From a virus, in the IMG/VR virus record IMGVR_UViG_3300037156_000420, positions 1 through 48,440 of that record: a DNA stretch of 48,440 nt. One strand, written 5' to 3'. The notes under the pieces are model-generated. The model saw only the letters and a list, made by a program, of their open reading frames with translations, had not been told where the DNA came from and did not search any database. This document shows positions 1 through 48,440 of the stretch, piece after piece (position 1 is the stretch's first letter; each line of letters starts with the position of its first letter). The position numbers were made by a program, and so were the translations under genes.

Positions 1-591
1 TTACAGATTACGATCCAGGGTAATAAATACCTGCCCTAAAGCAGTCACTTCATCCACGCCACACTCGAAATGGCTTTCCTGACGCGTCACGCTCAGACGG
101 TTACCAGGAATACGGGCCACATCATAAACGTCCAGATCACCATCAATGTCCAACAGCCAGCGACCATTGCCGGGATGTGTGCTGCCCAGATCGATAATCC
201 ATGAATGATTGCCTTTCACGATATACGCAGGCTGCGCCAGCGAATCGTCCAATAGCGAAGGGTCAACCGTCCAGAGGCCTTCTTCCTCAAGCTCCCCGCC
301 GCGCAATCTCAATTTTTTAAGCTGACGGATTTCACCTGACGCCACGGCAGCCGAAGAGCTTGCATCCTGCATCGCGCCTTTGCCCGTTGCCAGCCAGCGC
401 AACGAGACGCCGGTATCCAGCGCACAGGCCACGACCACATCACCGGGGAAATAATCTCTTCTTACCCAGGTACTTATCGTGCCAGATGATAATCCATACA
501 GATCCCCCAGTTCCTTCTGCATGCTAAAGCCGTAAGCCTGAAGCATACGCGTCAGAACAGCTTTTCCACCTTCAAGTTCATCTAATTGCAT
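1..591 (-). CDS. cI: 186-type CI repressor of element 1
   Basis: Lysogeny repressor that should silence the early promoter just upstream. The 196-residue product has an N-terminal helix-turn-helix (about residues 15-50, core SSGTISTWVRRDYFP), a linker, and a C-terminal domain (about 95-196, with GRWLLDIDGDLDVYDVARIP) that in 186 CI drives oligomerisation. The frame stays open upstream to 690, but the ATG at 591 gives the start expected from the HTH fold (MQLDELEGGKAVL) and has AGGGG upstream; the longer form would add 33 residues unlike the family. It has one HTH, while the repressor of element 2 (16779-17660) has two. Family assignment is firm, the start is likely. Confidence 0.85.
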   Translation of the reverse strand: MQLDELEGGKAVLTRMLQAYGFSMQKELGDLYGLSSGTISTWVRRDYFPGDVVVACALDTGVSLRWLATGKGAMQDASSSAAVASGEIRQLKKLRLRGGELEEEGLWTVDPSLLDDSLAQPAYIVKGNHSWIIDLGSTHPGNGRWLLDIDGDLDVYDVARIPGNRLSVTRQESHFECGVDEVTALGQVFITLDRNL

Positions 592-624
592 CTGGCGAAA
601 ACCCCTGAATCTGTAAATATCATC

Positions 625-653
625 TTGACAACTCGCAAATGCAAGTTTAGATT
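625..653 (+). promoter_or_regulatory. Early promoter of element 1
   Basis: A perfect -35 TTGACA (625-630), a 17-base spacer and TAGATT (648-653) point toward the early genes starting at 724. The element 2 repressor-early interval has the same layout (TTTACA, 17 bases, TAAATT). It lies just upstream of the repressor start codon at 591, so CI is the expected regulator. No operator could be assigned with certainty. Confidence 0.6.
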
Positions 654-723
654 GATTATGTAATGTACCGACAGACGACCATGATACCAAATTTACGGCG
701 TCGTGGAGAAATAAGGAGACGCG

Positions 724-999
724 ATGTTTTTAGGAACAGAGCAGCAGCGCCAGACCGGCCTGCGCCATATCGCTCATCTGAAAGAAACTTATTTCGTTCA
801 GAGTAAGAATCAGGTTGAGGTTATTTATGATCAGGCTCCTGAAAAATGGAAACTCACATTATGTTTTCACGCCGGTCTTAAACGCCATCATACCTTACTG
901 ACATATTCACAATTAAATGATGAGGAAAAAATGAAAATAATGCAGGCATTATTATCACTTCGCCACTTCACGGCGATATTTAAAGGAGAACTTTACTGA
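724..999 (+). CDS. Conserved small early phage protein
   Basis: First early gene of element 1, 91 residues, function not recognised. It is a clear relative of the product at 18749-19051 in element 2: both begin MFLG, both carry a CFHAGLK motif near residue 48-55 and a hydrophilic helical C-terminus. An AAGGAG ribosome site sits at about 712-717. Its stop overlaps the start of the zinc-finger gene by one base, so the two are translated together. Because cox/apl, cII and fil are absent here, it follows the repressor directly, unlike in element 2. Confidence 0.7.
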   Translation: MFLGTEQQRQTGLRHIAHLKETYFVQSKNQVEVIYDQAPEKWKLTLCFHAGLKRHHTLLTYSQLNDEEKMKIMQALLSLRHFTAIFKGELY

Positions 1000-1220
1000 T
1001 GGCAGACTGGATAGATGAATCGCAGGAGTATCAGTTAAAAATCCTCGAAGCGCAGATTACGCAGGCAACCCGTACCCGGCCTGCACTGTCGGCCTTCTTC
1101 TGCGTGGATTGTGATTCTCCGATTGCGGAGCCACGCAGGAAAATCATCCCCGGTGTACAGCGATGTATTGAATGTCAGGAAATTGAGGAGATTAAAAGAA
1201 AGAATTACCGCCCCGTATAA
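999..1220 (+). CDS. DksA/TraR-type zinc-finger protein
   Basis: A 73-residue protein with a four-cysteine zinc finger, C-x2-C (FFCVDCDSPI) followed about 17 residues later by C-x2-C (RCIECQE), the signature of the short TraR/DksA family that binds the RNA polymerase secondary channel. It has the usual N-terminal helix and central finger but little C-terminal extension. The start overlaps the previous stop (TGATG). A homologue sits at 19731-19955 in element 2. A role in tuning transcription is inferred from the family, not shown here. Confidence 0.8.
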   Translation: MADWIDESQEYQLKILEAQITQATRTRPALSAFFCVDCDSPIAEPRRKIIPGVQRCIECQEIEEIKRKNYRPV

Positions 1221-1258
1221 AAAGTCTAATTAATATTATTTAAATTAATCATCACGCT

Positions 1259-1276
1259 GGAAATAATATTATTTCC
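1259..1276. repeat. 18-base perfect palindrome before gene A
   Basis: GGAAATAATATTATTTCC is a perfect inverted repeat in the AT-rich gap between the zinc-finger gene and replication gene A. It could be a protein-binding site or a weak RNA hairpin; there is no T-run, so it is not a standard terminator. Confidence 0.45.
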
Positions 1277-1313
1277 GGAGAGGATTTTCTATTTTATTTT
1301 TCGGAATAAATGT

Positions 1314-3206
1314 ATGTCAGAGAATATCAGAGGCAGAACAATCCCTTCGCCCCCACCTGCATTTAACCGGACACCAGGGCAATATTTTGCGGGTACCTGG
1401 TGGTGGAATGCCCCCCGCGCAGCGCTCAGCAGCCCGCTGGAAAAACCACTGACCCGTGACTTTTGTCAGCGCCAGCAAACGGCCCTTTCTCAGCTGGCAG
1501 CACTGCCCCGTTGCGTGCGCACGCCGTTATATCAGCGGTATACATTTTTACTGGAAACTAAAGGAGTGCGCGTGGCGTTTCATTTCCTGATGACAGTTTT
1601 CACGCAACGCGTATGGCCGCGTATTAAGCTGGTAAATGCGCGAAACACACTGAATCGTCAAATCTCGCAAAAGCTACTCACTGAAGAAGAAATGTTTAAC
1701 CGCTTGCCCGATCTTAATGATGACGGTCTGAGAAGGCTGGCCAACAAACTTGCCGTGCAAATGCAGGATGCCTATGAATATCACTGTGAATGCTGGCTGA
1801 AAAACCGTCCTGACGAACCCGGCATTTTGTTGCGCGACAGCACACAGCAGGAAATTTACGGGCATGTCGCCGCGATGGCACGTTCCTGCCGCGTACAACC
1901 TCTTTACTGGCAGAAATGGCAAAAAGGCCATATGACAACGCATTCGGCTGTCGCCAGCATTTCACGTCTGGTCAGCGGCGAATGGTGGGAAAAACAGCTG
2001 CGTTCAAAACAGCGTTTGTGGCGGGAATCCCTGATGATTGCCTGCGGTTATGTCAGCCGCGCAACATCGCCTTATGCCAGTAAAAACGCTATCCGTGACG
2101 TGGTCTCACGCCGCTTATCCGCCATCAACTACCTGAAACAGTGCCAGCTCGAAAATGTTGAATCCGGTGAAACGCTGAGTTTGCTGGATACCGTATTGGC
2201 CAGCATTTCCAATCCCAAACTTCGCCGTATGGAACTGATGACGCTGATCGCCGGCGTCGAAGATGTCGCTGACCGGCAGCGCGACTGTGGGCTGTTTATT
2301 ACGCTGACCACGCCGTCAAAATATCATCCGCTGAAAACCACCGGAACCCGTACTGCTCCAATCTTTAATAAGAAATGGGAGCAGCACGCGTTTACCCCCA
2401 AAGATGCGCAGCGTTATCTGGTGGCTGTCTGGGCAAAAATCCGTACCACTTTTAAAGACCGGAACCTGAAAGTTTACGGCGTACGCGTCGTCGAACCGCA
2501 TCATGACGGCACGCCGCACTGGCACATGATGTTGTTCACACCGCAGGATCAGCAGCAAAAAGTGACAGAGGTTATGCGCCGTTATGCTCTTGAAGAAGAT
2601 TCGGATGAACCGGGTGCCGCTGAGTCACGTTTCAATTGCAAGCCGCTAAACCGGGGTGGCGCAGCCGGCTATATCGCGAAATACGTCGCCAAGAATATCG
2701 ATGGATACGCGCTCGATGGCGAAACCGATTTTGACTCTGGACGCTTGCTGACAGATATCGCCACTGCGGTCACCTCCTGGGCCTCGACGTGGCGGATCCC
2801 ACAATTCCACGCCATCGGTATTCCCTCGGTCGGCGCCTGGCGAGAATGCAGGCGGATCCGCTACCAGAATCTGACCAGCCGTTTTGACGCACGGGTTGAA
2901 AACGTGCGCAGCGCTGCCGATGAAGGTGATTTCGCCCGTTATATTCAGGCACAAGGTGGTATTCACATTCCCCGCAAGGCGCAAACGGTTCGCGTTGCCC
3001 GTCAACTCAGCGAGGAGAAAAATGCCTACGACGAGCCCCGCAATAAAGTCATCGGCATTTATGCCCCTCATCTGGGCATCTCTCATATTTTTCTGACACA
3101 CACTGCACAGTGGCGGATTGTCCGTCACCGGCCTTCTTATACGGAAATATCGAAGATTCGTATACCTTGGAGTTCTGTCAATAACTGTGGATCGCCTCCC
3201 GCCTGA
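1314..3206 (+). CDS. A: Replication initiation endonuclease A, C-terminally shortened
   Basis: P2 gpA-type HUH endonuclease that nicks the phage origin for rolling-circle replication. The 630-residue product keeps the core: ITLTTPSKYHP, the HUH motif in EPHHDGTPHWHMM (about residues 385-397) and the two catalytic tyrosines Y453 and Y457 in GYIAKYVAKN. Compared with the 747-residue copy in element 2 it stops just after the VNNCG segment and lacks about 110 C-terminal residues. The region that should hold the origin is also changed (3164-3181). The gene may be inactive or only partly active, which fits an element that has lost its head genes. Confidence 0.85.
   Translation: MSENIRGRTIPSPPPAFNRTPGQYFAGTWWWNAPRAALSSPLEKPLTRDFCQRQQTALSQLAALPRCVRTPLYQRYTFLLETKGVRVAFHFLMTVFTQRVWPRIKLVNARNTLNRQISQKLLTEEEMFNRLPDLNDDGLRRLANKLAVQMQDAYEYHCECWLKNRPDEPGILLRDSTQQEIYGHVAAMARSCRVQPLYWQKWQKGHMTTHSAVASISRLVSGEWWEKQLRSKQRLWRESLMIACGYVSRATSPYASKNAIRDVVSRRLSAINYLKQCQLENVESGETLSLLDTVLASISNPKLRRMELMTLIAGVEDVADRQRDCGLFITLTTPSKYHPLKTTGTRTAPIFNKKWEQHAFTPKDAQRYLVAVWAKIRTTFKDRNLKVYGVRVVEPHHDGTPHWHMMLFTPQDQQQKVTEVMRRYALEEDSDEPGAAESRFNCKPLNRGGAAGYIAKYVAKNIDGYALDGETDFDSGRLLTDIATAVTSWASTWRIPQFHAIGIPSVGAWRECRRIRYQNLTSRFDARVENVRSAADEGDFARYIQAQGGIHIPRKAQTVRVARQLSEEKNAYDEPRNKVIGIYAPHLGISHIFLTHTAQWRIVRHRPSYTEISKIRIPWSSVNNCGSPPA
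3164..3181 (+). other. Degenerate replication origin remnant in gene A
   Basis: This stretch aligns with the presumed A-protein nicking region of element 2 (23032-23049). Element 2 reads CCTCGGAGTCCTGTCAA, while here it is CCTTGGAGTTCTGTCAA, and the GC-rich hairpin just upstream in element 2 has no counterpart. P2 is known to carry its origin inside gene A; that this is the exact site is inferred from conservation of a hairpin plus nick-like sequence. Confidence 0.4.
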
Positions 3207-3317
3207 CAAAGTCAGTCATTGATACAAAAACCGCGCCAATAAAAATTCATACATAAATTCAATGGATTATAAATTTTAAAATACTCTGGCTGTTGACGTA
3301 TCAGATCAATTAAAGAA

Positions 3318-3337
3318 TACTGTATATAAACACAGTA
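3318..3337. promoter_or_regulatory. LexA (SOS) box, element 1
   Basis: TACTGTATATAAACACAGTA matches the LexA consensus CTG-N10-CAG with symmetrical TA flanks. It sits 17 bases before the start codon at 3355, so LexA should block this gene until DNA damage. An equivalent box precedes the homologous gene in element 2. Confidence 0.85.
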
Positions 3338-3354
3338 TCTGGCGAGGGGAGAAA

Positions 3355-3549
3355 ATGGAAAACCTGACTAAACAACAGTTAACGTTGTCCAGGATACAAT
3401 TGATCGCAGACATTTCGCAGACGGCGCAATGCAATCCAAAAGAATTCCTGGTCGTGATGTCACTGATCTCAGAGCTGGCCAGCCAGGCGCTGACTGACGA
3501 GAACCAGGACGTTGTGTATTGCAACGGGAGCACTGACGACACCCACTGA
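3355..3549 (+). CDS. Small SOS-controlled protein, tum-position gene
   Basis: A 64-residue helical protein with AGGGGAGA upstream and a LexA box over its promoter. It is homologous to the 57-residue product at 23982-24155: RIQLIADISQTAQC here corresponds to KIRLMADISRDAQC there, followed by a similar helical stretch. In phage 186 the LexA-controlled gene tum lies near this end of the genome and makes an antirepressor against CI; by position and control this could be a short functional analogue, but no sequence match to Tum was recognised. An overlapping minus-strand frame (3306-3581) is a shadow. Confidence 0.65.
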   Translation: MENLTKQQLTLSRIQLIADISQTAQCNPKEFLVVMSLISELASQALTDENQDVVYCNGSTDDTH

Positions 3550-3659
3550 TTGCCAGATCCTGCGGCGGTAGTAGCCAACATTACTGGCGCTTGCCCGACC
3601 GGTTTCCCTCCGGACTAAGCGCCCCGCCCTTTCCCTCTCTTCGCTGTCTGCTTACCTGT

Positions 3660-3677
3660 TGTGCCAGCTGTTTCACA
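3660..3677 (+). promoter_or_regulatory. Ogr-type late promoter site before X (element 1)
   Basis: TGT-N12-ACA (TGTGCCAGCTGTTTCACA), the dyad bound by P2 Ogr/delta activators about 55 bases before late start points. That places a start near 3723, ahead of gene X at 3761. In element 2 X has no promoter of its own and is read from the O promoter, so here a late promoter has been joined directly to X. Confidence 0.65.
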
Positions 3678-3760
3678 TCCCACTCAGATTGCCGCCCGGC
3701 GTGCTATTGCGCAGACTGAACTCACCTCCTGACGATTTCACTCACTTGTGGAGAAAGTTC

Positions 3761-3964
3761 ATGAAAGTCTATGCAGAACAGGGCGATACCCTCGATTCTC
3801 TTTGCTGGCGCTATTACAACCGCACGGCACTCGTCGTCGAAAAAGTGTATGCCGCCAATATTGGCATCGCGGATTTAGGCCCGTTATTACCTCACGGCAC
3901 AGCCGTCTTTATGCCCGACATTGCAGAACAACCGGTTCAGGAAACGATCAAATTATGGGACTGA
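3761..3964 (+). CDS. X: Tail protein X
   Basis: P2 gpX family, 67 residues, a LysM-like small tail protein (AEQGDTLDSLCWRYYNRT) needed for tail completion. The ATG at 3761 follows GGAGAAAG and gives exactly the length of the element 2 copy (34187-34390). Frames that start further upstream are not supported. It begins the lysis-tail operon of element 1 in the absence of O, N, M and L, and its end overlaps the holin start. Confidence 0.85.
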   Translation: MKVYAEQGDTLDSLCWRYYNRTALVVEKVYAANIGIADLGPLLPHGTAVFMPDIAEQPVQETIKLWD

Positions 3965-4176
3965 ATACGGAGCGCATCAGTTCAGGCTGCGCCTATTTCA
4001 TCGCCACTTCGCTGACCTGGCTCGCCAGTCTGACATCGCAGGACGTCGCCTTTCTGGTCGGCTCAGCAGTTGGCGTCGGCACGTTTTTGATCAACTGGTA
4101 CTACCGGCGCAAAAGCTATCAGTTGCTGGCACGTAAAGGTCTGAGCAAAGACGACTATGAAAACCTCAACTCTTAA
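3955..4176 (+). CDS. Y: Holin, gpY position
   Basis: A 73-residue membrane protein with two hydrophobic stretches (about residues 10-26 and 29-48) followed by WYYRRKSY, a positively charged end typical of small holins. It controls the time of lysis by permeabilising the inner membrane. The ATG at 3955 overlaps the end of X, and the reading frame runs 20 bases into the endolysin gene. The element 2 homologue at 34393-34608 shares SQD(V/I)AFLVG and NWYYRRK. The holin role follows from position and topology. Confidence 0.75.
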   Translation: MGLNTERISSGCAYFIATSLTWLASLTSQDVAFLVGSAVGVGTFLINWYYRRKSYQLLARKGLSKDDYENLNS

Positions 4177-4666
4177 ACGCTGTAGTGCCGCCGTGGTCCT
4201 GGGGCTGATGGCAGCACTGCCAGGCTACAGCTCCTTGCAGGTGTCAGAAGAGGGTCTGCGGTTGATCACCGATTTTGAAGGCTGTCAGCTGCAACCCTAT
4301 CAATGCAGCGCTGGCGTATGGACCAGCGGCATCGGTCATACGGCCGGCGTTAAACCGGCACAGGAAGTCACCGAACATCAGGCCGCTGAAAATCTGCTGG
4401 GGGATATTCAGCAGACAGAGCGCGCCGTAAAAAAATGTATGCCGGTGATCATGCCGCAACCGGTTTTTGATGCCGTGGTGTCCTTCAGTTTTAACGTCGG
4501 CACCGGTGCCGCCTGTAAATCAACACTGGCGTTTTTCATCAACCAGCAGCAGTGGCAACAAGCCTGCGACCAGTTGCCACGGTGGGTTTTCGTTAATGGC
4601 GAACGCAACCGGGGTCTGGAACGCAGGCGAAATGCCGAACGTACTCTCTGCCTGAAAGGAGTCTGA
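4157..4666 (+). CDS. K: SAR endolysin with P1 Lyz-type Glu-Cys-Thr site
   Basis: Muramidase of the phage lysozyme family, 169 residues. The N-terminal hydrophobic stretch (about residues 8-26, weakly hydrophobic, Ala/Gly/Ser rich) is a signal-anchor-release segment, so it is exported by Sec and freed when the membrane is depolarised. The site EGCQLQPYQCSAGVWTSGIG has Glu, Cys at +9 and Thr at +15, the arrangement of P1 Lyz (E42, C51, T57) instead of the usual Glu-Asp-Thr; the Cys at +2 matches the regulatory C44 of P1 Lyz. It sits between holin and spanins. Confidence 0.85.
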   Translation: MKTSTLKRCSAAVVLGLMAALPGYSSLQVSEEGLRLITDFEGCQLQPYQCSAGVWTSGIGHTAGVKPAQEVTEHQAAENLLGDIQQTERAVKKCMPVIMPQPVFDAVVSFSFNVGTGAACKSTLAFFINQQQWQQACDQLPRWVFVNGERNRGLERRRNAERTLCLKGV

Positions 4667-5095
4667 ATGCGTCTGTTAACAGCACTTCTGGCGGGGATGG
4701 TTTTACTGGTCGCCATCCTGTTGCTTTCCAATCGCTCATTACAGCACGACCTCAACAATGCCAGTCAGCAACGCGATGCCCTGATTACACAGTTACAACA
4801 ACGCGAGCAGTTGATCGCCACACTGAACCAGCAAATGCGCCAGCGCGAGCAAGCTGAACTGGCGTTACGCGAAGACCTGAACACCGCCCGGCAAGTGATG
4901 CAAAGCCGTGAGCAACAAAGGCAGAGGAGCCTCCATGATGATCCGCAAACCCGTCAGTGGGCTGACAGCAGTCTGCCTGCTGATATCAACCGGTTGCACC
5001 AGCGTCCCGCCTTCAGCTCCGCCAGCGATTATTTACGTTGGCTGTCCGGCGGTCAGCTCATGCCCTATTCCGGCCAGCAAACCGGCCACCAATGA
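4667..5095 (+). CDS. lysB: Inner-membrane spanin LysB (Rz-like)
   Basis: A 142-residue protein with an N-terminal membrane anchor (about residues 4-22) and a long Gln/Arg-rich coiled coil, the shape of an i-spanin. With the outer-membrane lipoprotein LysC it fuses inner and outer membranes in the last lysis step. It starts right after the endolysin stop (TGAATG), and the lysC gene is embedded in another frame, as in P2 and lambda Rz/Rz1. Confidence 0.8.
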   Translation: MRLLTALLAGMVLLVAILLLSNRSLQHDLNNASQQRDALITQLQQREQLIATLNQQMRQREQAELALREDLNTARQVMQSREQQRQRSLHDDPQTRQWADSSLPADINRLHQRPAFSSASDYLRWLSGGQLMPYSGQQTGHQ

Positions 5096-5225
5096 AGATC
5101 TGAGTACCGACATTCTTCAGCTGGAGTCCGCGCTGATGGATTGCGGCTTACAAATTGAAGCCATCAAAAAGTGTCAGGAGGCACAACATGCAAAAACCGA
5201 TTCAATTGCAACAACGGCTGATTGA
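4935..5225 (+). CDS. lysC: Outer-membrane spanin lipoprotein LysC (Rz1-like)
   Basis: A 96-residue lipoprotein read in a different frame within lysB and past its end. The signal peptide ends in the lipobox LISTGC, after which come proline-rich residues (SVPPSAPP), typical of Rz1-type o-spanins. The ATG at 4935 has GAGGAG just upstream; a GTG at 4908 is less likely. Its end overlaps the start of R. Confidence 0.8.
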   Translation: MMIRKPVSGLTAVCLLISTGCTSVPPSAPPAIIYVGCPAVSSCPIPASKPATNEDLSTDILQLESALMDCGLQIEAIKKCQEAQHAKTDSIATTAD

Positions 5226-5649
5226 ACAGATCCCCTTGCTTGCGGCTACGCCTGAAAAACTGGTGATTGCCACCGGGCCGGGCAATGTGGTGGCCACATC
5301 TGCACCTTCGCTTTCTTTTGAGTACCGCTATCCGCTGACAGTGACGATCACTGACGACGCGCTCAGCGAAACGCTGGTCGATCTGGCCGTGGTCACCGTT
5401 CTCGACTGGCTGCAGGTTAATCAGCCTGAAATTCTCGGCAACGCCTTGCACCGGCTAAATGATTTTACCTTCACTCAGCAGGAACGAAGCCTCGCTCTGG
5501 TGCTGCAACTGACAGAACGCGTCCAGGTAAGTGACAAGGATGAGGTGCGCACCATCACTCATCTCCCGGAACCGCCACTGCCAGAAAATGTGGCGCTGCC
5601 GCGTCAGGTTTATCTCAACGGCGAACTGATCAGCAGCTGGACGGTGTAA
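5188..5649 (+). CDS. R: Tail completion protein R
   Basis: P2 gpR family, 153 residues, acting at the head-proximal end of the tail. Matches the element 2 copy in the SLSFEY(R/Q)Y segment and in the C-terminal PEPPLPE and LNGEL/LHGEL motifs. The ATG at 5188 follows CAGGAGG, so an upstream frame start at 5155 is rejected. In element 2 gene S follows directly; here S is absent and the next feature is the V promoter site. Confidence 0.8.
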   Translation: MQKPIQLQQRLIEQIPLLAATPEKLVIATGPGNVVATSAPSLSFEYRYPLTVTITDDALSETLVDLAVVTVLDWLQVNQPEILGNALHRLNDFTFTQQERSLALVLQLTERVQVSDKDEVRTITHLPEPPLPENVALPRQVYLNGELISSWTV

Positions 5650-5664
5650 CCCGATAAACCTTGT

Positions 5665-5682
5665 TGTGTCAGCCGCTGGCGA
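5665..5682 (+). promoter_or_regulatory. Degenerate Ogr site before V (element 1)
   Basis: TGT followed after 12 bases by CGA (TGTGTCAGCCGCTGGCGA); only the left half-site is perfect. It lies at the same distance before V as the better site in element 2 (36540-36557), and the preceding TTGT context is shared with the other late promoter sites. Confidence 0.45.
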
Positions 5683-5730
5683 ACGGTCACCGGTTGTCGC
5701 TCAACCCTCTGAAACGGCATCCTTTATCCC

Positions 5731-6372
5731 ATGAATACGACTCTTCAACTCAACGACATAATGCGGCTGATTGGCAATCTGGTACGCATCGGCAAAGTCT
5801 CCGAACTGGATCTTGCCAACGCCCGCTGCCGCGTCAAAACGGGCAGCAACGTGACAGCCTGGCTGCCGTGGATGACGCATCGCGCCGGACGTACGCGCAG
5901 CTGGTGGGCGCCCTCCGTCGGTGAACAGGTTTTGCTGCTCTCGATGGGCGGCGAGCTTAATACGGCATTCGTGTTACCGGCAGTATTTTCTGATGCTTCG
6001 CCCGCCCCATCTGCCTCGCCGGACGCCTTTCATCTGGCCTTCCCGGACGGCGCAGTTTTTGAATACGAACCGGCACAAAGCGCTCTGAAAGTGACGGGAA
6101 TTAAAACAGCCGTGATTAACGCAGCGCAAAAGGTTGAGGTGACCGCACCCGAAATCCGCTGTACCGCCAGCACCCGCATCACGCTCGACACGCCGGAAGT
6201 AGTTTGCACCAGCAAACTGACTACCGGATCTCTCGAGGTGAAACAAGGCGGCACGCTGACCGGCAACTTAACCCACAGCGGCGGCAGCCTGACATCCAAC
6301 GGCATCGTTGTGCACACTCACCGCCACAGCGGTGTTCAGACCGGCGGCGGTCAGACAGGAGGCCCGCAATGA
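5731..6372 (+). CDS. V: Baseplate spike protein V
   Basis: P2 gpV family membrane-piercing spike, 213 residues, the same length as the element 2 copy. An N-terminal OB-like domain (residues about 1-90, HRAGRTRSWWAPSVGEQV) is followed by a repetitive beta-helix (ITLDTPEVVCTSKLTTGSLEV) and a His tip (VHTHRHSG) like the HxH iron site of P2 gpV. No clear ribosome site lies before the ATG. The stop overlaps the W start (ATGA). Confidence 0.88.
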   Translation: MNTTLQLNDIMRLIGNLVRIGKVSELDLANARCRVKTGSNVTAWLPWMTHRAGRTRSWWAPSVGEQVLLLSMGGELNTAFVLPAVFSDASPAPSASPDAFHLAFPDGAVFEYEPAQSALKVTGIKTAVINAAQKVEVTAPEIRCTASTRITLDTPEVVCTSKLTTGSLEVKQGGTLTGNLTHSGGSLTSNGIVVHTHRHSGVQTGGGQTGGPQ

Positions 6373-6719
6373 GCAATCCCAAGTACCTGGGGATGAACAG
6401 AAACAGCGGTATGGCTATCGAAGATCTCGACCATATCCGCCAGTCCGTGAGCGACATTTTGAATACACCGGTCGGTTCCAGAGTGATGCGCCGCAATTAC
6501 GGTTCGTTACTTTCTGAGCTGATCGACCAGCCGCAAAACGGCGCACTGCAACTGCAGATGATGGCAATTTGCTACACCGCATTGTTGCAGTGGGAACCCC
6601 GCATTTCACTGAATGCCATCACTTTCGAGACCGATTACACCGGCAAGATGGTGGTGGAACTGACCGGAAGCCGTAACGACACGGCAACGGATTTTTCCCT
6701 GAATATTCCTGTGAGCTGA
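6369..6719 (+). CDS. W: Baseplate wedge protein W (gp25-like)
   Basis: P2 gpW, a gp25-like baseplate wedge subunit of 116 residues. Family motifs include SVSDILNTPVGSRVMRRNYGS in the middle and a C-terminal beta region. The ATG at 6369 overlaps the V stop by four bases and gives the same length as the element 2 copy; an open frame upstream to 6204 only shadows V. Confidence 0.88.
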   Translation: MSNPKYLGMNRNSGMAIEDLDHIRQSVSDILNTPVGSRVMRRNYGSLLSELIDQPQNGALQLQMMAICYTALLQWEPRISLNAITFETDYTGKMVVELTGSRNDTATDFSLNIPVS

Positions 6720-6724
6720 CACTT

Positions 6725-7633
6725 ATGGCAACGATCGATTTAAGCCAGTTACCGCCCCCTGATGTGGTCGAAGAACTGGATTATGAAAGCCTGCTTGAAG
6801 AACGTAAAACGACGCTGATTTCGCTCTATCCAGCCGATCAGCAGGAGGCCATCAGCCGCACGCTGACGCTGGAATCCGAACCGCTGGTCAAACTGTTGCA
6901 GGAGAATGCCTACCGCGAACTGATCCTGCGCCAGCGGGTGAACGAAGCCGCACGCGCCGTGATGGTGGCCTATGCGACGGGCAGTGATCTGGATCAGCTT
7001 GCGGCGAATTTCAACGTTCAGCGCCTGGTTTTACAGCCTGCGGATATCAATACAATCCCCCCAAAAGCCGCCGTTCTAGAAGCCGATAGCGATTTACGCG
7101 TGCGTATTCCTCAGGCGTTCGAAGGGTTGAGCGTGGCGGGCCCGACCGGAGCTTACGAATATCATGCTCGTTCGGCAGACGGACGCATTGCGGATGCATC
7201 GGCTATCAGCCCGTCTCCCGCTGAAGTGACCGTCACTATTTTGTCACGAGACAACGATGGCGTTGCCTCTGATGACTTGCTCATTGCCGTTGAAAAAGCC
7301 CTGAACGATGAAGATGTCAGGCCTGTTGCCGATCGCGTCACAGTACAGGCAGCTGAGATTGTGCCTTATCAGATTGATGCCGTGCTGTATGTTTTGCCTA
7401 CGCCCGAAATTGAGCCCGTCCGTGCGGCGTCTGAAGCGCAGCTGAAAACCTACATCAACACGCAAAGCCGGTTAGGTCGCGATATCCGGCTTTCTGCAAT
7501 TTATGCCGCTTTGCACGTTGAGGGCGTTCAGCGGGTAGAGCTGTCGTCACCGCTGGCGGATATCGTGCTTGATAAAACTCAGGCGTCACTCTGTACCGGT
7601 TACTCACTGACAGTGGGAGGCTCGGATGAGTGA
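6725..7633 (+). CDS. J: Baseplate assembly protein J
   Basis: P2 gpJ, a 302-residue outer baseplate protein, colinear and equal in length with the element 2 copy. Shared segments are MATIDLSQLP at the start, YREL/VILRQRVNEAA near residue 65, QAFEGLSVAGPTG/VG and GRDIRLSAIYAALHVEGVQRVEL near the end. It overlaps the I start by eight bases, a fixed P2 arrangement that couples translation. Confidence 0.9.
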   Translation: MATIDLSQLPPPDVVEELDYESLLEERKTTLISLYPADQQEAISRTLTLESEPLVKLLQENAYRELILRQRVNEAARAVMVAYATGSDLDQLAANFNVQRLVLQPADINTIPPKAAVLEADSDLRVRIPQAFEGLSVAGPTGAYEYHARSADGRIADASAISPSPAEVTVTILSRDNDGVASDDLLIAVEKALNDEDVRPVADRVTVQAAEIVPYQIDAVLYVLPTPEIEPVRAASEAQLKTYINTQSRLGRDIRLSAIYAALHVEGVQRVELSSPLADIVLDKTQASLCTGYSLTVGGSDE

Positions 7634-8240
7634 TCGTCTGTTACCCTCGGGTTCCACTCAGCTTGAAGTTGCGGCCGCACAGGCGCTATCGCACATCGGT
7701 AATCTCAGCGTTCCTCTGCGTGAACTCTGGGATCCTGATACCTGTCCGCTGGAGCTGCTGCCTTATCTTGCCTGGTCATTTTCGGTCGATCGCTGGGATG
7801 AAAACTGGACCGAACCGGCGAAACGCTCTGCAGTTAGCGCGGCCTGGTTCGTTCATAAACATAAAGGAACTATCGGGGCTTTGCGGCGGGTCGTTGAACC
7901 GCTGGGATATTTAATTCGCGTCACCGAATGGTGGCAGACCAACGATATTCCGGGCACTTTTCGCCTCGATGTCGGCGTGCTTGAAACGGGCATCACGGAA
8001 GAAATGTATCAGGAACTCGAACGTCTGATCACCGATGCCAAACCCTGCAGCCGCCATCTGAACGGTCTCTCCATCAATCTGGATGTCACGGGTAATTTTT
8101 ATATAGCAGCAGCGACTTACGACGGAGAAGAACTGACGGTTTATCCGTATTTCCCCGAAACCATTACAGCATCCGGATCCGCGTTTACCGGTTCAGCAAT
8201 CCATTTAATCGACAACCTGAGAGTGAATTATGACAGCTAA
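7626..8240 (+). CDS. I: Tail protein I
   Basis: P2 gpI, the baseplate protein that joins tail fibre H. It is 204 residues, 29 longer than the element 2 copy because of a C-terminal extension after LTVYP. The core LPYLAWSFSVDRWDENW and HKHKGTIGALRRVVEPLGY is typical. The extended end runs into the H start, suggesting I and H were exchanged together as a host-range module. Confidence 0.87.
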   Translation: MSDRLLPSGSTQLEVAAAQALSHIGNLSVPLRELWDPDTCPLELLPYLAWSFSVDRWDENWTEPAKRSAVSAAWFVHKHKGTIGALRRVVEPLGYLIRVTEWWQTNDIPGTFRLDVGVLETGITEEMYQELERLITDAKPCSRHLNGLSINLDVTGNFYIAAATYDGEELTVYPYFPETITASGSAFTGSAIHLIDNLRVNYDS

Positions 8241-9189
8241 ATATTATGCCCTGCTGACCAATCTGGGCGCAGCGAAACTGGCCAATGCGACGGCGCTGGG
8301 TACGCAACTCAGCCTGGCCCAAATGGCGGTCGGTGATGGCGGCGGTACCCTGCCAACACCGGACCCTGCTCAAACGCAATTAATTGGCGAAAAACGCCGG
8401 GCGGCGCTCAATTCACTGAGTGTTGATCCGGCAAATACTAATCAGATTATCGCCGAACAAATTATCCCTGAGGATCAGGGCGGATTCTGGATCCGAGAAA
8501 TTGGCTTATTTGATCAGGACAATACGCTGATTGCTATCGCCAACTGCCCTGAAACCTATAAACCCCAGTTACAGGAAGGCAGTGGCCGGACGCAGACGGT
8601 TCGTATGATTTTAGTGGTAAACAGCACGGACGCGGTCACGCTGAAAATTGATCCGTCTGTGGTACTGGCAACACGCAAATATGTCGATGATAAAGTCATT
8701 GAGGTTAAGGCCTATGCAGACAGTCTTATGGCTGCTCACCTGGCGGCAGCTTCGCCTCATCCACAATATGAAATACCTGTTGGTATCCCCCTTCCCTGGC
8801 CGACAGCAACTCCACCGGCTGGTTGGTTAAAATGTAATGGCGCTGCGTTTGATAAAGCAAAATATCCTAAGCTCGCCGCTGTTTACCCACTGGGTTTGTT
8901 GCCTGATTTGCGAGGCGAGTTTATTCGTGGTTGGGATGATGGCCGAGGAGTTGATACCGGGCGAGTGATCTACAGCTCCCAAGCTCATTCTATTATTGCT
9001 CATACACATAACGCGCCGACATCGGATGGTTCCGCATTGAATTCAGGGACATATGAGGTCCCAGGGAACTTATCAAATAACAGTTATAAGGGTTATGATT
9101 ATTCCCCCCCAGTCCCAACATCATCTACTGGTGGCAATGAAACCCGTCCTCGTAATATCGCTTTTAATTATATTGTTCGGGCAGCCTGA
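8230..9189 (+). CDS. H: Tail fibre H, short, with collar-type tip
   Basis: A 319-residue tail fibre. Residues 1-150 are the conserved P2 gpH attachment domain (LTNLGAAKLANATALGTQ, GGFWIREIGLFDQD, GSGRTQTVRM). The rest is a phage tail-collar type tip (PWPTATPPAGWLKCNG, LPDLRGEFIRGWDDG) ending in NETRPRNIAFNYIVRAA. It is far shorter than the 839-residue H of element 2 and has no fibre assembly gene G behind it. The last 400 bases look more AT-rich than the attachment part, which suggests a swapped receptor-binding tip. Confidence 0.85.
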   Translation: MTAKYYALLTNLGAAKLANATALGTQLSLAQMAVGDGGGTLPTPDPAQTQLIGEKRRAALNSLSVDPANTNQIIAEQIIPEDQGGFWIREIGLFDQDNTLIAIANCPETYKPQLQEGSGRTQTVRMILVVNSTDAVTLKIDPSVVLATRKYVDDKVIEVKAYADSLMAAHLAAASPHPQYEIPVGIPLPWPTATPPAGWLKCNGAAFDKAKYPKLAAVYPLGLLPDLRGEFIRGWDDGRGVDTGRVIYSSQAHSIIAHTHNAPTSDGSALNSGTYEVPGNLSNNSYKGYDYSPPVPTSSTGGNETRPRNIAFNYIVRAA

Positions 9190-9223
9190 TCCTCTTAAAG
9201 CGTAAAAACTTCCGGACCTGTGC

Positions 9224-9252
9224 AAAGAGATAATTATTATTATCTCTTTTTT
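9224..9252 (+). terminator. Intrinsic terminator after H (element 1)
   Basis: An 11-base-pair stem (AAAGAGATAAT at 9224-9234 with ATTATCTCTTT at 9239-9249) and a four-base loop, followed by T residues to 9252. It closes the V-W-J-I-H operon directly before the FI promoter site. Confidence 0.8.
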
Positions 9253-9267
9253 ATTTCCCCTCTCTGT

Positions 9268-9285
9268 TGTGCCACCGCCCCCACG
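9268..9285 (+). promoter_or_regulatory. Ogr-type site before FI (element 1)
   Basis: TGT-N12-ACG (TGTGCCACCGCCCCCACG), one base off the TGT-N12-ACA dyad, about 90 bases before FI and just past the terminator of the previous operon. The corresponding site in element 2 is perfect. Confidence 0.5.
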
Positions 9286-9359
9286 CCCCTGATCAAATGC
9301 GCTTTCTGTTGCGAACCGGCATCCTTGCTTTACCACCCACAACAGAGAGAGTCACCCTG

Positions 9360-10529
9360 ATGGCTGATTATCATCACGGCGTGCGTGTTGTCGAAATCAA
9401 CGACGGCACCCGCGTTATTTCCACCGTTTCCACAGCAATTATCGGCATGGTTTGTACCGCAGAAGATGCGGATGCGACTGTTTTCCCTTTGAATACCCCG
9501 GTTCTGATCACTGACGTTCTGGCGGCCAGCGGTAAAGCGGGCACCAGCGGAACATTGCGTGCCGCGCTTCTGGCAATTGCAGACCAGTGTAAACCGGTCA
9601 CCGTCGTGGTACGTGTCGCCACGGGTGAAGATGAAGCCGCAACCACCAGCAACATCATTGGCGGTTCTGATGCCAATGGCCGTTACACCGGTATGAAAGC
9701 GCTGCTTTCTGCGCAGGCAGAGCTGGGCGTGAAGCCTCGTATTCTGGGTGTTCCTGGTCTGGATAATCAGGCTGTCGCGACCGCGCTGGCAGGTGTTTGT
9801 CAGCAGCTGCGTGCGTTCGGTTATGTCAGCGTTTACGGTGCAAAAACCATTTCTGATGCGATCAAATACCGCGACAACTTCAGCCAGCGCGAGCTGATGC
9901 TGATCTGGCCAGACTTTGTTAACTGGAATACCACCACCAGCCAGTCTGATATCGCTTATGCCACCGCCCGCGCTCTGGGTTTACGCGCCAAAATTGACCA
10001 GGACACTGGCTGGCATAAAACCTTATCCAACGTCGGCGTTAACGGTGTTACCGGTCTGTCCGCCAGTGTCTTCTGGGATTTGCAGGCAACGGGTACCGAC
10101 GCGGATTTGCTGAACGAAGCCTGTGTGACAACACTGGTGCGCAAAGACGGTTTCCGTTTCTGGGGCAACCGGACCTGCAGCGATGACACACTGTTCCTGT
10201 TCGAAAACTACACCCGTACAGCGCAGGTTCTGGCCGACACCATGGCCGAAGCGCACATGTGGGCGGTCGATAAACCAATGACCCCGACACTGGTGCGCGA
10301 CATGATTGACGGCATCAAAGCCAAAATGCGCGAAATGAAATCAGCGGGTTACATCATTGACGGCGACTGCTGGTATGACGAAACCGCGAACACCGCTGAA
10401 ACTCTGAAGGCCGGTAAGTTGTATATCGATTACGACTACACTCCGGTTCCTCCACTGGAAGATCTGACCCTGCGCCAGCGTATCACCGACTCTTACCTGG
10501 TGAACTTTGCCGCGTCCGTAAACAGCTAA
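9360..10529 (+). CDS. FI: Contractile tail sheath protein FI
   Basis: P2 gpFI, the contractile sheath subunit, 389 residues, the same length as the element 2 copy and very similar throughout (MADYHHGVRVVEINDGTRVI, RDNFSQRELM, LIDYDYTPVPPLEDLTLRQR). The ATG at 9360 follows AGAGAGTC; the frame is open upstream to 9267 but that extension is not part of the family. Sheath contraction drives the tube through the cell envelope. Confidence 0.93.
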   Translation: MADYHHGVRVVEINDGTRVISTVSTAIIGMVCTAEDADATVFPLNTPVLITDVLAASGKAGTSGTLRAALLAIADQCKPVTVVVRVATGEDEAATTSNIIGGSDANGRYTGMKALLSAQAELGVKPRILGVPGLDNQAVATALAGVCQQLRAFGYVSVYGAKTISDAIKYRDNFSQRELMLIWPDFVNWNTTTSQSDIAYATARALGLRAKIDQDTGWHKTLSNVGVNGVTGLSASVFWDLQATGTDADLLNEACVTTLVRKDGFRFWGNRTCSDDTLFLFENYTRTAQVLADTMAEAHMWAVDKPMTPTLVRDMIDGIKAKMREMKSAGYIIDGDCWYDETANTAETLKAGKLYIDYDYTPVPPLEDLTLRQRITDSYLVNFAASVNS

Positions 10530-10543
10530 GGAGACAAAAACTC

Positions 10544-11053
10544 ATGGCACTTCCTAAGAAATTGAAATACCTGAACCTGTTTAATGACGGGAACAGCTAC
10601 CTCGGTCTGGTCTCCTCACTGACGCTGCCGAAACTCACCCGTAAGCTGCAAAACTATCGTGGCGGCGGCATGAGCGGTTCGGTCGCGGTGGACTTCGGGC
10701 TGGATGACGACGCGCTGACGCTGGAATGGTCCATCGGCGGTCTGGATGAGCTGGTTCTGCAGCAATGGGGCAGCACATCAGATATTCCGCTGCGGTTTGC
10801 CGGTTCATTGCAGCGCGACGACACCGGTGATGTCTCCGCAGTCGAAGTGATGATGCGCGGCCGTCACAAAGAGTTTGATTTCGGCGAGTACAAACAGGGT
10901 GAAGATACTGAAACCAAAGTCACCACCCAGTGTACGTATTTCAAACTGACCATCGACGGCAAAGAGCTGATTGAGATCGACACCGTCAATATGGTGGAAG
11001 TCGTCAACGGCGTTGACCGTCTGGCGGAACACCGCACCGCGCTCGGCTTGTAA
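10544..11053 (+). CDS. FII: Tail tube protein FII
   Basis: P2 gpFII, the inner tube subunit, 169 residues. Starts MALPKKLKYLNLFNDGNSYLG, the same as in element 2, and is colinear to the end (TVNMVEVVNGVDRLAEHR). An AAGGAGAC site lies just upstream of the ATG and the gene is 14 bases after the sheath gene, so both are made from one mRNA in high amounts. Confidence 0.93.
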   Translation: MALPKKLKYLNLFNDGNSYLGLVSSLTLPKLTRKLQNYRGGGMSGSVAVDFGLDDDALTLEWSIGGLDELVLQQWGSTSDIPLRFAGSLQRDDTGDVSAVEVMMRGRHKEFDFGEYKQGEDTETKVTTQCTYFKLTIDGKELIEIDTVNMVEVVNGVDRLAEHRTALGL

Positions 11054-11112
11054 TCCCTTCCCTGAGCCGGCAGCTTTTGCCGGCTTGATTTCCGATTTAA
11101 GCAGGAAAACGT

Positions 11113-11400
11113 ATGAATCTCACTGATATCAACGACAACACCGTGATTTTGGATGTTCCGCTAAAACGCGGTGAAATGGAAATCACTGAAGTTCAGGTGA
11201 CTAAACCCACAGCCGGCAGCCTGCGGGGTATCGGCCTCGCGGCGCTGGCGAACGCCGATGTGGACGCGCTGATCACTATTTTGCCGCGCATCACGTATCC
11301 GAATCTGACCAAAGAAGAATGCTCGCGCCTGGAGCTTCCCGATCTGATCGCGCTGGCAGGTAAGGTGATAGGTTTTTTATCGCCGAAACCGGTGGCGTAA
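11113..11400 (+). CDS. E: Tail chaperone E
   Basis: P2 gpE, 95 residues, the tail assembly chaperone between tube and tape measure. Contains RGIGLAALANADVDALI, as in element 2. A slippery T-TTT-TTA near its end lets a fraction of ribosomes shift back one base and read on into E' to make the E+E' fusion, as shown for P2. Confidence 0.88.
   Translation: MNLTDINDNTVILDVPLKRGEMEITEVQVTKPTAGSLRGIGLAALANADVDALITILPRITYPNLTKEECSRLELPDLIALAGKVIGFLSPKPVA
11373..11379 (+). other. -1 ribosomal frameshift site in E (element 1)
   Basis: TTTTTTA is aligned with the E frame as T-TTT-TTA. A shift of -1 enters the frame of the downstream E' ORF, which is open to 11555. P2 is known to use a similar slippery run at this place, and element 2 has the same heptamer. 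Confidence 0.8.
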
Positions 11401-11432
11401 GTATTGCGCCCCGCCTCACCGTGGATGACCTG

Positions 11433-11555
11433 ATGGCAGATATCGCGGTGATATTTCACTGGCCGCCGTCCGAGATGGACGGTATGTCACTCACCGATCT
11501 GCTGAACTGGCGACATAAGGCACTGCAACGCAGCGGAGTAAAAACAGATGAGTAA
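11433..11555 (+). CDS. E': Tail chaperone extension E'
   Basis: A 40-residue frame (MADIAVIFHWPPSEMDGMSL) in the -1 frame relative to E, normally expressed as the C-terminal part of the E+E' fusion; the internal ATG is only a landmark. HWPPSE and WRHKA are shared with element 2. Its end overlaps the T start. The fusion would bind the tape measure while the tube polymerises. Confidence 0.75.
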   Translation: MADIAVIFHWPPSEMDGMSLTDLLNWRHKALQRSGVKTDE

Positions 11556-13179
11556 TCTCGAACAGTTACCTCACACGCTGGAAAAAATAAATCAGGATCT
11601 GGCCACCTTCAGGGCCGAAACCGACAAGGTCAGAGAAAACCTGCTGATGCTGCCCGGGAAGACATTATTCAGCGTCGTCTCAGAAGACATCACTGATGCT
11701 TCCCTTCAGTTTGAAAAGTCGCTTTTCGCCCCGGACAGCGAAACCGAAACGCAGGCATTTTCCGGCCTGAAAAAGGCGGTGGTCAGCCAGCCGGCAGAAA
11801 AGTTGCGGCAGCAACGCCCGATGCAAATGGAACAGAAAGGGCTGGAGATCGGGCAACAGTTTAAAAATCGCGAACTGAAAATTGGCCAGTTAAAAAATAT
11901 CAGCTCATCAGCCCTTTCCTTTGCACAACCGAAACTGGCGCTGGCGCAAACTTTTCTCAAACCGGGTGCAGATCTGGAGGCCGGGCTGGCTGAAGTGCAG
12001 TCGGTACTCGGACTGAAAAATGACGATCCGCACGTTGCCACTCTGCGTCAGCAAAGTCTTTCGATGGCGGCTTCCGGCCATTCGCCGGCGGAAGTTGTCG
12101 CCAGACAGCAGGCATTAGCGAAAGGCGGAATGAATGCCGCTCAGGTTCTGGAACAAACACCGGCGGCACTGAATGGCGCAACACCTGCTGCGCAGATGGC
12201 GGTGACCGTGAAAGGCGACAATCTGGATGGCGATATCACTAAGTTATTTGCCACCTGGGACACTATCCGTATCAATCTTTTTGACGGGCAAAGTGCCGCC
12301 CTGCGTGAACTGACGCAAACGGCTACCAGCTGGCTGGGCACGATCAATACCTGGATCACCGATAATCCTATGCTGGTGAATTCCCTGCTCGGTCTGGCAT
12401 TAGGCATCACGGGCATTGTCGGCGGAATGGGTGCGCTCGGCATGGTCATCGCGCCGGTGCTCAGCGGCATCAGTATGCTGATGGCGGGAGCCGGTTTGCT
12501 TGGGACTATTTTTACCGGTACCGGTGGCATGATTGCCGCAGCGTTCACGGCCATCGGGTTGCCACTTCTGCCCGTCATCGCACTGATTGCCGGGATCGGG
12601 ATCGCCGTAGTGAAACTTTGGGAACCGATCAGTGCCTTTGTCGGCGGAGTAATTGACGGATTTACTGCGGCAATGGGGCCAATAAGTGGCGCGTTTACAC
12701 CGTTCAAAACCGCGCTGGGATGGATTACGGATTTGTTTGAGCCAATCCACTTCACTCAGGACACCCTGAGCGGCTTCACTGATATCGGCAAAGGGGTTGG
12801 AGAAGCGATCGCAGAGATTTTCGTCACGCTGAATAAAGCCGTCTCTCAAATCGGCGAAGTCTTTAGCTGGGCGAAAAAAGGATGGGACTCCATTTTTGGT
12901 GACAGTGAACCCGCTGAACGCCCGGATATTTCAACACCGCCCTTAGATGGCATCTCCCCAACCGGCGGTGCGCTGAACCTGTATCAGCCAGCTAAAAGCA
13001 GCGTGGCCAACAACCTGACGGATAACCGGGCAACGACGGTAAATTTAAGTTTCACAGCTACCCCGGAGACGGATCATAACCAGGTCAGAGCCTGGATCGA
13101 GGATTCCATTAACCAGCGGGAATGGAACAATACCAACAATCTCCTCAGCCAGTACAACAACGGAGGGATTTACTCATGA
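11548..13179 (+). CDS. T: Short tape measure protein T
   Basis: P2 gpT-type tape measure, 543 residues against 824 in element 2. The second half matches: the hydrophobic Gly/Ala-rich region (about 275-360), the KLWEPISAFVGGVIDG segment and a proline-rich C-terminus. The N-terminal half is a charged helical region with many Gln and Lys and has little visible similarity to the element 2 protein. Tail length scales with this protein, so particles from element 1 should have clearly shorter tails. Confidence 0.85.
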   Translation: MSNLEQLPHTLEKINQDLATFRAETDKVRENLLMLPGKTLFSVVSEDITDASLQFEKSLFAPDSETETQAFSGLKKAVVSQPAEKLRQQRPMQMEQKGLEIGQQFKNRELKIGQLKNISSSALSFAQPKLALAQTFLKPGADLEAGLAEVQSVLGLKNDDPHVATLRQQSLSMAASGHSPAEVVARQQALAKGGMNAAQVLEQTPAALNGATPAAQMAVTVKGDNLDGDITKLFATWDTIRINLFDGQSAALRELTQTATSWLGTINTWITDNPMLVNSLLGLALGITGIVGGMGALGMVIAPVLSGISMLMAGAGLLGTIFTGTGGMIAAAFTAIGLPLLPVIALIAGIGIAVVKLWEPISAFVGGVIDGFTAAMGPISGAFTPFKTALGWITDLFEPIHFTQDTLSGFTDIGKGVGEAIAEIFVTLNKAVSQIGEVFSWAKKGWDSIFGDSEPAERPDISTPPLDGISPTGGALNLYQPAKSSVANNLTDNRATTVNLSFTATPETDHNQVRAWIEDSINQREWNNTNNLLSQYNNGGIYS

Positions 13180-13646
13180 TGATGTCGCTGGGTTTATTTG
13201 TGTTTAAGTTGAGCACGCTGCCCTATCAGAATACGAACCGTCAGGTGAACTATGGCTGGGGGGCGAACGCGCGTTTCGGACAGCGTCCGGTCTCTCAGTT
13301 TCTCGGGCTGGGTGAGGAAACGATAAAAATCACCGGGCAATTATTGCCTGAAATGACCGGCGGCATGCGCTATTTGCAGGCACTGCAGAGCATGGCAGAT
13401 TCAGGGCGGGCATGGCCGCTCATTGAAGGCAGTGGCACGATTTACGGCATGTTCGTTATCAAAAGTATAGCCAATGACAATGCCGAGTTTACTTCCAGCG
13501 GCCAGGCGCGAAGCATCAATTTCACGCTCAATCTGACGCGCGTCGATGAATCGCAGGCCGCCATGTTCGGCGATCTGCTGACCCAGGCCGAGGGCTTATA
13601 TAACAAGGCCAGTTCGGCACTCAACAATTTCGCCAGCGGAGTCTGA
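13176..13646 (+). CDS. U: Tail protein U
   Basis: P2 gpU family, 156 residues, equal to the element 2 copy when started at the ATG at 13176 (MMMSLGLFVFKL). Shared motifs are LPQF/SQFLG, WPLIEGSGTIYGMFVI and TRVDESQAAMFGD. In P2 it is needed for tail assembly. Three ATGs in a row follow GGAGGG; the first overlaps the T stop by four bases. An open frame to 13122 shadows T. Confidence 0.88.
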   Translation: MMMSLGLFVFKLSTLPYQNTNRQVNYGWGANARFGQRPVSQFLGLGEETIKITGQLLPEMTGGMRYLQALQSMADSGRAWPLIEGSGTIYGMFVIKSIANDNAEFTSSGQARSINFTLNLTRVDESQAAMFGDLLTQAEGLYNKASSALNNFASGV

Positions 13647-13648
13647 TC

Positions 13649-14749
13649 ATGCTTACTGATTTGCAGCTACCCGTTGGCGCACGCATCACGCCCGCATTCA
13701 CGCTGACGATAAAAAATAAGGTGCTGGAAGAAAATATCTCTGCTCGGATCATCAGTTTATCTGTCACGGATAACAGCGGTTTTACCGCAGACACATTGAA
13801 TTTAACCTTCGATGACAGCGACGGGCAATTGCAAATGCCCGTTCGCGGCACCGTTTTGCATCTGCATCTGGGATGGTCGAAACAGGCGCTCTATGACTGC
13901 GGCTATTTCACGGTCGATACAGTCACTCATTCCGGCTCTCCGGACAAAATAGGAGTGGTTGCCCGCAGCGCAGATTTCCGCGGTTCCTTTGATAACAAAA
14001 TCAGCCAGTCTTACGATGATTACACGCTCGGCGCGATTGTCAGAATCATTTCAAGCCGGAATAAATTAGATCTGCCAGTAATCCCGCAGGAACTTGATAG
14101 CGTTAAGATCCCGCATATTGACCAGACCAGCGAAACGGACAGCTACTTTCTCACCCGGCTGGCACAACGTTACGGTGCGCAGGTAACGGTTAAAAACGGC
14201 GCAATTTTATTTTTTAAAGCAGGCACCGGTCGAACCTCTTCCGGACAAGCAATCCCCTGGAAAACCATTGTCCGCAGCGACGGCGATAACCACAACTATC
14301 AGATGGTCGATAAGAAGGCATACGATGGCGTGAAGGCGCAGTGGCATGATCTCAAAACGGCGACCACCAGCAATGTTGCTCTCAAGCGTTCGCCCGCAGA
14401 AGGCAAAGAAACCCAGCCTGCCAGTTACATCGCGGGATCCGGGACAAATGTTCTTGAACTGGGCAAAATATTTCCTGACGAAGAGACTGCTAAGCGGGCT
14501 GCGGATTCAGTGTTCAATCAGATTCAGAATGATGCCGCAACATTCAGCATACGGCTGGCCCTGGGACGTGCTGATTTGAGTGCGCAATCTCCGGTCAATG
14601 TGCAAGGGTTTAAAGACGTGATCGACAGTCAGCGCTGGGTGATTGATTCCGCTCTGCATGAGATTAATGAGAAAGGTTTTACTACTAAATTGATTCTGAA
14701 ACCTTATGTTGCAGATATCACTTATCAGTCTTCAATTTTGCAATTATAA
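13649..14749 (+). CDS. D: Baseplate hub protein D
   Basis: P2 gpD, a 366-residue late tail protein forming the central baseplate hub that carries the spike. The N-terminal part (LTLKSLVTDN-like ISLSVTDNSGFTADTLNLTF) and IDQTSETDSYFLTRLAQRYGA match element 2. It lacks the Lys-rich insertion seen near residue 240 of the element 2 protein. Last tail gene of element 1; a 9-pair hairpin (14746-14767) overlaps its stop. Confidence 0.88.
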   Translation: MLTDLQLPVGARITPAFTLTIKNKVLEENISARIISLSVTDNSGFTADTLNLTFDDSDGQLQMPVRGTVLHLHLGWSKQALYDCGYFTVDTVTHSGSPDKIGVVARSADFRGSFDNKISQSYDDYTLGAIVRIISSRNKLDLPVIPQELDSVKIPHIDQTSETDSYFLTRLAQRYGAQVTVKNGAILFFKAGTGRTSSGQAIPWKTIVRSDGDNHNYQMVDKKAYDGVKAQWHDLKTATTSNVALKRSPAEGKETQPASYIAGSGTNVLELGKIFPDEETAKRAADSVFNQIQNDAATFSIRLALGRADLSAQSPVNVQGFKDVIDSQRWVIDSALHEINEKGFTTKLILKPYVADITYQSSILQL

Positions 14750-14813
14750 CTTGCTTTTGCGAGTTATGAGTTCATAATTACCTCATCGCTTACCTGTTAT
14801 GCCGGAGGTTTTT

Positions 14814-14993
14814 ATGATGCATTGTCCACTTTGCGGAAAAGTAGCCCATACACGTTCGAGCCGCTATCTGAGTGAATCGACCAAGGAACGCTATCATCAG
14901 TGCCAGAATATCAAATGCAGTTGTACTTTTGCGACGCATGAATCAGTCGCCCGGGTTATCTCAAAACCGGGTAGCCAACCTGCCACTGCGTAG
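14814..14993 (+). CDS. ogr: Late-gene activator Ogr
   Basis: P2 Ogr/delta zinc-finger transcription activator, 59 residues. Starts MMHCPLCGKVAHTRSSRYLS and has the four finger cysteines (C-x2-C, then C-x4-C in YHQCQNIKCSCTF). It contacts the RNA polymerase alpha subunit and turns on late promoters bearing TGT-N12-ACA. The ATG at 14814 follows CGGAGG. As in P2, it sits between D and the attachment site. Its retention suggests the tail operons of element 1 can still be switched on. Confidence 0.9.
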   Translation: MMHCPLCGKVAHTRSSRYLSESTKERYHQCQNIKCSCTFATHESVARVISKPGSQPATA

Positions 14994-14998
14994 CCATT

Positions 14999-15212
14999 TT
15001 GTAGTCACTGATGTAAAAAAAAGGGGTTAGCCGATGGCTAACCCCTTGTTCTATATTAACTAGTAGATGTCGCGTTAGCGATACCTTAGTTAAGACGCTC
15101 TTAATATAGACCATTGATTAATAAGGATATTTTTTATTTTTCAGTTAGTTATCCCTCTCTCTGGTGTCACCTGATGTCACCTGAAACAAGCTGTGTAGTC
15201 AATTTGTAGTCA
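14999..15212. other. Junction of the two elements; candidate attachment region with repeated motifs
   Basis: The interval between ogr of element 1 and int of element 2 is where P2-type phages keep their attachment site, so it should hold the right end of element 1 and left end of element 2. TGTAGTCA occurs three times in the same direction (15000-15007, 15194-15201, 15205-15212) and TGTCACCTGA twice in tandem (15165-15174, 15175-15184). Such repeats are plausible integrase arm sites. No core could be defined because no other junction is in the window. Confidence 0.4.
15021..15047. terminator. Strong hairpin terminator after ogr
   Basis: A perfect 12-base-pair stem (15021-15032 with 15036-15047, AAGGGGTTAGCC) and a GAT loop. 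An A-run lies on its left and a TTGTT tail on its right, so it may also stop transcripts coming from int on the other strand. Confidence 0.7.
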
Positions 15213-16241
15213 TTGGAAATCTTTGATATTTGATAAGGGGCTGAGTGTGACGGCTTGCTCCAAGTGGTCAGGGGCAAAATGCGCATATCTCATAGTTTCC
15301 CTGATATTTGCATGACCTAATACCTTCTGAAGCACCAAAATATTGCCGCCATTAATCATAAAATGTGCACCAAAGGTATGACGTAAAACGTGTGTCATTT
15401 GGCCTTCAGAAAGTTCTATGTCAGTCAGTGCCAATGCTTTCTTAAACTCCTGATAACACGGTTTTGAGAACTGGCCGGACAGCGGTTCCAGCTCATCATA
15501 AAGCCATTGCGGGATCGGAACGGTTCGGTTTTTCTTCCCCTTGGTTTTATAAAACGTGAGTTTATTGGGAGAAAGTTGGGAGCGTGTAAGGTTGTTTGCT
15601 TCTGTCCAGCGGGCACCTGTCGCCAGGCAAATCTTGACAATGCGAGTTAAATGCTCTTTCCCATAACGTTCGCAGGCATTCAAAAGCTGGCGGATCTGAG
15701 TTTTTGTCAGCCAGCTCATTTCCTTGTCTTCTTCTTTAAAAATGCGTATACCGTCTAACGGGTTCGCGCCCTTCCATTCCCCCAGGCGTTTCAGCTCATT
15801 AAACACAGCATAGAGATACTGATGTTCACGGTTGACCGTGATTGGCTTAGCCTTCCATTTCGCTTTGTCTTTGTGATAACCGTTATCGATCTTACCTTTC
15901 AGCCTTTGTTCGCGGTAATGCGCCCAGCTTTTAGTTGTTATTTGAGCCGCGACAGGATCACCCAGGCCGTTCACTATGATATTGAGCTTAGCAAGCCGCG
16001 ACTTTGAGGCAGTAAGTGACTGTCCGTGTAAATCATTCCATAGCTTTACCAGGACACTTAAACGGCGGGTGTCGGCTTTCTCACCTTTCCAGGGTTTTTC
16101 CTCTGCCTCTTTGATGGTGAAGCTTTCAAAAGCAATGGCCTCACCTTTCGTCGGGAACGCCTTGCGGATACGTTTACCGTCACGCCCTGATGGATAGAAA
16201 TCAGTTTGCCATTCACCGGTAGGCAATTTTTTTACGACCAT
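15210..16241 (-). CDS. int: P2-type tyrosine integrase of element 2
   Basis: Site-specific recombinase of 343 residues for integration and excision. The catalytic domain shows ATGARWTEAN (first Arg), HVLRHTFGAHF (His-x-x-Arg), LGHANIRETMRYAHF (His and the nucleophile Tyr). The N-terminal part is the arm- and core-binding region of P2-type integrases. It lies next to the repressor side of element 2 and reads toward the junction, as in P2. No second integrase is in the window, so that of element 1, if any, lies to the left. Confidence 0.93.
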   Translation of the reverse strand: MVVKKLPTGEWQTDFYPSGRDGKRIRKAFPTKGEAIAFESFTIKEAEEKPWKGEKADTRRLSVLVKLWNDLHGQSLTASKSRLAKLNIIVNGLGDPVAAQITTKSWAHYREQRLKGKIDNGYHKDKAKWKAKPITVNREHQYLYAVFNELKRLGEWKGANPLDGIRIFKEEDKEMSWLTKTQIRQLLNACERYGKEHLTRIVKICLATGARWTEANNLTRSQLSPNKLTFYKTKGKKNRTVPIPQWLYDELEPLSGQFSKPCYQEFKKALALTDIELSEGQMTHVLRHTFGAHFMINGGNILVLQKVLGHANIRETMRYAHFAPDHLEQAVTLSPLSNIKDFQ

Positions 16242-16341
16242 TATATATTCACCACTGTGAGCAATTTGATATATGTCTAAATGAGAATGGCTTAATGACT
16301 ATGAGATATGAGCCTCCAGCAGTAACCGGAGGCCAACTTTA

Positions 16342-16743
16342 CTATTTACCCATGAACAAACGTGTTTTAGATAGGATTAATACTTTAGATTCTTTAGGTT
16401 GTGCTTTACCAGCTTCGTCGCATATAGCGCGTGGTGTTTCCAGGACGTAACCAAAAGCATTGAATTTATTAAGTACGCGAATCTCTTTGATGCCTTGGAA
16501 TAAGGTGCTTTTTGGGGAATCCATCCATAGTGCTGAACAAACTCCATTAGGTGCAATCATGTCGTAAAATTCAGGGGTGATTTGAGCTTCTTTCATGGTA
16601 ATTGTAATAACATTGTTATCTTCAATTATTGAAAGTGGCTGCCACGAATTAAGCGATTTCTGCAACTTAGCCACGTTATGAGATGGTGCGGCTGATGCGG
16701 TAAATGCTGTGAAAAACAGTAATGCTGCTACTTTCCTTTTCAT
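16342..16743 (-). CDS. Secreted protein of unknown function between int and cI
   Basis: A 133-residue product with a clear Sec signal peptide (MKRKVAALLFFTAFTASA, probable cut after ASA). The mature part has two cysteines (GVCSALW and RAICDEAG) that could form one disulfide in the periplasm. No family was recognised. It has its own gap on both sides and the same direction as cI, so it is likely expressed in the lysogen as an accessory (moron) gene. Element 1 cannot be compared because its int-cI gap is outside the window. Confidence 0.7.
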   Translation of the reverse strand: MKRKVAALLFFTAFTASAAPSHNVAKLQKSLNSWQPLSIIEDNNVITITMKEAQITPEFYDMIAPNGVCSALWMDSPKSTLFQGIKEIRVLNKFNAFGYVLETPRAICDEAGKAQPKESKVLILSKTRLFMGK

Positions 16744-16778
16744 TAATGCTCCTGTGGATTGTAATTTAGGAATTGTTT

Positions 16779-17660
16779 TTAATTTCTAATGGTTGTTGAT
16801 AAAACCTTGCCTCTAAATTCAACATCATTGATATTGCATTCAAAGTTTATTGTTAGGCCATTGACGCTAAGTTTATTTCCAGGGATACGGGCAACATCAT
16901 ATATATCTAGCTCCCCATCAATATTTAATAGCCATCGACCATTACCGCCGTTTTGATTGCCAAAATCCACTAACCATGACATTGACCCCTTAACCAAATG
17001 AACGGCTTCAATAATTTCACCTTCAAGAAAGAACGGATCCATTTTGCAAATACCGGCATCAATAAGGGTGCCATCTATAAGTGACATTCTTTTAATCTGC
17101 GGAATATCATCGCACTCAGAATCAGTGCTGGTATTGGCAACAGTTCCGGTGCGCATTTTACCGGTGCCGGTTGCAAGCCAACGCAGAGACGCCTGGGTAT
17201 CTAATGCAGTAGCAATCACAACCTCGGCGGGGAAAAAATCGCGTCTAATCCAGGTGCTAATAGTGCCGGGTGATAAGCCATAACGCTCGCCAAGTTCTTT
17301 CTGCATCGAGAAACCATGCGCTCTCAAAATTCTATTTATCGCTTCCTTTCCACCTGAAGCCAAAATCAGATCGTATAGCTTTTTCCCGCTGACATTGGAT
17401 TTGGATAGACCGGCTTGCTCTTCTGAAGAGTTCTGATTTGAATCTGCAAACTCTCCCGTGACTAACCATTGAAGGTCGGTACCGGTTGCCAAAGCGCAAT
17501 TTATGATCACATTTCCTGGAATACTTCCGCGTTGCATCCAGTTACTAATGTTGCTGGAGGGTAAACCAAGCAATTCGCTAAGCTCTTTTTGTGTTGTTAT
17601 GCCATATGAAAACAGAATTCTTTCAAGAACTTGCCTAGCATCATGAGTAATTGGCGACAT
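16779..17660 (-). CDS. cI: CI repressor with two helix-turn-helix domains
   Basis: A 293-residue 186-type repressor. Residues about 1-70 form one CI-type HTH (TQKELSELLGLPSSNISNW, then GNVIINCALATGTDLQWLVTG). Residues about 92-170 form a second one of the same fold (MQKELGERYGLSPGTISTW, then AEVVIATALDTQASLRWLATG). The C-terminal domain (about 190-293, NGGNGRWLLNIDGELDIYDV) matches that of element 1. The second HTH is nearly the same as the only HTH of the element 1 repressor. The extra N-terminal head is unusual for the family; there is no sign of a frameshift or a stop between the heads. Confidence 0.88.
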   Translation of the reverse strand: MSPITHDARQVLERILFSYGITTQKELSELLGLPSSNISNWMQRGSIPGNVIINCALATGTDLQWLVTGEFADSNQNSSEEQAGLSKSNVSGKKLYDLILASGGKEAINRILRAHGFSMQKELGERYGLSPGTISTWIRRDFFPAEVVIATALDTQASLRWLATGTGKMRTGTVANTSTDSECDDIPQIKRMSLIDGTLIDAGICKMDPFFLEGEIIEAVHLVKGSMSWLVDFGNQNGGNGRWLLNIDGELDIYDVARIPGNKLSVNGLTINFECNINDVEFRGKVLSTTIRN

Positions 17661-17689
17661 TACGCCTCCATGGAATTACAAATATGAGT

Positions 17690-17718
17690 TTTACAAAACC
17701 CATAAAGTGATCTAAATT
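17690..17718 (+). promoter_or_regulatory. Early promoter of element 2
   Basis: TTTACA (17690-17695), 17 bases and TAAATT (17713-17718) in the gap between divergent cI and apl, the natural site for CI repression. Layout matches the element 1 promoter at 625-653. Confidence 0.55.
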
Positions 17719-17782
17719 AGCAAAATCATCTCGCGTGGAACGAGGTGACACCAAAAACACTGTTAACCGGAGATCATGATAG

Positions 17783-18007
17783 ATGAACAATCAAATTGCA
17801 ATCCCGTCAGGCAAAGAGCTGATGACTTATGAGGAGTTTGCCTTTCAATATGGATATAGCCTTTCAAGCGTGAAGCGTATGGCGGCCGACGGTGAGTTAC
17901 TTCTGGCACCACGTCAAAAAGAAGGCGGTGCCGCCCGTATCAACATGGTCGCCTTCCGTGCTCGTTTATTGCAGCAGGGTCTTAATTGCAAATACGTTGG
18001 CGCGTAA
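17783..18007 (+). CDS. Apl/Cox-type excisionase and regulator
   Basis: A 74-residue protein with a predicted winged-helix N-terminus (MTYEEFAFQYGYSLSSVKRMAADGEL). First gene divergent from cI, the position of apl in 186 and cox in P2, whose products repress the lysogenic promoter and direct excision. Role is inferred from position, size and HTH. No counterpart exists in element 1, which should impair excision of that element. Confidence 0.75.
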   Translation: MNNQIAIPSGKELMTYEEFAFQYGYSLSSVKRMAADGELLLAPRQKEGGAARINMVAFRARLLQQGLNCKYVGA

Positions 18008-18061
18008 CCAGTTTGCAAATTTCAACATGTATTCACATTAAGTGAGTTTTAAGGAGTAAAC

Positions 18062-18568
18062 ATGTTTGATTTCCAGGTTTCCAACCAGCCGCATTTTGAT
18101 AACGCATGCCGCGCTTTTTCAGTTCGTCACAACCTGTCAAAACTGGCTCGCACTATTGGAATGAAAGAACAGACCCTGCGTAACAAGCTGAATCCCGATC
18201 AGGTGCATCAGCTCACCGTCATTGAAATTGCCGTGATCACGGATGTCACCGAAGACCCAACTCTGATCGATGGGCTGCTGGCACAGATGAAATGTATGCC
18301 TGCCGTACCGGTAAATGAGTTGGCCGAGGACAATATTGCTACCTACACACTTCACGCCACTGCTGCCCTGGGTTCAGTTGCTGCGGGTGCGGCATCGCCG
18401 GAACGGCAGACACGTCAGGTTAAAAACTCAATTATCGAAAGTGTGAATGCAGGCATTCGCCATCTTTCGCTAATCGGCTTAGCGATGCAGGGGCGCGTAG
18501 AAGCTTCACCCGCTCTGGCCTCTGTTGTTGGTGCTGTCGCAAGTGTTGCCACTAACGGGATGGTCTAA
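18062..18568 (+). CDS. cII: 186-type CII regulator
   Basis: A 168-residue protein of the phage regulatory protein CII family, recognisable from MFDFQVSNQPHFDNACRAF, the HTH region LSKLARTIGMKEQTLRNKLNPDQ (about 24-46) and the C-terminal ESVNAGIRHLSLIGLAM. In 186, CII activates a promoter needed to set up lysogeny. AAGGAG precedes the ATG. Absent from element 1. Confidence 0.9.
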   Translation: MFDFQVSNQPHFDNACRAFSVRHNLSKLARTIGMKEQTLRNKLNPDQVHQLTVIEIAVITDVTEDPTLIDGLLAQMKCMPAVPVNELAEDNIATYTLHATAALGSVAAGAASPERQTRQVKNSIIESVNAGIRHLSLIGLAMQGRVEASPALASVVGAVASVATNGMV

Positions 18569-18570
18569 AC

Positions 18571-18741
18571 ATGGTGATCTCAATTGCTCCGCTGCTAAAA
18601 CAGCAAAGCCCTTCACGCCATTTCGGCCATGGTTGCATTGAGCTGCCAGGTGGAAAGCGCTGGAGTCCTTCATTATCAAAAGCCACTGCCCCGCAGGCGG
18701 TGAGAAATACAAAGCCGCTTTTAAAGCGCCTGTTTAGTTGA
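18571..18741 (+). CDS. fil: Filamentation protein Fil-like
   Basis: A 56-residue gene immediately after cII. MVISIAPLLKQQSPSRHFGH and the later GKRWSPS resemble the Fil family of 186-like phages, whose expression makes host cells filament. Position after cII also matches 186. The start is two bases after the cII stop. Assignment rests on motif memory and synteny. Confidence 0.65.
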   Translation: MVISIAPLLKQQSPSRHFGHGCIELPGGKRWSPSLSKATAPQAVRNTKPLLKRLFS

Positions 18742-18748
18742 GGTGTTT

Positions 18749-19051
18749 ATGTTTTTAGGAAATGAAGAACATATTCAGATAGGCAAAAAGCATCTTTCTA
18801 AAATTAAAGAGATGTTGGAACACAAAAAGAATGTAGCGCAGGAAACATTTGATAGTCAGCCGCTGCATATGCGTAAAACAATCTGCTTTCATGCTGGCCT
18901 GAAAAGCCGCCATGTTGAAATGAAGTTTGCAGAATTAACGCCGACTGAAAGGCGTCAAGTGGTTGCGGCGCTAAATTCTTTACTGGGATTAACTGAGACC
19001 CTGCCGAAATTTATCAGTGAAGATGATTGCAGAATAAATATTAAGCACTAA
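18749..19051 (+). CDS. Conserved small early phage protein (element 2 copy)
   Basis: A 100-residue homologue of 724-999, with the same MFLG start and CFHAGLK motif and a longer acidic C-terminus. The ATG at 18749 aligns with the element 1 start; a GTG two codons earlier is less likely. It follows fil by seven bases. Function unknown. Confidence 0.7.
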   Translation: MFLGNEEHIQIGKKHLSKIKEMLEHKKNVAQETFDSQPLHMRKTICFHAGLKSRHVEMKFAELTPTERRQVVAALNSLLGLTETLPKFISEDDCRINIKH

Positions 19052-19083
19052 CCCGAATTCAAATTAATAGGCGTAAACCCGCC

Positions 19084-19099
19084 GGGCATTTTTTTGCCC
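19084..19099 (+). terminator. Weak hairpin in early operon
   Basis: GGGCA and TGCCC enclose a T-rich loop in the gap before 19119, next to a second short repeat (GGCG/CGCC). It may attenuate early transcription, but the T-run is inside the loop. Confidence 0.3.
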
Positions 19100-19118
19100 A
19101 AAAACAGGAGTTTTATAC

Positions 19119-19397
19119 ATGAAAGAAATGATTAATAAATCCCGAATCGGCTTTGCTGGTTTGCCTGTTGTCGGTTTTGATATGGGTTCGGCTGAGGGTG
19201 ATTACACCGGTGAGCTGACCTTAATGCTCAATGCTGCACGTAATGAAGAACGTGGCAATCGTGCGCAGGTGTTTGCCTCCCGCCTGGAAGCTATCGCATG
19301 TTTCATCATCCAAAAAGAAATGACCGGAATCGAAGCTGCCGAAGCATTACGCCAGGAAGCCACCCGCATTCAAAATGAAGCGGGAGACCTGCACTAA
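19119..19397 (+). CDS. DUF2732-like early protein
   Basis: A 92-residue helical protein. The segment ELTLMLNAARNEERGNRAQVFASRLEAIA and the later MTGIEAAEALRQEA resemble the DUF2732 family common in the early region of P2-like phages. CAGGAG precedes the ATG. Its function is not known. The end overlaps the following start (TAATG). Confidence 0.65.
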   Translation: MKEMINKSRIGFAGLPVVGFDMGSAEGDYTGELTLMLNAARNEERGNRAQVFASRLEAIACFIIQKEMTGIEAAEALRQEATRIQNEAGDLH

Positions 19398-19738
19398 TGA
19401 TGAAACATGAAGAAGCCACGCCAGAAATGGCGGAAGCAATGGCAAAGCGCATTGATATCGATCTGGTGTTCACCATCATCCCTAAAAAGAACGGCGACCT
19501 GATTCTGGCTGAAATCAAGACGGATAAAGAAACCCGTACACAGTATTGCTCCACGCTGGCTGTGTTTCAGTTGAGGTTTTCCCTCGCTACCGAATTCATC
19601 AATCGCTGTGTTGATCGCGCTATATGGGCTAAGAAAATCACCAGCGCGGCATCAATGCGCAATGAGTACAACCGCGCTGCTGATCTGGTATTTGCTGCCC
19701 TGGTAAAACTGCAACAGCCGGAGGTGTCACATGGCTGA
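19397..19738 (+). CDS. Early phage protein of unknown function
   Basis: A 113-residue product, no family recognised. It starts with an acidic helix, has a beta-rich centre (DLVFTIIPKKNGDLILAEIK) and a helical C-terminus (EYNRAADLVFAALVKL). Overlaps both neighbours, which supports it as a real gene of the same operon. No copy in element 1. Confidence 0.65.
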   Translation: MMKHEEATPEMAEAMAKRIDIDLVFTIIPKKNGDLILAEIKTDKETRTQYCSTLAVFQLRFSLATEFINRCVDRAIWAKKITSAASMRNEYNRAADLVFAALVKLQQPEVSHG

Positions 19739-19955
19739 TGTCATTGATACCGCCCAGGAACGCGCAGACCTGATTCTGGCTGCACAAATCCAAGCCGCCC
19801 GCGCCCCTGTTGCGGGTGTTTCTGCCATGTTCTGCCTGGACTGTGACCGACCTATTCCCGAAGAACGCCGCGCAGCTCTGCCAGGTGTTGAGCTGTGCGT
19901 GTATTGCAAAGAACTTGCTGAACTCAATGCCAAACATTATCGAGAAAACCAATGA
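19731..19955 (+). CDS. DksA/TraR-type zinc-finger protein (element 2 copy)
   Basis: A 74-residue homologue of 999-1220 with finger cysteines in MFCLDCDRPIP and LCVYCKEL. N-terminal helix (DTAQERADLILAAQIQAAR) and short C-terminus as in TraR. Overlaps the preceding gene by eight bases and is followed by a terminator. Confidence 0.82.
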   Translation: MADVIDTAQERADLILAAQIQAARAPVAGVSAMFCLDCDRPIPEERRAALPGVELCVYCKELAELNAKHYRENQ

Positions 19956-19984
19956 TGATTTTCTCGGTAGTACTGATCGCGCTC

Positions 19985-20007
19985 GCGGGTATAAATGCCC
20001 GCTTTTT
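19985..20007 (+). terminator. Terminator before the dam gene
   Basis: GCGGG (19985-19989) pairs with CCCGC (19998-20002) across an eight-base loop, followed by five T. It separates the immediate early genes from the methylase and replication genes and may leave the latter to read-through. Confidence 0.6.
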
Positions 20008-20034
20008 ATTCTTAGATATTAAAGGCGGCATGTA

Positions 20035-20901
20035 ATGGAACAAATGCGCACTATGCTGAAATGGGCGGGTTCTAAAGTCCGCATCATGGATATTTTAAAA
20101 CAACATCTGCCAGTAGGTCGTCGGTTGGTTGAGCCGTTTGCGGGTTCCTGTGCTGTAATGATGAATACCGATTATGACGAATATCTGATTTCAGATATTA
20201 ATGTTGATTTAATCAACATGTATAACATTATTAAAAAAGAGCCAGAAGAATTTATATTTGGTGCAAAGGAGTTTTTCAAAGTAGCTAACATTGAAACTAC
20301 TTATTATGAAGTCCGGCATGCCTTTAATTTAAATCCATCCTGCCTTTTTACGCACGCGGTTCTTTTTCTTTATTTGAATCGTCATTGTTATAACGGATTA
20401 TGTCGTTATAACCTTAGCGGTGATTTTAATACTCCATATGGGAAATATAAAAAAGTCTATTTCCCCGAAGCCGAGATCCGTGCATTCGCCGAAAAAGCGA
20501 AGCGGGCAACTTTCATCTGCTGCTCTTTTGATGAAGCCCTGACAATGGTTCAGCCTGGTGACGTTATTTATTGTGATCCGCCTTACCTGCCTGCGTCTAC
20601 CTCCGCAAATTTCACAGGCTATGCTCCCGCCTGTTTTGGCAAGCTTGAACATGAGCAACTGAGTGCGAACTTGCTCGCACTGGCTGAGCGCAGCTATCCA
20701 GTGATCGCATCAAATTCAGACACCCGCGAAGCGCGTGGCCTTTACGGTAAATTTGATATTACTGCGTTTGATGCTCCGCGCTCCGTTGGTGCTGCTGCTG
20801 GCAGTATCAAAACAGCCCCTGAAATCATCGCCAAACTCACACCAGAAAATCCGCAATACCTTCCTCTGGTTCGTGAAGAAGAAACCGAAGGGGCTGAATA
20901 A
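20035..20901 (+). CDS. dam: DNA adenine methylase (Dam family)
   Basis: N6-adenine methyltransferase of the D12/Dam class, 288 residues. LKWAGSK near residue 8 and VEPFAGSCAVMMN near 37 form the SAM-binding site, and DPPY at residues 181-184 is the catalytic motif. Phage Dam proteins usually methylate GATC and protect the phage or mimic host marking. It is followed with one-base overlap by the DUF3850-like gene. No copy in element 1. Confidence 0.9.
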   Translation: MEQMRTMLKWAGSKVRIMDILKQHLPVGRRLVEPFAGSCAVMMNTDYDEYLISDINVDLINMYNIIKKEPEEFIFGAKEFFKVANIETTYYEVRHAFNLNPSCLFTHAVLFLYLNRHCYNGLCRYNLSGDFNTPYGKYKKVYFPEAEIRAFAEKAKRATFICCSFDEALTMVQPGDVIYCDPPYLPASTSANFTGYAPACFGKLEHEQLSANLLALAERSYPVIASNSDTREARGLYGKFDITAFDAPRSVGAAAGSIKTAPEIIAKLTPENPQYLPLVREEETEGAE

Positions 20902-21203
20902 TGACTTATTTGACTCATGAATTAAAAATACTACCGGAATATTTCAGTGCGGTATGTAGTGGCGTCAAAAAGGCGGAGCTGCGAAAAAATGACCATGACT
21001 ATCAGGTGGGTGATTCCATTATTTTGAAAGAATGGGTGCGCGGTGAAGATAATTTGGGTAGTTACACGGGGCGCTCCTGTGTCGTCATAATTCAGCATAT
21101 TGCGAATGTCACTGAGTATGCACCTGGGTATGTGCTTCTGAGTATTGATCTGCCATCTCTGAAGTGTTTCCCAGTAGCACGCCCTGGCGGGTCTTCTAAG
21201 TAA
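20901..21203 (+). CDS. DUF3850-like (ASCH/PUA fold) protein
   Basis: A 100-residue protein with THELKILPEYFSAVCSGVKKAELRKND and YQVGDSIILKEW, the signature of the DUF3850 group related to ASCH domains, which are thought to bind RNA or modified nucleotides. It overlaps dam at its start and gene A at its end by one base each. Function in the phage is unknown. Confidence 0.75.
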   Translation: MTYLTHELKILPEYFSAVCSGVKKAELRKNDHDYQVGDSIILKEWVRGEDNLGSYTGRSCVVIIQHIANVTEYAPGYVLLSIDLPSLKCFPVARPGGSSK

Positions 21204-23446
21204 TGCAGACCAGCCGCTTCACTCCGCAAATTGAAACGCCCGCAGCTTGGGCGTTTTCCTGGAACAAACCACGCCAGGCCGTTTCTGGCCTGGAAAGACC
21301 GCTTACCCGTGATGAATACGATCAGGGGCAAGCTGTTTTAATCAGAGTAAAAAACCTCTCTACCGACCTGCGAGAAATTTTCACAGGCCGCTATGCGCAT
21401 CTGCTGAAAACCCAGGGCATCCACGCCGCAAATAAATATCTGGTTTATACCCTTGGGCGCAGCATTCTGCCGCGTGTGGATGCAGTCAATTCAGCGCATG
21501 AAATGAATCTTCATGCTTCCATAAAATTCATGTCTGAGGCAGACACCTATCATGGCCTGCCGAGCATGAGCGACAAACCGCTGCGCCGGTTCGCGCAGGA
21601 TATCGCCGGACAACTGAAAGAAATCTATGAAGACTATTGCGATCAATTGCTGGAAGAAAACGGCGGAGATAATACAGCGCTTTTCTCAGCTTTCACGCAA
21701 GGCCACCTATACGGTGAAATCGCCGGAATGGCTCGCGCTTTCAACGTCACGCCGATGTACTGGAAGAAATACTGCAAAGGTAAATTAGATGCGGTTTCCG
21801 CAATCGCCGGTATGTCACGTCTGGTTAATCCGGATTGGTGGTTAAGTCAGTTGAAAGGCCAGCGCACCCGCTGGCGTGAGTCTTTGCTGATCGCCATCGG
21901 CAAGGTAAACCGCGACGCCTCCCCCTATGCCAGTAAGCAGGCTATTCGTGAAGTACGTGCGCGCCGCCTGTCTAATCTCGACTACCTGAAAAGCTGCGAC
22001 CTGGAAAACATCGAAACCGGCGAGCGTTTCAGTCTGATCGACAAAGTGATGGCGAGCATTTCAAACCCTGAAATCCGCCGTATGGAGTTAATGAGCACGA
22101 TCGCAGGCACCGAAAAATATGCTGCCGCAAATGGCGACGTCGGGATGTTCCTGACCATCACCACCCCTTCCAAATATCACCCGACCCGCATGGTCGGCAA
22201 GGGCAATAAAAAACGCGTTCAGCGGAATCACTCCTGGGACAAGGAAGCCTTTACCCCGAAAGATGCGCAGCGTTATCTGTGCGGGATCTGGAGCAAGATG
22301 CGCACCGCGTTTAAAGATAATGATTTGTCTGTATACGGTATGCGGGTAGTGGAACCACACCACGACGCGACGCCGCACTGGCACATGATGTTATTCACTA
22401 AGCCCGCCATGCGTCAGCCGGTGATCGATATCATGCGTAAATACGCTATGAAAGAAGACGGTGACGAGCGCGGCGCTGCTAAAAATCGCTTTGACTGTAA
22501 GCACCTGAACCGTGGCGGCGCGGCTGGCTATATTGCCAAATACATCGCAAAAAACATCGACGGCTACGCGCTGGAAGGCGAGCGCGACCACGAAACAGGC
22601 GAGTTGCTGACAGATTCCGCCGCTGCTGTTACGGCCTGGGCTGCTACCTGGCGCATTCCTCAGTTTCGCCCTATCGGCCTGCCTACCATGGGTTCATACC
22701 GTGAGTGTCGCCGTATCCGCTCCATCAGTCTGTCTGAAACCTTTGACAAAGAAGTGGAAGCCGTTCGCGCTGCTGCTGATGCCGGTGATTTTATGGCGTA
22801 CATGTCAGCCCAGGGCGGCGCAAATGTGCCTCGCGACGATCAGACTGTGCGCGTAGCCCGCCGCGTAGCTGACGAGCTGAACGCATACGATGAAGAAGTG
22901 AAAAAGGTTGTGGGCATTTTCGCGCCTCACCTTGGCGACTCCCGTGTTTATGAAACCCGTACAACTCAGTGGCGCATCGTTTCTTCCGCCGTTGACGTTG
23001 AGGTTTTGACCTTAAAAAGCGCCTCCGGCGCGCCTCGGAGTCCTGTCAATAACTGTGGGTTAGGTGGAAAGAAACAGGCTGCAAATAGGCGCGATAGCCA
23101 GGCTGGGAGCGACCTTACAGCGTCCAATCCCAACAACCTGCGAGTTATTGACTGGACAGACACAGCCGCCGTGAGGGCGATTGTGGCGCGCATACGGGAA
23201 GAAACGCCGAGAGTTAGCAAGGCGCAGCGAAGTTTTGACCCAACAAAAGGGCGTGACGTTGCCCCGTCTGCAAGATTGACGAGAGAAGAACGGGCGCGCC
23301 TGCCTGAAATTGAGCGCGAATTGATGAAACACAGCATCACTGCGGAGCGTTGGGAGCTGGAAGCGTTAAGCCGTGGGGCGAAAGTCAGCTTTGGTGATCA
23401 GAAAATGCAATTTGAAGTTTTGCAGGATTGGGCAGAATTCAACTAA
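21203..23446 (+). CDS. A: Replication initiation endonuclease A, full length
   Basis: P2 gpA homologue of 747 residues, close to the P2 protein in length. Contains ITTPSKYHPTRMV, the HUH motif in EPHHDATPHWHMM (about 384-396) and nucleophile tyrosines Y443 and Y447 in GYIAKYIAKN. It nicks the origin in its own gene (23019-23049) and starts rolling-circle replication. The C-terminal segment after VNNCG (about 640-747) is missing from the element 1 copy. Confidence 0.93.
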   Translation: MQTSRFTPQIETPAAWAFSWNKPRQAVSGLERPLTRDEYDQGQAVLIRVKNLSTDLREIFTGRYAHLLKTQGIHAANKYLVYTLGRSILPRVDAVNSAHEMNLHASIKFMSEADTYHGLPSMSDKPLRRFAQDIAGQLKEIYEDYCDQLLEENGGDNTALFSAFTQGHLYGEIAGMARAFNVTPMYWKKYCKGKLDAVSAIAGMSRLVNPDWWLSQLKGQRTRWRESLLIAIGKVNRDASPYASKQAIREVRARRLSNLDYLKSCDLENIETGERFSLIDKVMASISNPEIRRMELMSTIAGTEKYAAANGDVGMFLTITTPSKYHPTRMVGKGNKKRVQRNHSWDKEAFTPKDAQRYLCGIWSKMRTAFKDNDLSVYGMRVVEPHHDATPHWHMMLFTKPAMRQPVIDIMRKYAMKEDGDERGAAKNRFDCKHLNRGGAAGYIAKYIAKNIDGYALEGERDHETGELLTDSAAAVTAWAATWRIPQFRPIGLPTMGSYRECRRIRSISLSETFDKEVEAVRAAADAGDFMAYMSAQGGANVPRDDQTVRVARRVADELNAYDEEVKKVVGIFAPHLGDSRVYETRTTQWRIVSSAVDVEVLTLKSASGAPRSPVNNCGLGGKKQAANRRDSQAGSDLTASNPNNLRVIDWTDTAAVRAIVARIREETPRVSKAQRSFDPTKGRDVAPSARLTREERARLPEIERELMKHSITAERWELEALSRGAKVSFGDQKMQFEVLQDWAEFN
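23019..23049 (+). other. ori: Probable rolling-circle origin inside gene A
   Basis: A perfect GC hairpin (GCGCC-TCC-GGCGC, 23019-23031) is followed directly by GCCTCGGAGTCCTGTCAA (23032-23049). Hairpin plus nick site is the usual layout for HUH enzymes, and the P2 origin is known to lie within gene A. The exact nick position is not claimed. Confidence 0.5.
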
Positions 23447-23532
23447 GTCGCTGTCAAGTAAATCAGTGAAATGTTACTAAGTTACTGGCGGTTTAAGAGA
23501 AACGTAAATCTTGGCTAAGAGGGAATGAACAT

Positions 23533-23832
23533 ATGAAATTTCGAAAGCTTCAACAGTGGGTTGTCTTAAAAATTATGGGTCAAGCTGACGCCTGGAACAG
23601 TATGTTTACGGATGAGATTAACAGAAAAGTTATCAAAGCTTTTAACGAACATTTCCCAAAAAACGAAGACCAAAATTTCGCAGATAAAACACTTAAAGAA
23701 ATGAGGGTCTTTTACCGTGATGGGATGAGCGTAATGTTGTCAGTCTGGCTTACCGCAGCCAGCTTGTTTATCTCGGCAGTGGCATTAATTGTTTCTATTG
23801 TTGCCCTGTTCATCAGCTTTATGGCGAGATAG
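23533..23832 (+). CDS. Small membrane protein downstream of A
   Basis: A 99-residue product with a charged N-terminal two-thirds and one long hydrophobic C-terminal stretch (about residues 70-97, LTAASLFISAVALIVSIVALFISF). AGAGGGA precedes the ATG. Tail-anchored topology with the N-terminus in the cytoplasm is likely. It lies where P2 carries accessory genes such as tin, so an exclusion or superinfection role is possible, but nothing in the sequence shows it. Confidence 0.65.
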   Translation: MKFRKLQQWVVLKIMGQADAWNSMFTDEINRKVIKAFNEHFPKNEDQNFADKTLKEMRVFYRDGMSVMLSVWLTAASLFISAVALIVSIVALFISFMAR

Positions 23833-23940
23833 CTGGAATGCAATCCGTGCTTAGCAATAGAGAAAAATCATTCAAATGCTCAATTGTTTAGCAAATAACT
23901 AACAGAATTTTATGGAAATTATTTCGGTAAAATCTTATAG

Positions 23941-23960
23941 TACTGTATACATAAACAGTA
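23941..23960. promoter_or_regulatory. LexA (SOS) box, element 2
   Basis: TACTGTATACATAAACAGTA fits CTG-N10-CAG with TA flanks. It lies 21 bases before the start at 23982 and matches the box of element 1 at the homologous gene. Confidence 0.85.
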
Positions 23961-23981
23961 GTTATGATTCAGGAGTGAGCA

Positions 23982-24155
23982 ATGGATTCCTCGCATGAGC
24001 TTAGAATTGCGCTGATAAAAATCCGGCTTATGGCTGATATTTCTCGCGATGCGCAATGCAGAGCTGATGAACTCCATATGGTATTAGAGATGATTTCTGA
24101 ATTTGCTGATCGTGCATTAGACGAGGATGAATGCTGTCATCTTTCTGCAGAATAA
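23982..24155 (+). CDS. Small SOS-controlled protein (element 2 copy)
   Basis: A 57-residue protein, easily missed because of its size. It follows AGGAGTG and a LexA box and is homologous to 3355-3549: RLMADISRDAQCRADELHMV pairs with QLIADISQTAQCNPKEFLVV. Both position and control match 186 tum, the SOS-induced antirepressor gene. Whether it counteracts CI is unknown. Conservation between the two elements supports it as coding. Confidence 0.65.
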   Translation: MDSSHELRIALIKIRLMADISRDAQCRADELHMVLEMISEFADRALDEDECCHLSAE

Positions 24156-24709
24156 AAAATTCGAAAGCTATGCATGCATTATGCGCATGGTTTTGCATGA
24201 TCCCGAAAGGATCAAAAAATACCTGATCGCCTCTCTCGCTGGGCTTGGAGCTGTTTTGAGTAATGCATTAAAAACGGTGAGTCAAGTCAGAAGCGGGCAG
24301 GCGGGTAACATTGCGCGCGCCGAGGAGAGGAGCGTCAAAAATGATGCAGCCAGCTATGTATGCAGGGGCATTTTCTCTTTTTCACTGCCTTTGCGGTACG
24401 GTTTTAGACAGATGAGCGGTGCTTAGGTGATGTGGAGCGATCGGTTTGGTATAGGGAGCATCACACATCTTCGAATATAGTGATGAGATAATGATTTGTA
24501 CCAATTGGGCGGGGAAGGAATAAAACCCACGCTAGGCTCCAAGAGTTCATAGCCAGCCTGACACCCTTGGTACTCGGGGAGCAACCTGGTATGAAAGTAA
24601 TCTCATTGCCAGAAGAGGACATTACTTACTTCATATTGTGTTAACTAATTGGGACACCACAATATATTGAGAAGGATTCCACACTTCACAATATTTCATA
24701 GAGTGCACA
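24156..24709. other. Mostly non-coding stretch between SOS gene and cargo
   Basis: About 550 bases without a gene I can defend. A 99-codon frame (24127-24426) begins inside the SOS gene, has no ribosome site and resembles no family I know, so it is not called. A short frame ending CLCGTVLDR (24341-24415) overlaps it. A GTACCAA/TTGGTAC inverted repeat brackets the candidate cos site at 24503-24521. The minus-strand frame 24631-24837 runs through the riboswitch and is rejected. Confidence 0.5.
24503..24521. other. cos: Candidate cos site
   Basis: Contains GGCGGGGAA (24508-24516), which is the centre of the 19-base P2 cohesive end as I recall it (GGCGAGGCGGGGAAAGCAC). The flanking bases differ. 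The location between the early genes and Q is right for cos. If correct, the cargo operon lies between cos and Q. Confidence 0.35.
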
Positions 24710-24738
24710 TTGCACAGTCGAAGATTTTCACCTATATT
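24710..24738 (+). promoter_or_regulatory. Promoter of the fluoride operon
   Basis: TTGCAC (24710-24715), a 17-base spacer and TATATT (24733-24738). The predicted start is about 24745, exactly where the riboswitch stem begins, which strongly supports the call. The -35 matches only TTG. The promoter does not look Ogr- or CI-controlled, so the operon can work in the lysogen. Confidence 0.6.
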
Positions 24739-24745
24739 CTTCAGC

Positions 24746-24808
24746 AAGGTGATGGTGTTCCACCTTTCCCAACCGCCGGACTGTCCAGTTCGGATGATGA
24801 CGCCTGAT
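24746..24808 (+). ncRNA. Fluoride riboswitch (crcB motif)
   Basis: Hallmarks of the crcB aptamer in order: stem 1 AAGGTG (24746-24751) with CACCTT (24761-24766) around the loop ATGGTGTTC; then AACCGCC (24771-24777); stem 2 CCGGACT (24776-24782) with AGTTCGG (24787-24793); then GATGATGACGCCTGAT (24793-24808). The loop GGTGTT pairs with GACGCC (24799-24804) as the known pseudoknot. The RNA senses fluoride through three Mg ions and turns on fluoride tolerance genes. The genes below (ppaC, uspA, eno) are among those known to sit under this motif in other bacteria. Confidence 0.9.
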
Positions 24809-24847
24809 ATACATTTTTTGCTTTCTCTCTTAGGCACGTATGTCAGG
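24803..24847 (+). promoter_or_regulatory. Riboswitch expression platform hairpin
   Basis: CCTGATATAC (24803-24812) pairs over 10 positions with GTATGTCAGG (24838-24847). The first arm shares CC with the pseudoknot; the second arm holds the CAGG that would serve as ribosome site for the leader ORF at 24855. Fluoride-stabilised pseudoknot and this hairpin should therefore exclude each other, giving translational control. There is no good T-run after the hairpin, so termination is less likely, though a T6 at 24814-24819 lies in its loop. Confidence 0.5.
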
Positions 24848-24854
24848 TATTCTT

Positions 24855-24923
24855 ATGAAAAAAATCTATCTTTATAATTCGTCTGTTAACGTTCTTCTGC
24901 ACCGTCAGAGGAAGACGTTATGA
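24855..24923 (+). CDS. Leader peptide coupled to ppaC
   Basis: A 22-codon frame (MKKIYLYNSSVNVLLHRQRK then TL) whose TGA overlaps the ppaC ATG (ATGA). CAGG lies seven bases before its ATG, inside the riboswitch hairpin arm. It could pass riboswitch control on to ppaC by translational coupling. Coding status is inferred from layout only; ppaC also has its own GAGGAAG site at 24908-24914. Confidence 0.4.
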   Translation: MKKIYLYNSSVNVLLHRQRKTL

Positions 24924-25822
24924 TCCGCGTTTTTGGTCACCTCAATCCCGATAGCGACAGCGTCTGCAGTGCTCTCGTTACAGCGGACTGGCTTAAAAGC
25001 CTCGGAAAGCACGCTACCCCCTTCAGGCTTGGCGATATTACCCCTGAAACGGCGTTTATTCTGCAGCAGGCCAACGTGCAACCCCCTCACCTACTCAAAG
25101 AAGACCTGCGTGGAAAAGATGTCTGGCTGGTCGACTTTACGGATTTGGAGCAGGGCCCACCCTCTTTAGCTTTCAGTAACATTTTGGGCATCATAGACCA
25201 TCATCGGTTAGGTACGGTCATCACACAAAACCCTCCGGATGTTTGGATACGTTCCGTCGGCTGCTGTGCCACCATACTCTGGCAAATCCTTACCTTTGAA
25301 TATCATCAGCCCATTTCCTCCTCTCAGGCCATACTGATGTTGGGCGCGATACTGAGTGATACCGTGGCGCTCACATCACCAACCACTACCACTCACGACA
25401 TGGCTGCCGTGCAGGCATTATCCGTCATAAGTCAACTGAATTATGACGCCTTTGTGAAAGGGCTGCTGATCGCTAAAACCGACATCGTGGGGCTGACACC
25501 AGACCAACTTCTTATGAAAGACGCCAAGCGCTATCAGATTAACGGGCAGTCGCTACTGCTTTCACAAATCGAAGTGGCATGCATGTCGGCAATTAACACC
25601 GTGCTCCCTGATCTGCTTGTCGCGTTAACAAAAGAATGTCAGTCCGGCAATCTAGACATGGCTATGTTGGCCGTCACGGATATTTTCCAGAAAAACACAA
25701 CGTTATATTTCTCAGATAATAATGCGCTCGATCTCACATGCCTTTCTCTTCCCGGCGTTATAAGTAGGAAAAAGGACATACTCCCGTGGCTGACGCACGA
25801 GCTTACAACCTCGTCGAGGTAA
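24920..25822 (+). CDS. ppaC: Family II Mn-dependent inorganic pyrophosphatase
   Basis: Hydrolyses pyrophosphate in the cytoplasm. The 300-residue DHH-family protein has GHLNPDSDS with metal ligands H7, D11 and D13, D72, the DHH motif D93-H94-H95, a further Asp in ILSDT (about 148), and the C-terminal substrate loop S282-R283-K284. The residue after D72 is Phe where typical members have His (VDHNE), a change close to the metals. Enterobacteria normally rely on the unrelated family I enzyme Ppa, which fluoride inhibits strongly; Mn-loaded family II enzymes are reported to be less sensitive. First main gene under the fluoride riboswitch. Confidence 0.92.
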   Translation: MIRVFGHLNPDSDSVCSALVTADWLKSLGKHATPFRLGDITPETAFILQQANVQPPHLLKEDLRGKDVWLVDFTDLEQGPPSLAFSNILGIIDHHRLGTVITQNPPDVWIRSVGCCATILWQILTFEYHQPISSSQAILMLGAILSDTVALTSPTTTTHDMAAVQALSVISQLNYDAFVKGLLIAKTDIVGLTPDQLLMKDAKRYQINGQSLLLSQIEVACMSAINTVLPDLLVALTKECQSGNLDMAMLAVTDIFQKNTTLYFSDNNALDLTCLSLPGVISRKKDILPWLTHELTTSSR

Positions 25823-25825
25823 TTT

Positions 25826-27549
<1,724 letters not shown>

Positions 27550-27559
27550 CCTTACCGTA

Positions 27560-27593
27560 TTAATCCCCCCTGGAACACAACCGGGGGGATTAA
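27560..27593 (+). terminator. Strong hairpin between eno and the membrane gene
   Basis: Perfect 11-base-pair stem, TTAATCCCCCC (27560-27570) with GGGGGGATTAA (27583-27593), loop of 12. No T-run follows; instead AAGGAGAT begins inside its right arm. It could stabilise the eno mRNA or partly mask the next ribosome site and lower expression of the membrane protein. Confidence 0.55.
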
Positions 27594-27602
27594 GGAGATA
27601 TG

Positions 27603-27782
27603 ATGAAAACTCACATTTTTATTATTTCTATGTTTACAGGTATTGTCGCAACTTACGCCGTTTTATTCCTGGGATGCTTGTTTACCGGCAATACATTACC
27701 CACAGTGGGCATCGTTATTATTTCACTTATAGTTGGTGCCTGCGCGCAGCAGTTGTCGAGGCTGTTGATGTCCAATAGATAG
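27603..27782 (+). CDS. Small two-helix membrane protein in fluoride operon
   Basis: A 59-residue protein of unknown family with two hydrophobic segments (about 4-25 and 32-52), a GNTLP turn and a basic end (RLLMSNR). AAGGAGAT lies upstream of two ATGs (27600 and 27603). It is not a CrcB/Fluc channel, which needs about 125 residues and four helices, nor a CLC-F antiporter. As the last gene of a riboswitch-controlled set it may act on membrane fluoride or stress, but its role is unknown. Confidence 0.65.
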   Translation: MKTHIFIISMFTGIVATYAVLFLGCLFTGNTLPTVGIVIISLIVGACAQQLSRLLMSNR

Positions 27783-27818
27783 CATAGTAAGAGCATTCCT
27801 TGATGCGACGGTGAGTCC

Positions 27819-27840
27819 AAGCCCTGTATCACGGGGCTTT
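27819..27840. terminator. Terminator between cargo and Q
   Basis: AAGCCC (27819-27824) and GGGCTT (27834-27839) with a nine-base loop. It lies between the converging cargo operon and gene Q and is short enough in T to leave its strength open; it may serve both strands. Confidence 0.5.
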
Positions 27841-27846
27841 GCAGTG

Positions 27847-28887
27847 TTATTCCGGAGTAAGCTCATAAGAAGTAAACCTGATCACCCCCTCCCCAAACCA
27901 CGCATTCAACTCCTTGAACCGTTCCTGCAGCGGTGTCAGCTCATTCCGCACAAATACCTGGGATGCCTTAACTGAATCACCAAACCCGCCGCTGTTCTCC
28001 GGAATAATGCCCATCATCTGAGGTGGCACGCGGTGCGCGCAAAGCAAATCGTTCTGACTGGCTTTCTTGATATTAAAAAAATCGTCTTTGGTTGCGACTT
28101 CACTCAAAGGGATGATTTTTAGCCCGTCAGGCTTGCCGTTAGGCGCGTACATAAACCCGTTACGGAAGTTACCCAGACCTTTAGTACTACCCATTGCCTT
28201 ACGCATGGCATCAACATCGCTGCTGCTCATCGCTGCATCCGTCATATACAAAATGTATCCGGCGTGTGCGCCGTTCTGATAGTACTTGCGGCGGAACAAC
28301 GTGGCTGCCTCATTCAACCAGGCGGAATTCAGGGCGCTGAGATATTCCGGCAGGCCGTACAGCTCCTGATTAATATCAGGTTCAATCAGATGAAACACGC
28401 TGCCTGTTTCAAACTGGTGCGCTTCTTTCCATTGCTGCACAAACCAGTAAGTATCCGGCTCCACACCGCGCCGTGCATATTTGGCGGGCACAGTTTTCAT
28501 CACCACTGCGTCTCCGAGCTGGTTGCGGATCACTTCTAAAAATGCGTTCCCGAATACCAGATAATCCAGGGCAAAGCGGCTGAACTCCTGCTGTGATAGC
28601 AGCGGATGCGGGACAAAGGTCGAAGCCAGAATATTACGCTTAACGTAAAGCGATGAACTGTGGTGAACCGCCGCCCGCAGCGTGCGAGCCAGTCCGTCAA
28701 AGCTGATCGGCGGCTCATACCACTGGCCGTTACCAATACATTCGATGTAATCGAGAATTTCACGGCGGTCTAAAACCGGTGTCGGATCGCCAAAGCTGAA
28801 CGTCATCTCCCCTCCGGTCTGCTGCGCCGTTGCTGTAACCGTGGTTTGTGCCGCCTTGCGGAATTTGCGCTTAGCCACGTTGATCAC
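27847..28887 (-). CDS. Q: Portal protein Q
   Basis: P2 gpQ portal, 346 residues (if read from the GTG at 28887; an internal GTG three codons later is also possible). Contains the family segments FALDYLVFGNAFLEVIRN, RRKYYQNGAHAGYILY and RVPPQMMGIIPENSGGFGD. The dodecameric portal is the DNA gate of the head. It is transcribed leftward with the terminase gene P, toward the cargo. Absent from element 1. Confidence 0.92.
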   Translation of the reverse strand: MINVAKRKFRKAAQTTVTATAQQTGGEMTFSFGDPTPVLDRREILDYIECIGNGQWYEPPISFDGLARTLRAAVHHSSSLYVKRNILASTFVPHPLLSQQEFSRFALDYLVFGNAFLEVIRNQLGDAVVMKTVPAKYARRGVEPDTYWFVQQWKEAHQFETGSVFHLIEPDINQELYGLPEYLSALNSAWLNEAATLFRRKYYQNGAHAGYILYMTDAAMSSSDVDAMRKAMGSTKGLGNFRNGFMYAPNGKPDGLKIIPLSEVATKDDFFNIKKASQNDLLCAHRVPPQMMGIIPENSGGFGDSVKASQVFVRNELTPLQERFKELNAWFGEGVIRFTSYELTPE

Positions 28888-29050
28888 CTTTTGGGTGTGA
28901 GTGGTTGGTGTGGGCGCTGCCCTGGTATTGCGCGCAGAATTCCTCCGCTGACGGCTGATGTTTCAGGCGATGCGGCTCGCTGGAATTATCCTTGCCCGTC
29001 CAGACGTTTTTTTGTGGGGCGACGTGGCTGCTGTTGTGAGTGGTTTTCAT
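28871..29050 (-). CDS. Small hydrophilic protein between P and Q
   Basis: A 59-residue frame (begins MKTTHNSSHVAPQKNVWTGK) that starts within the P stop (TAATG) and runs 17 bases into Q, filling the gap exactly. Rich in His, Ser and Gln; no family recognised. The double overlap strongly suggests a translated gene, but no evidence for a role is visible. Confidence 0.6.
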   Translation of the reverse strand: MKTTHNSSHVAPQKNVWTGKDNSSEPHRLKHQPSAEEFCAQYQGSAHTNHSHPKGDQRG

Positions 29051-30810
29051 TAGTAAAACTCCAGGATGTTAGGGCTTTGGCCGCCGTTCGCGGCAGTCAG
29101 CGGTTCGTTAAGCAGTGCGTGCATGATTGCCCAGGCGACATCCGCGTGACTGGCCTCCTCGCTGCGGCTGGCCTCGTAGGTGGAACGGCTGCCGCTGGCG
29201 GTCATGGTTTTGCGAATTGCCATGAATGACGAGGTGATGTCTTTATGGTTGGTGTCGTACTCCAGGCGGCCGGAGGTGATGGTGTCTTTTGCTTTCAATA
29301 CCATTTTCGTCTTGGTTTCCGTGCTATAGCGGATTTCCATCGCGGCGGGGAAGAACTGGCGGACAAGCTGGAAAACACCCTGGCCGATGCCGGTGGCGTC
29401 CACGCCGATGTATTCCACGCAGTAGCGTTTTGTTAACGCCTCAATGCTTTTGGCCTGGGCGGCAAAGTCCATGCCCTTCCACTGGTGGCGTTCCAGCACT
29501 CGGAACTTGCCCCCGTCTACCAGCGGCGGAGCCACCACGGCACAGCCTGCGCTGTCGCCGGTGTGTGACGGGTCGTAACCAATCCAGACGGCGCGATAAC
29601 CAAACGGACGCACGGCGAACGGGCTGAAATCCTGCCATTCCTCCGCGCTTTCCACCATGCAGCGCTGCAGCTCGGCAAACGGGAACACCGAGGCCTGATC
29701 GTCAACGAACTCACACATGAACAGGTTGCGGAAGTCCTCCGCGCTGTTCTCCTGTTTCAGCGTGTCGATGTTGAACAGGTTGCAGCCACCGGCTAGCGCG
29801 TCCTCAATGGTGACGATTTGCCGCCACTGGCCATCTTCACAAAGCCGCCCTTTTGCCAGGGCGTGATGCCCGATATCCAGCTCAATCCTGTCGTTCGGAT
29901 TTTCCCGCCCCTTGTTGAACAGTTCGCCAGACCAGAACGGATACGCGCCGTGCGTCAGCGCTGACGGGGTGGAGAAATAGGTGGTGCGCAGATGCTCCTG
30001 TGATGCCATCCCGCTGGCGACCTTGCGCAGCTTCTGGAAGTTGGGGATCCAAAAGATTTCGTCCACATACAGATCGCCGTTGTGGCTTTGGGCGGTGTTG
30101 GAGTTGGTGCCTAAGAAAATCAGCTTCGCGCCGTTGTTGCCGAGCACAATCGGGTCGCCGGTCAGCTCAACACCGGCCAGGCGCGCAAACTGAATAATGT
30201 ATTCACGGAACACGTAAGCCTGGGTTTTACTGGCGGAGAGAAAAATCTGGTTATGGCCGGTTGCCAGGGCGCGCAATAACGCTTCCCGGGCAAAGAAGAA
30301 CGTCGCGCCGATTTGTCGCGATTTCAGGATGTCGCGGATACGGTGTTTAAGCCCCGCGTCATACCATACGCGCTGATACTGGAAGCACTGGGCAAGAAAA
30401 ATATCCTCCAGTTTTTCCAGCGCCTCGTCACTGAAATGGTTCTTAGTCGGCTTCTTACGATCGCCTTTGTTCCGGTTGGCAACGTTAGGGTTTAAATCCA
30501 CCTCATTCCCGCTTTGACCGTAGCGGTTCACCCTTGCCAGGCGCTCCATTAACCGGCCTAACGCCTCCATTTCCTTGTAGTCCGCATTCCCTTTCACGTC
30601 TTTAGCTGTGAGCTGGATCAGACGCGCTTCCAGGCTGGATTCCACGCGGGAAATCGGCGCAACGTTGTCCCAGGCGTCGCGCGTTTTCCAGCTCTGCACC
30701 GTCGGTATTTTTTGGGTCAGCAGTTCCGCAATCTGACGAACAGAAAAACCCTGCCAGTAAAGCAGTGCCGCCTGTCGCCTTGGGTCGCTGATGATGGTTG
30801 AGTTTGTCAT
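29050..30810 (-). CDS. P: Terminase large subunit P
   Basis: P2 gpP packaging ATPase and nuclease, 586 residues from the ATG at 30810 (MTNSTIISDPRRQAALLYWQ), which matches the P2 start; a longer frame to 30861 is rejected. N-terminal HTH (VRQIAELLTQKIPTVQSWK), Walker A-like SRQIGATFFFAREAL, Walker B LYVDEIFWI and nuclease aspartate in IGYDPSHTGDSAG. It cuts cos and drives DNA into the head. Absent from element 1. Confidence 0.93.
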   Translation of the reverse strand: MTNSTIISDPRRQAALLYWQGFSVRQIAELLTQKIPTVQSWKTRDAWDNVAPISRVESSLEARLIQLTAKDVKGNADYKEMEALGRLMERLARVNRYGQSGNEVDLNPNVANRNKGDRKKPTKNHFSDEALEKLEDIFLAQCFQYQRVWYDAGLKHRIRDILKSRQIGATFFFAREALLRALATGHNQIFLSASKTQAYVFREYIIQFARLAGVELTGDPIVLGNNGAKLIFLGTNSNTAQSHNGDLYVDEIFWIPNFQKLRKVASGMASQEHLRTTYFSTPSALTHGAYPFWSGELFNKGRENPNDRIELDIGHHALAKGRLCEDGQWRQIVTIEDALAGGCNLFNIDTLKQENSAEDFRNLFMCEFVDDQASVFPFAELQRCMVESAEEWQDFSPFAVRPFGYRAVWIGYDPSHTGDSAGCAVVAPPLVDGGKFRVLERHQWKGMDFAAQAKSIEALTKRYCVEYIGVDATGIGQGVFQLVRQFFPAAMEIRYSTETKTKMVLKAKDTITSGRLEYDTNHKDITSSFMAIRKTMTASGSRSTYEASRSEEASHADVAWAIMHALLNEPLTAANGGQSPNILEFY

Positions 30811-30863
30811 TTTCATGACTGCCACGTTAACGAGCGGCCTGCTGATTTTCCTGCTGTCCACGT

Positions 30864-30881
30864 TGTGCCATCAAGCATCAA
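30864..30881 (+). promoter_or_regulatory. Ogr-type site before O
   Basis: TGT-N12-CAA (TGTGCCATCAAGCATCAA), one half-site perfect. It lies in the gap between divergent P and O. The O start at 30960 is at a suitable distance. No separate site for the leftward P promoter could be picked out. Confidence 0.5.
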
Positions 30882-30959
30882 CCCGCATCGGCTGGCGATG
30901 TCAGGCGTGTGTCTGGAAACTTGGATTTCTCAGAAGCACACACCGACTGGAGTCAGAAA

Positions 30960-31817
30960 ATGGCAATGGCAACAAAAGCAAAGCGCTTTCGCATCTGCAC
31001 CGAAGGGGCAACCACCGACGGACGCGAAATCACCCGCGACTGGATTGAACAGATGGCGGCGACCTATGACCCGAAGGTTTACGGCGCACGCATCAACATG
31101 GAGCACATCAAGGGCTATTTCCCTGACAGTGCGTTTCGTATGTACGGCGATGTCACTGGCGTTTACGCCGAAGAAGTGGCAGACGGCGCGCTGAAAGGCA
31201 AGCTGGCATTGTATGCAGACATCGACCCGACACCTGATTTAGTGTCGATGGTGAAAGCCCGCCAGAAGGTTTACACCTCCATCGAAGTGAACCCCTCGTT
31301 TTCCGACACCGGCAAAGCCTACCTGATCGGCCTGGCCGTGACCGACAGCCCCGCCAGCCTCGGCACCGAGTACCTGCAATTCAGCGCGAAGGCACAGCAA
31401 AACCCGCTGGCTGGCCGCAAACAGGATGCCGGAAACCTCTTTACCGCTGCCGAAGAAACGGCGTTCGAGTTTGAGGAAGAGAAACTGGCTGCGCCGTCAC
31501 TGTTCTCCCGCGTGAAACAACTGCTGTCCAGCAAATCCGCCTCGGATGATGCCCGCTTTAAAGACGTGCATGACGCCGTGGAAGTGGTGGTGGAACACGT
31601 CGAAACCGGCCTGAAAGCTACTGATGAAAAGCTGTCCGCGCTGCAAACCTCACTTACGGAACGCCTCAACACGCTGGAACAAACCGCGAAAGATGACCGC
31701 GAACAGTTCAGCACGCTGAAAGGCAAGCTGGAGAAGTCCGCGCCGCAGAACTACACGCAGCGCCCCGTTTCCAGCGGCGGCGGCAAGGGTGATGCAGCCC
31801 ATTTCACCGACTGCTAA
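30960..31817 (+). CDS. O: Capsid scaffold and maturation protease O
   Basis: P2 gpO, 285 residues from the ATG at 30960. Its N-terminal half is a serine protease; the P2 triad (D19, H48, S107) corresponds to D20 (TTDGR), H49 (INMEHIKG) and S107 (VYTSIEV). The C-terminal half is a coiled-coil scaffold (about 190-265). It shapes the procapsid, then cleaves itself and capsid protein N. An upstream GTG at 30909 is not supported. Confidence 0.92.
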   Translation: MAMATKAKRFRICTEGATTDGREITRDWIEQMAATYDPKVYGARINMEHIKGYFPDSAFRMYGDVTGVYAEEVADGALKGKLALYADIDPTPDLVSMVKARQKVYTSIEVNPSFSDTGKAYLIGLAVTDSPASLGTEYLQFSAKAQQNPLAGRKQDAGNLFTAAEETAFEFEEEKLAAPSLFSRVKQLLSSKSASDDARFKDVHDAVEVVVEHVETGLKATDEKLSALQTSLTERLNTLEQTAKDDREQFSTLKGKLEKSAPQNYTQRPVSSGGGKGDAAHFTDC

Positions 31818-31863
31818 GCACAACGCTCGCGATTAACCCGTTAACAAATTTGGATAAAAACGC

Positions 31864-32952
31864 ATGAAACAAACAACCCGCTTTCAATTTAACGCCTACC
31901 TGTCCCGCATTGCCGAGCTGAACTCGGTGGACACCGGCGACCTGGATAAAAAATTCAGCGTGGAGCCGTCGGTAACGCAGACGCTGATGACCCGCGTGCA
32001 GGAATCTTCCGCCTTCCTGCAGATGATTAACATCATTCCGGTGGATGAAATGAAAGGTGAAAAGGTCGGCGTCGGCGTGTCCGGCTCCATTGCCAGCACG
32101 GCAGACACCAGCGGCACCGGTGAACGCCAGACGGCGGACTTCAACACCCTGACCGCTGAGGGTTATGAGTGCCGCCAGACGAACTACGATTTCCATTTCC
32201 GCTACGCCACGCTTGATTTGTGGGCGCGTTACCAGGATTTCCAGGCGCGTTTACGTGACGCCATCGTGAAACGCCAGGCGCTGGATCGCATCACCATCGG
32301 ATTTAACGGTGTTGAGCGTGCGGCGACATCAAACCGCACCAAAAACCCGCTGTTGCAGGACGTGAACGTGGGCTGGCTGCAAAAGTACCGCAACAATGCG
32401 CCGGAGCGCGTGATGAGCAAAATTCTCGGCGAGGATGACGCCGTGATTTCCGAGACTGTTCGCGTCGGTGCCGGGGGTGACTTTGAGAACCTGGACGCGC
32501 TGGTGATGGATGCCACCAACAACATGGTTGACCCGATTTATCAGGACGATACCGGCCTGGTGGTGATCTGTGGCCGTCAGTTGCTGGCCGACAAGTATTT
32601 CCCGCTGGTGAACAAGGCGCAGGAGAATTCCGAAAGCCTGGCGGCGGACATGATTATCAGCCAGAAGCGCATCGGTAACTTACCGGCAGTGCGCGTGCCT
32701 GGCTTCCCTGCCAATGCGTTCATGATCACCCGCCTGGATAACCTGTCCATTTACTGGATGGATGGTTCACACCGCCGCCACATCGAAGAAGTGCCGAAGC
32801 GTGACCGCATCGAAAACTACGAATCCATTAATGAGGATTTCGTGGTGGAAGACTATCGCGGCGGCTGCCTGGTCGAAAACATTCAGCTCGGCACCTTTAA
32901 AAACGTTAAGCCTGAATCAGCGCCTGTTGCTGAGTCTGAGTCAGCGGAATAA
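31864..32952 (+). CDS. N: Major capsid protein N
   Basis: P2 gpN, HK97-fold capsid protein of 362 residues. Segments such as RFQFNAYLSRIAELNSV at the start, NIIPVDEMKGEKVGVGVSG and NNAPERVMSKI are typical. It is processed by O during head maturation. Lies 46 bases after O in the head operon. Confidence 0.93.
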   Translation: MKQTTRFQFNAYLSRIAELNSVDTGDLDKKFSVEPSVTQTLMTRVQESSAFLQMINIIPVDEMKGEKVGVGVSGSIASTADTSGTGERQTADFNTLTAEGYECRQTNYDFHFRYATLDLWARYQDFQARLRDAIVKRQALDRITIGFNGVERAATSNRTKNPLLQDVNVGWLQKYRNNAPERVMSKILGEDDAVISETVRVGAGGDFENLDALVMDATNNMVDPIYQDDTGLVVICGRQLLADKYFPLVNKAQENSESLAADMIISQKRIGNLPAVRVPGFPANAFMITRLDNLSIYWMDGSHRRHIEEVPKRDRIENYESINEDFVVEDYRGGCLVENIQLGTFKNVKPESAPVAESESAE

Positions 32953-32962
32953 GGGGAACGTC

Positions 32963-33619
32963 ATGATTAGCCCTTGCCGTCGTCACATGTTGCGACAGTC
33001 AGCCATCATCGCCGCACAGCAGGCCGCCGGTCATCTGCCCCATGCCACCGGCTACGAACTGCAAATGCAAAAGCTCAATGCAGATAAGCAGGCACTGCAC
33101 AAGATCCAGTCCTTCCAGGACAAGGCGGCGTTAAAACGCAAGCTGTTGCCGGAATACGCCCCGTGGGTGTCGGGCGTACTCGCCGAAGGGAACGGCGCGC
33201 AGGATGCCATCCTGATGACCGTCATGATCTGGCGTATTGACGCCGGTGATATTGCCGGTGCGCTGAACATTGCCCGCTACGCCTTTAAACACCGGCTCGC
33301 GATGCCGTTCGGCACCCGCACGGCGGGCTGCGCTTTCACTGAGGAAGTGATCGACCAGGCTGTACGTGCCCGCACCGCCGGTGAACCGGTCAGCGTTGAG
33401 CTGATGCTGGAAGTGCTGGAACTGACTGACGCTGAGGATATGCCCGATAAAGTCCGTGCCCAGTTGCACAAAATTATCGGCTATCTCTACCGCGACGGCG
33501 GCAAGGACACGTTAGCCCTGGCGCGTCTGAAAAGTGCCTTAATTCTCGACGGCAAATCAGGCGTTAAAAAAGATATTGAGCGCCTGGAGTCTGCCATTAA
33601 AAAGGCATCCGGCAGCTAA
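32963..33619 (+). CDS. M: Terminase small subunit M
   Basis: P2 gpM, 218 residues, which recognises cos with P. MISPCRRHMLRQSA at the start, AILMTVMIWRIDAGDI and ALNIARYAFKHRLAMPFGTRT in the core mark the family. GGGG precedes the ATG at 32963. A longer frame from 32762 overlaps N and is not used. Confidence 0.9.
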   Translation: MISPCRRHMLRQSAIIAAQQAAGHLPHATGYELQMQKLNADKQALHKIQSFQDKAALKRKLLPEYAPWVSGVLAEGNGAQDAILMTVMIWRIDAGDIAGALNIARYAFKHRLAMPFGTRTAGCAFTEEVIDQAVRARTAGEPVSVELMLEVLELTDAEDMPDKVRAQLHKIIGYLYRDGGKDTLALARLKSALILDGKSGVKKDIERLESAIKKASGS

Positions 33620-33716
33620 AAAGCATGCGCCCCGCGCAGGGCGGCACGCCAGCCGCGACGGGTCTTTGACCTCGTTCAACGCTGGCGTCCACCGCCCCCC
33701 CCATTCAGAGGTCATT

Positions 33717-34187
33717 ATGTCTCTTGTTGTACCTGCACCGAAACCGGACGCCGCGACGGAACCCGCGATTAAAAATACCCACTTTTGGCCTGATGTGGAT
33801 CCGGTTGAGCTGCGCGACACGCTGCGCCTGGAGGGCACCGTGACCGCTAAACGGCTGAGAGCTGCCGCAAAGTTTGCCATGACCGAAGTGAACGCCGAGC
33901 TGTACAGCTTTCGCGATGCGCAGATTTCGCAGGGGTTTAATCGCCTGGCGGATGTCCCCGCCGATCAGATTGATGACGAAAGCGTGAAGGTCTGCGCCTA
34001 TCAGCGCGCCGTGGCGTCTATTGCGGCGGCCTTCCTGGCGGAGCGTTACCCGAATAACGACACCACCGATAAAGGCAGCAAAAAGGCCGAAATCGTGGAA
34101 AGCACGGTGGATGACTTATGGCGGGACGGACGCAACGCCATTAGCGACGTCGCCGGTGTGTCTCACTGCATCATCGGGCTGCTCTGA
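33717..34187 (+). CDS. L: Head completion protein L
   Basis: P2 gpL, 156 residues, forms part of the head-tail connector. NTHFWPDVDPVELRDTLRLEGTVT and DDLWRDGRNAISDVAGV are characteristic. GAGGTCATT precedes the ATG; the longer frame from 33576 has no homology. The last base is shared with the X start. It is the gene at which the deletion in element 1 ends. Confidence 0.9.
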   Translation: MSLVVPAPKPDAATEPAIKNTHFWPDVDPVELRDTLRLEGTVTAKRLRAAAKFAMTEVNAELYSFRDAQISQGFNRLADVPADQIDDESVKVCAYQRAVASIAAAFLAERYPNNDTTDKGSKKAEIVESTVDDLWRDGRNAISDVAGVSHCIIGLL

Positions 34188-34390
34188 TGAAAGTCACTGC
34201 CGAACAGGGCGACACCGTGGATTCGCTCTGCTGGCGGTACTACGGGCGCACGGAATCGGTCGTTGAAAAAGTTTACGCGGCTAACGTTGGCTTAGCCGCA
34301 CAGGGGGCAATTCTGCCCCATGGCTACGCGGTGGAGCTGCCGGACATACCCCAGGCCGCAGTCAGTGAAACCGTCTCACTTTGGAACTGA
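34187..34390 (+). CDS. X: Tail protein X (element 2)
   Basis: A 67-residue gpX with the same TAEQGDTVDSLCWRYYGRTE core as in element 1. Here it overlaps L (TGATG), the ancestral P2 arrangement, which shows where the element 1 junction was made. Confidence 0.87.
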   Translation: MKVTAEQGDTVDSLCWRYYGRTESVVEKVYAANVGLAAQGAILPHGYAVELPDIPQAAVSETVSLWN

Positions 34391-34392
34391 TA

Positions 34393-34608
34393 ATGACGAT
34401 GCAGCGCATTACCTCATTTTTCAGCTACTTAATTGCCGTCTTTCTTACCTGGTTTGCCGGATTAACTTCACAAGATATCGCTTTTTTGGTGGGTGCCATC
34501 GTCGGCGTCGCGACCTTCCTGGTGAACTGGTACTACCGGCGCAAAACTTACCGCCTGCTGAAAGAAATGGGCGTGAGAGGGGAAATCAATGCAGCCATCA
34601 ATCGTTAG
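34393..34608 (+). CDS. Y: Holin, gpY position (element 2)
   Basis: A 71-residue membrane protein with hydrophobic stretches at about 7-27 and 29-45 and a basic tail (NWYYRRKTY). Start taken as the ATG at 34393, two bases after X; a TTG at 34381 would overlap X. Overlaps the endolysin start by 20 bases. Confidence 0.75.
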   Translation: MTMQRITSFFSYLIAVFLTWFAGLTSQDIAFLVGAIVGVATFLVNWYYRRKTYRLLKEMGVRGEINAAINR

Positions 34609-35098
34609 ACGCTGCGCCGTCGCCGCTGTGCTTGCGATTGCCGCGCTGCTGCCGCAAACGCAGACGCTGAAAACGTCCGCCGCCGGTCTGGCACTGATTG
34701 CCGATTTTGAAGGCTGCCGCCTGTCCGCCTATCAGTGCAGCGCGGGCGTCTGGACAAACGGCATCGGGCACACCGCAGGCGTGAAGCCGCTAACGCAAAT
34801 CAGCGAACGTCAGGCCGCCGTTAACCTGGTGGAAGACGTGATGCGGGTGGAGAAAGGCATTGCGCGCTGTATGCCGATTGCCATGCCGCAGCCCGTGTAT
34901 GACGCCGTGGTGTCGTTTGCGTTCAATGTCGGCGTGACGGCGGCCTGCAAATCAACGTTAGGGTTTTTCATCAACAAGGGTCGGTGGCGTGACGCCTGCG
35001 AGCAGTTGCCGCGCTGGGTGTTTGTGAACGGTGAACGCATCACCGGGCTGGAACGCCGCCGTGTGAATGAGCTGGCTTACTGCCTGCGGGGAGTCTGA
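34589..35098 (+). CDS. K: SAR endolysin (element 2)
   Basis: A 169-residue lysozyme with the same EGCRLSAYQCSAGVWTNGIG site (Glu, Cys +9, Thr +15) as the copy in element 1. The signal-anchor segment is residues about 8-25 (AVAAVLAIAALLPQ). The two endolysins are colinear over their length and probably interchangeable. Confidence 0.87.
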   Translation: MQPSIVRRCAVAAVLAIAALLPQTQTLKTSAAGLALIADFEGCRLSAYQCSAGVWTNGIGHTAGVKPLTQISERQAAVNLVEDVMRVEKGIARCMPIAMPQPVYDAVVSFAFNVGVTAACKSTLGFFINKGRWRDACEQLPRWVFVNGERITGLERRRVNELAYCLRGV

Positions 35099-35523
35099 TG
35101 CGCATTGTGATTATTTTATTGCTGGCAGCCTGCGCGCTGGCGGGGCTGCAAACCTGGCGTATTGGTGGCCTGCATGATGAAGCCGAACAGGCGCAGCGCA
35201 TCATCGGCACGCTGTCCGCCGGAATCGAAAGCCGCGACAACGTTATTAATCGCCTGAACGATGATGCCGTGACGCGGGAACGCCAGGAGCAAAGCCTGCG
35301 CACCCAGCTCTCACGGGCGGGTGAGCAGGCACGCGTCCGTGAATACCATATTCAAAGGTTACTTAATGAAAACCAGGAAATGCGCGATTGGTATGGCGCT
35401 CGTCTGCCTGACGGTATTGGCCGGATGCACGCGCGTCCCGCCTTTGCCAGCGCCGCAGATTATTTACGTTGGTTGTCCGGCGGTAACGAGTTGCCCGATA
35501 CCGGCAAGCTCACCGGTCACTAA
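35098..35523 (+). CDS. lysB: Inner-membrane spanin LysB (element 2)
   Basis: A 141-residue i-spanin with an N-terminal anchor (IVIILLLAACALAGL) and a coiled coil (about 25-100). Overlaps the endolysin stop by one base. ARPAFASAADYLRWLSGG near the end also occurs in element 1. Confidence 0.82.
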   Translation: MRIVIILLLAACALAGLQTWRIGGLHDEAEQAQRIIGTLSAGIESRDNVINRLNDDAVTRERQEQSLRTQLSRAGEQARVREYHIQRLLNENQEMRDWYGARLPDGIGRMHARPAFASAADYLRWLSGGNELPDTGKLTGH

Positions 35524-35656
35524 CGGCGACTTAAGCAGTGATGTCAGAAACCTGGAGGCCGCGCTGACGGCCTGCGGCCTCCAGGTGGAAGCAGTCAAAC
35601 AATGCCAGGAGGAACACCGTGTTAAAACCCGCCCAGCTGAGAAAAGCGTTAACTGA
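35366..35656 (+). CDS. lysC: Outer-membrane spanin lipoprotein LysC (element 2)
   Basis: A 96-residue lipoprotein nested in lysB. Lipobox VLAGC after a short signal peptide, then TRVPPLPAP. Start at the ATG at 35366, where AAAGG lies upstream; earlier frame starts lack a signal peptide. Runs into R. Confidence 0.82.
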   Translation: MKTRKCAIGMALVCLTVLAGCTRVPPLPAPQIIYVGCPAVTSCPIPASSPVTNGDLSSDVRNLEAALTACGLQVEAVKQCQEEHRVKTRPAEKSVN

Positions 35657-36086
35657 TGCGGTGCCAGTGCTGCAAACCAGCCCCGACACATTGCGGATGT
35701 TTGTGGATAATGGCCGCATCGTTTCCACGTTAGCCAGTTCGCTGTCGTTTGAATACCAGTATCAGACAGAACTGTTGATCACCAACTTTGCCCAGGACTG
35801 CGATCTGATTATTGTGCCGATCCTGGCGTGGTTGCGTGAGAACCAGCCGGACATCATGGCGACGCCGGAAAAGCAGCAGACCGGCTTTAAATTTAAGGCC
35901 GATATGCTGGATGATGGTTCCTACGATATCGCGATTGATGTGCAGCTCACCGAGCGCGTGATCGTGAAACAGATTGATGCCGGTCTGTATGTGGAGCATT
36001 TTCCGGAACCGCCACTGCCGGAGCCGGTGGAAAGGCCGCGTGAACTGTACCTGCACGGCGAGTTAGTGAGCCAGTGGCATGAGTGA
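35619..36086 (+). CDS. R: Tail completion protein R (element 2)
   Basis: A 155-residue gpR starting with GTG after GGAGGAACACC. The SLSFEYQY and FPEPPLPEPVERPRELYLHG segments match element 1. It is followed by S with an eight-base overlap, the P2 order. Confidence 0.83.
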   Translation: MLKPAQLRKALTDAVPVLQTSPDTLRMFVDNGRIVSTLASSLSFEYQYQTELLITNFAQDCDLIIVPILAWLRENQPDIMATPEKQQTGFKFKADMLDDGSYDIAIDVQLTERVIVKQIDAGLYVEHFPEPPLPEPVERPRELYLHGELVSQWHE

Positions 36087-36528
36087 GCTGTCAGCCTTTG
36101 ATACCCGTCTGGCAGGGCTGATTGCCGCGCTCTCACCGCAAAGCCGGAAGGCGATGGCGGCGACCATTGCGAAGCGTCTGCGCAAACATCAGCAGCAGCG
36201 CATCAAACAGCAAATTACCCCGGAGGGGCAGCCCTTCACACCCCGTCGCCCGCAGCCTTTACGCGCAAAGAAAGGCCGTATTAAGCGGGAAATGTTCGCC
36301 AAACTGCGCACGGCAAAATACATGAAGGCCAAAGGCACCGCAGACGACGCGGTGGTGGAATTCACCGGACAGGTTCAGCGCATGGCGAAGGTGCATCACT
36401 ACGGGCTGCGGGATCGCCCGTCTGTCCGTGCTAAAGAAATGCAGTATCCGGCGCGCCCGCTGTTAGGGCTGGACGCGGAAGATATGAAAATTGTTGAAGA
36501 AGAATTGATTAACCTGCTGAGCCAGTAA
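36079..36528 (+). CDS. S: Tail completion protein S
   Basis: P2 gpS, 149 residues, also called phage virion morphogenesis protein. Arg/Lys-rich with KRLRKHQQQRIKQQ near residue 35 and VHHYGLRDRP near 105. It acts with R at the tail's upper end to make tails joinable to heads. Element 1 has lost it. Confidence 0.87.
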   Translation: MSELSAFDTRLAGLIAALSPQSRKAMAATIAKRLRKHQQQRIKQQITPEGQPFTPRRPQPLRAKKGRIKREMFAKLRTAKYMKAKGTADDAVVEFTGQVQRMAKVHHYGLRDRPSVRAKEMQYPARPLLGLDAEDMKIVEEELINLLSQ

Positions 36529-36539
36529 CCCCCCTGCGT

Positions 36540-36557
36540 TGTGCCACCCGCCATCAA
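36540..36557 (+). promoter_or_regulatory. Ogr-type site before V (element 2)
   Basis: TGT-N12-CAA (TGTGCCACCCGCCATCAA). Its centre is about 56 bases before the V start codon, so the predicted start of transcription falls almost on the ATG. Confidence 0.5.
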
Positions 36558-36572
36558 CCCGCCTCAAATTGT

Positions 36573-36600
36573 ATGCCGCCTGACAGGGCGGCATTCTTTT
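36573..36600 (+). terminator. Terminator between S and V
   Basis: Perfect eight-base-pair stem (ATGCCGCC, 36573-36580, with GGCGGCAT, 36587-36594) and a TTCTTTT tail. It lies between the V activator site and the expected V start point, so it ends the upstream late operon without affecting V. Confidence 0.7.
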
Positions 36601-36604
36601 ATCC

Positions 36605-37246
36605 ATGAATACATCCATCCCCAACAACGACATTCCGCGCCTGCTGCGCAATCTGATCCGCATTGGCACCGTTGCCGAGGTGGATTTAGATGCGGCAACT
36701 TGTCGCGTCAACACTGGCGGTAACGTCACCGACTGGCTGCACTGGCTGACCTCCCGCGCAGGGCGCTCGCGTTCCTGGTGGGCACCGTCCGCCGGTGAGC
36801 AGGTTTTATTGTTTTGCCTGGGCGGTGAGCTGGATACCGCCTTTGTGATGCCCGGCGTTTTCTCTGATGAATTCCCCGCCCCGTCTGCCTCGGCGGATGC
36901 CGTACACGTCACGTTTCCTGACGGCGCGGTGATCGAGTACGAACCCAAAACCGGCGCACTGCTGGCAACCGGTATCAAGTCCGCCACGGTAAACGCGTCG
37001 GAAAAAGTCGCTGTGACTGCACCGGATATCACCTGCACGGCGAAAACGCGCATCACGCTCGACACGCCGGAAGTGGTCTGCACCAAGAAGCTCACCACGG
37101 GCAGCCTGGAGGTGAAACAGGGCGGCACCCTAACCGGCAACCTCACCCATTCCGGCGGCAGCCTTACGTCAAACGGCGTGGTTGTGCATACCCATAAACA
37201 CGGCGGCGTCCAGACGGGCGGCGGTCAGACGCAGGTGCCATCATGA
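36605..37246 (+). CDS. V: Baseplate spike protein V (element 2)
   Basis: A 213-residue gpV with TSRAGRSRSWWAPSAGEQV, a repetitive beta region and tip VHTHKHGG. As in element 1, no ribosome site precedes the ATG, and the mRNA may be nearly leaderless. Stop overlaps W (ATGA). Confidence 0.9.
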   Translation: MNTSIPNNDIPRLLRNLIRIGTVAEVDLDAATCRVNTGGNVTDWLHWLTSRAGRSRSWWAPSAGEQVLLFCLGGELDTAFVMPGVFSDEFPAPSASADAVHVTFPDGAVIEYEPKTGALLATGIKSATVNASEKVAVTAPDITCTAKTRITLDTPEVVCTKKLTTGSLEVKQGGTLTGNLTHSGGSLTSNGVVVHTHKHGGVQTGGGQTQVPS

Positions 37247-37593
37247 CGAACGCGAAATACATCGGCCTGGCGCGCGACACGGGGCGAAGCGTCGAAGACC
37301 TGGCGCATATTCAGCAGTCGGTCAGCGACATTTTGCGCACGCCCGTCGGTTCCCGCGTCATGCGCCGTGACTATGGTTCACTGCTATCGATACTGACCGA
37401 CCGCCCGCAGAACGCGGCGCTGCGCCTGCAAATCATGGCGGCCTGTTACAGCGCAATCCTCAAGTGGGAGCCACGCGTCAGCCTGACCGGCATCACCTTT
37501 GAAACGACGTTTGACGGGAAAGCCGTGGTGGAACTCACCGGCACCCGCAAAGACACGTCCGCCGCCATTTCCTTAACCCTACCCGTGAGCTGA
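37243..37593 (+). CDS. W: Baseplate wedge protein W (element 2)
   Basis: A 116-residue gp25-like wedge protein, colinear with the element 1 copy (IQQSVSDILRTPVGSRVMRR). Three bases separate it from J. Confidence 0.9.
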   Translation: MTNAKYIGLARDTGRSVEDLAHIQQSVSDILRTPVGSRVMRRDYGSLLSILTDRPQNAALRLQIMAACYSAILKWEPRVSLTGITFETTFDGKAVVELTGTRKDTSAAISLTLPVS

Positions 37594-37596
37594 ATT

Positions 37597-38505
37597 ATGG
37601 CAACGATTGATCTCAGCCAGTTACCCGCCCCCGACGTGGTGGAGGTGCTGGATTACGAAATTCTGCTGGCAGAACGCAAAGCCACGCTGGTATCGCTGTA
37701 CCCCGAAGACCAGCAGGCCGCCATCGCCCGCACGCTGACCCTGGAGTCTGAACCCATTGTGAAGCTGCTGGAGGAGAACGCTTACCGCGAAGTGATCCTG
37801 CGTCAGCGGGTTAACGAGGCGGCGCAGGCGGTGATGCTGGCCTATGCCACCGGCGCAGACCTGGACAATATCGCCGCCACGTTCAGCGTGGAGCGCCTGA
37901 CCATCACGCCTGCGGATACGGTCAGCGTGCCCGCCGTGGCGGCAGTCATGGAAAGCGATGCGGATTTGCGTATCCGTGCGCAGCAGGCGTTTGAAGGGCT
38001 GAGCGTGGCCGGTCCGGTGGGTTCCTATGAGTATCACGGGCGCTCGGCTGACGGGCGGGTGGCGGATATTTCGGTCATCAGTCCGTCGCCTGCCTGCGTG
38101 ACGATTTCCGTGCTGGCACAGACCGGCAACGGCACCGCGCCCGCCGACCTGCTGGCGAAAGTACAGGCCGCGCTCAATGACGAGAACGTGCGCCCGGTGG
38201 CTGACCGCGTAACCGTCCAGTCAGCTACGGTGGTGAATTACACCATTGACGCCGTGCTGTATCTGTTTCCGGGTCCGGAAGCCGAACCTATCCGCGAAGC
38301 CGCCGAAGCAAAACTGATTGCCTACACCACCGCACAGCACCGGTTAGGCCGCGACATCCGGCTGTCGGCCATTTATGCCGCGCTGCACGTTGAAGGCGTG
38401 CAGCGGGTGGAGCTGAAAAGCCCCGCCGCTGACATCGAGCTGGATAAAACGCAGGCGTCATTCTGCACCGCGTACACCCTGAAAGTGGGCGGCTACGATG
38501 AGTGA
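37597..38505 (+). CDS. J: Baseplate assembly protein J (element 2)
   Basis: A 302-residue gpJ. Similarity to element 1 runs from MATIDLSQLPAPDVVE to the last residues. Overlaps I by eight bases. Confidence 0.92.
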   Translation: MATIDLSQLPAPDVVEVLDYEILLAERKATLVSLYPEDQQAAIARTLTLESEPIVKLLEENAYREVILRQRVNEAAQAVMLAYATGADLDNIAATFSVERLTITPADTVSVPAVAAVMESDADLRIRAQQAFEGLSVAGPVGSYEYHGRSADGRVADISVISPSPACVTISVLAQTGNGTAPADLLAKVQAALNDENVRPVADRVTVQSATVVNYTIDAVLYLFPGPEAEPIREAAEAKLIAYTTAQHRLGRDIRLSAIYAALHVEGVQRVELKSPAADIELDKTQASFCTAYTLKVGGYDE

Positions 38506-39025
38506 TCGCCTGCTGCCCGTCGGTTCCTCGGCTCTTGAGGTTGCCGCCGCCGAGGCCTGCGCCGCGCTTGAAAACGTGCCGGTGCCGCTGCGGCAGCTTT
38601 GGGATCCGCTGACCTGTCCGGCAAAATTTTTACCTTACCTGGCGTGGGCGCTGTCGGTTGACCGCTGGGATGAAAACTGGCCTGTCGCTACCAAGCGCCG
38701 CGTCATTCAGTCGGCCTGGTTCATTCACTGCCATAAGGGAACCATTGGTGCCATCCGGCGCGTGGTGGAGCCGCTCGGCTACCTGATTAACGTGACCGAG
38801 TGGTGGGAGACGAATGACGAACCCGGGACGTTTCGCCTGGACATCGGCGTGTTGGAAACCGGCATCACCGAGGAAATGTATTTAGAAATGGAAAGGCTGA
38901 TAGCTGATGCCAAACCGGCCAGCCGTCATCTGATTGGCTTGACCATCACCCAGGATATTAAAGGCGATGTTTACACCGGCGCGGCGCACTACCTGGGCGA
39001 GCTGCTGACCGTTTACCCCGCATAA
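38498..39025 (+). CDS. I: Tail protein I (element 2)
   Basis: A 175-residue gpI of normal P2 size, ending at LTVYPA. The element 1 copy continues for 29 residues past this point. Lies nine bases before H. Confidence 0.9.
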   Translation: MSDRLLPVGSSALEVAAAEACAALENVPVPLRQLWDPLTCPAKFLPYLAWALSVDRWDENWPVATKRRVIQSAWFIHCHKGTIGAIRRVVEPLGYLINVTEWWETNDEPGTFRLDIGVLETGITEEMYLEMERLIADAKPASRHLIGLTITQDIKGDVYTGAAHYLGELLTVYPA

Positions 39026-39034
39026 GAGGACGAT

Positions 39035-41554
39035 ATGAGCACATTTAAATCCGTTGTCACCACGCTCGGCCAGGCGCGTATCGCGGCAGCCATTGCGGCG
39101 GGGACTGACATCAACATTACGCAGCTTGCCGTCGGTGACGGTAACGGCAAGGCGACCACGCCGGTTGCCACGCAGACCAAGTTGGTTAAAGAGGTGTACC
39201 GCACGCCGCTCAATTCATTAAAGCTGGATCCGACTCATGGCAACTGGGTGATTGCTGAGGCGGTGATTTCTGCGAGCGTCGGCGGCTTCTGGATGCGTGA
39301 AATGGGGCTGTTTGCCGACGACGGCACGCTGATTGCCGTCTGTAATATGGCGGACACCTACAAACCGACCCTGGCGGAAGGGTCAGGCCGCACGCAGACT
39401 TTACGGATGGTGATTGCCGTCAGCAACACCGAGGCCATCAGCCTGCTGATCGACGACTCGGTGATTATGGCCACCGAGCAGTATGTGAATGACCTGCTGG
39501 CCGCACATGAAAAATCCCGTAACCACCCCGACGGCACGCTGACGGCAAAGGGTTTTGTCCAGCTCAGTAGCGCGGTCAGCAGTACCAGCGAAGCGCTGGC
39601 CGCCACGCCCAAAGCGGTCAAGGCCGCCAACGACAATGCCAACACCCGCGTGCCGTCCACCCGCAAGGTGAACAATAAAGCGCTGGGCGCTGACATTACC
39701 CTGACGGCGGCGGACGTGGGGGCGTTGCCTGTCGCGTCCGCCGTGCTCGGCACCGCGAATATCAACACGTTTAATCTGGCAAACATCGGGGTTTACGTGC
39801 AGAGCACCGGCGCGAATGCCACCGTCGCCAATGGCTACCCGCCAGGCGCACAGGCTGCGGGCGTACTGGAAGTGATCCCCGCGTCCTGGACGGGCGGCGT
39901 GCTGCAGCGTTACACGGTGCAAAACACCGGCATGGTGTGGACGCGTGCGCTGAATGCGTCCTGGAATGGCACAGATGGACCCTGGCGTGACTGGGTGCAG
40001 GCCAGCGCGGTGAATTCCGTCGCGGTGCCGTCGGCCATCCTGACAACCACGGATATTAATACCCTGGGCTTTGCCAGCGGAGCCGGAAGCGCCGTCCTGT
40101 ACGCGCAGCCTAAAAATGCCAACGCCACGGCGGCGCTGCACTATCCGCAGGGCATCGCAGGCACGCTGTATGTCACGCCGAGCGCCTACGGCTGTCAGCA
40201 GATGTACATCACGTTCACCGGCAATATCTGGAATCGCGGGTTGTCCGGTGACTGGAACGGTGTGGATGGTCCCTGGAAAGAGTGGGTGCCAACGTACGGC
40301 GCGAATAACAAACCCACCGCCGCCGACGTGGGCGCGTGGACGGCAGAGCAAAGCGCCGCCAGTGAAAAGGCGCTGGCGGATGAGGTGGCGACGGCCTTTA
40401 AAATCCGCACGAACCTAACCGCGACGGACTCCCCCAACGCGCTGCATGGTACGGCCATGTTCGGGCATTACGGCGTGCCCGGTGCCGCCGCCGCGACCAC
40501 GGACAAAGGCTACCCGATGAACGGTTTTGTCGGCGTGATTTTCGTGACCTGGGGACCGAATGCGACGCAGCAAATTGCCTTTAACAACAACGGGCGACAG
40601 TTTACCCGGGGCGCGTCGGGGGCATGGAACGGCGTCGATGGTCCGTGGACGGCCTGGAATGAAATTTACTGCCAGGCCAACAAACCGACACCGGCAGACG
40701 TCGGCGCATTACCGGCGGGTGGGACGGCCGTCGCAGCGACCAAACTCGCCACTGCCCGCAAGATTGCCGGTGTGGCGTTTGATGGCACTGCGGATATCAA
40801 TCTCAGCGCGGCAAACGTCGGCGCACTGCCTTCAGGTGGCACAGCCGTTGCCGCGACCAAGCTCGCCACTGCCCGCAAGATTGCCGGTGTAGCGTTTGAT
40901 GGCACCAAGGATATCGGCATTTCCGCCGCAAACGTTGGCGCATATCCCCAATCAGGGGGCAACGTCGGCGGCTATGTTAATGCTACCTATCTGAGTGCCA
41001 CGCAGCCCGCAAACCCCGGGAAAGAAGTGCAAGGCACTTTTATCGGATGGAATGAAACCAACGGTCAGGGGGAGTCTAATTTTATTAATAACCGTGGCGG
41101 CGGTGTGGGTGGATTCGCATTCCGTACTGTTAACTCCAACAACACGCAGCAAACGGGTTATGTCAGATTTAATGGTGTAGGGGACTTGAACGCTCAGGGC
41201 AATATTAGCGCTGACACCGGAGGGGTTTATGAGATGGGGCAGCGCGTTTACAGCCCCAATAACCGGCAGCCGGTCAATACCAATACCGCCAATCTCGGCG
41301 GCGGCTGGTGGCGCTGCGGTGACACAGGAATGATTAAGCAGTGGGGCGTCGTCAACAAAGGGAGCCGCGGCTGGTCAACGGTGAATTTCCCCATTCCCTT
41401 CCCCAGCACCTGCGTCAACGTTCAGGTGACCGCCATCAATGGCGGCGGCGGCACCTTCGCGGATAACTTCGGCACGGCGCAAATTATTAACAACATCGGT
41501 TTCACCTGCGGCCAGGACAGCGCAGGCAGTTACTGGGAAGCCACCGGCTGGTAA
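39035..41554 (+). CDS. H: Tail fibre H, long and repeat-rich
   Basis: An 839-residue tail fibre. Residues 1-150 are the gpH attachment domain (GGFWMREMGLFADD). Then come three copies of a pyocin-knob type unit (about 240-318, 338-415, 465-540), each ending in WNG(T/V)DGPW, two perfect-length 39-residue repeats (about 556-633, LATARKIAGVAFDGT), and a receptor-binding tip (about 740-839, GGGWWRCGDTGMIKQWG) of the gp53-like type found in many fibres. The tip decides host range and needs the chaperone G behind it. Confidence 0.9.
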   Translation: MSTFKSVVTTLGQARIAAAIAAGTDINITQLAVGDGNGKATTPVATQTKLVKEVYRTPLNSLKLDPTHGNWVIAEAVISASVGGFWMREMGLFADDGTLIAVCNMADTYKPTLAEGSGRTQTLRMVIAVSNTEAISLLIDDSVIMATEQYVNDLLAAHEKSRNHPDGTLTAKGFVQLSSAVSSTSEALAATPKAVKAANDNANTRVPSTRKVNNKALGADITLTAADVGALPVASAVLGTANINTFNLANIGVYVQSTGANATVANGYPPGAQAAGVLEVIPASWTGGVLQRYTVQNTGMVWTRALNASWNGTDGPWRDWVQASAVNSVAVPSAILTTTDINTLGFASGAGSAVLYAQPKNANATAALHYPQGIAGTLYVTPSAYGCQQMYITFTGNIWNRGLSGDWNGVDGPWKEWVPTYGANNKPTAADVGAWTAEQSAASEKALADEVATAFKIRTNLTATDSPNALHGTAMFGHYGVPGAAAATTDKGYPMNGFVGVIFVTWGPNATQQIAFNNNGRQFTRGASGAWNGVDGPWTAWNEIYCQANKPTPADVGALPAGGTAVAATKLATARKIAGVAFDGTADINLSAANVGALPSGGTAVAATKLATARKIAGVAFDGTKDIGISAANVGAYPQSGGNVGGYVNATYLSATQPANPGKEVQGTFIGWNETNGQGESNFINNRGGGVGGFAFRTVNSNNTQQTGYVRFNGVGDLNAQGNISADTGGVYEMGQRVYSPNNRQPVNTNTANLGGGWWRCGDTGMIKQWGVVNKGSRGWSTVNFPIPFPSTCVNVQVTAINGGGGTFADNFGTAQIINNIGFTCGQDSAGSYWEATGW
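40700..40933 (+). repeat. 117-base tandem repeat in H
   Basis: Two adjacent 117-base units (40700-40816 and 40817-40933), in frame, each coding 39 residues starting VGALP and containing LATARKIAGVAFDGT. A third partial start (VGAYPQSGG) follows. Units are suited to length change by slippage. Confidence 0.85.
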
Positions 41555-41563
41555 GGGAAAATA

Positions 41564-42019
41564 ATGAGCAACTATTACAGCGCAGTCACCTCAAGTCTTT
41601 ATGTTTACAGCCCGCTCACCAACGGTTTTTATCCGCGTGAGTTGCGGGACGTGTACGACGATGCCGGAAGCTGGCCGGATGATGGCATTGCGGTCAGCGA
41701 TGTTGTTTACCGTGAATATCAAACCCTTCCGCCACCAGAGGGTAAAATGCGGGTTGCGGGCACTGACGGTCTGCCTACCTGGGGAGATATTCCGCTGCCG
41801 ACGGTTGAAGAACGCAAGGCCGAAGCCGTCACGGCCTTGTCCGCCCTGATGGCAAAAGCAAACGCGGCTATCGCACCTTTGCAGGATGCCGTCGATATTG
41901 ACGATGCGACGGAGGTGGAACGGGCAAGCCTGACCGCCTGGAAAAAATACCGCGTCGCCCTTAACCGGCTGGATTTGTCTGCCGCACCGGATATTTCCTG
42001 GCCTGAAATCCCCGCCTAA
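41564..42019 (+). CDS. G: Tail fibre assembly protein G
   Basis: Caudovirus tail-fibre assembly (Tfa) chaperone, 151 residues. [26 protein letters not shown] is the fibre-binding N-terminus and the last 40 residues form the usual helical end ([19 protein letters not shown]). It helps the H tip to trimerise and fold. Element 1 has no such gene. Confidence 0.9.
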
Positions 42020-42022
42020 CCG

Positions 42023-42049
42023 AAGCCCCGAAGAGGGGCTTTGTTTTTT
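42023..42049 (+). terminator. Terminator after G
   Basis: AAGCCCC (42023-42029) pairs with GGGGCTT (42035-42041), followed by TGTTTTTT. Ends the V-G operon just before the FI promoter site. Confidence 0.85.
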
Positions 42050-42059
42050 CCTTCCCCGT

Positions 42060-42077
42060 TGTGCCGTTCCTCACACA
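42060..42077 (+). promoter_or_regulatory. Ogr site before FI (element 2)
   Basis: Perfect TGT-N12-ACA (TGTGCCGTTCCTCACACA). A start point about 55 bases on (near 42123) would leave a short leader before FI at 42148. Confidence 0.65.
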
Positions 42078-42147
42078 CCCCGCCCGCCGTGCCTGATTGT
42101 CCCCAACACGCGATGATTGACCTCACCCCAATCACAGGAAAAACACC

Positions 42148-43317
42148 ATGGCTGATTATCATCACGGTGTGCGCGTTGTTGAAATCAATGACGGCACCCG
42201 CGTTATCTCCACCGTTTCCACCGCCATCATCGGGATGGTCTGCACCGCAGAAGATGCGGACGCCGACGCGTTCCCCCTTGATACGCCGGTGCTCATTACC
42301 AACGTACTCACCGCCGCCGGTAAGGCCGGTAAAACCGGCACGCTGCGCGCCTCCCTGATGGCTATCGCTAACCAGGCTAAACCGGTTGTTGTCGTGGTGC
42401 GTGTAGCACAAGGCGAGACCGAAGCGGAAACCACCTCCAACATCATCGGTGGTTCGGACGACACCGGCATGTATACCGGCATGAAAGCCCTGCTGTCTGC
42501 GCAAACTGAACTCGGCGTAAAGCCGCGCATTCTCGGCGTGCCGGGTCTGGATAATCAGGAAGTCGCGACGGCGCTTGCCGCCGTCTGTCAGCAGCTCCGC
42601 GCCTTTGGCTATATCAGCGCCTACGGCTGTAAAACGGTCTCTGACGCCATCAAGTACCGCGACAATTTCAGCCAGCGTGAGCTGATGGTGATCTGGCCGG
42701 ATTTCGTGGCCTGGAACACCACCACCAATGCCAGCGACATCGCCCCCGCCACCGCTTACGCGCTCGGCCTGCGTGCCAAAATTGACGCAGAAACAGGCTG
42801 GCATAAAACGCTTTCTAACGTTGGGATCAACGGCGTCACCGGCCTGTCTGCCAGCGTCTATTGGGATTTGCAGACCCCCGGAACCGATGCCGACCTGCTG
42901 AACCAGGCGTGCGTCACCACCCTTATCCGCAAAGACGGCTTTAAGTTCTGGGGGCAGCGCACCTGCTCGGATGATCCGCTGTTCCTGTTTGAGAACTACA
43001 CCCGCACCGCGCAGGTGCTGGCGGACACGATGGCGGAAGCGCACCTGTGGGCGATGGACAGGCCAATGACCCCGACGCTTATCAAGGACATGATTGCGGG
43101 CATTAACGCCAAGCTGCGCGAAATGAAAACCGCCGGTCTGATCATTGACGGCACCTGCTGGTATGACGCGGAAGCGAACACCGTTGAAACCCTGAAAGCA
43201 GGCAAGCTGTTTATTGATTACGACTATACGCCGGTGCCGCCGCTGGAAGATTTAACCCTGCGTCAGCGCATCACCGACCAATATCTGGCGACGTTTGCCA
43301 CGGCCATCAACAGCTAA
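42148..43317 (+). CDS. FI: Contractile tail sheath protein FI (element 2)
   Basis: A 389-residue sheath protein. Together with the tube gene it is among the best conserved pairs between the two elements, down to long identical peptide stretches, so it is also a likely place for recombination between them. Confidence 0.94.
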   Translation: MADYHHGVRVVEINDGTRVISTVSTAIIGMVCTAEDADADAFPLDTPVLITNVLTAAGKAGKTGTLRASLMAIANQAKPVVVVVRVAQGETEAETTSNIIGGSDDTGMYTGMKALLSAQTELGVKPRILGVPGLDNQEVATALAAVCQQLRAFGYISAYGCKTVSDAIKYRDNFSQRELMVIWPDFVAWNTTTNASDIAPATAYALGLRAKIDAETGWHKTLSNVGINGVTGLSASVYWDLQTPGTDADLLNQACVTTLIRKDGFKFWGQRTCSDDPLFLFENYTRTAQVLADTMAEAHLWAMDRPMTPTLIKDMIAGINAKLREMKTAGLIIDGTCWYDAEANTVETLKAGKLFIDYDYTPVPPLEDLTLRQRITDQYLATFATAINS

Positions 43318-43330
43318 GAGGCGCTAAAAC

Positions 43331-43840
43331 ATGGCACTGCCAAAGAAACTGAAATACCTGAATCTGTTTAACGACGGGAACAGCTACCTCGGCACGGTCA
43401 GCGCGCTGACGCTGCCGAAACTGACCCGCAAGCTGGAGAACTATCGAGGCGGCGGCATGACCGGATCGGCCTCGATTGATTTCGGGCTGGACGACGACGC
43501 GCTGAGCTTTGAGTGGACGGTGGGCGGGATGGATGAACTGGTGTTGCAGCAGTGGGGCGCAGTCGATGCCGTGCCGCTGCGCTTTGCCGGTTCCTTCCAG
43601 CGCGACGACACCGGCGACACCTCTGCCGTGGAAGTCACCCTGCGCGGACGCCATAAGGAAATGGATTTCGGCGAGTACAAACAGGGCGAAGACACCGAAA
43701 CCAAGATCACCACCCAGTGCACCTATTTCAAGCTCACGATTGACGGCAGAGACGTGATTGAAGTCGATACCGTGAACATGGTGGAAATCGTCGGCGGCGT
43801 TGACCGCGTGGCACAGCACCGCAAAAACATCGGCCTGTAA
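43331..43840 (+). CDS. FII: Tail tube protein FII (element 2)
   Basis: A 169-residue tube subunit, colinear with 10544-11053 (MALPKKLKYLNLFNDGNSYLG). Follows the sheath gene by 13 bases with an AGAGG site. Confidence 0.94.
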   Translation: MALPKKLKYLNLFNDGNSYLGTVSALTLPKLTRKLENYRGGGMTGSASIDFGLDDDALSFEWTVGGMDELVLQQWGAVDAVPLRFAGSFQRDDTGDTSAVEVTLRGRHKEMDFGEYKQGEDTETKITTQCTYFKLTIDGRDVIEVDTVNMVEIVGGVDRVAQHRKNIGL

Positions 43841-43899
43841 TCCGTAACCCGCGCCGGATAGCGGCGCGAAACATCCCCTTTTGAAGAAGAGACACCGCT

Positions 43900-44181
43900 A
43901 TGTCAGAACACAATGAAAACATCGTAATCCTGGAAGAACCGATCAAACGCGGCGACACGCTGATCGACCAGGTCGAAATCATCAAGCCGAACGCCGGACA
44001 CCTGCGCGGGATTGGCCTGGCGGCGCTGGCGAATGCCGACGTTGACGCGCTGACCGTCATTCTGCCGCGCATTACCGTGCCGAACCTGACCGCGCAGGAC
44101 TGTAAAAGCCTGAACCTGCCCGACCTGATTGCCCTGGCTGGCAAGGTGATTGGTTTTTTATCGCCGAAGTCGGAACAGTAA
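43900..44181 (+). CDS. E: Tail chaperone E (element 2)
   Basis: A 93-residue gpE with HLRGIGLAALANADVDALT. Ends shortly after the slippery run at 44154, as in element 1, so both make an E+E' fusion by -1 frameshifting. Confidence 0.88.
   Translation: MSEHNENIVILEEPIKRGDTLIDQVEIIKPNAGHLRGIGLAALANADVDALTVILPRITVPNLTAQDCKSLNLPDLIALAGKVIGFLSPKSEQ
44154..44160 (+). other. -1 ribosomal frameshift site in E (element 2)
   Basis: T-TTT-TTA in the E frame, identical to the element 1 site. The -1 frame is open through E' to 44333. Confidence 0.8.
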
Positions 44182-44213
44182 AGCTTCCCCCTACCCTGAC
44201 AGTTGATGATCTG

Positions 44214-44333
44214 ATGGCAGATATCGCGGTGATTTTTCACTGGCCGCCGTCAGAACTGAACCCGATGACGCTGACCGAGCTTTGCGGCTGGCGTCATAAG
44301 GCCATGCAGCGCAGCGGAGCCGACAGTGAGTAA
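44214..44333 (+). CDS. E': Tail chaperone extension E' (element 2)
   Basis: A 39-residue frame (MADIAVIFHWPPSELNPMTL) read as the tail of the E+E' fusion. Overlaps the GTG start of T by eight bases. Confidence 0.75.
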   Translation: MADIAVIFHWPPSELNPMTLTELCGWRHKAMQRSGADSE

Positions 44334-46800
44334 CTTAAAAGTAGAGGTGTTGTTAAAGGCGGTTGACCAGGCGACCCGCCCGTTTAAATCGGTGCAAAAC
44401 GCCAGTAAGGCGCTGGCCGGAGAGATTAAAAATTCGCAGACCACCCTCAAAGACCTGAACGCCCAGGCCGGGAAGATTGACGGCTTCCGTAAATCCAGCG
44501 CACAGCTTGCCGTCACCGGTCAGAAACTCAACGCCGCCAAAGCGGAAGCGGCGGCGCTGGCGATCCAGTTCAGAAATACCGCCAGCCCGACCCGTGCACA
44601 GGCGCAGGCCATGGAGTCCGCGAAGCGTACCGCCGCGCAGTTGCAGACCCAGTTCAACGGGCTGCGGCTGTCGGTGCAGCGTCAGCGCACGGAACTTACC
44701 CAGGCGGGCATCAGCACGCGCACGCTGTCTGACGCTGAGCGCCGCCTGAGAACGTCCATCAGTGAAACCACCGCCCAGCTCAACCGTCAGCGTGAATCAC
44801 TGGCACGGGTGAGCGCGCAGCAGGCCAAACTCAACGCCGTGAAAGGCCGGTATCAGGCGGGCAAACAACTGGCTGGCAGTGTGACCGGCGCAGGTGCGGC
44901 GGGCGTCGGCATTGCGACGGCGGGCACGGCGGCGGGTGTCGGGCTGCTGATGCCCGGATATAACTTTGCGCAGAAAAACTCAGAATTGCAGGCGACGTTA
45001 GGGCTGGAAAAAGACTCCGCCGATATGACCGCGCTGCGAGCCCAGGCGCGGCAGCTCGGAGACAACACCGCCGCCTCTGCCGATGATGCCGCCGCCGCGC
45101 AAATCATTGTCGCGAAAGGTGGTGGGGATAAGGACGGGATCCTGGCAGCCACGCCGACCATTCTGAATCTGTCCCTGGCAAATCAGCGCACCATGGAGGA
45201 GAACGCCACGCTGCTGATGGGCGTGAAATCTGCAATGGGTATGGCGAACGACAAGGTGGCGCATATTGGCGATGTACTTTCTACGGCCATGAACAAGTCT
45301 GCCGCCACCTTCGACGGTCTATCTGACACCATGACCTATCTTGCCCCTGTTGCAAAATCAGCAGGGGTCAGCCTGGAGCAAGCAGCGGCAATGGCTGCCG
45401 CTTTGGCCGATGCAAAAATCACCGGTTCGATGGCCGGTACAGGGGCAAAGGCTGTAGTTACACGCTTACAGGCACCGACGGGCACCGCCGCTGCCGCGCT
45501 CGGTGAGCTAAAGGTAAAAACAGCGGACAGCAAAGGCAACATGCGCCCGCTGTTTGTCATCCTGAAAGAAATGCAAAAGAGCTTTGAGAAAAATAAGCTC
45601 GGAAATTCGCAGCAGATGCAGTACATGAAAGCCATCTTTGGCGAGGAGGCTGCGGGTGCCGCTCTGACGTTAATGGGGGATGCTTCATCCGGCAAGCTCG
45701 ACAAGCTTACCCAGGCGTTGAAAACCTCGGACGGCAAAACCGAGGCGCTGGTGGCGGTGATGCAGGACAACCTCGGCGGCGACTTTAAGGAATTTCAGTC
45801 CGCCTATGAAGCGGTCGGAACTGACCTGTTTGACCAGCAGGATTCAGCACTGCGCAAACTGGTACAGACCGCTACCGGCTACGTGCTGAAACTGGATAAG
45901 TGGGTGGTGAACAATAAAGCTCTGGCGGCCACACTCGGCAAAATCGCGGGCGGTGCGCTGCTGATTATCGGTGCGCTCGGCGTGTTTGGTCTGGTGGCCG
46001 GTCCCGTTATCAGCGGGATTAATCTGATCGTCGCCGCTGCGGGGATGCTCTGGACCATCCTCGGCACGGTGGGCGGCGCGATTGCGACGGTGATCGGTGG
46101 GCTGACATGGCCGATTGTTGCCGTCGGTGTCGCCATTGTCGCCGGTGCGCTGCTTATCCGTAAATACTGGGAGCCGATCAGCGCCTTCTTTGCGGGCGTG
46201 ATCGAAGGACTGGGGATTGCGTTCGCGCCGGTAAAAGAGATGTTTTCGCCGCTTAAGCCGGTGTTTGACTGGCTTGGGGACAAGCTCAAAGTCTTGTGGC
46301 AGTGGTTCAAAGACCTGATCCAACCGGTGAAATCCACGCAGGAAACGCTGAACAGTTGTAAAGATGCGGGGGTGTCGTTTGGTCATTTGGTTGCTAACGC
46401 ACTGACCGCACCGTTGCAGGTGGCTAATAAGCTGCGTAGCAGCGTGGTCTGGCTGCTGGAGAAGCTCGGCATCATCAAGGATGAATCGGCAGACATTGAT
46501 AAAACGGCGGATAAGGCTGACCGGCGTTCGAAGCAATCCGGCGACGGGGATCCGCAAGCGCATCCGCTGGATAATCCCGCTCCCATCACCCCGCCGCCGG
46601 GTGGCCTGCTGGGTGGCGGTTATACGCCGGTGTCCGTCGGCGGCGGACGCAGCTATATCGACCGCAGCACGCACCATTACACCATTGCCGCCGGTGCTGG
46701 TTTAGGCGTCCAGGATACCAGCCGCCAGATCCGCGCCGAGCTGGAAGCCCGTGACCGCGCCCGCGCCGCCCAGCAACGTTCCCGCATGGATAACGATTAA
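44326..46800 (+). CDS. T: Tape measure protein T, full length
   Basis: P2 gpT type, 824 residues, close to the P2 size. GTG start. N-terminal coiled coil with many Gln and Arg (about 1-175), a Gly/Ala segment, a TP901-type tape measure core (about 215-450, ANDKVAHIGDVLSTAMNKS), hydrophobic helices (about 525-610) and a Pro/Gly end. It sets tail length and is ejected with DNA. The shorter copy of element 1 keeps mainly the second half. Confidence 0.9.
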   Translation: MSNLKVEVLLKAVDQATRPFKSVQNASKALAGEIKNSQTTLKDLNAQAGKIDGFRKSSAQLAVTGQKLNAAKAEAAALAIQFRNTASPTRAQAQAMESAKRTAAQLQTQFNGLRLSVQRQRTELTQAGISTRTLSDAERRLRTSISETTAQLNRQRESLARVSAQQAKLNAVKGRYQAGKQLAGSVTGAGAAGVGIATAGTAAGVGLLMPGYNFAQKNSELQATLGLEKDSADMTALRAQARQLGDNTAASADDAAAAQIIVAKGGGDKDGILAATPTILNLSLANQRTMEENATLLMGVKSAMGMANDKVAHIGDVLSTAMNKSAATFDGLSDTMTYLAPVAKSAGVSLEQAAAMAAALADAKITGSMAGTGAKAVVTRLQAPTGTAAAALGELKVKTADSKGNMRPLFVILKEMQKSFEKNKLGNSQQMQYMKAIFGEEAAGAALTLMGDASSGKLDKLTQALKTSDGKTEALVAVMQDNLGGDFKEFQSAYEAVGTDLFDQQDSALRKLVQTATGYVLKLDKWVVNNKALAATLGKIAGGALLIIGALGVFGLVAGPVISGINLIVAAAGMLWTILGTVGGAIATVIGGLTWPIVAVGVAIVAGALLIRKYWEPISAFFAGVIEGLGIAFAPVKEMFSPLKPVFDWLGDKLKVLWQWFKDLIQPVKSTQETLNSCKDAGVSFGHLVANALTAPLQVANKLRSSVVWLLEKLGIIKDESADIDKTADKADRRSKQSGDGDPQAHPLDNPAPITPPPGGLLGGGYTPVSVGGGRSYIDRSTHHYTIAAGAGLGVQDTSRQIRAELEARDRARAAQQRSRMDND

Positions 46801-46812
46801 GGAGAGAGCCGC

Positions 46813-47283
46813 ATGATGTTAACCCTCGGACTGTTTGTGTTTCAGTTGCAGACCGTCCCCTATCAAAGCTTGCAGCGGGACGTTGATTACCGCTGGCCTG
46901 CGAATAACCGCGTCGGCCTGCGTCCGCTGCCGCAGTTCCTCGGTGTGAATGAAGAGAAAATTACCCTGTCCGGCGTGCTGATGCCGGAAATCACCGGCGG
47001 ACGGCTTTCACTGATGGCACTGAACCTGATGGCCGACGAGGGTAAGGCGTGGCCGTTGCTGGAGGGCAGCGGCACCATTTACGGGATGTTCGTGGTCAAC
47101 AGCGTCAGCGAAACCCACACGGAATTCTTCTCCAACGGCGCGCCGCGAAAGATAGAGTTTACGCTGACGCTGACCCGCGTGGATGAATCCCTGGCGGCCA
47201 TGTTCGGCGATATGAAAGCCCAGGCCGACGGACTGCTCAACCAGGCCGGAGGTTTAACCGGCCAACTGGGAGGCTTGTTGTGA
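46813..47283 (+). CDS. U: Tail protein U (element 2)
   Basis: A 156-residue gpU (MMLTLGLFVFQLQTVPYQS) with WPLLEGSGTIYGMFVV and TRVDESLAAMFGD. GGAGAG precedes the ATG. Overlaps D by four bases (GTGA). Confidence 0.9.
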   Translation: MMLTLGLFVFQLQTVPYQSLQRDVDYRWPANNRVGLRPLPQFLGVNEEKITLSGVLMPEITGGRLSLMALNLMADEGKAWPLLEGSGTIYGMFVVNSVSETHTEFFSNGAPRKIEFTLTLTRVDESLAAMFGDMKAQADGLLNQAGGLTGQLGGLL

Positions 47284-48440
47284 TTACGGATATGACCATC
47301 GGTGCCGGTGCGCAATTTGCGCCGGATTTTACGGTGACCGTCGGCGGTAAGGACATCACGCAGGACGTCAGCAACCGGCTGATTTCGCTGACGCTGACGG
47401 ACAACCGTGGCTTTGAGGCTGACCAGCTCGATATCGAACTGAGCGACACCGACGGCCTGCTGGAGATGCCGCCACGCGGCGCGGTGATAAATATCGCGCT
47501 CGGCTGGAAAGGCCAGACGCTGACGAACAAAGGCGACTTTACCGTGGATGAGGTGGAGCATCGCGGCACGCCGGACACGCTGACCATCCGCGCCCGCAGT
47601 GCGGACTATCGCGGCAGCCTGAATTCCCGCCGCGACAACTCGTATCACGACACGACGCTGGAGGCGGTGGTGTCGGCAGTCGCGACGCGCAACAACCTCA
47701 AGCCCGCCGTTGCCGAGCCGTTCAGGGGCGTGCCGGTGTCGCACATCGACCAGACGCAGGAAACCGACGCGAAATTTATCACGCGCCTGGCGGAGCTGAA
47801 CGGCGCGGTTGTCGCCATCAAGGCGGGCAGCCTGCTGTTTATCAAGCCAGGCGCGGCAAAGACTGCCAGCGGGAAGCCCATCCCGCAGATGACGATTATC
47901 CGCAGCGACGGCGACGGGCATACGTTCAATATTGCTGACCGTGGAGCCTATACCGGCGTTTCTGCAAGCTGGCTGCACACCAAAGACCCGAAGCCGAAAA
48001 AGGTGAAGGTTCAGCGAAAACCGAAAGTGCAGTTCCTGCGCGCCCTGCAACACCCGAAGGCAAAGAAGACCAGCACGAAGGTGCAGAAAACGCCGGAGGC
48101 GAAGGAAGGGGATTACCTGGCGGGCAGTGATGAAAACGTGTTTGCCCTCACCACCATCTACGCCACGCAGAAGGCCGCCATGCGGGCAGTTCAGGCGAAG
48201 TGGGACAAACTCCAGCGCGGTGTCGCCGAGTTCTCGATTTCTCTGGCTCGCGGGCGGGCTGATTTATTCCCTGAGACGCCGGTGGCGGTATCCGGGTTTA
48301 AATCCGTGATCGACGCGCAGCCCTGGATAATCAGCAAGGTGACACACAGCCTGGGCGGCAGTGGATTTGTGACGACGCTAAATCTGGAGGTATTGCTGTC
48401 GGATGTAAATTACGAGGCGACAGAAAGTGATGATGCGTAA
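47280..48440 (+). CDS. D: Baseplate hub protein D (element 2)
   Basis: A 386-residue gpD, complete at its stop on the window's last bases. The GTG at 47280 overlaps the U stop; an ATG four codons later (MTIGAG) is an alternative. A Lys-rich insertion (about 240-275, KKVKVQRKPKVQ) is missing in the element 1 protein. The ogr gene and right attachment site of element 2 should follow beyond the window. Confidence 0.9.
   Translation: MITDMTIGAGAQFAPDFTVTVGGKDITQDVSNRLISLTLTDNRGFEADQLDIELSDTDGLLEMPPRGAVINIALGWKGQTLTNKGDFTVDEVEHRGTPDTLTIRARSADYRGSLNSRRDNSYHDTTLEAVVSAVATRNNLKPAVAEPFRGVPVSHIDQTQETDAKFITRLAELNGAVVAIKAGSLLFIKPGAAKTASGKPIPQMTIIRSDGDGHTFNIADRGAYTGVSASWLHTKDPKPKKVKVQRKPKVQFLRALQHPKAKKTSTKVQKTPEAKEGDYLAGSDENVFALTTIYATQKAAMRAVQAKWDKLQRGVAEFSISLARGRADLFPETPVAVSGFKSVIDAQPWIISKVTHSLGGSGFVTTLNLEVLLSDVNYEATESDDA

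Follow-up and report, generated by a model that had tools for sequence, protein, structure and literature searches.

The closest described system to the locus presented here is the fluoride resistance operon of Enterobacter cloacae FRM. This operon lies on the transposase-flanked island GI3, where a riboswitch precedes ppaC-uspA-eno-gpmA-crcB-orf5249 (PMC5533749). Both induction and resistance were measured in that system: with fluoride, expression of ppaC increases 166-fold, that of uspA 121-fold, and that of eno 177-fold, and a fragment carrying ppaC-uspA-eno alone is enough for growth to resume at 1000 mg/L fluoride (PMC5533749). Two of the gene products have been studied with respect to fluoride. 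Family II pyrophosphatases resist it, their inhibition needing far more fluoride than that of family I, and a family II enzyme swapped into yeast confers higher fluoride tolerance (PMC11857102). Enolase is inhibited by fluoride with a Ki of about 80 uM (PMC11139923). A second relevant system is the gpA-gpQ hotspot of P2-like phages in E. coli, where cargo consisting of anti-phage, partition, or toxin genes is carried between gene A and the portal gene, by cos (Rousset et al. 2022, PMC9122126). The main text of that study makes no mention of fluoride, enolase, or pyrophosphatase.

Here, we analyze the 48,440-nucleotide viral record IMGVR_UViG_3300037156_000420 from IMG/VR (hereafter, the window), for which a preliminary description had proposed a fluoride riboswitch inside a P2-like prophage. 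We find that the riboswitch is followed by genes in the riboswitch-ppaC-uspA-eno order of the E. cloacae FRM type, and that these genes lie in the slot between cos and the portal gene. We consider it likely that these genes form a resistance cassette induced by fluoride, which a P2-like prophage carries as cargo for lysogenic conversion; the prophage is probably from Rahnella or a close relative. The fluoride cassette and the P2 cargo hotspot are each known; their combination appears to be new. The literature searched contained no example of it, nor any paper on fluoride resistance in prophages.

The aptamer lies on the plus strand at 24739-24813, as defined by the Rfam covariance model RF01734 (fluoride riboswitch) and by covariation. 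The match spans the full model (positions 1-64 of 64) with 44 bits and an E value of 5e-9, against an Rfam gathering cut-off of 34 bits, and RF01734 was the sole family to reach the gathering threshold in a scan of the whole window. The covariance-model scan suggested in the preliminary description is therefore significant, and the element it had placed at 24746-24808 falls inside the match, with its landmarks in the right order: the P1 stem (24748-24751/24761-24764), the loop GATGGTGTTC, CAACCGCC, the second stem, and GACGCC. The pseudoknot joins ACGCC (24800-24804) to GGTGT (24754-24758), that is, GGUGU/ACGCC in the RNA. As this pseudoknot is absent from the published RF01734 consensus structure, it was examined separately by covariation among ten aptamers from the window, plasmids, chromosomes, and other viral contigs. 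Standard pairs make up 98% of the P1 and pseudoknot cells in this set, and eight of these cells are altered on both sides, compared with 1.9 ± 1.1 in shuffles (0 of 500). These both-sided changes vanish when the partner strand is slid.

Upstream of the aptamer is a putative sigma-70 promoter (24710-24738, plus strand), with a -35 element TTGCAC/TGCACA, a spacer of 16-17 nt, and TATATT at 24733-24738; transcription is expected to start at about 24745-24746. TATATT stands 7 nt 5' of AAGG (24746), the first helix base of the aptamer, and an equal promoter score with the same placement occurs at only 0.7% of random window positions. Furthermore, a -10-like hexamer is found 6-8 nt 5' of the same aptamer base in all 12 scored leaders (window included). 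This agrees with the earlier proposal that the promoter is placed for a start at the aptamer's first base. The sequence thus shows an intact aptamer with a putative promoter at its 5' end, and the earlier identification of the element as a genuine fluoride riboswitch within a P2-like prophage is supported.

RF01734 elements precede genes that counter fluoride toxicity, and here ppaC, uspA, and eno lie downstream of the aptamer on the same strand, followed by a 60-aa membrane ORF. The first gene, ppaC (24920-25822, plus strand; 300 aa), encodes a family II (DHH-DHHA2) Mn-dependent inorganic pyrophosphatase according to Pfam (DHHA2, 2.5e-20; DHH, 9.5e-14), NCBIfam, and PDB comparisons. The protein misses the NCBIfam equivalog NF003877 by one bit (282 bits; cut-off 283), aligns with the family II pyrophosphatases 6ll7 and 1k23, and keeps the motifs GHxxPDxDS, DHH, and SRKK. 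The second gene (25826-26254, plus strand; 142 aa) encodes a uspA-like universal stress protein whose Pfam Usp match (4.7e-5) is slightly past the cut-off, and it is conserved within the cassette across copies. The third, eno (26269-27549, plus strand; 426 aa), matches TIGR01060 with 620 bits. Its enolase is divergent, with 54% identity to the E. coli chromosomal enzyme, and is 83-98% identical to the cassette enolases of five plasmids.

The 60-aa ORF (27600-27782, plus strand), a probable membrane protein, had no match in Pfam, PHROG, or NCBIfam. It is likely to be a real gene, because it is conserved downstream of eno in six relatives with substitutions mainly at third codon positions (e.g., 12/5/29 relative to the plasmid cassette L003). 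In plasmids, this ORF falls between eno and crcB, and a small fluoride-stress protein is one possible identity for it.

Relative to the E. cloacae FRM operon, the window shares the riboswitch before ppaC, then uspA and eno, but has neither gpmA, crcB, nor orf5249; the 60-aa ORF follows eno instead, and the cassette resides in a temperate phage rather than an island. A tblastn search of the window returned nothing significant for crcB, CLC-F, gpmA, or a P-type ATPase. Judged by its gene content, the cassette is a core, exporter-less version of the FRM-type operon, and its function is well supported by homology.

Similar cassettes are found on plasmids. The nearest copy is on the 468-kb plasmid of Rahnella aquatilis H145 (CP042359), where the same four ORFs adjoin chrA with 91.6% DNA identity over the whole cassette. 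As in the window, no crcB is annotated beside that copy. Identity is lower for plasmid cassettes of Enterobacter hormaechei (81%) and Escherichia coli (77.6%), and the E. coli cassettes are annotated with a fluoride riboswitch. Plasmid cassettes of E. coli, Klebsiella, and Enterobacter (L003, L004, and L006) have the same riboswitch-ppaC-uspA-eno order, but in these, crcB follows; two of them (L003 and L004) adjoin a Tn3-type resolvase. On E. coli plasmids and one chromosome (L004, L007, and L224), the cassette lies beside sitABCD, and in L004 and L224 it falls between sitABCD and iucABC, near a broken Tn3 transposase. At least a piece of the cassette, mostly partial, is present in 975 of 5426 complete E. 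coli genomes. The E. coli chromosome copy N39 was considered as a prophage and rejected, because its neighbors are sit/iuc genes and a broken Tn3.

The aptamer and ppaC are connected by a leader ORF of 27 codons (24840-24923, plus strand), whose stop codon (TGA) and the ppaC start overlap in the sequence ATGA. We find this overlap in all eight close relatives (window included), among which the leader ORF is 25-27 codons long and its peptide variable. The first leader ATG is lost in one cassette (L011), and in two others (L005/L006) the leader ORF is fused in frame to ppaC, unlike in the window. A functional leader peptide was rejected, because its sequence is not conserved and substitutions are spread evenly over the three codon positions. 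Translational coupling would be expected to preserve the frame but not the peptide, and the ATGA overlap with its kept frame points to translational control by such coupling.

An expression-platform hairpin is predicted at 24802-24848 (plus strand; -16.7 kcal/mol, z = -4.8). In the predicted fold, this hairpin pairs the 3' strand of the aptamer with the start codon of the leader ORF (24840-24842) and also covers a Shine-Dalgarno-like AGGC (24832-24835). Seven other leaders have an equivalent hairpin, which pairs with the sequence around the ATGTCAGG start site. In L016, L026, and L188, the hairpin is kept and the leaders' own Shine-Dalgarno bases are covered by unrelated inner stems.

These features suggest how the cassette might respond to fluoride. 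Fluoride, as a Mg-F complex, would stabilize the aptamer pseudoknot, which would then compete for the base of the hairpin; opening of the hairpin would expose the ribosome-binding site of the leader ORF. Ribosomes finishing the leader ORF would restart at the overlapping ATGA to produce PpaC, and uspA and eno would follow. When the pseudoknot strand is held unpaired in a simple fold, an 8-bp remnant still lies over the leader start codon, so the switch must rely on co-transcriptional folding or on ligand energy outside the computation. The energetics of the leader switch are thus not settled by the simple fold, and Rho-dependent effects may contribute.

It is possible, if rather doubtful, that the riboswitch controls transcription, through termination that may be Rho-dependent, and not translation of the leader. 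The mRNAs of the E. cloacae FRM genes increase more than 100-fold with fluoride (PMC5533749), beyond the usual effect of translation-only control. However, an intrinsic terminator was rejected as the expression platform because no such site lies between the aptamer and ppaC, and in the folded leaders the hairpin pairs the start codon and Shine-Dalgarno-like bases with no U-run after it. Rho-dependent polarity on untranslated RNA could also unite both modes.

Under leader-coupled control, an induced cell would acquire additional enolase and a pyrophosphatase of a type that tolerates fluoride, allowing two fluoride-poisoned steps to continue. Because no exporter is present in the window, fluoride would be countered not by efflux but by replacing its targets or supplying them in excess. 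All 12 of the active-site residues checked are retained in the cassette enolase, so this enzyme may be as fluoride sensitive as others and help by dose only. The full reading is that the phage gives its host fluoride-inducible tolerance by exporter-less target replacement, from a defense slot, through an ATGA-coupled leader ORF whose translation requires induction; we regard this combination as having about an even chance of being correct.

The phage context is that of P2. Recognized genes include gpA, the portal gene, a gpP-type terminase, the GPO scaffold, a P2 family capsid, the sheath, and baseplate J. Replication gene A is at 21203-23446 (plus strand; PF05840, 1.4e-103), and the portal gene, of the P2 gpQ type, is at 27847-28887 (minus strand; PF04860, 2.4e-17), convergent with the cassette. 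Alignment to the annotated cos ends of P2, 186, and relatives places a probable cos site at about 24293-24311, in a conserved non-coding block (24166-24385). An ORF at 24127-24426 was rejected as a gene, as it corresponds to this cos region. With gpA, the gpP-type terminase, GPO, the P2 family capsid, and cos adjoining the portal, the locus is inside a P2-like prophage, as had been claimed. The earlier placement of the riboswitch between an SOS gene and the portal gene stands on the portal side; on the other side, family searches recovered no SOS gene, and cos and an unknown small ORF are found instead. Portals with 93% identity occur in Rahnella-group genomes, from which we infer that the likely host is Rahnella or a neighbor.

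The window as a whole contains two P2-like prophages in tandem (1-15114 and 15210-48440). The left prophage appears to lack head genes: a second gpA (1314-3206, 52% identical) is followed directly by genes for lysis and the tail, together with one of the Ogr type. An integrase gene (15210-16241) opens the second prophage.

Phage homology stops after the cos block and restarts at about 27819, which delimits a cargo segment (24386-27818) in the cos-portal slot. Rahnella plasmid CP042359 is 91% similar over about 24606-27785 of this segment. Among 28 relatives with a conserved cos block, the cos-portal distance ranges from 129 to 3132 bp. The slot is nearly empty in three of them (L112, L122, and L131), and most others hold one or a few unrelated ORFs. 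Defense genes in the slots of relatives include AbiU/AIPR, bSEFIR, an S-4TM effector, NsnA/GmrSD, NB-ARC, an OLD/GajA-like ATPase, and AbiJ; a reverse-transcriptase match was weak and below the Pfam cut-off. This variability, with its many defense families, bears out the proposal that the site is a P2-type cargo spot. Rahnella-type P2-like slots (L097, L100, L102, L104, L121, L125, and L140) hold varied defense-type genes, namely RelA/SpoT-domain, Schlafen-NB-ARC, AbiU, OLD-like, SEFIR, and GmrSD genes, as well as one for an EAL-domain protein. In P2 itself, old-tin lies on the gpA side of cos, whereas the window cassette is on the portal side.

A search of related prophages for the same motif at this locus, as the preliminary description had advised, was negative: the fluoride cassette is in none of 80 portal relatives and in none of the 28 slot relatives, leaving this single viral record as its one occurrence in the clade. 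A 21.7-bit aptamer match in one phage relative (L099) was rejected as weak and inside a 241-aa ORF. This absence, together with the nearest copy being on a Rahnella plasmid, could indicate a recent, transient insertion. The cassette would then be a chance passenger from host or plasmid, or an assembly join, and the riboswitch real but irrelevant to the phage. We consider this unlikely, as the cassette occupies the slot where relatives hold other cargo, phage homology restarts no more than about 40 bp from its 3' end, and all ORFs, the aptamer, and the putative promoter are intact. An assembly join would also require two independent breaks around 3.2 kb.

Given that relatives carry anti-phage genes in the same slot, and that gpA-portal cargo is often defensive (PMC9122126), the cassette might instead serve the phage, with pyrophosphatase and enolase aiding replication or forming an anti-phage system like its slot neighbors. 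This appears highly improbable: the same genes and riboswitch give fluoride resistance in a bacterium (PMC5533749), the same set occurs on plasmids together with crcB, and the cassette would be off without fluoride. The earlier claim that lysogeny changes the host's response to fluoride rested on no gene, and the operon found here provides one; we infer, with good support from that operon, that host fluoride tolerance is linked to lysogeny.

To place the locus among viruses, two pattern scans over 2.9 million viral contigs were followed by an Rfam filter. Of the 67 viral stretches found with the first, loose pattern, just one passed the Rfam cut-off; a stricter pattern that included the 3' strand did better. 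Twelve other IMG/VR contigs passed the RF01734 cut-off, a rough lower bound, as divergent aptamers are missed and host DNA may be present in some of the contigs. Fluoride riboswitches are thus rare in viral contigs, in line with the preliminary description, but the present one is not unique. In some viral contigs (L191 and L179/L183), RF01734 is followed by a CrcB-like gene, recognized by eye, unlike in the window. In L191 (G025), the riboswitch and a 137-aa CrcB-like protein (about 2625-3139) adjoin a terminase gene, and this contig probably encodes a phage-borne fluoride channel. Six related viral contigs (L175, L176, L178, L180, L184, and L186) have an RF01734 aptamer 5' of terminase-region genes.

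One viral contig (L188/L193; IMGVR_UViG_3300011783_000026) resembles the window in that RF01734 precedes ppaC-uspA and the start of eno. It differs in phage type (lambda-like tail genes), in its ppaC (44% identical), and in that the contig end cuts the cassette, which comes after tail fiber, resolvase, umuDC-like, and OLD-like genes. It represents a second phage lineage with the cassette. When viral sequences were scanned with the ppaC protein, nothing closely related to it was found. Annotated phage records gave no leader match, and ppaC at only about 30% identity, in unannotated Gram-positive and fecal records.

What is new for this type of cassette is that it lacks an exporter and that a leader ORF appears to be coupled to ppaC. 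If our reading is correct, fluoride resistance can move by phage lysogeny, besides plasmids and islands, and the cos-proximal hotspot of P2 carries abiotic-stress genes besides anti-phage weapons. The locus would also represent a fluoride cassette that is compact and has no exporter, and its riboswitch a testable design whereby an ORF for a non-conserved leader peptide relays the signal to an enzyme gene.
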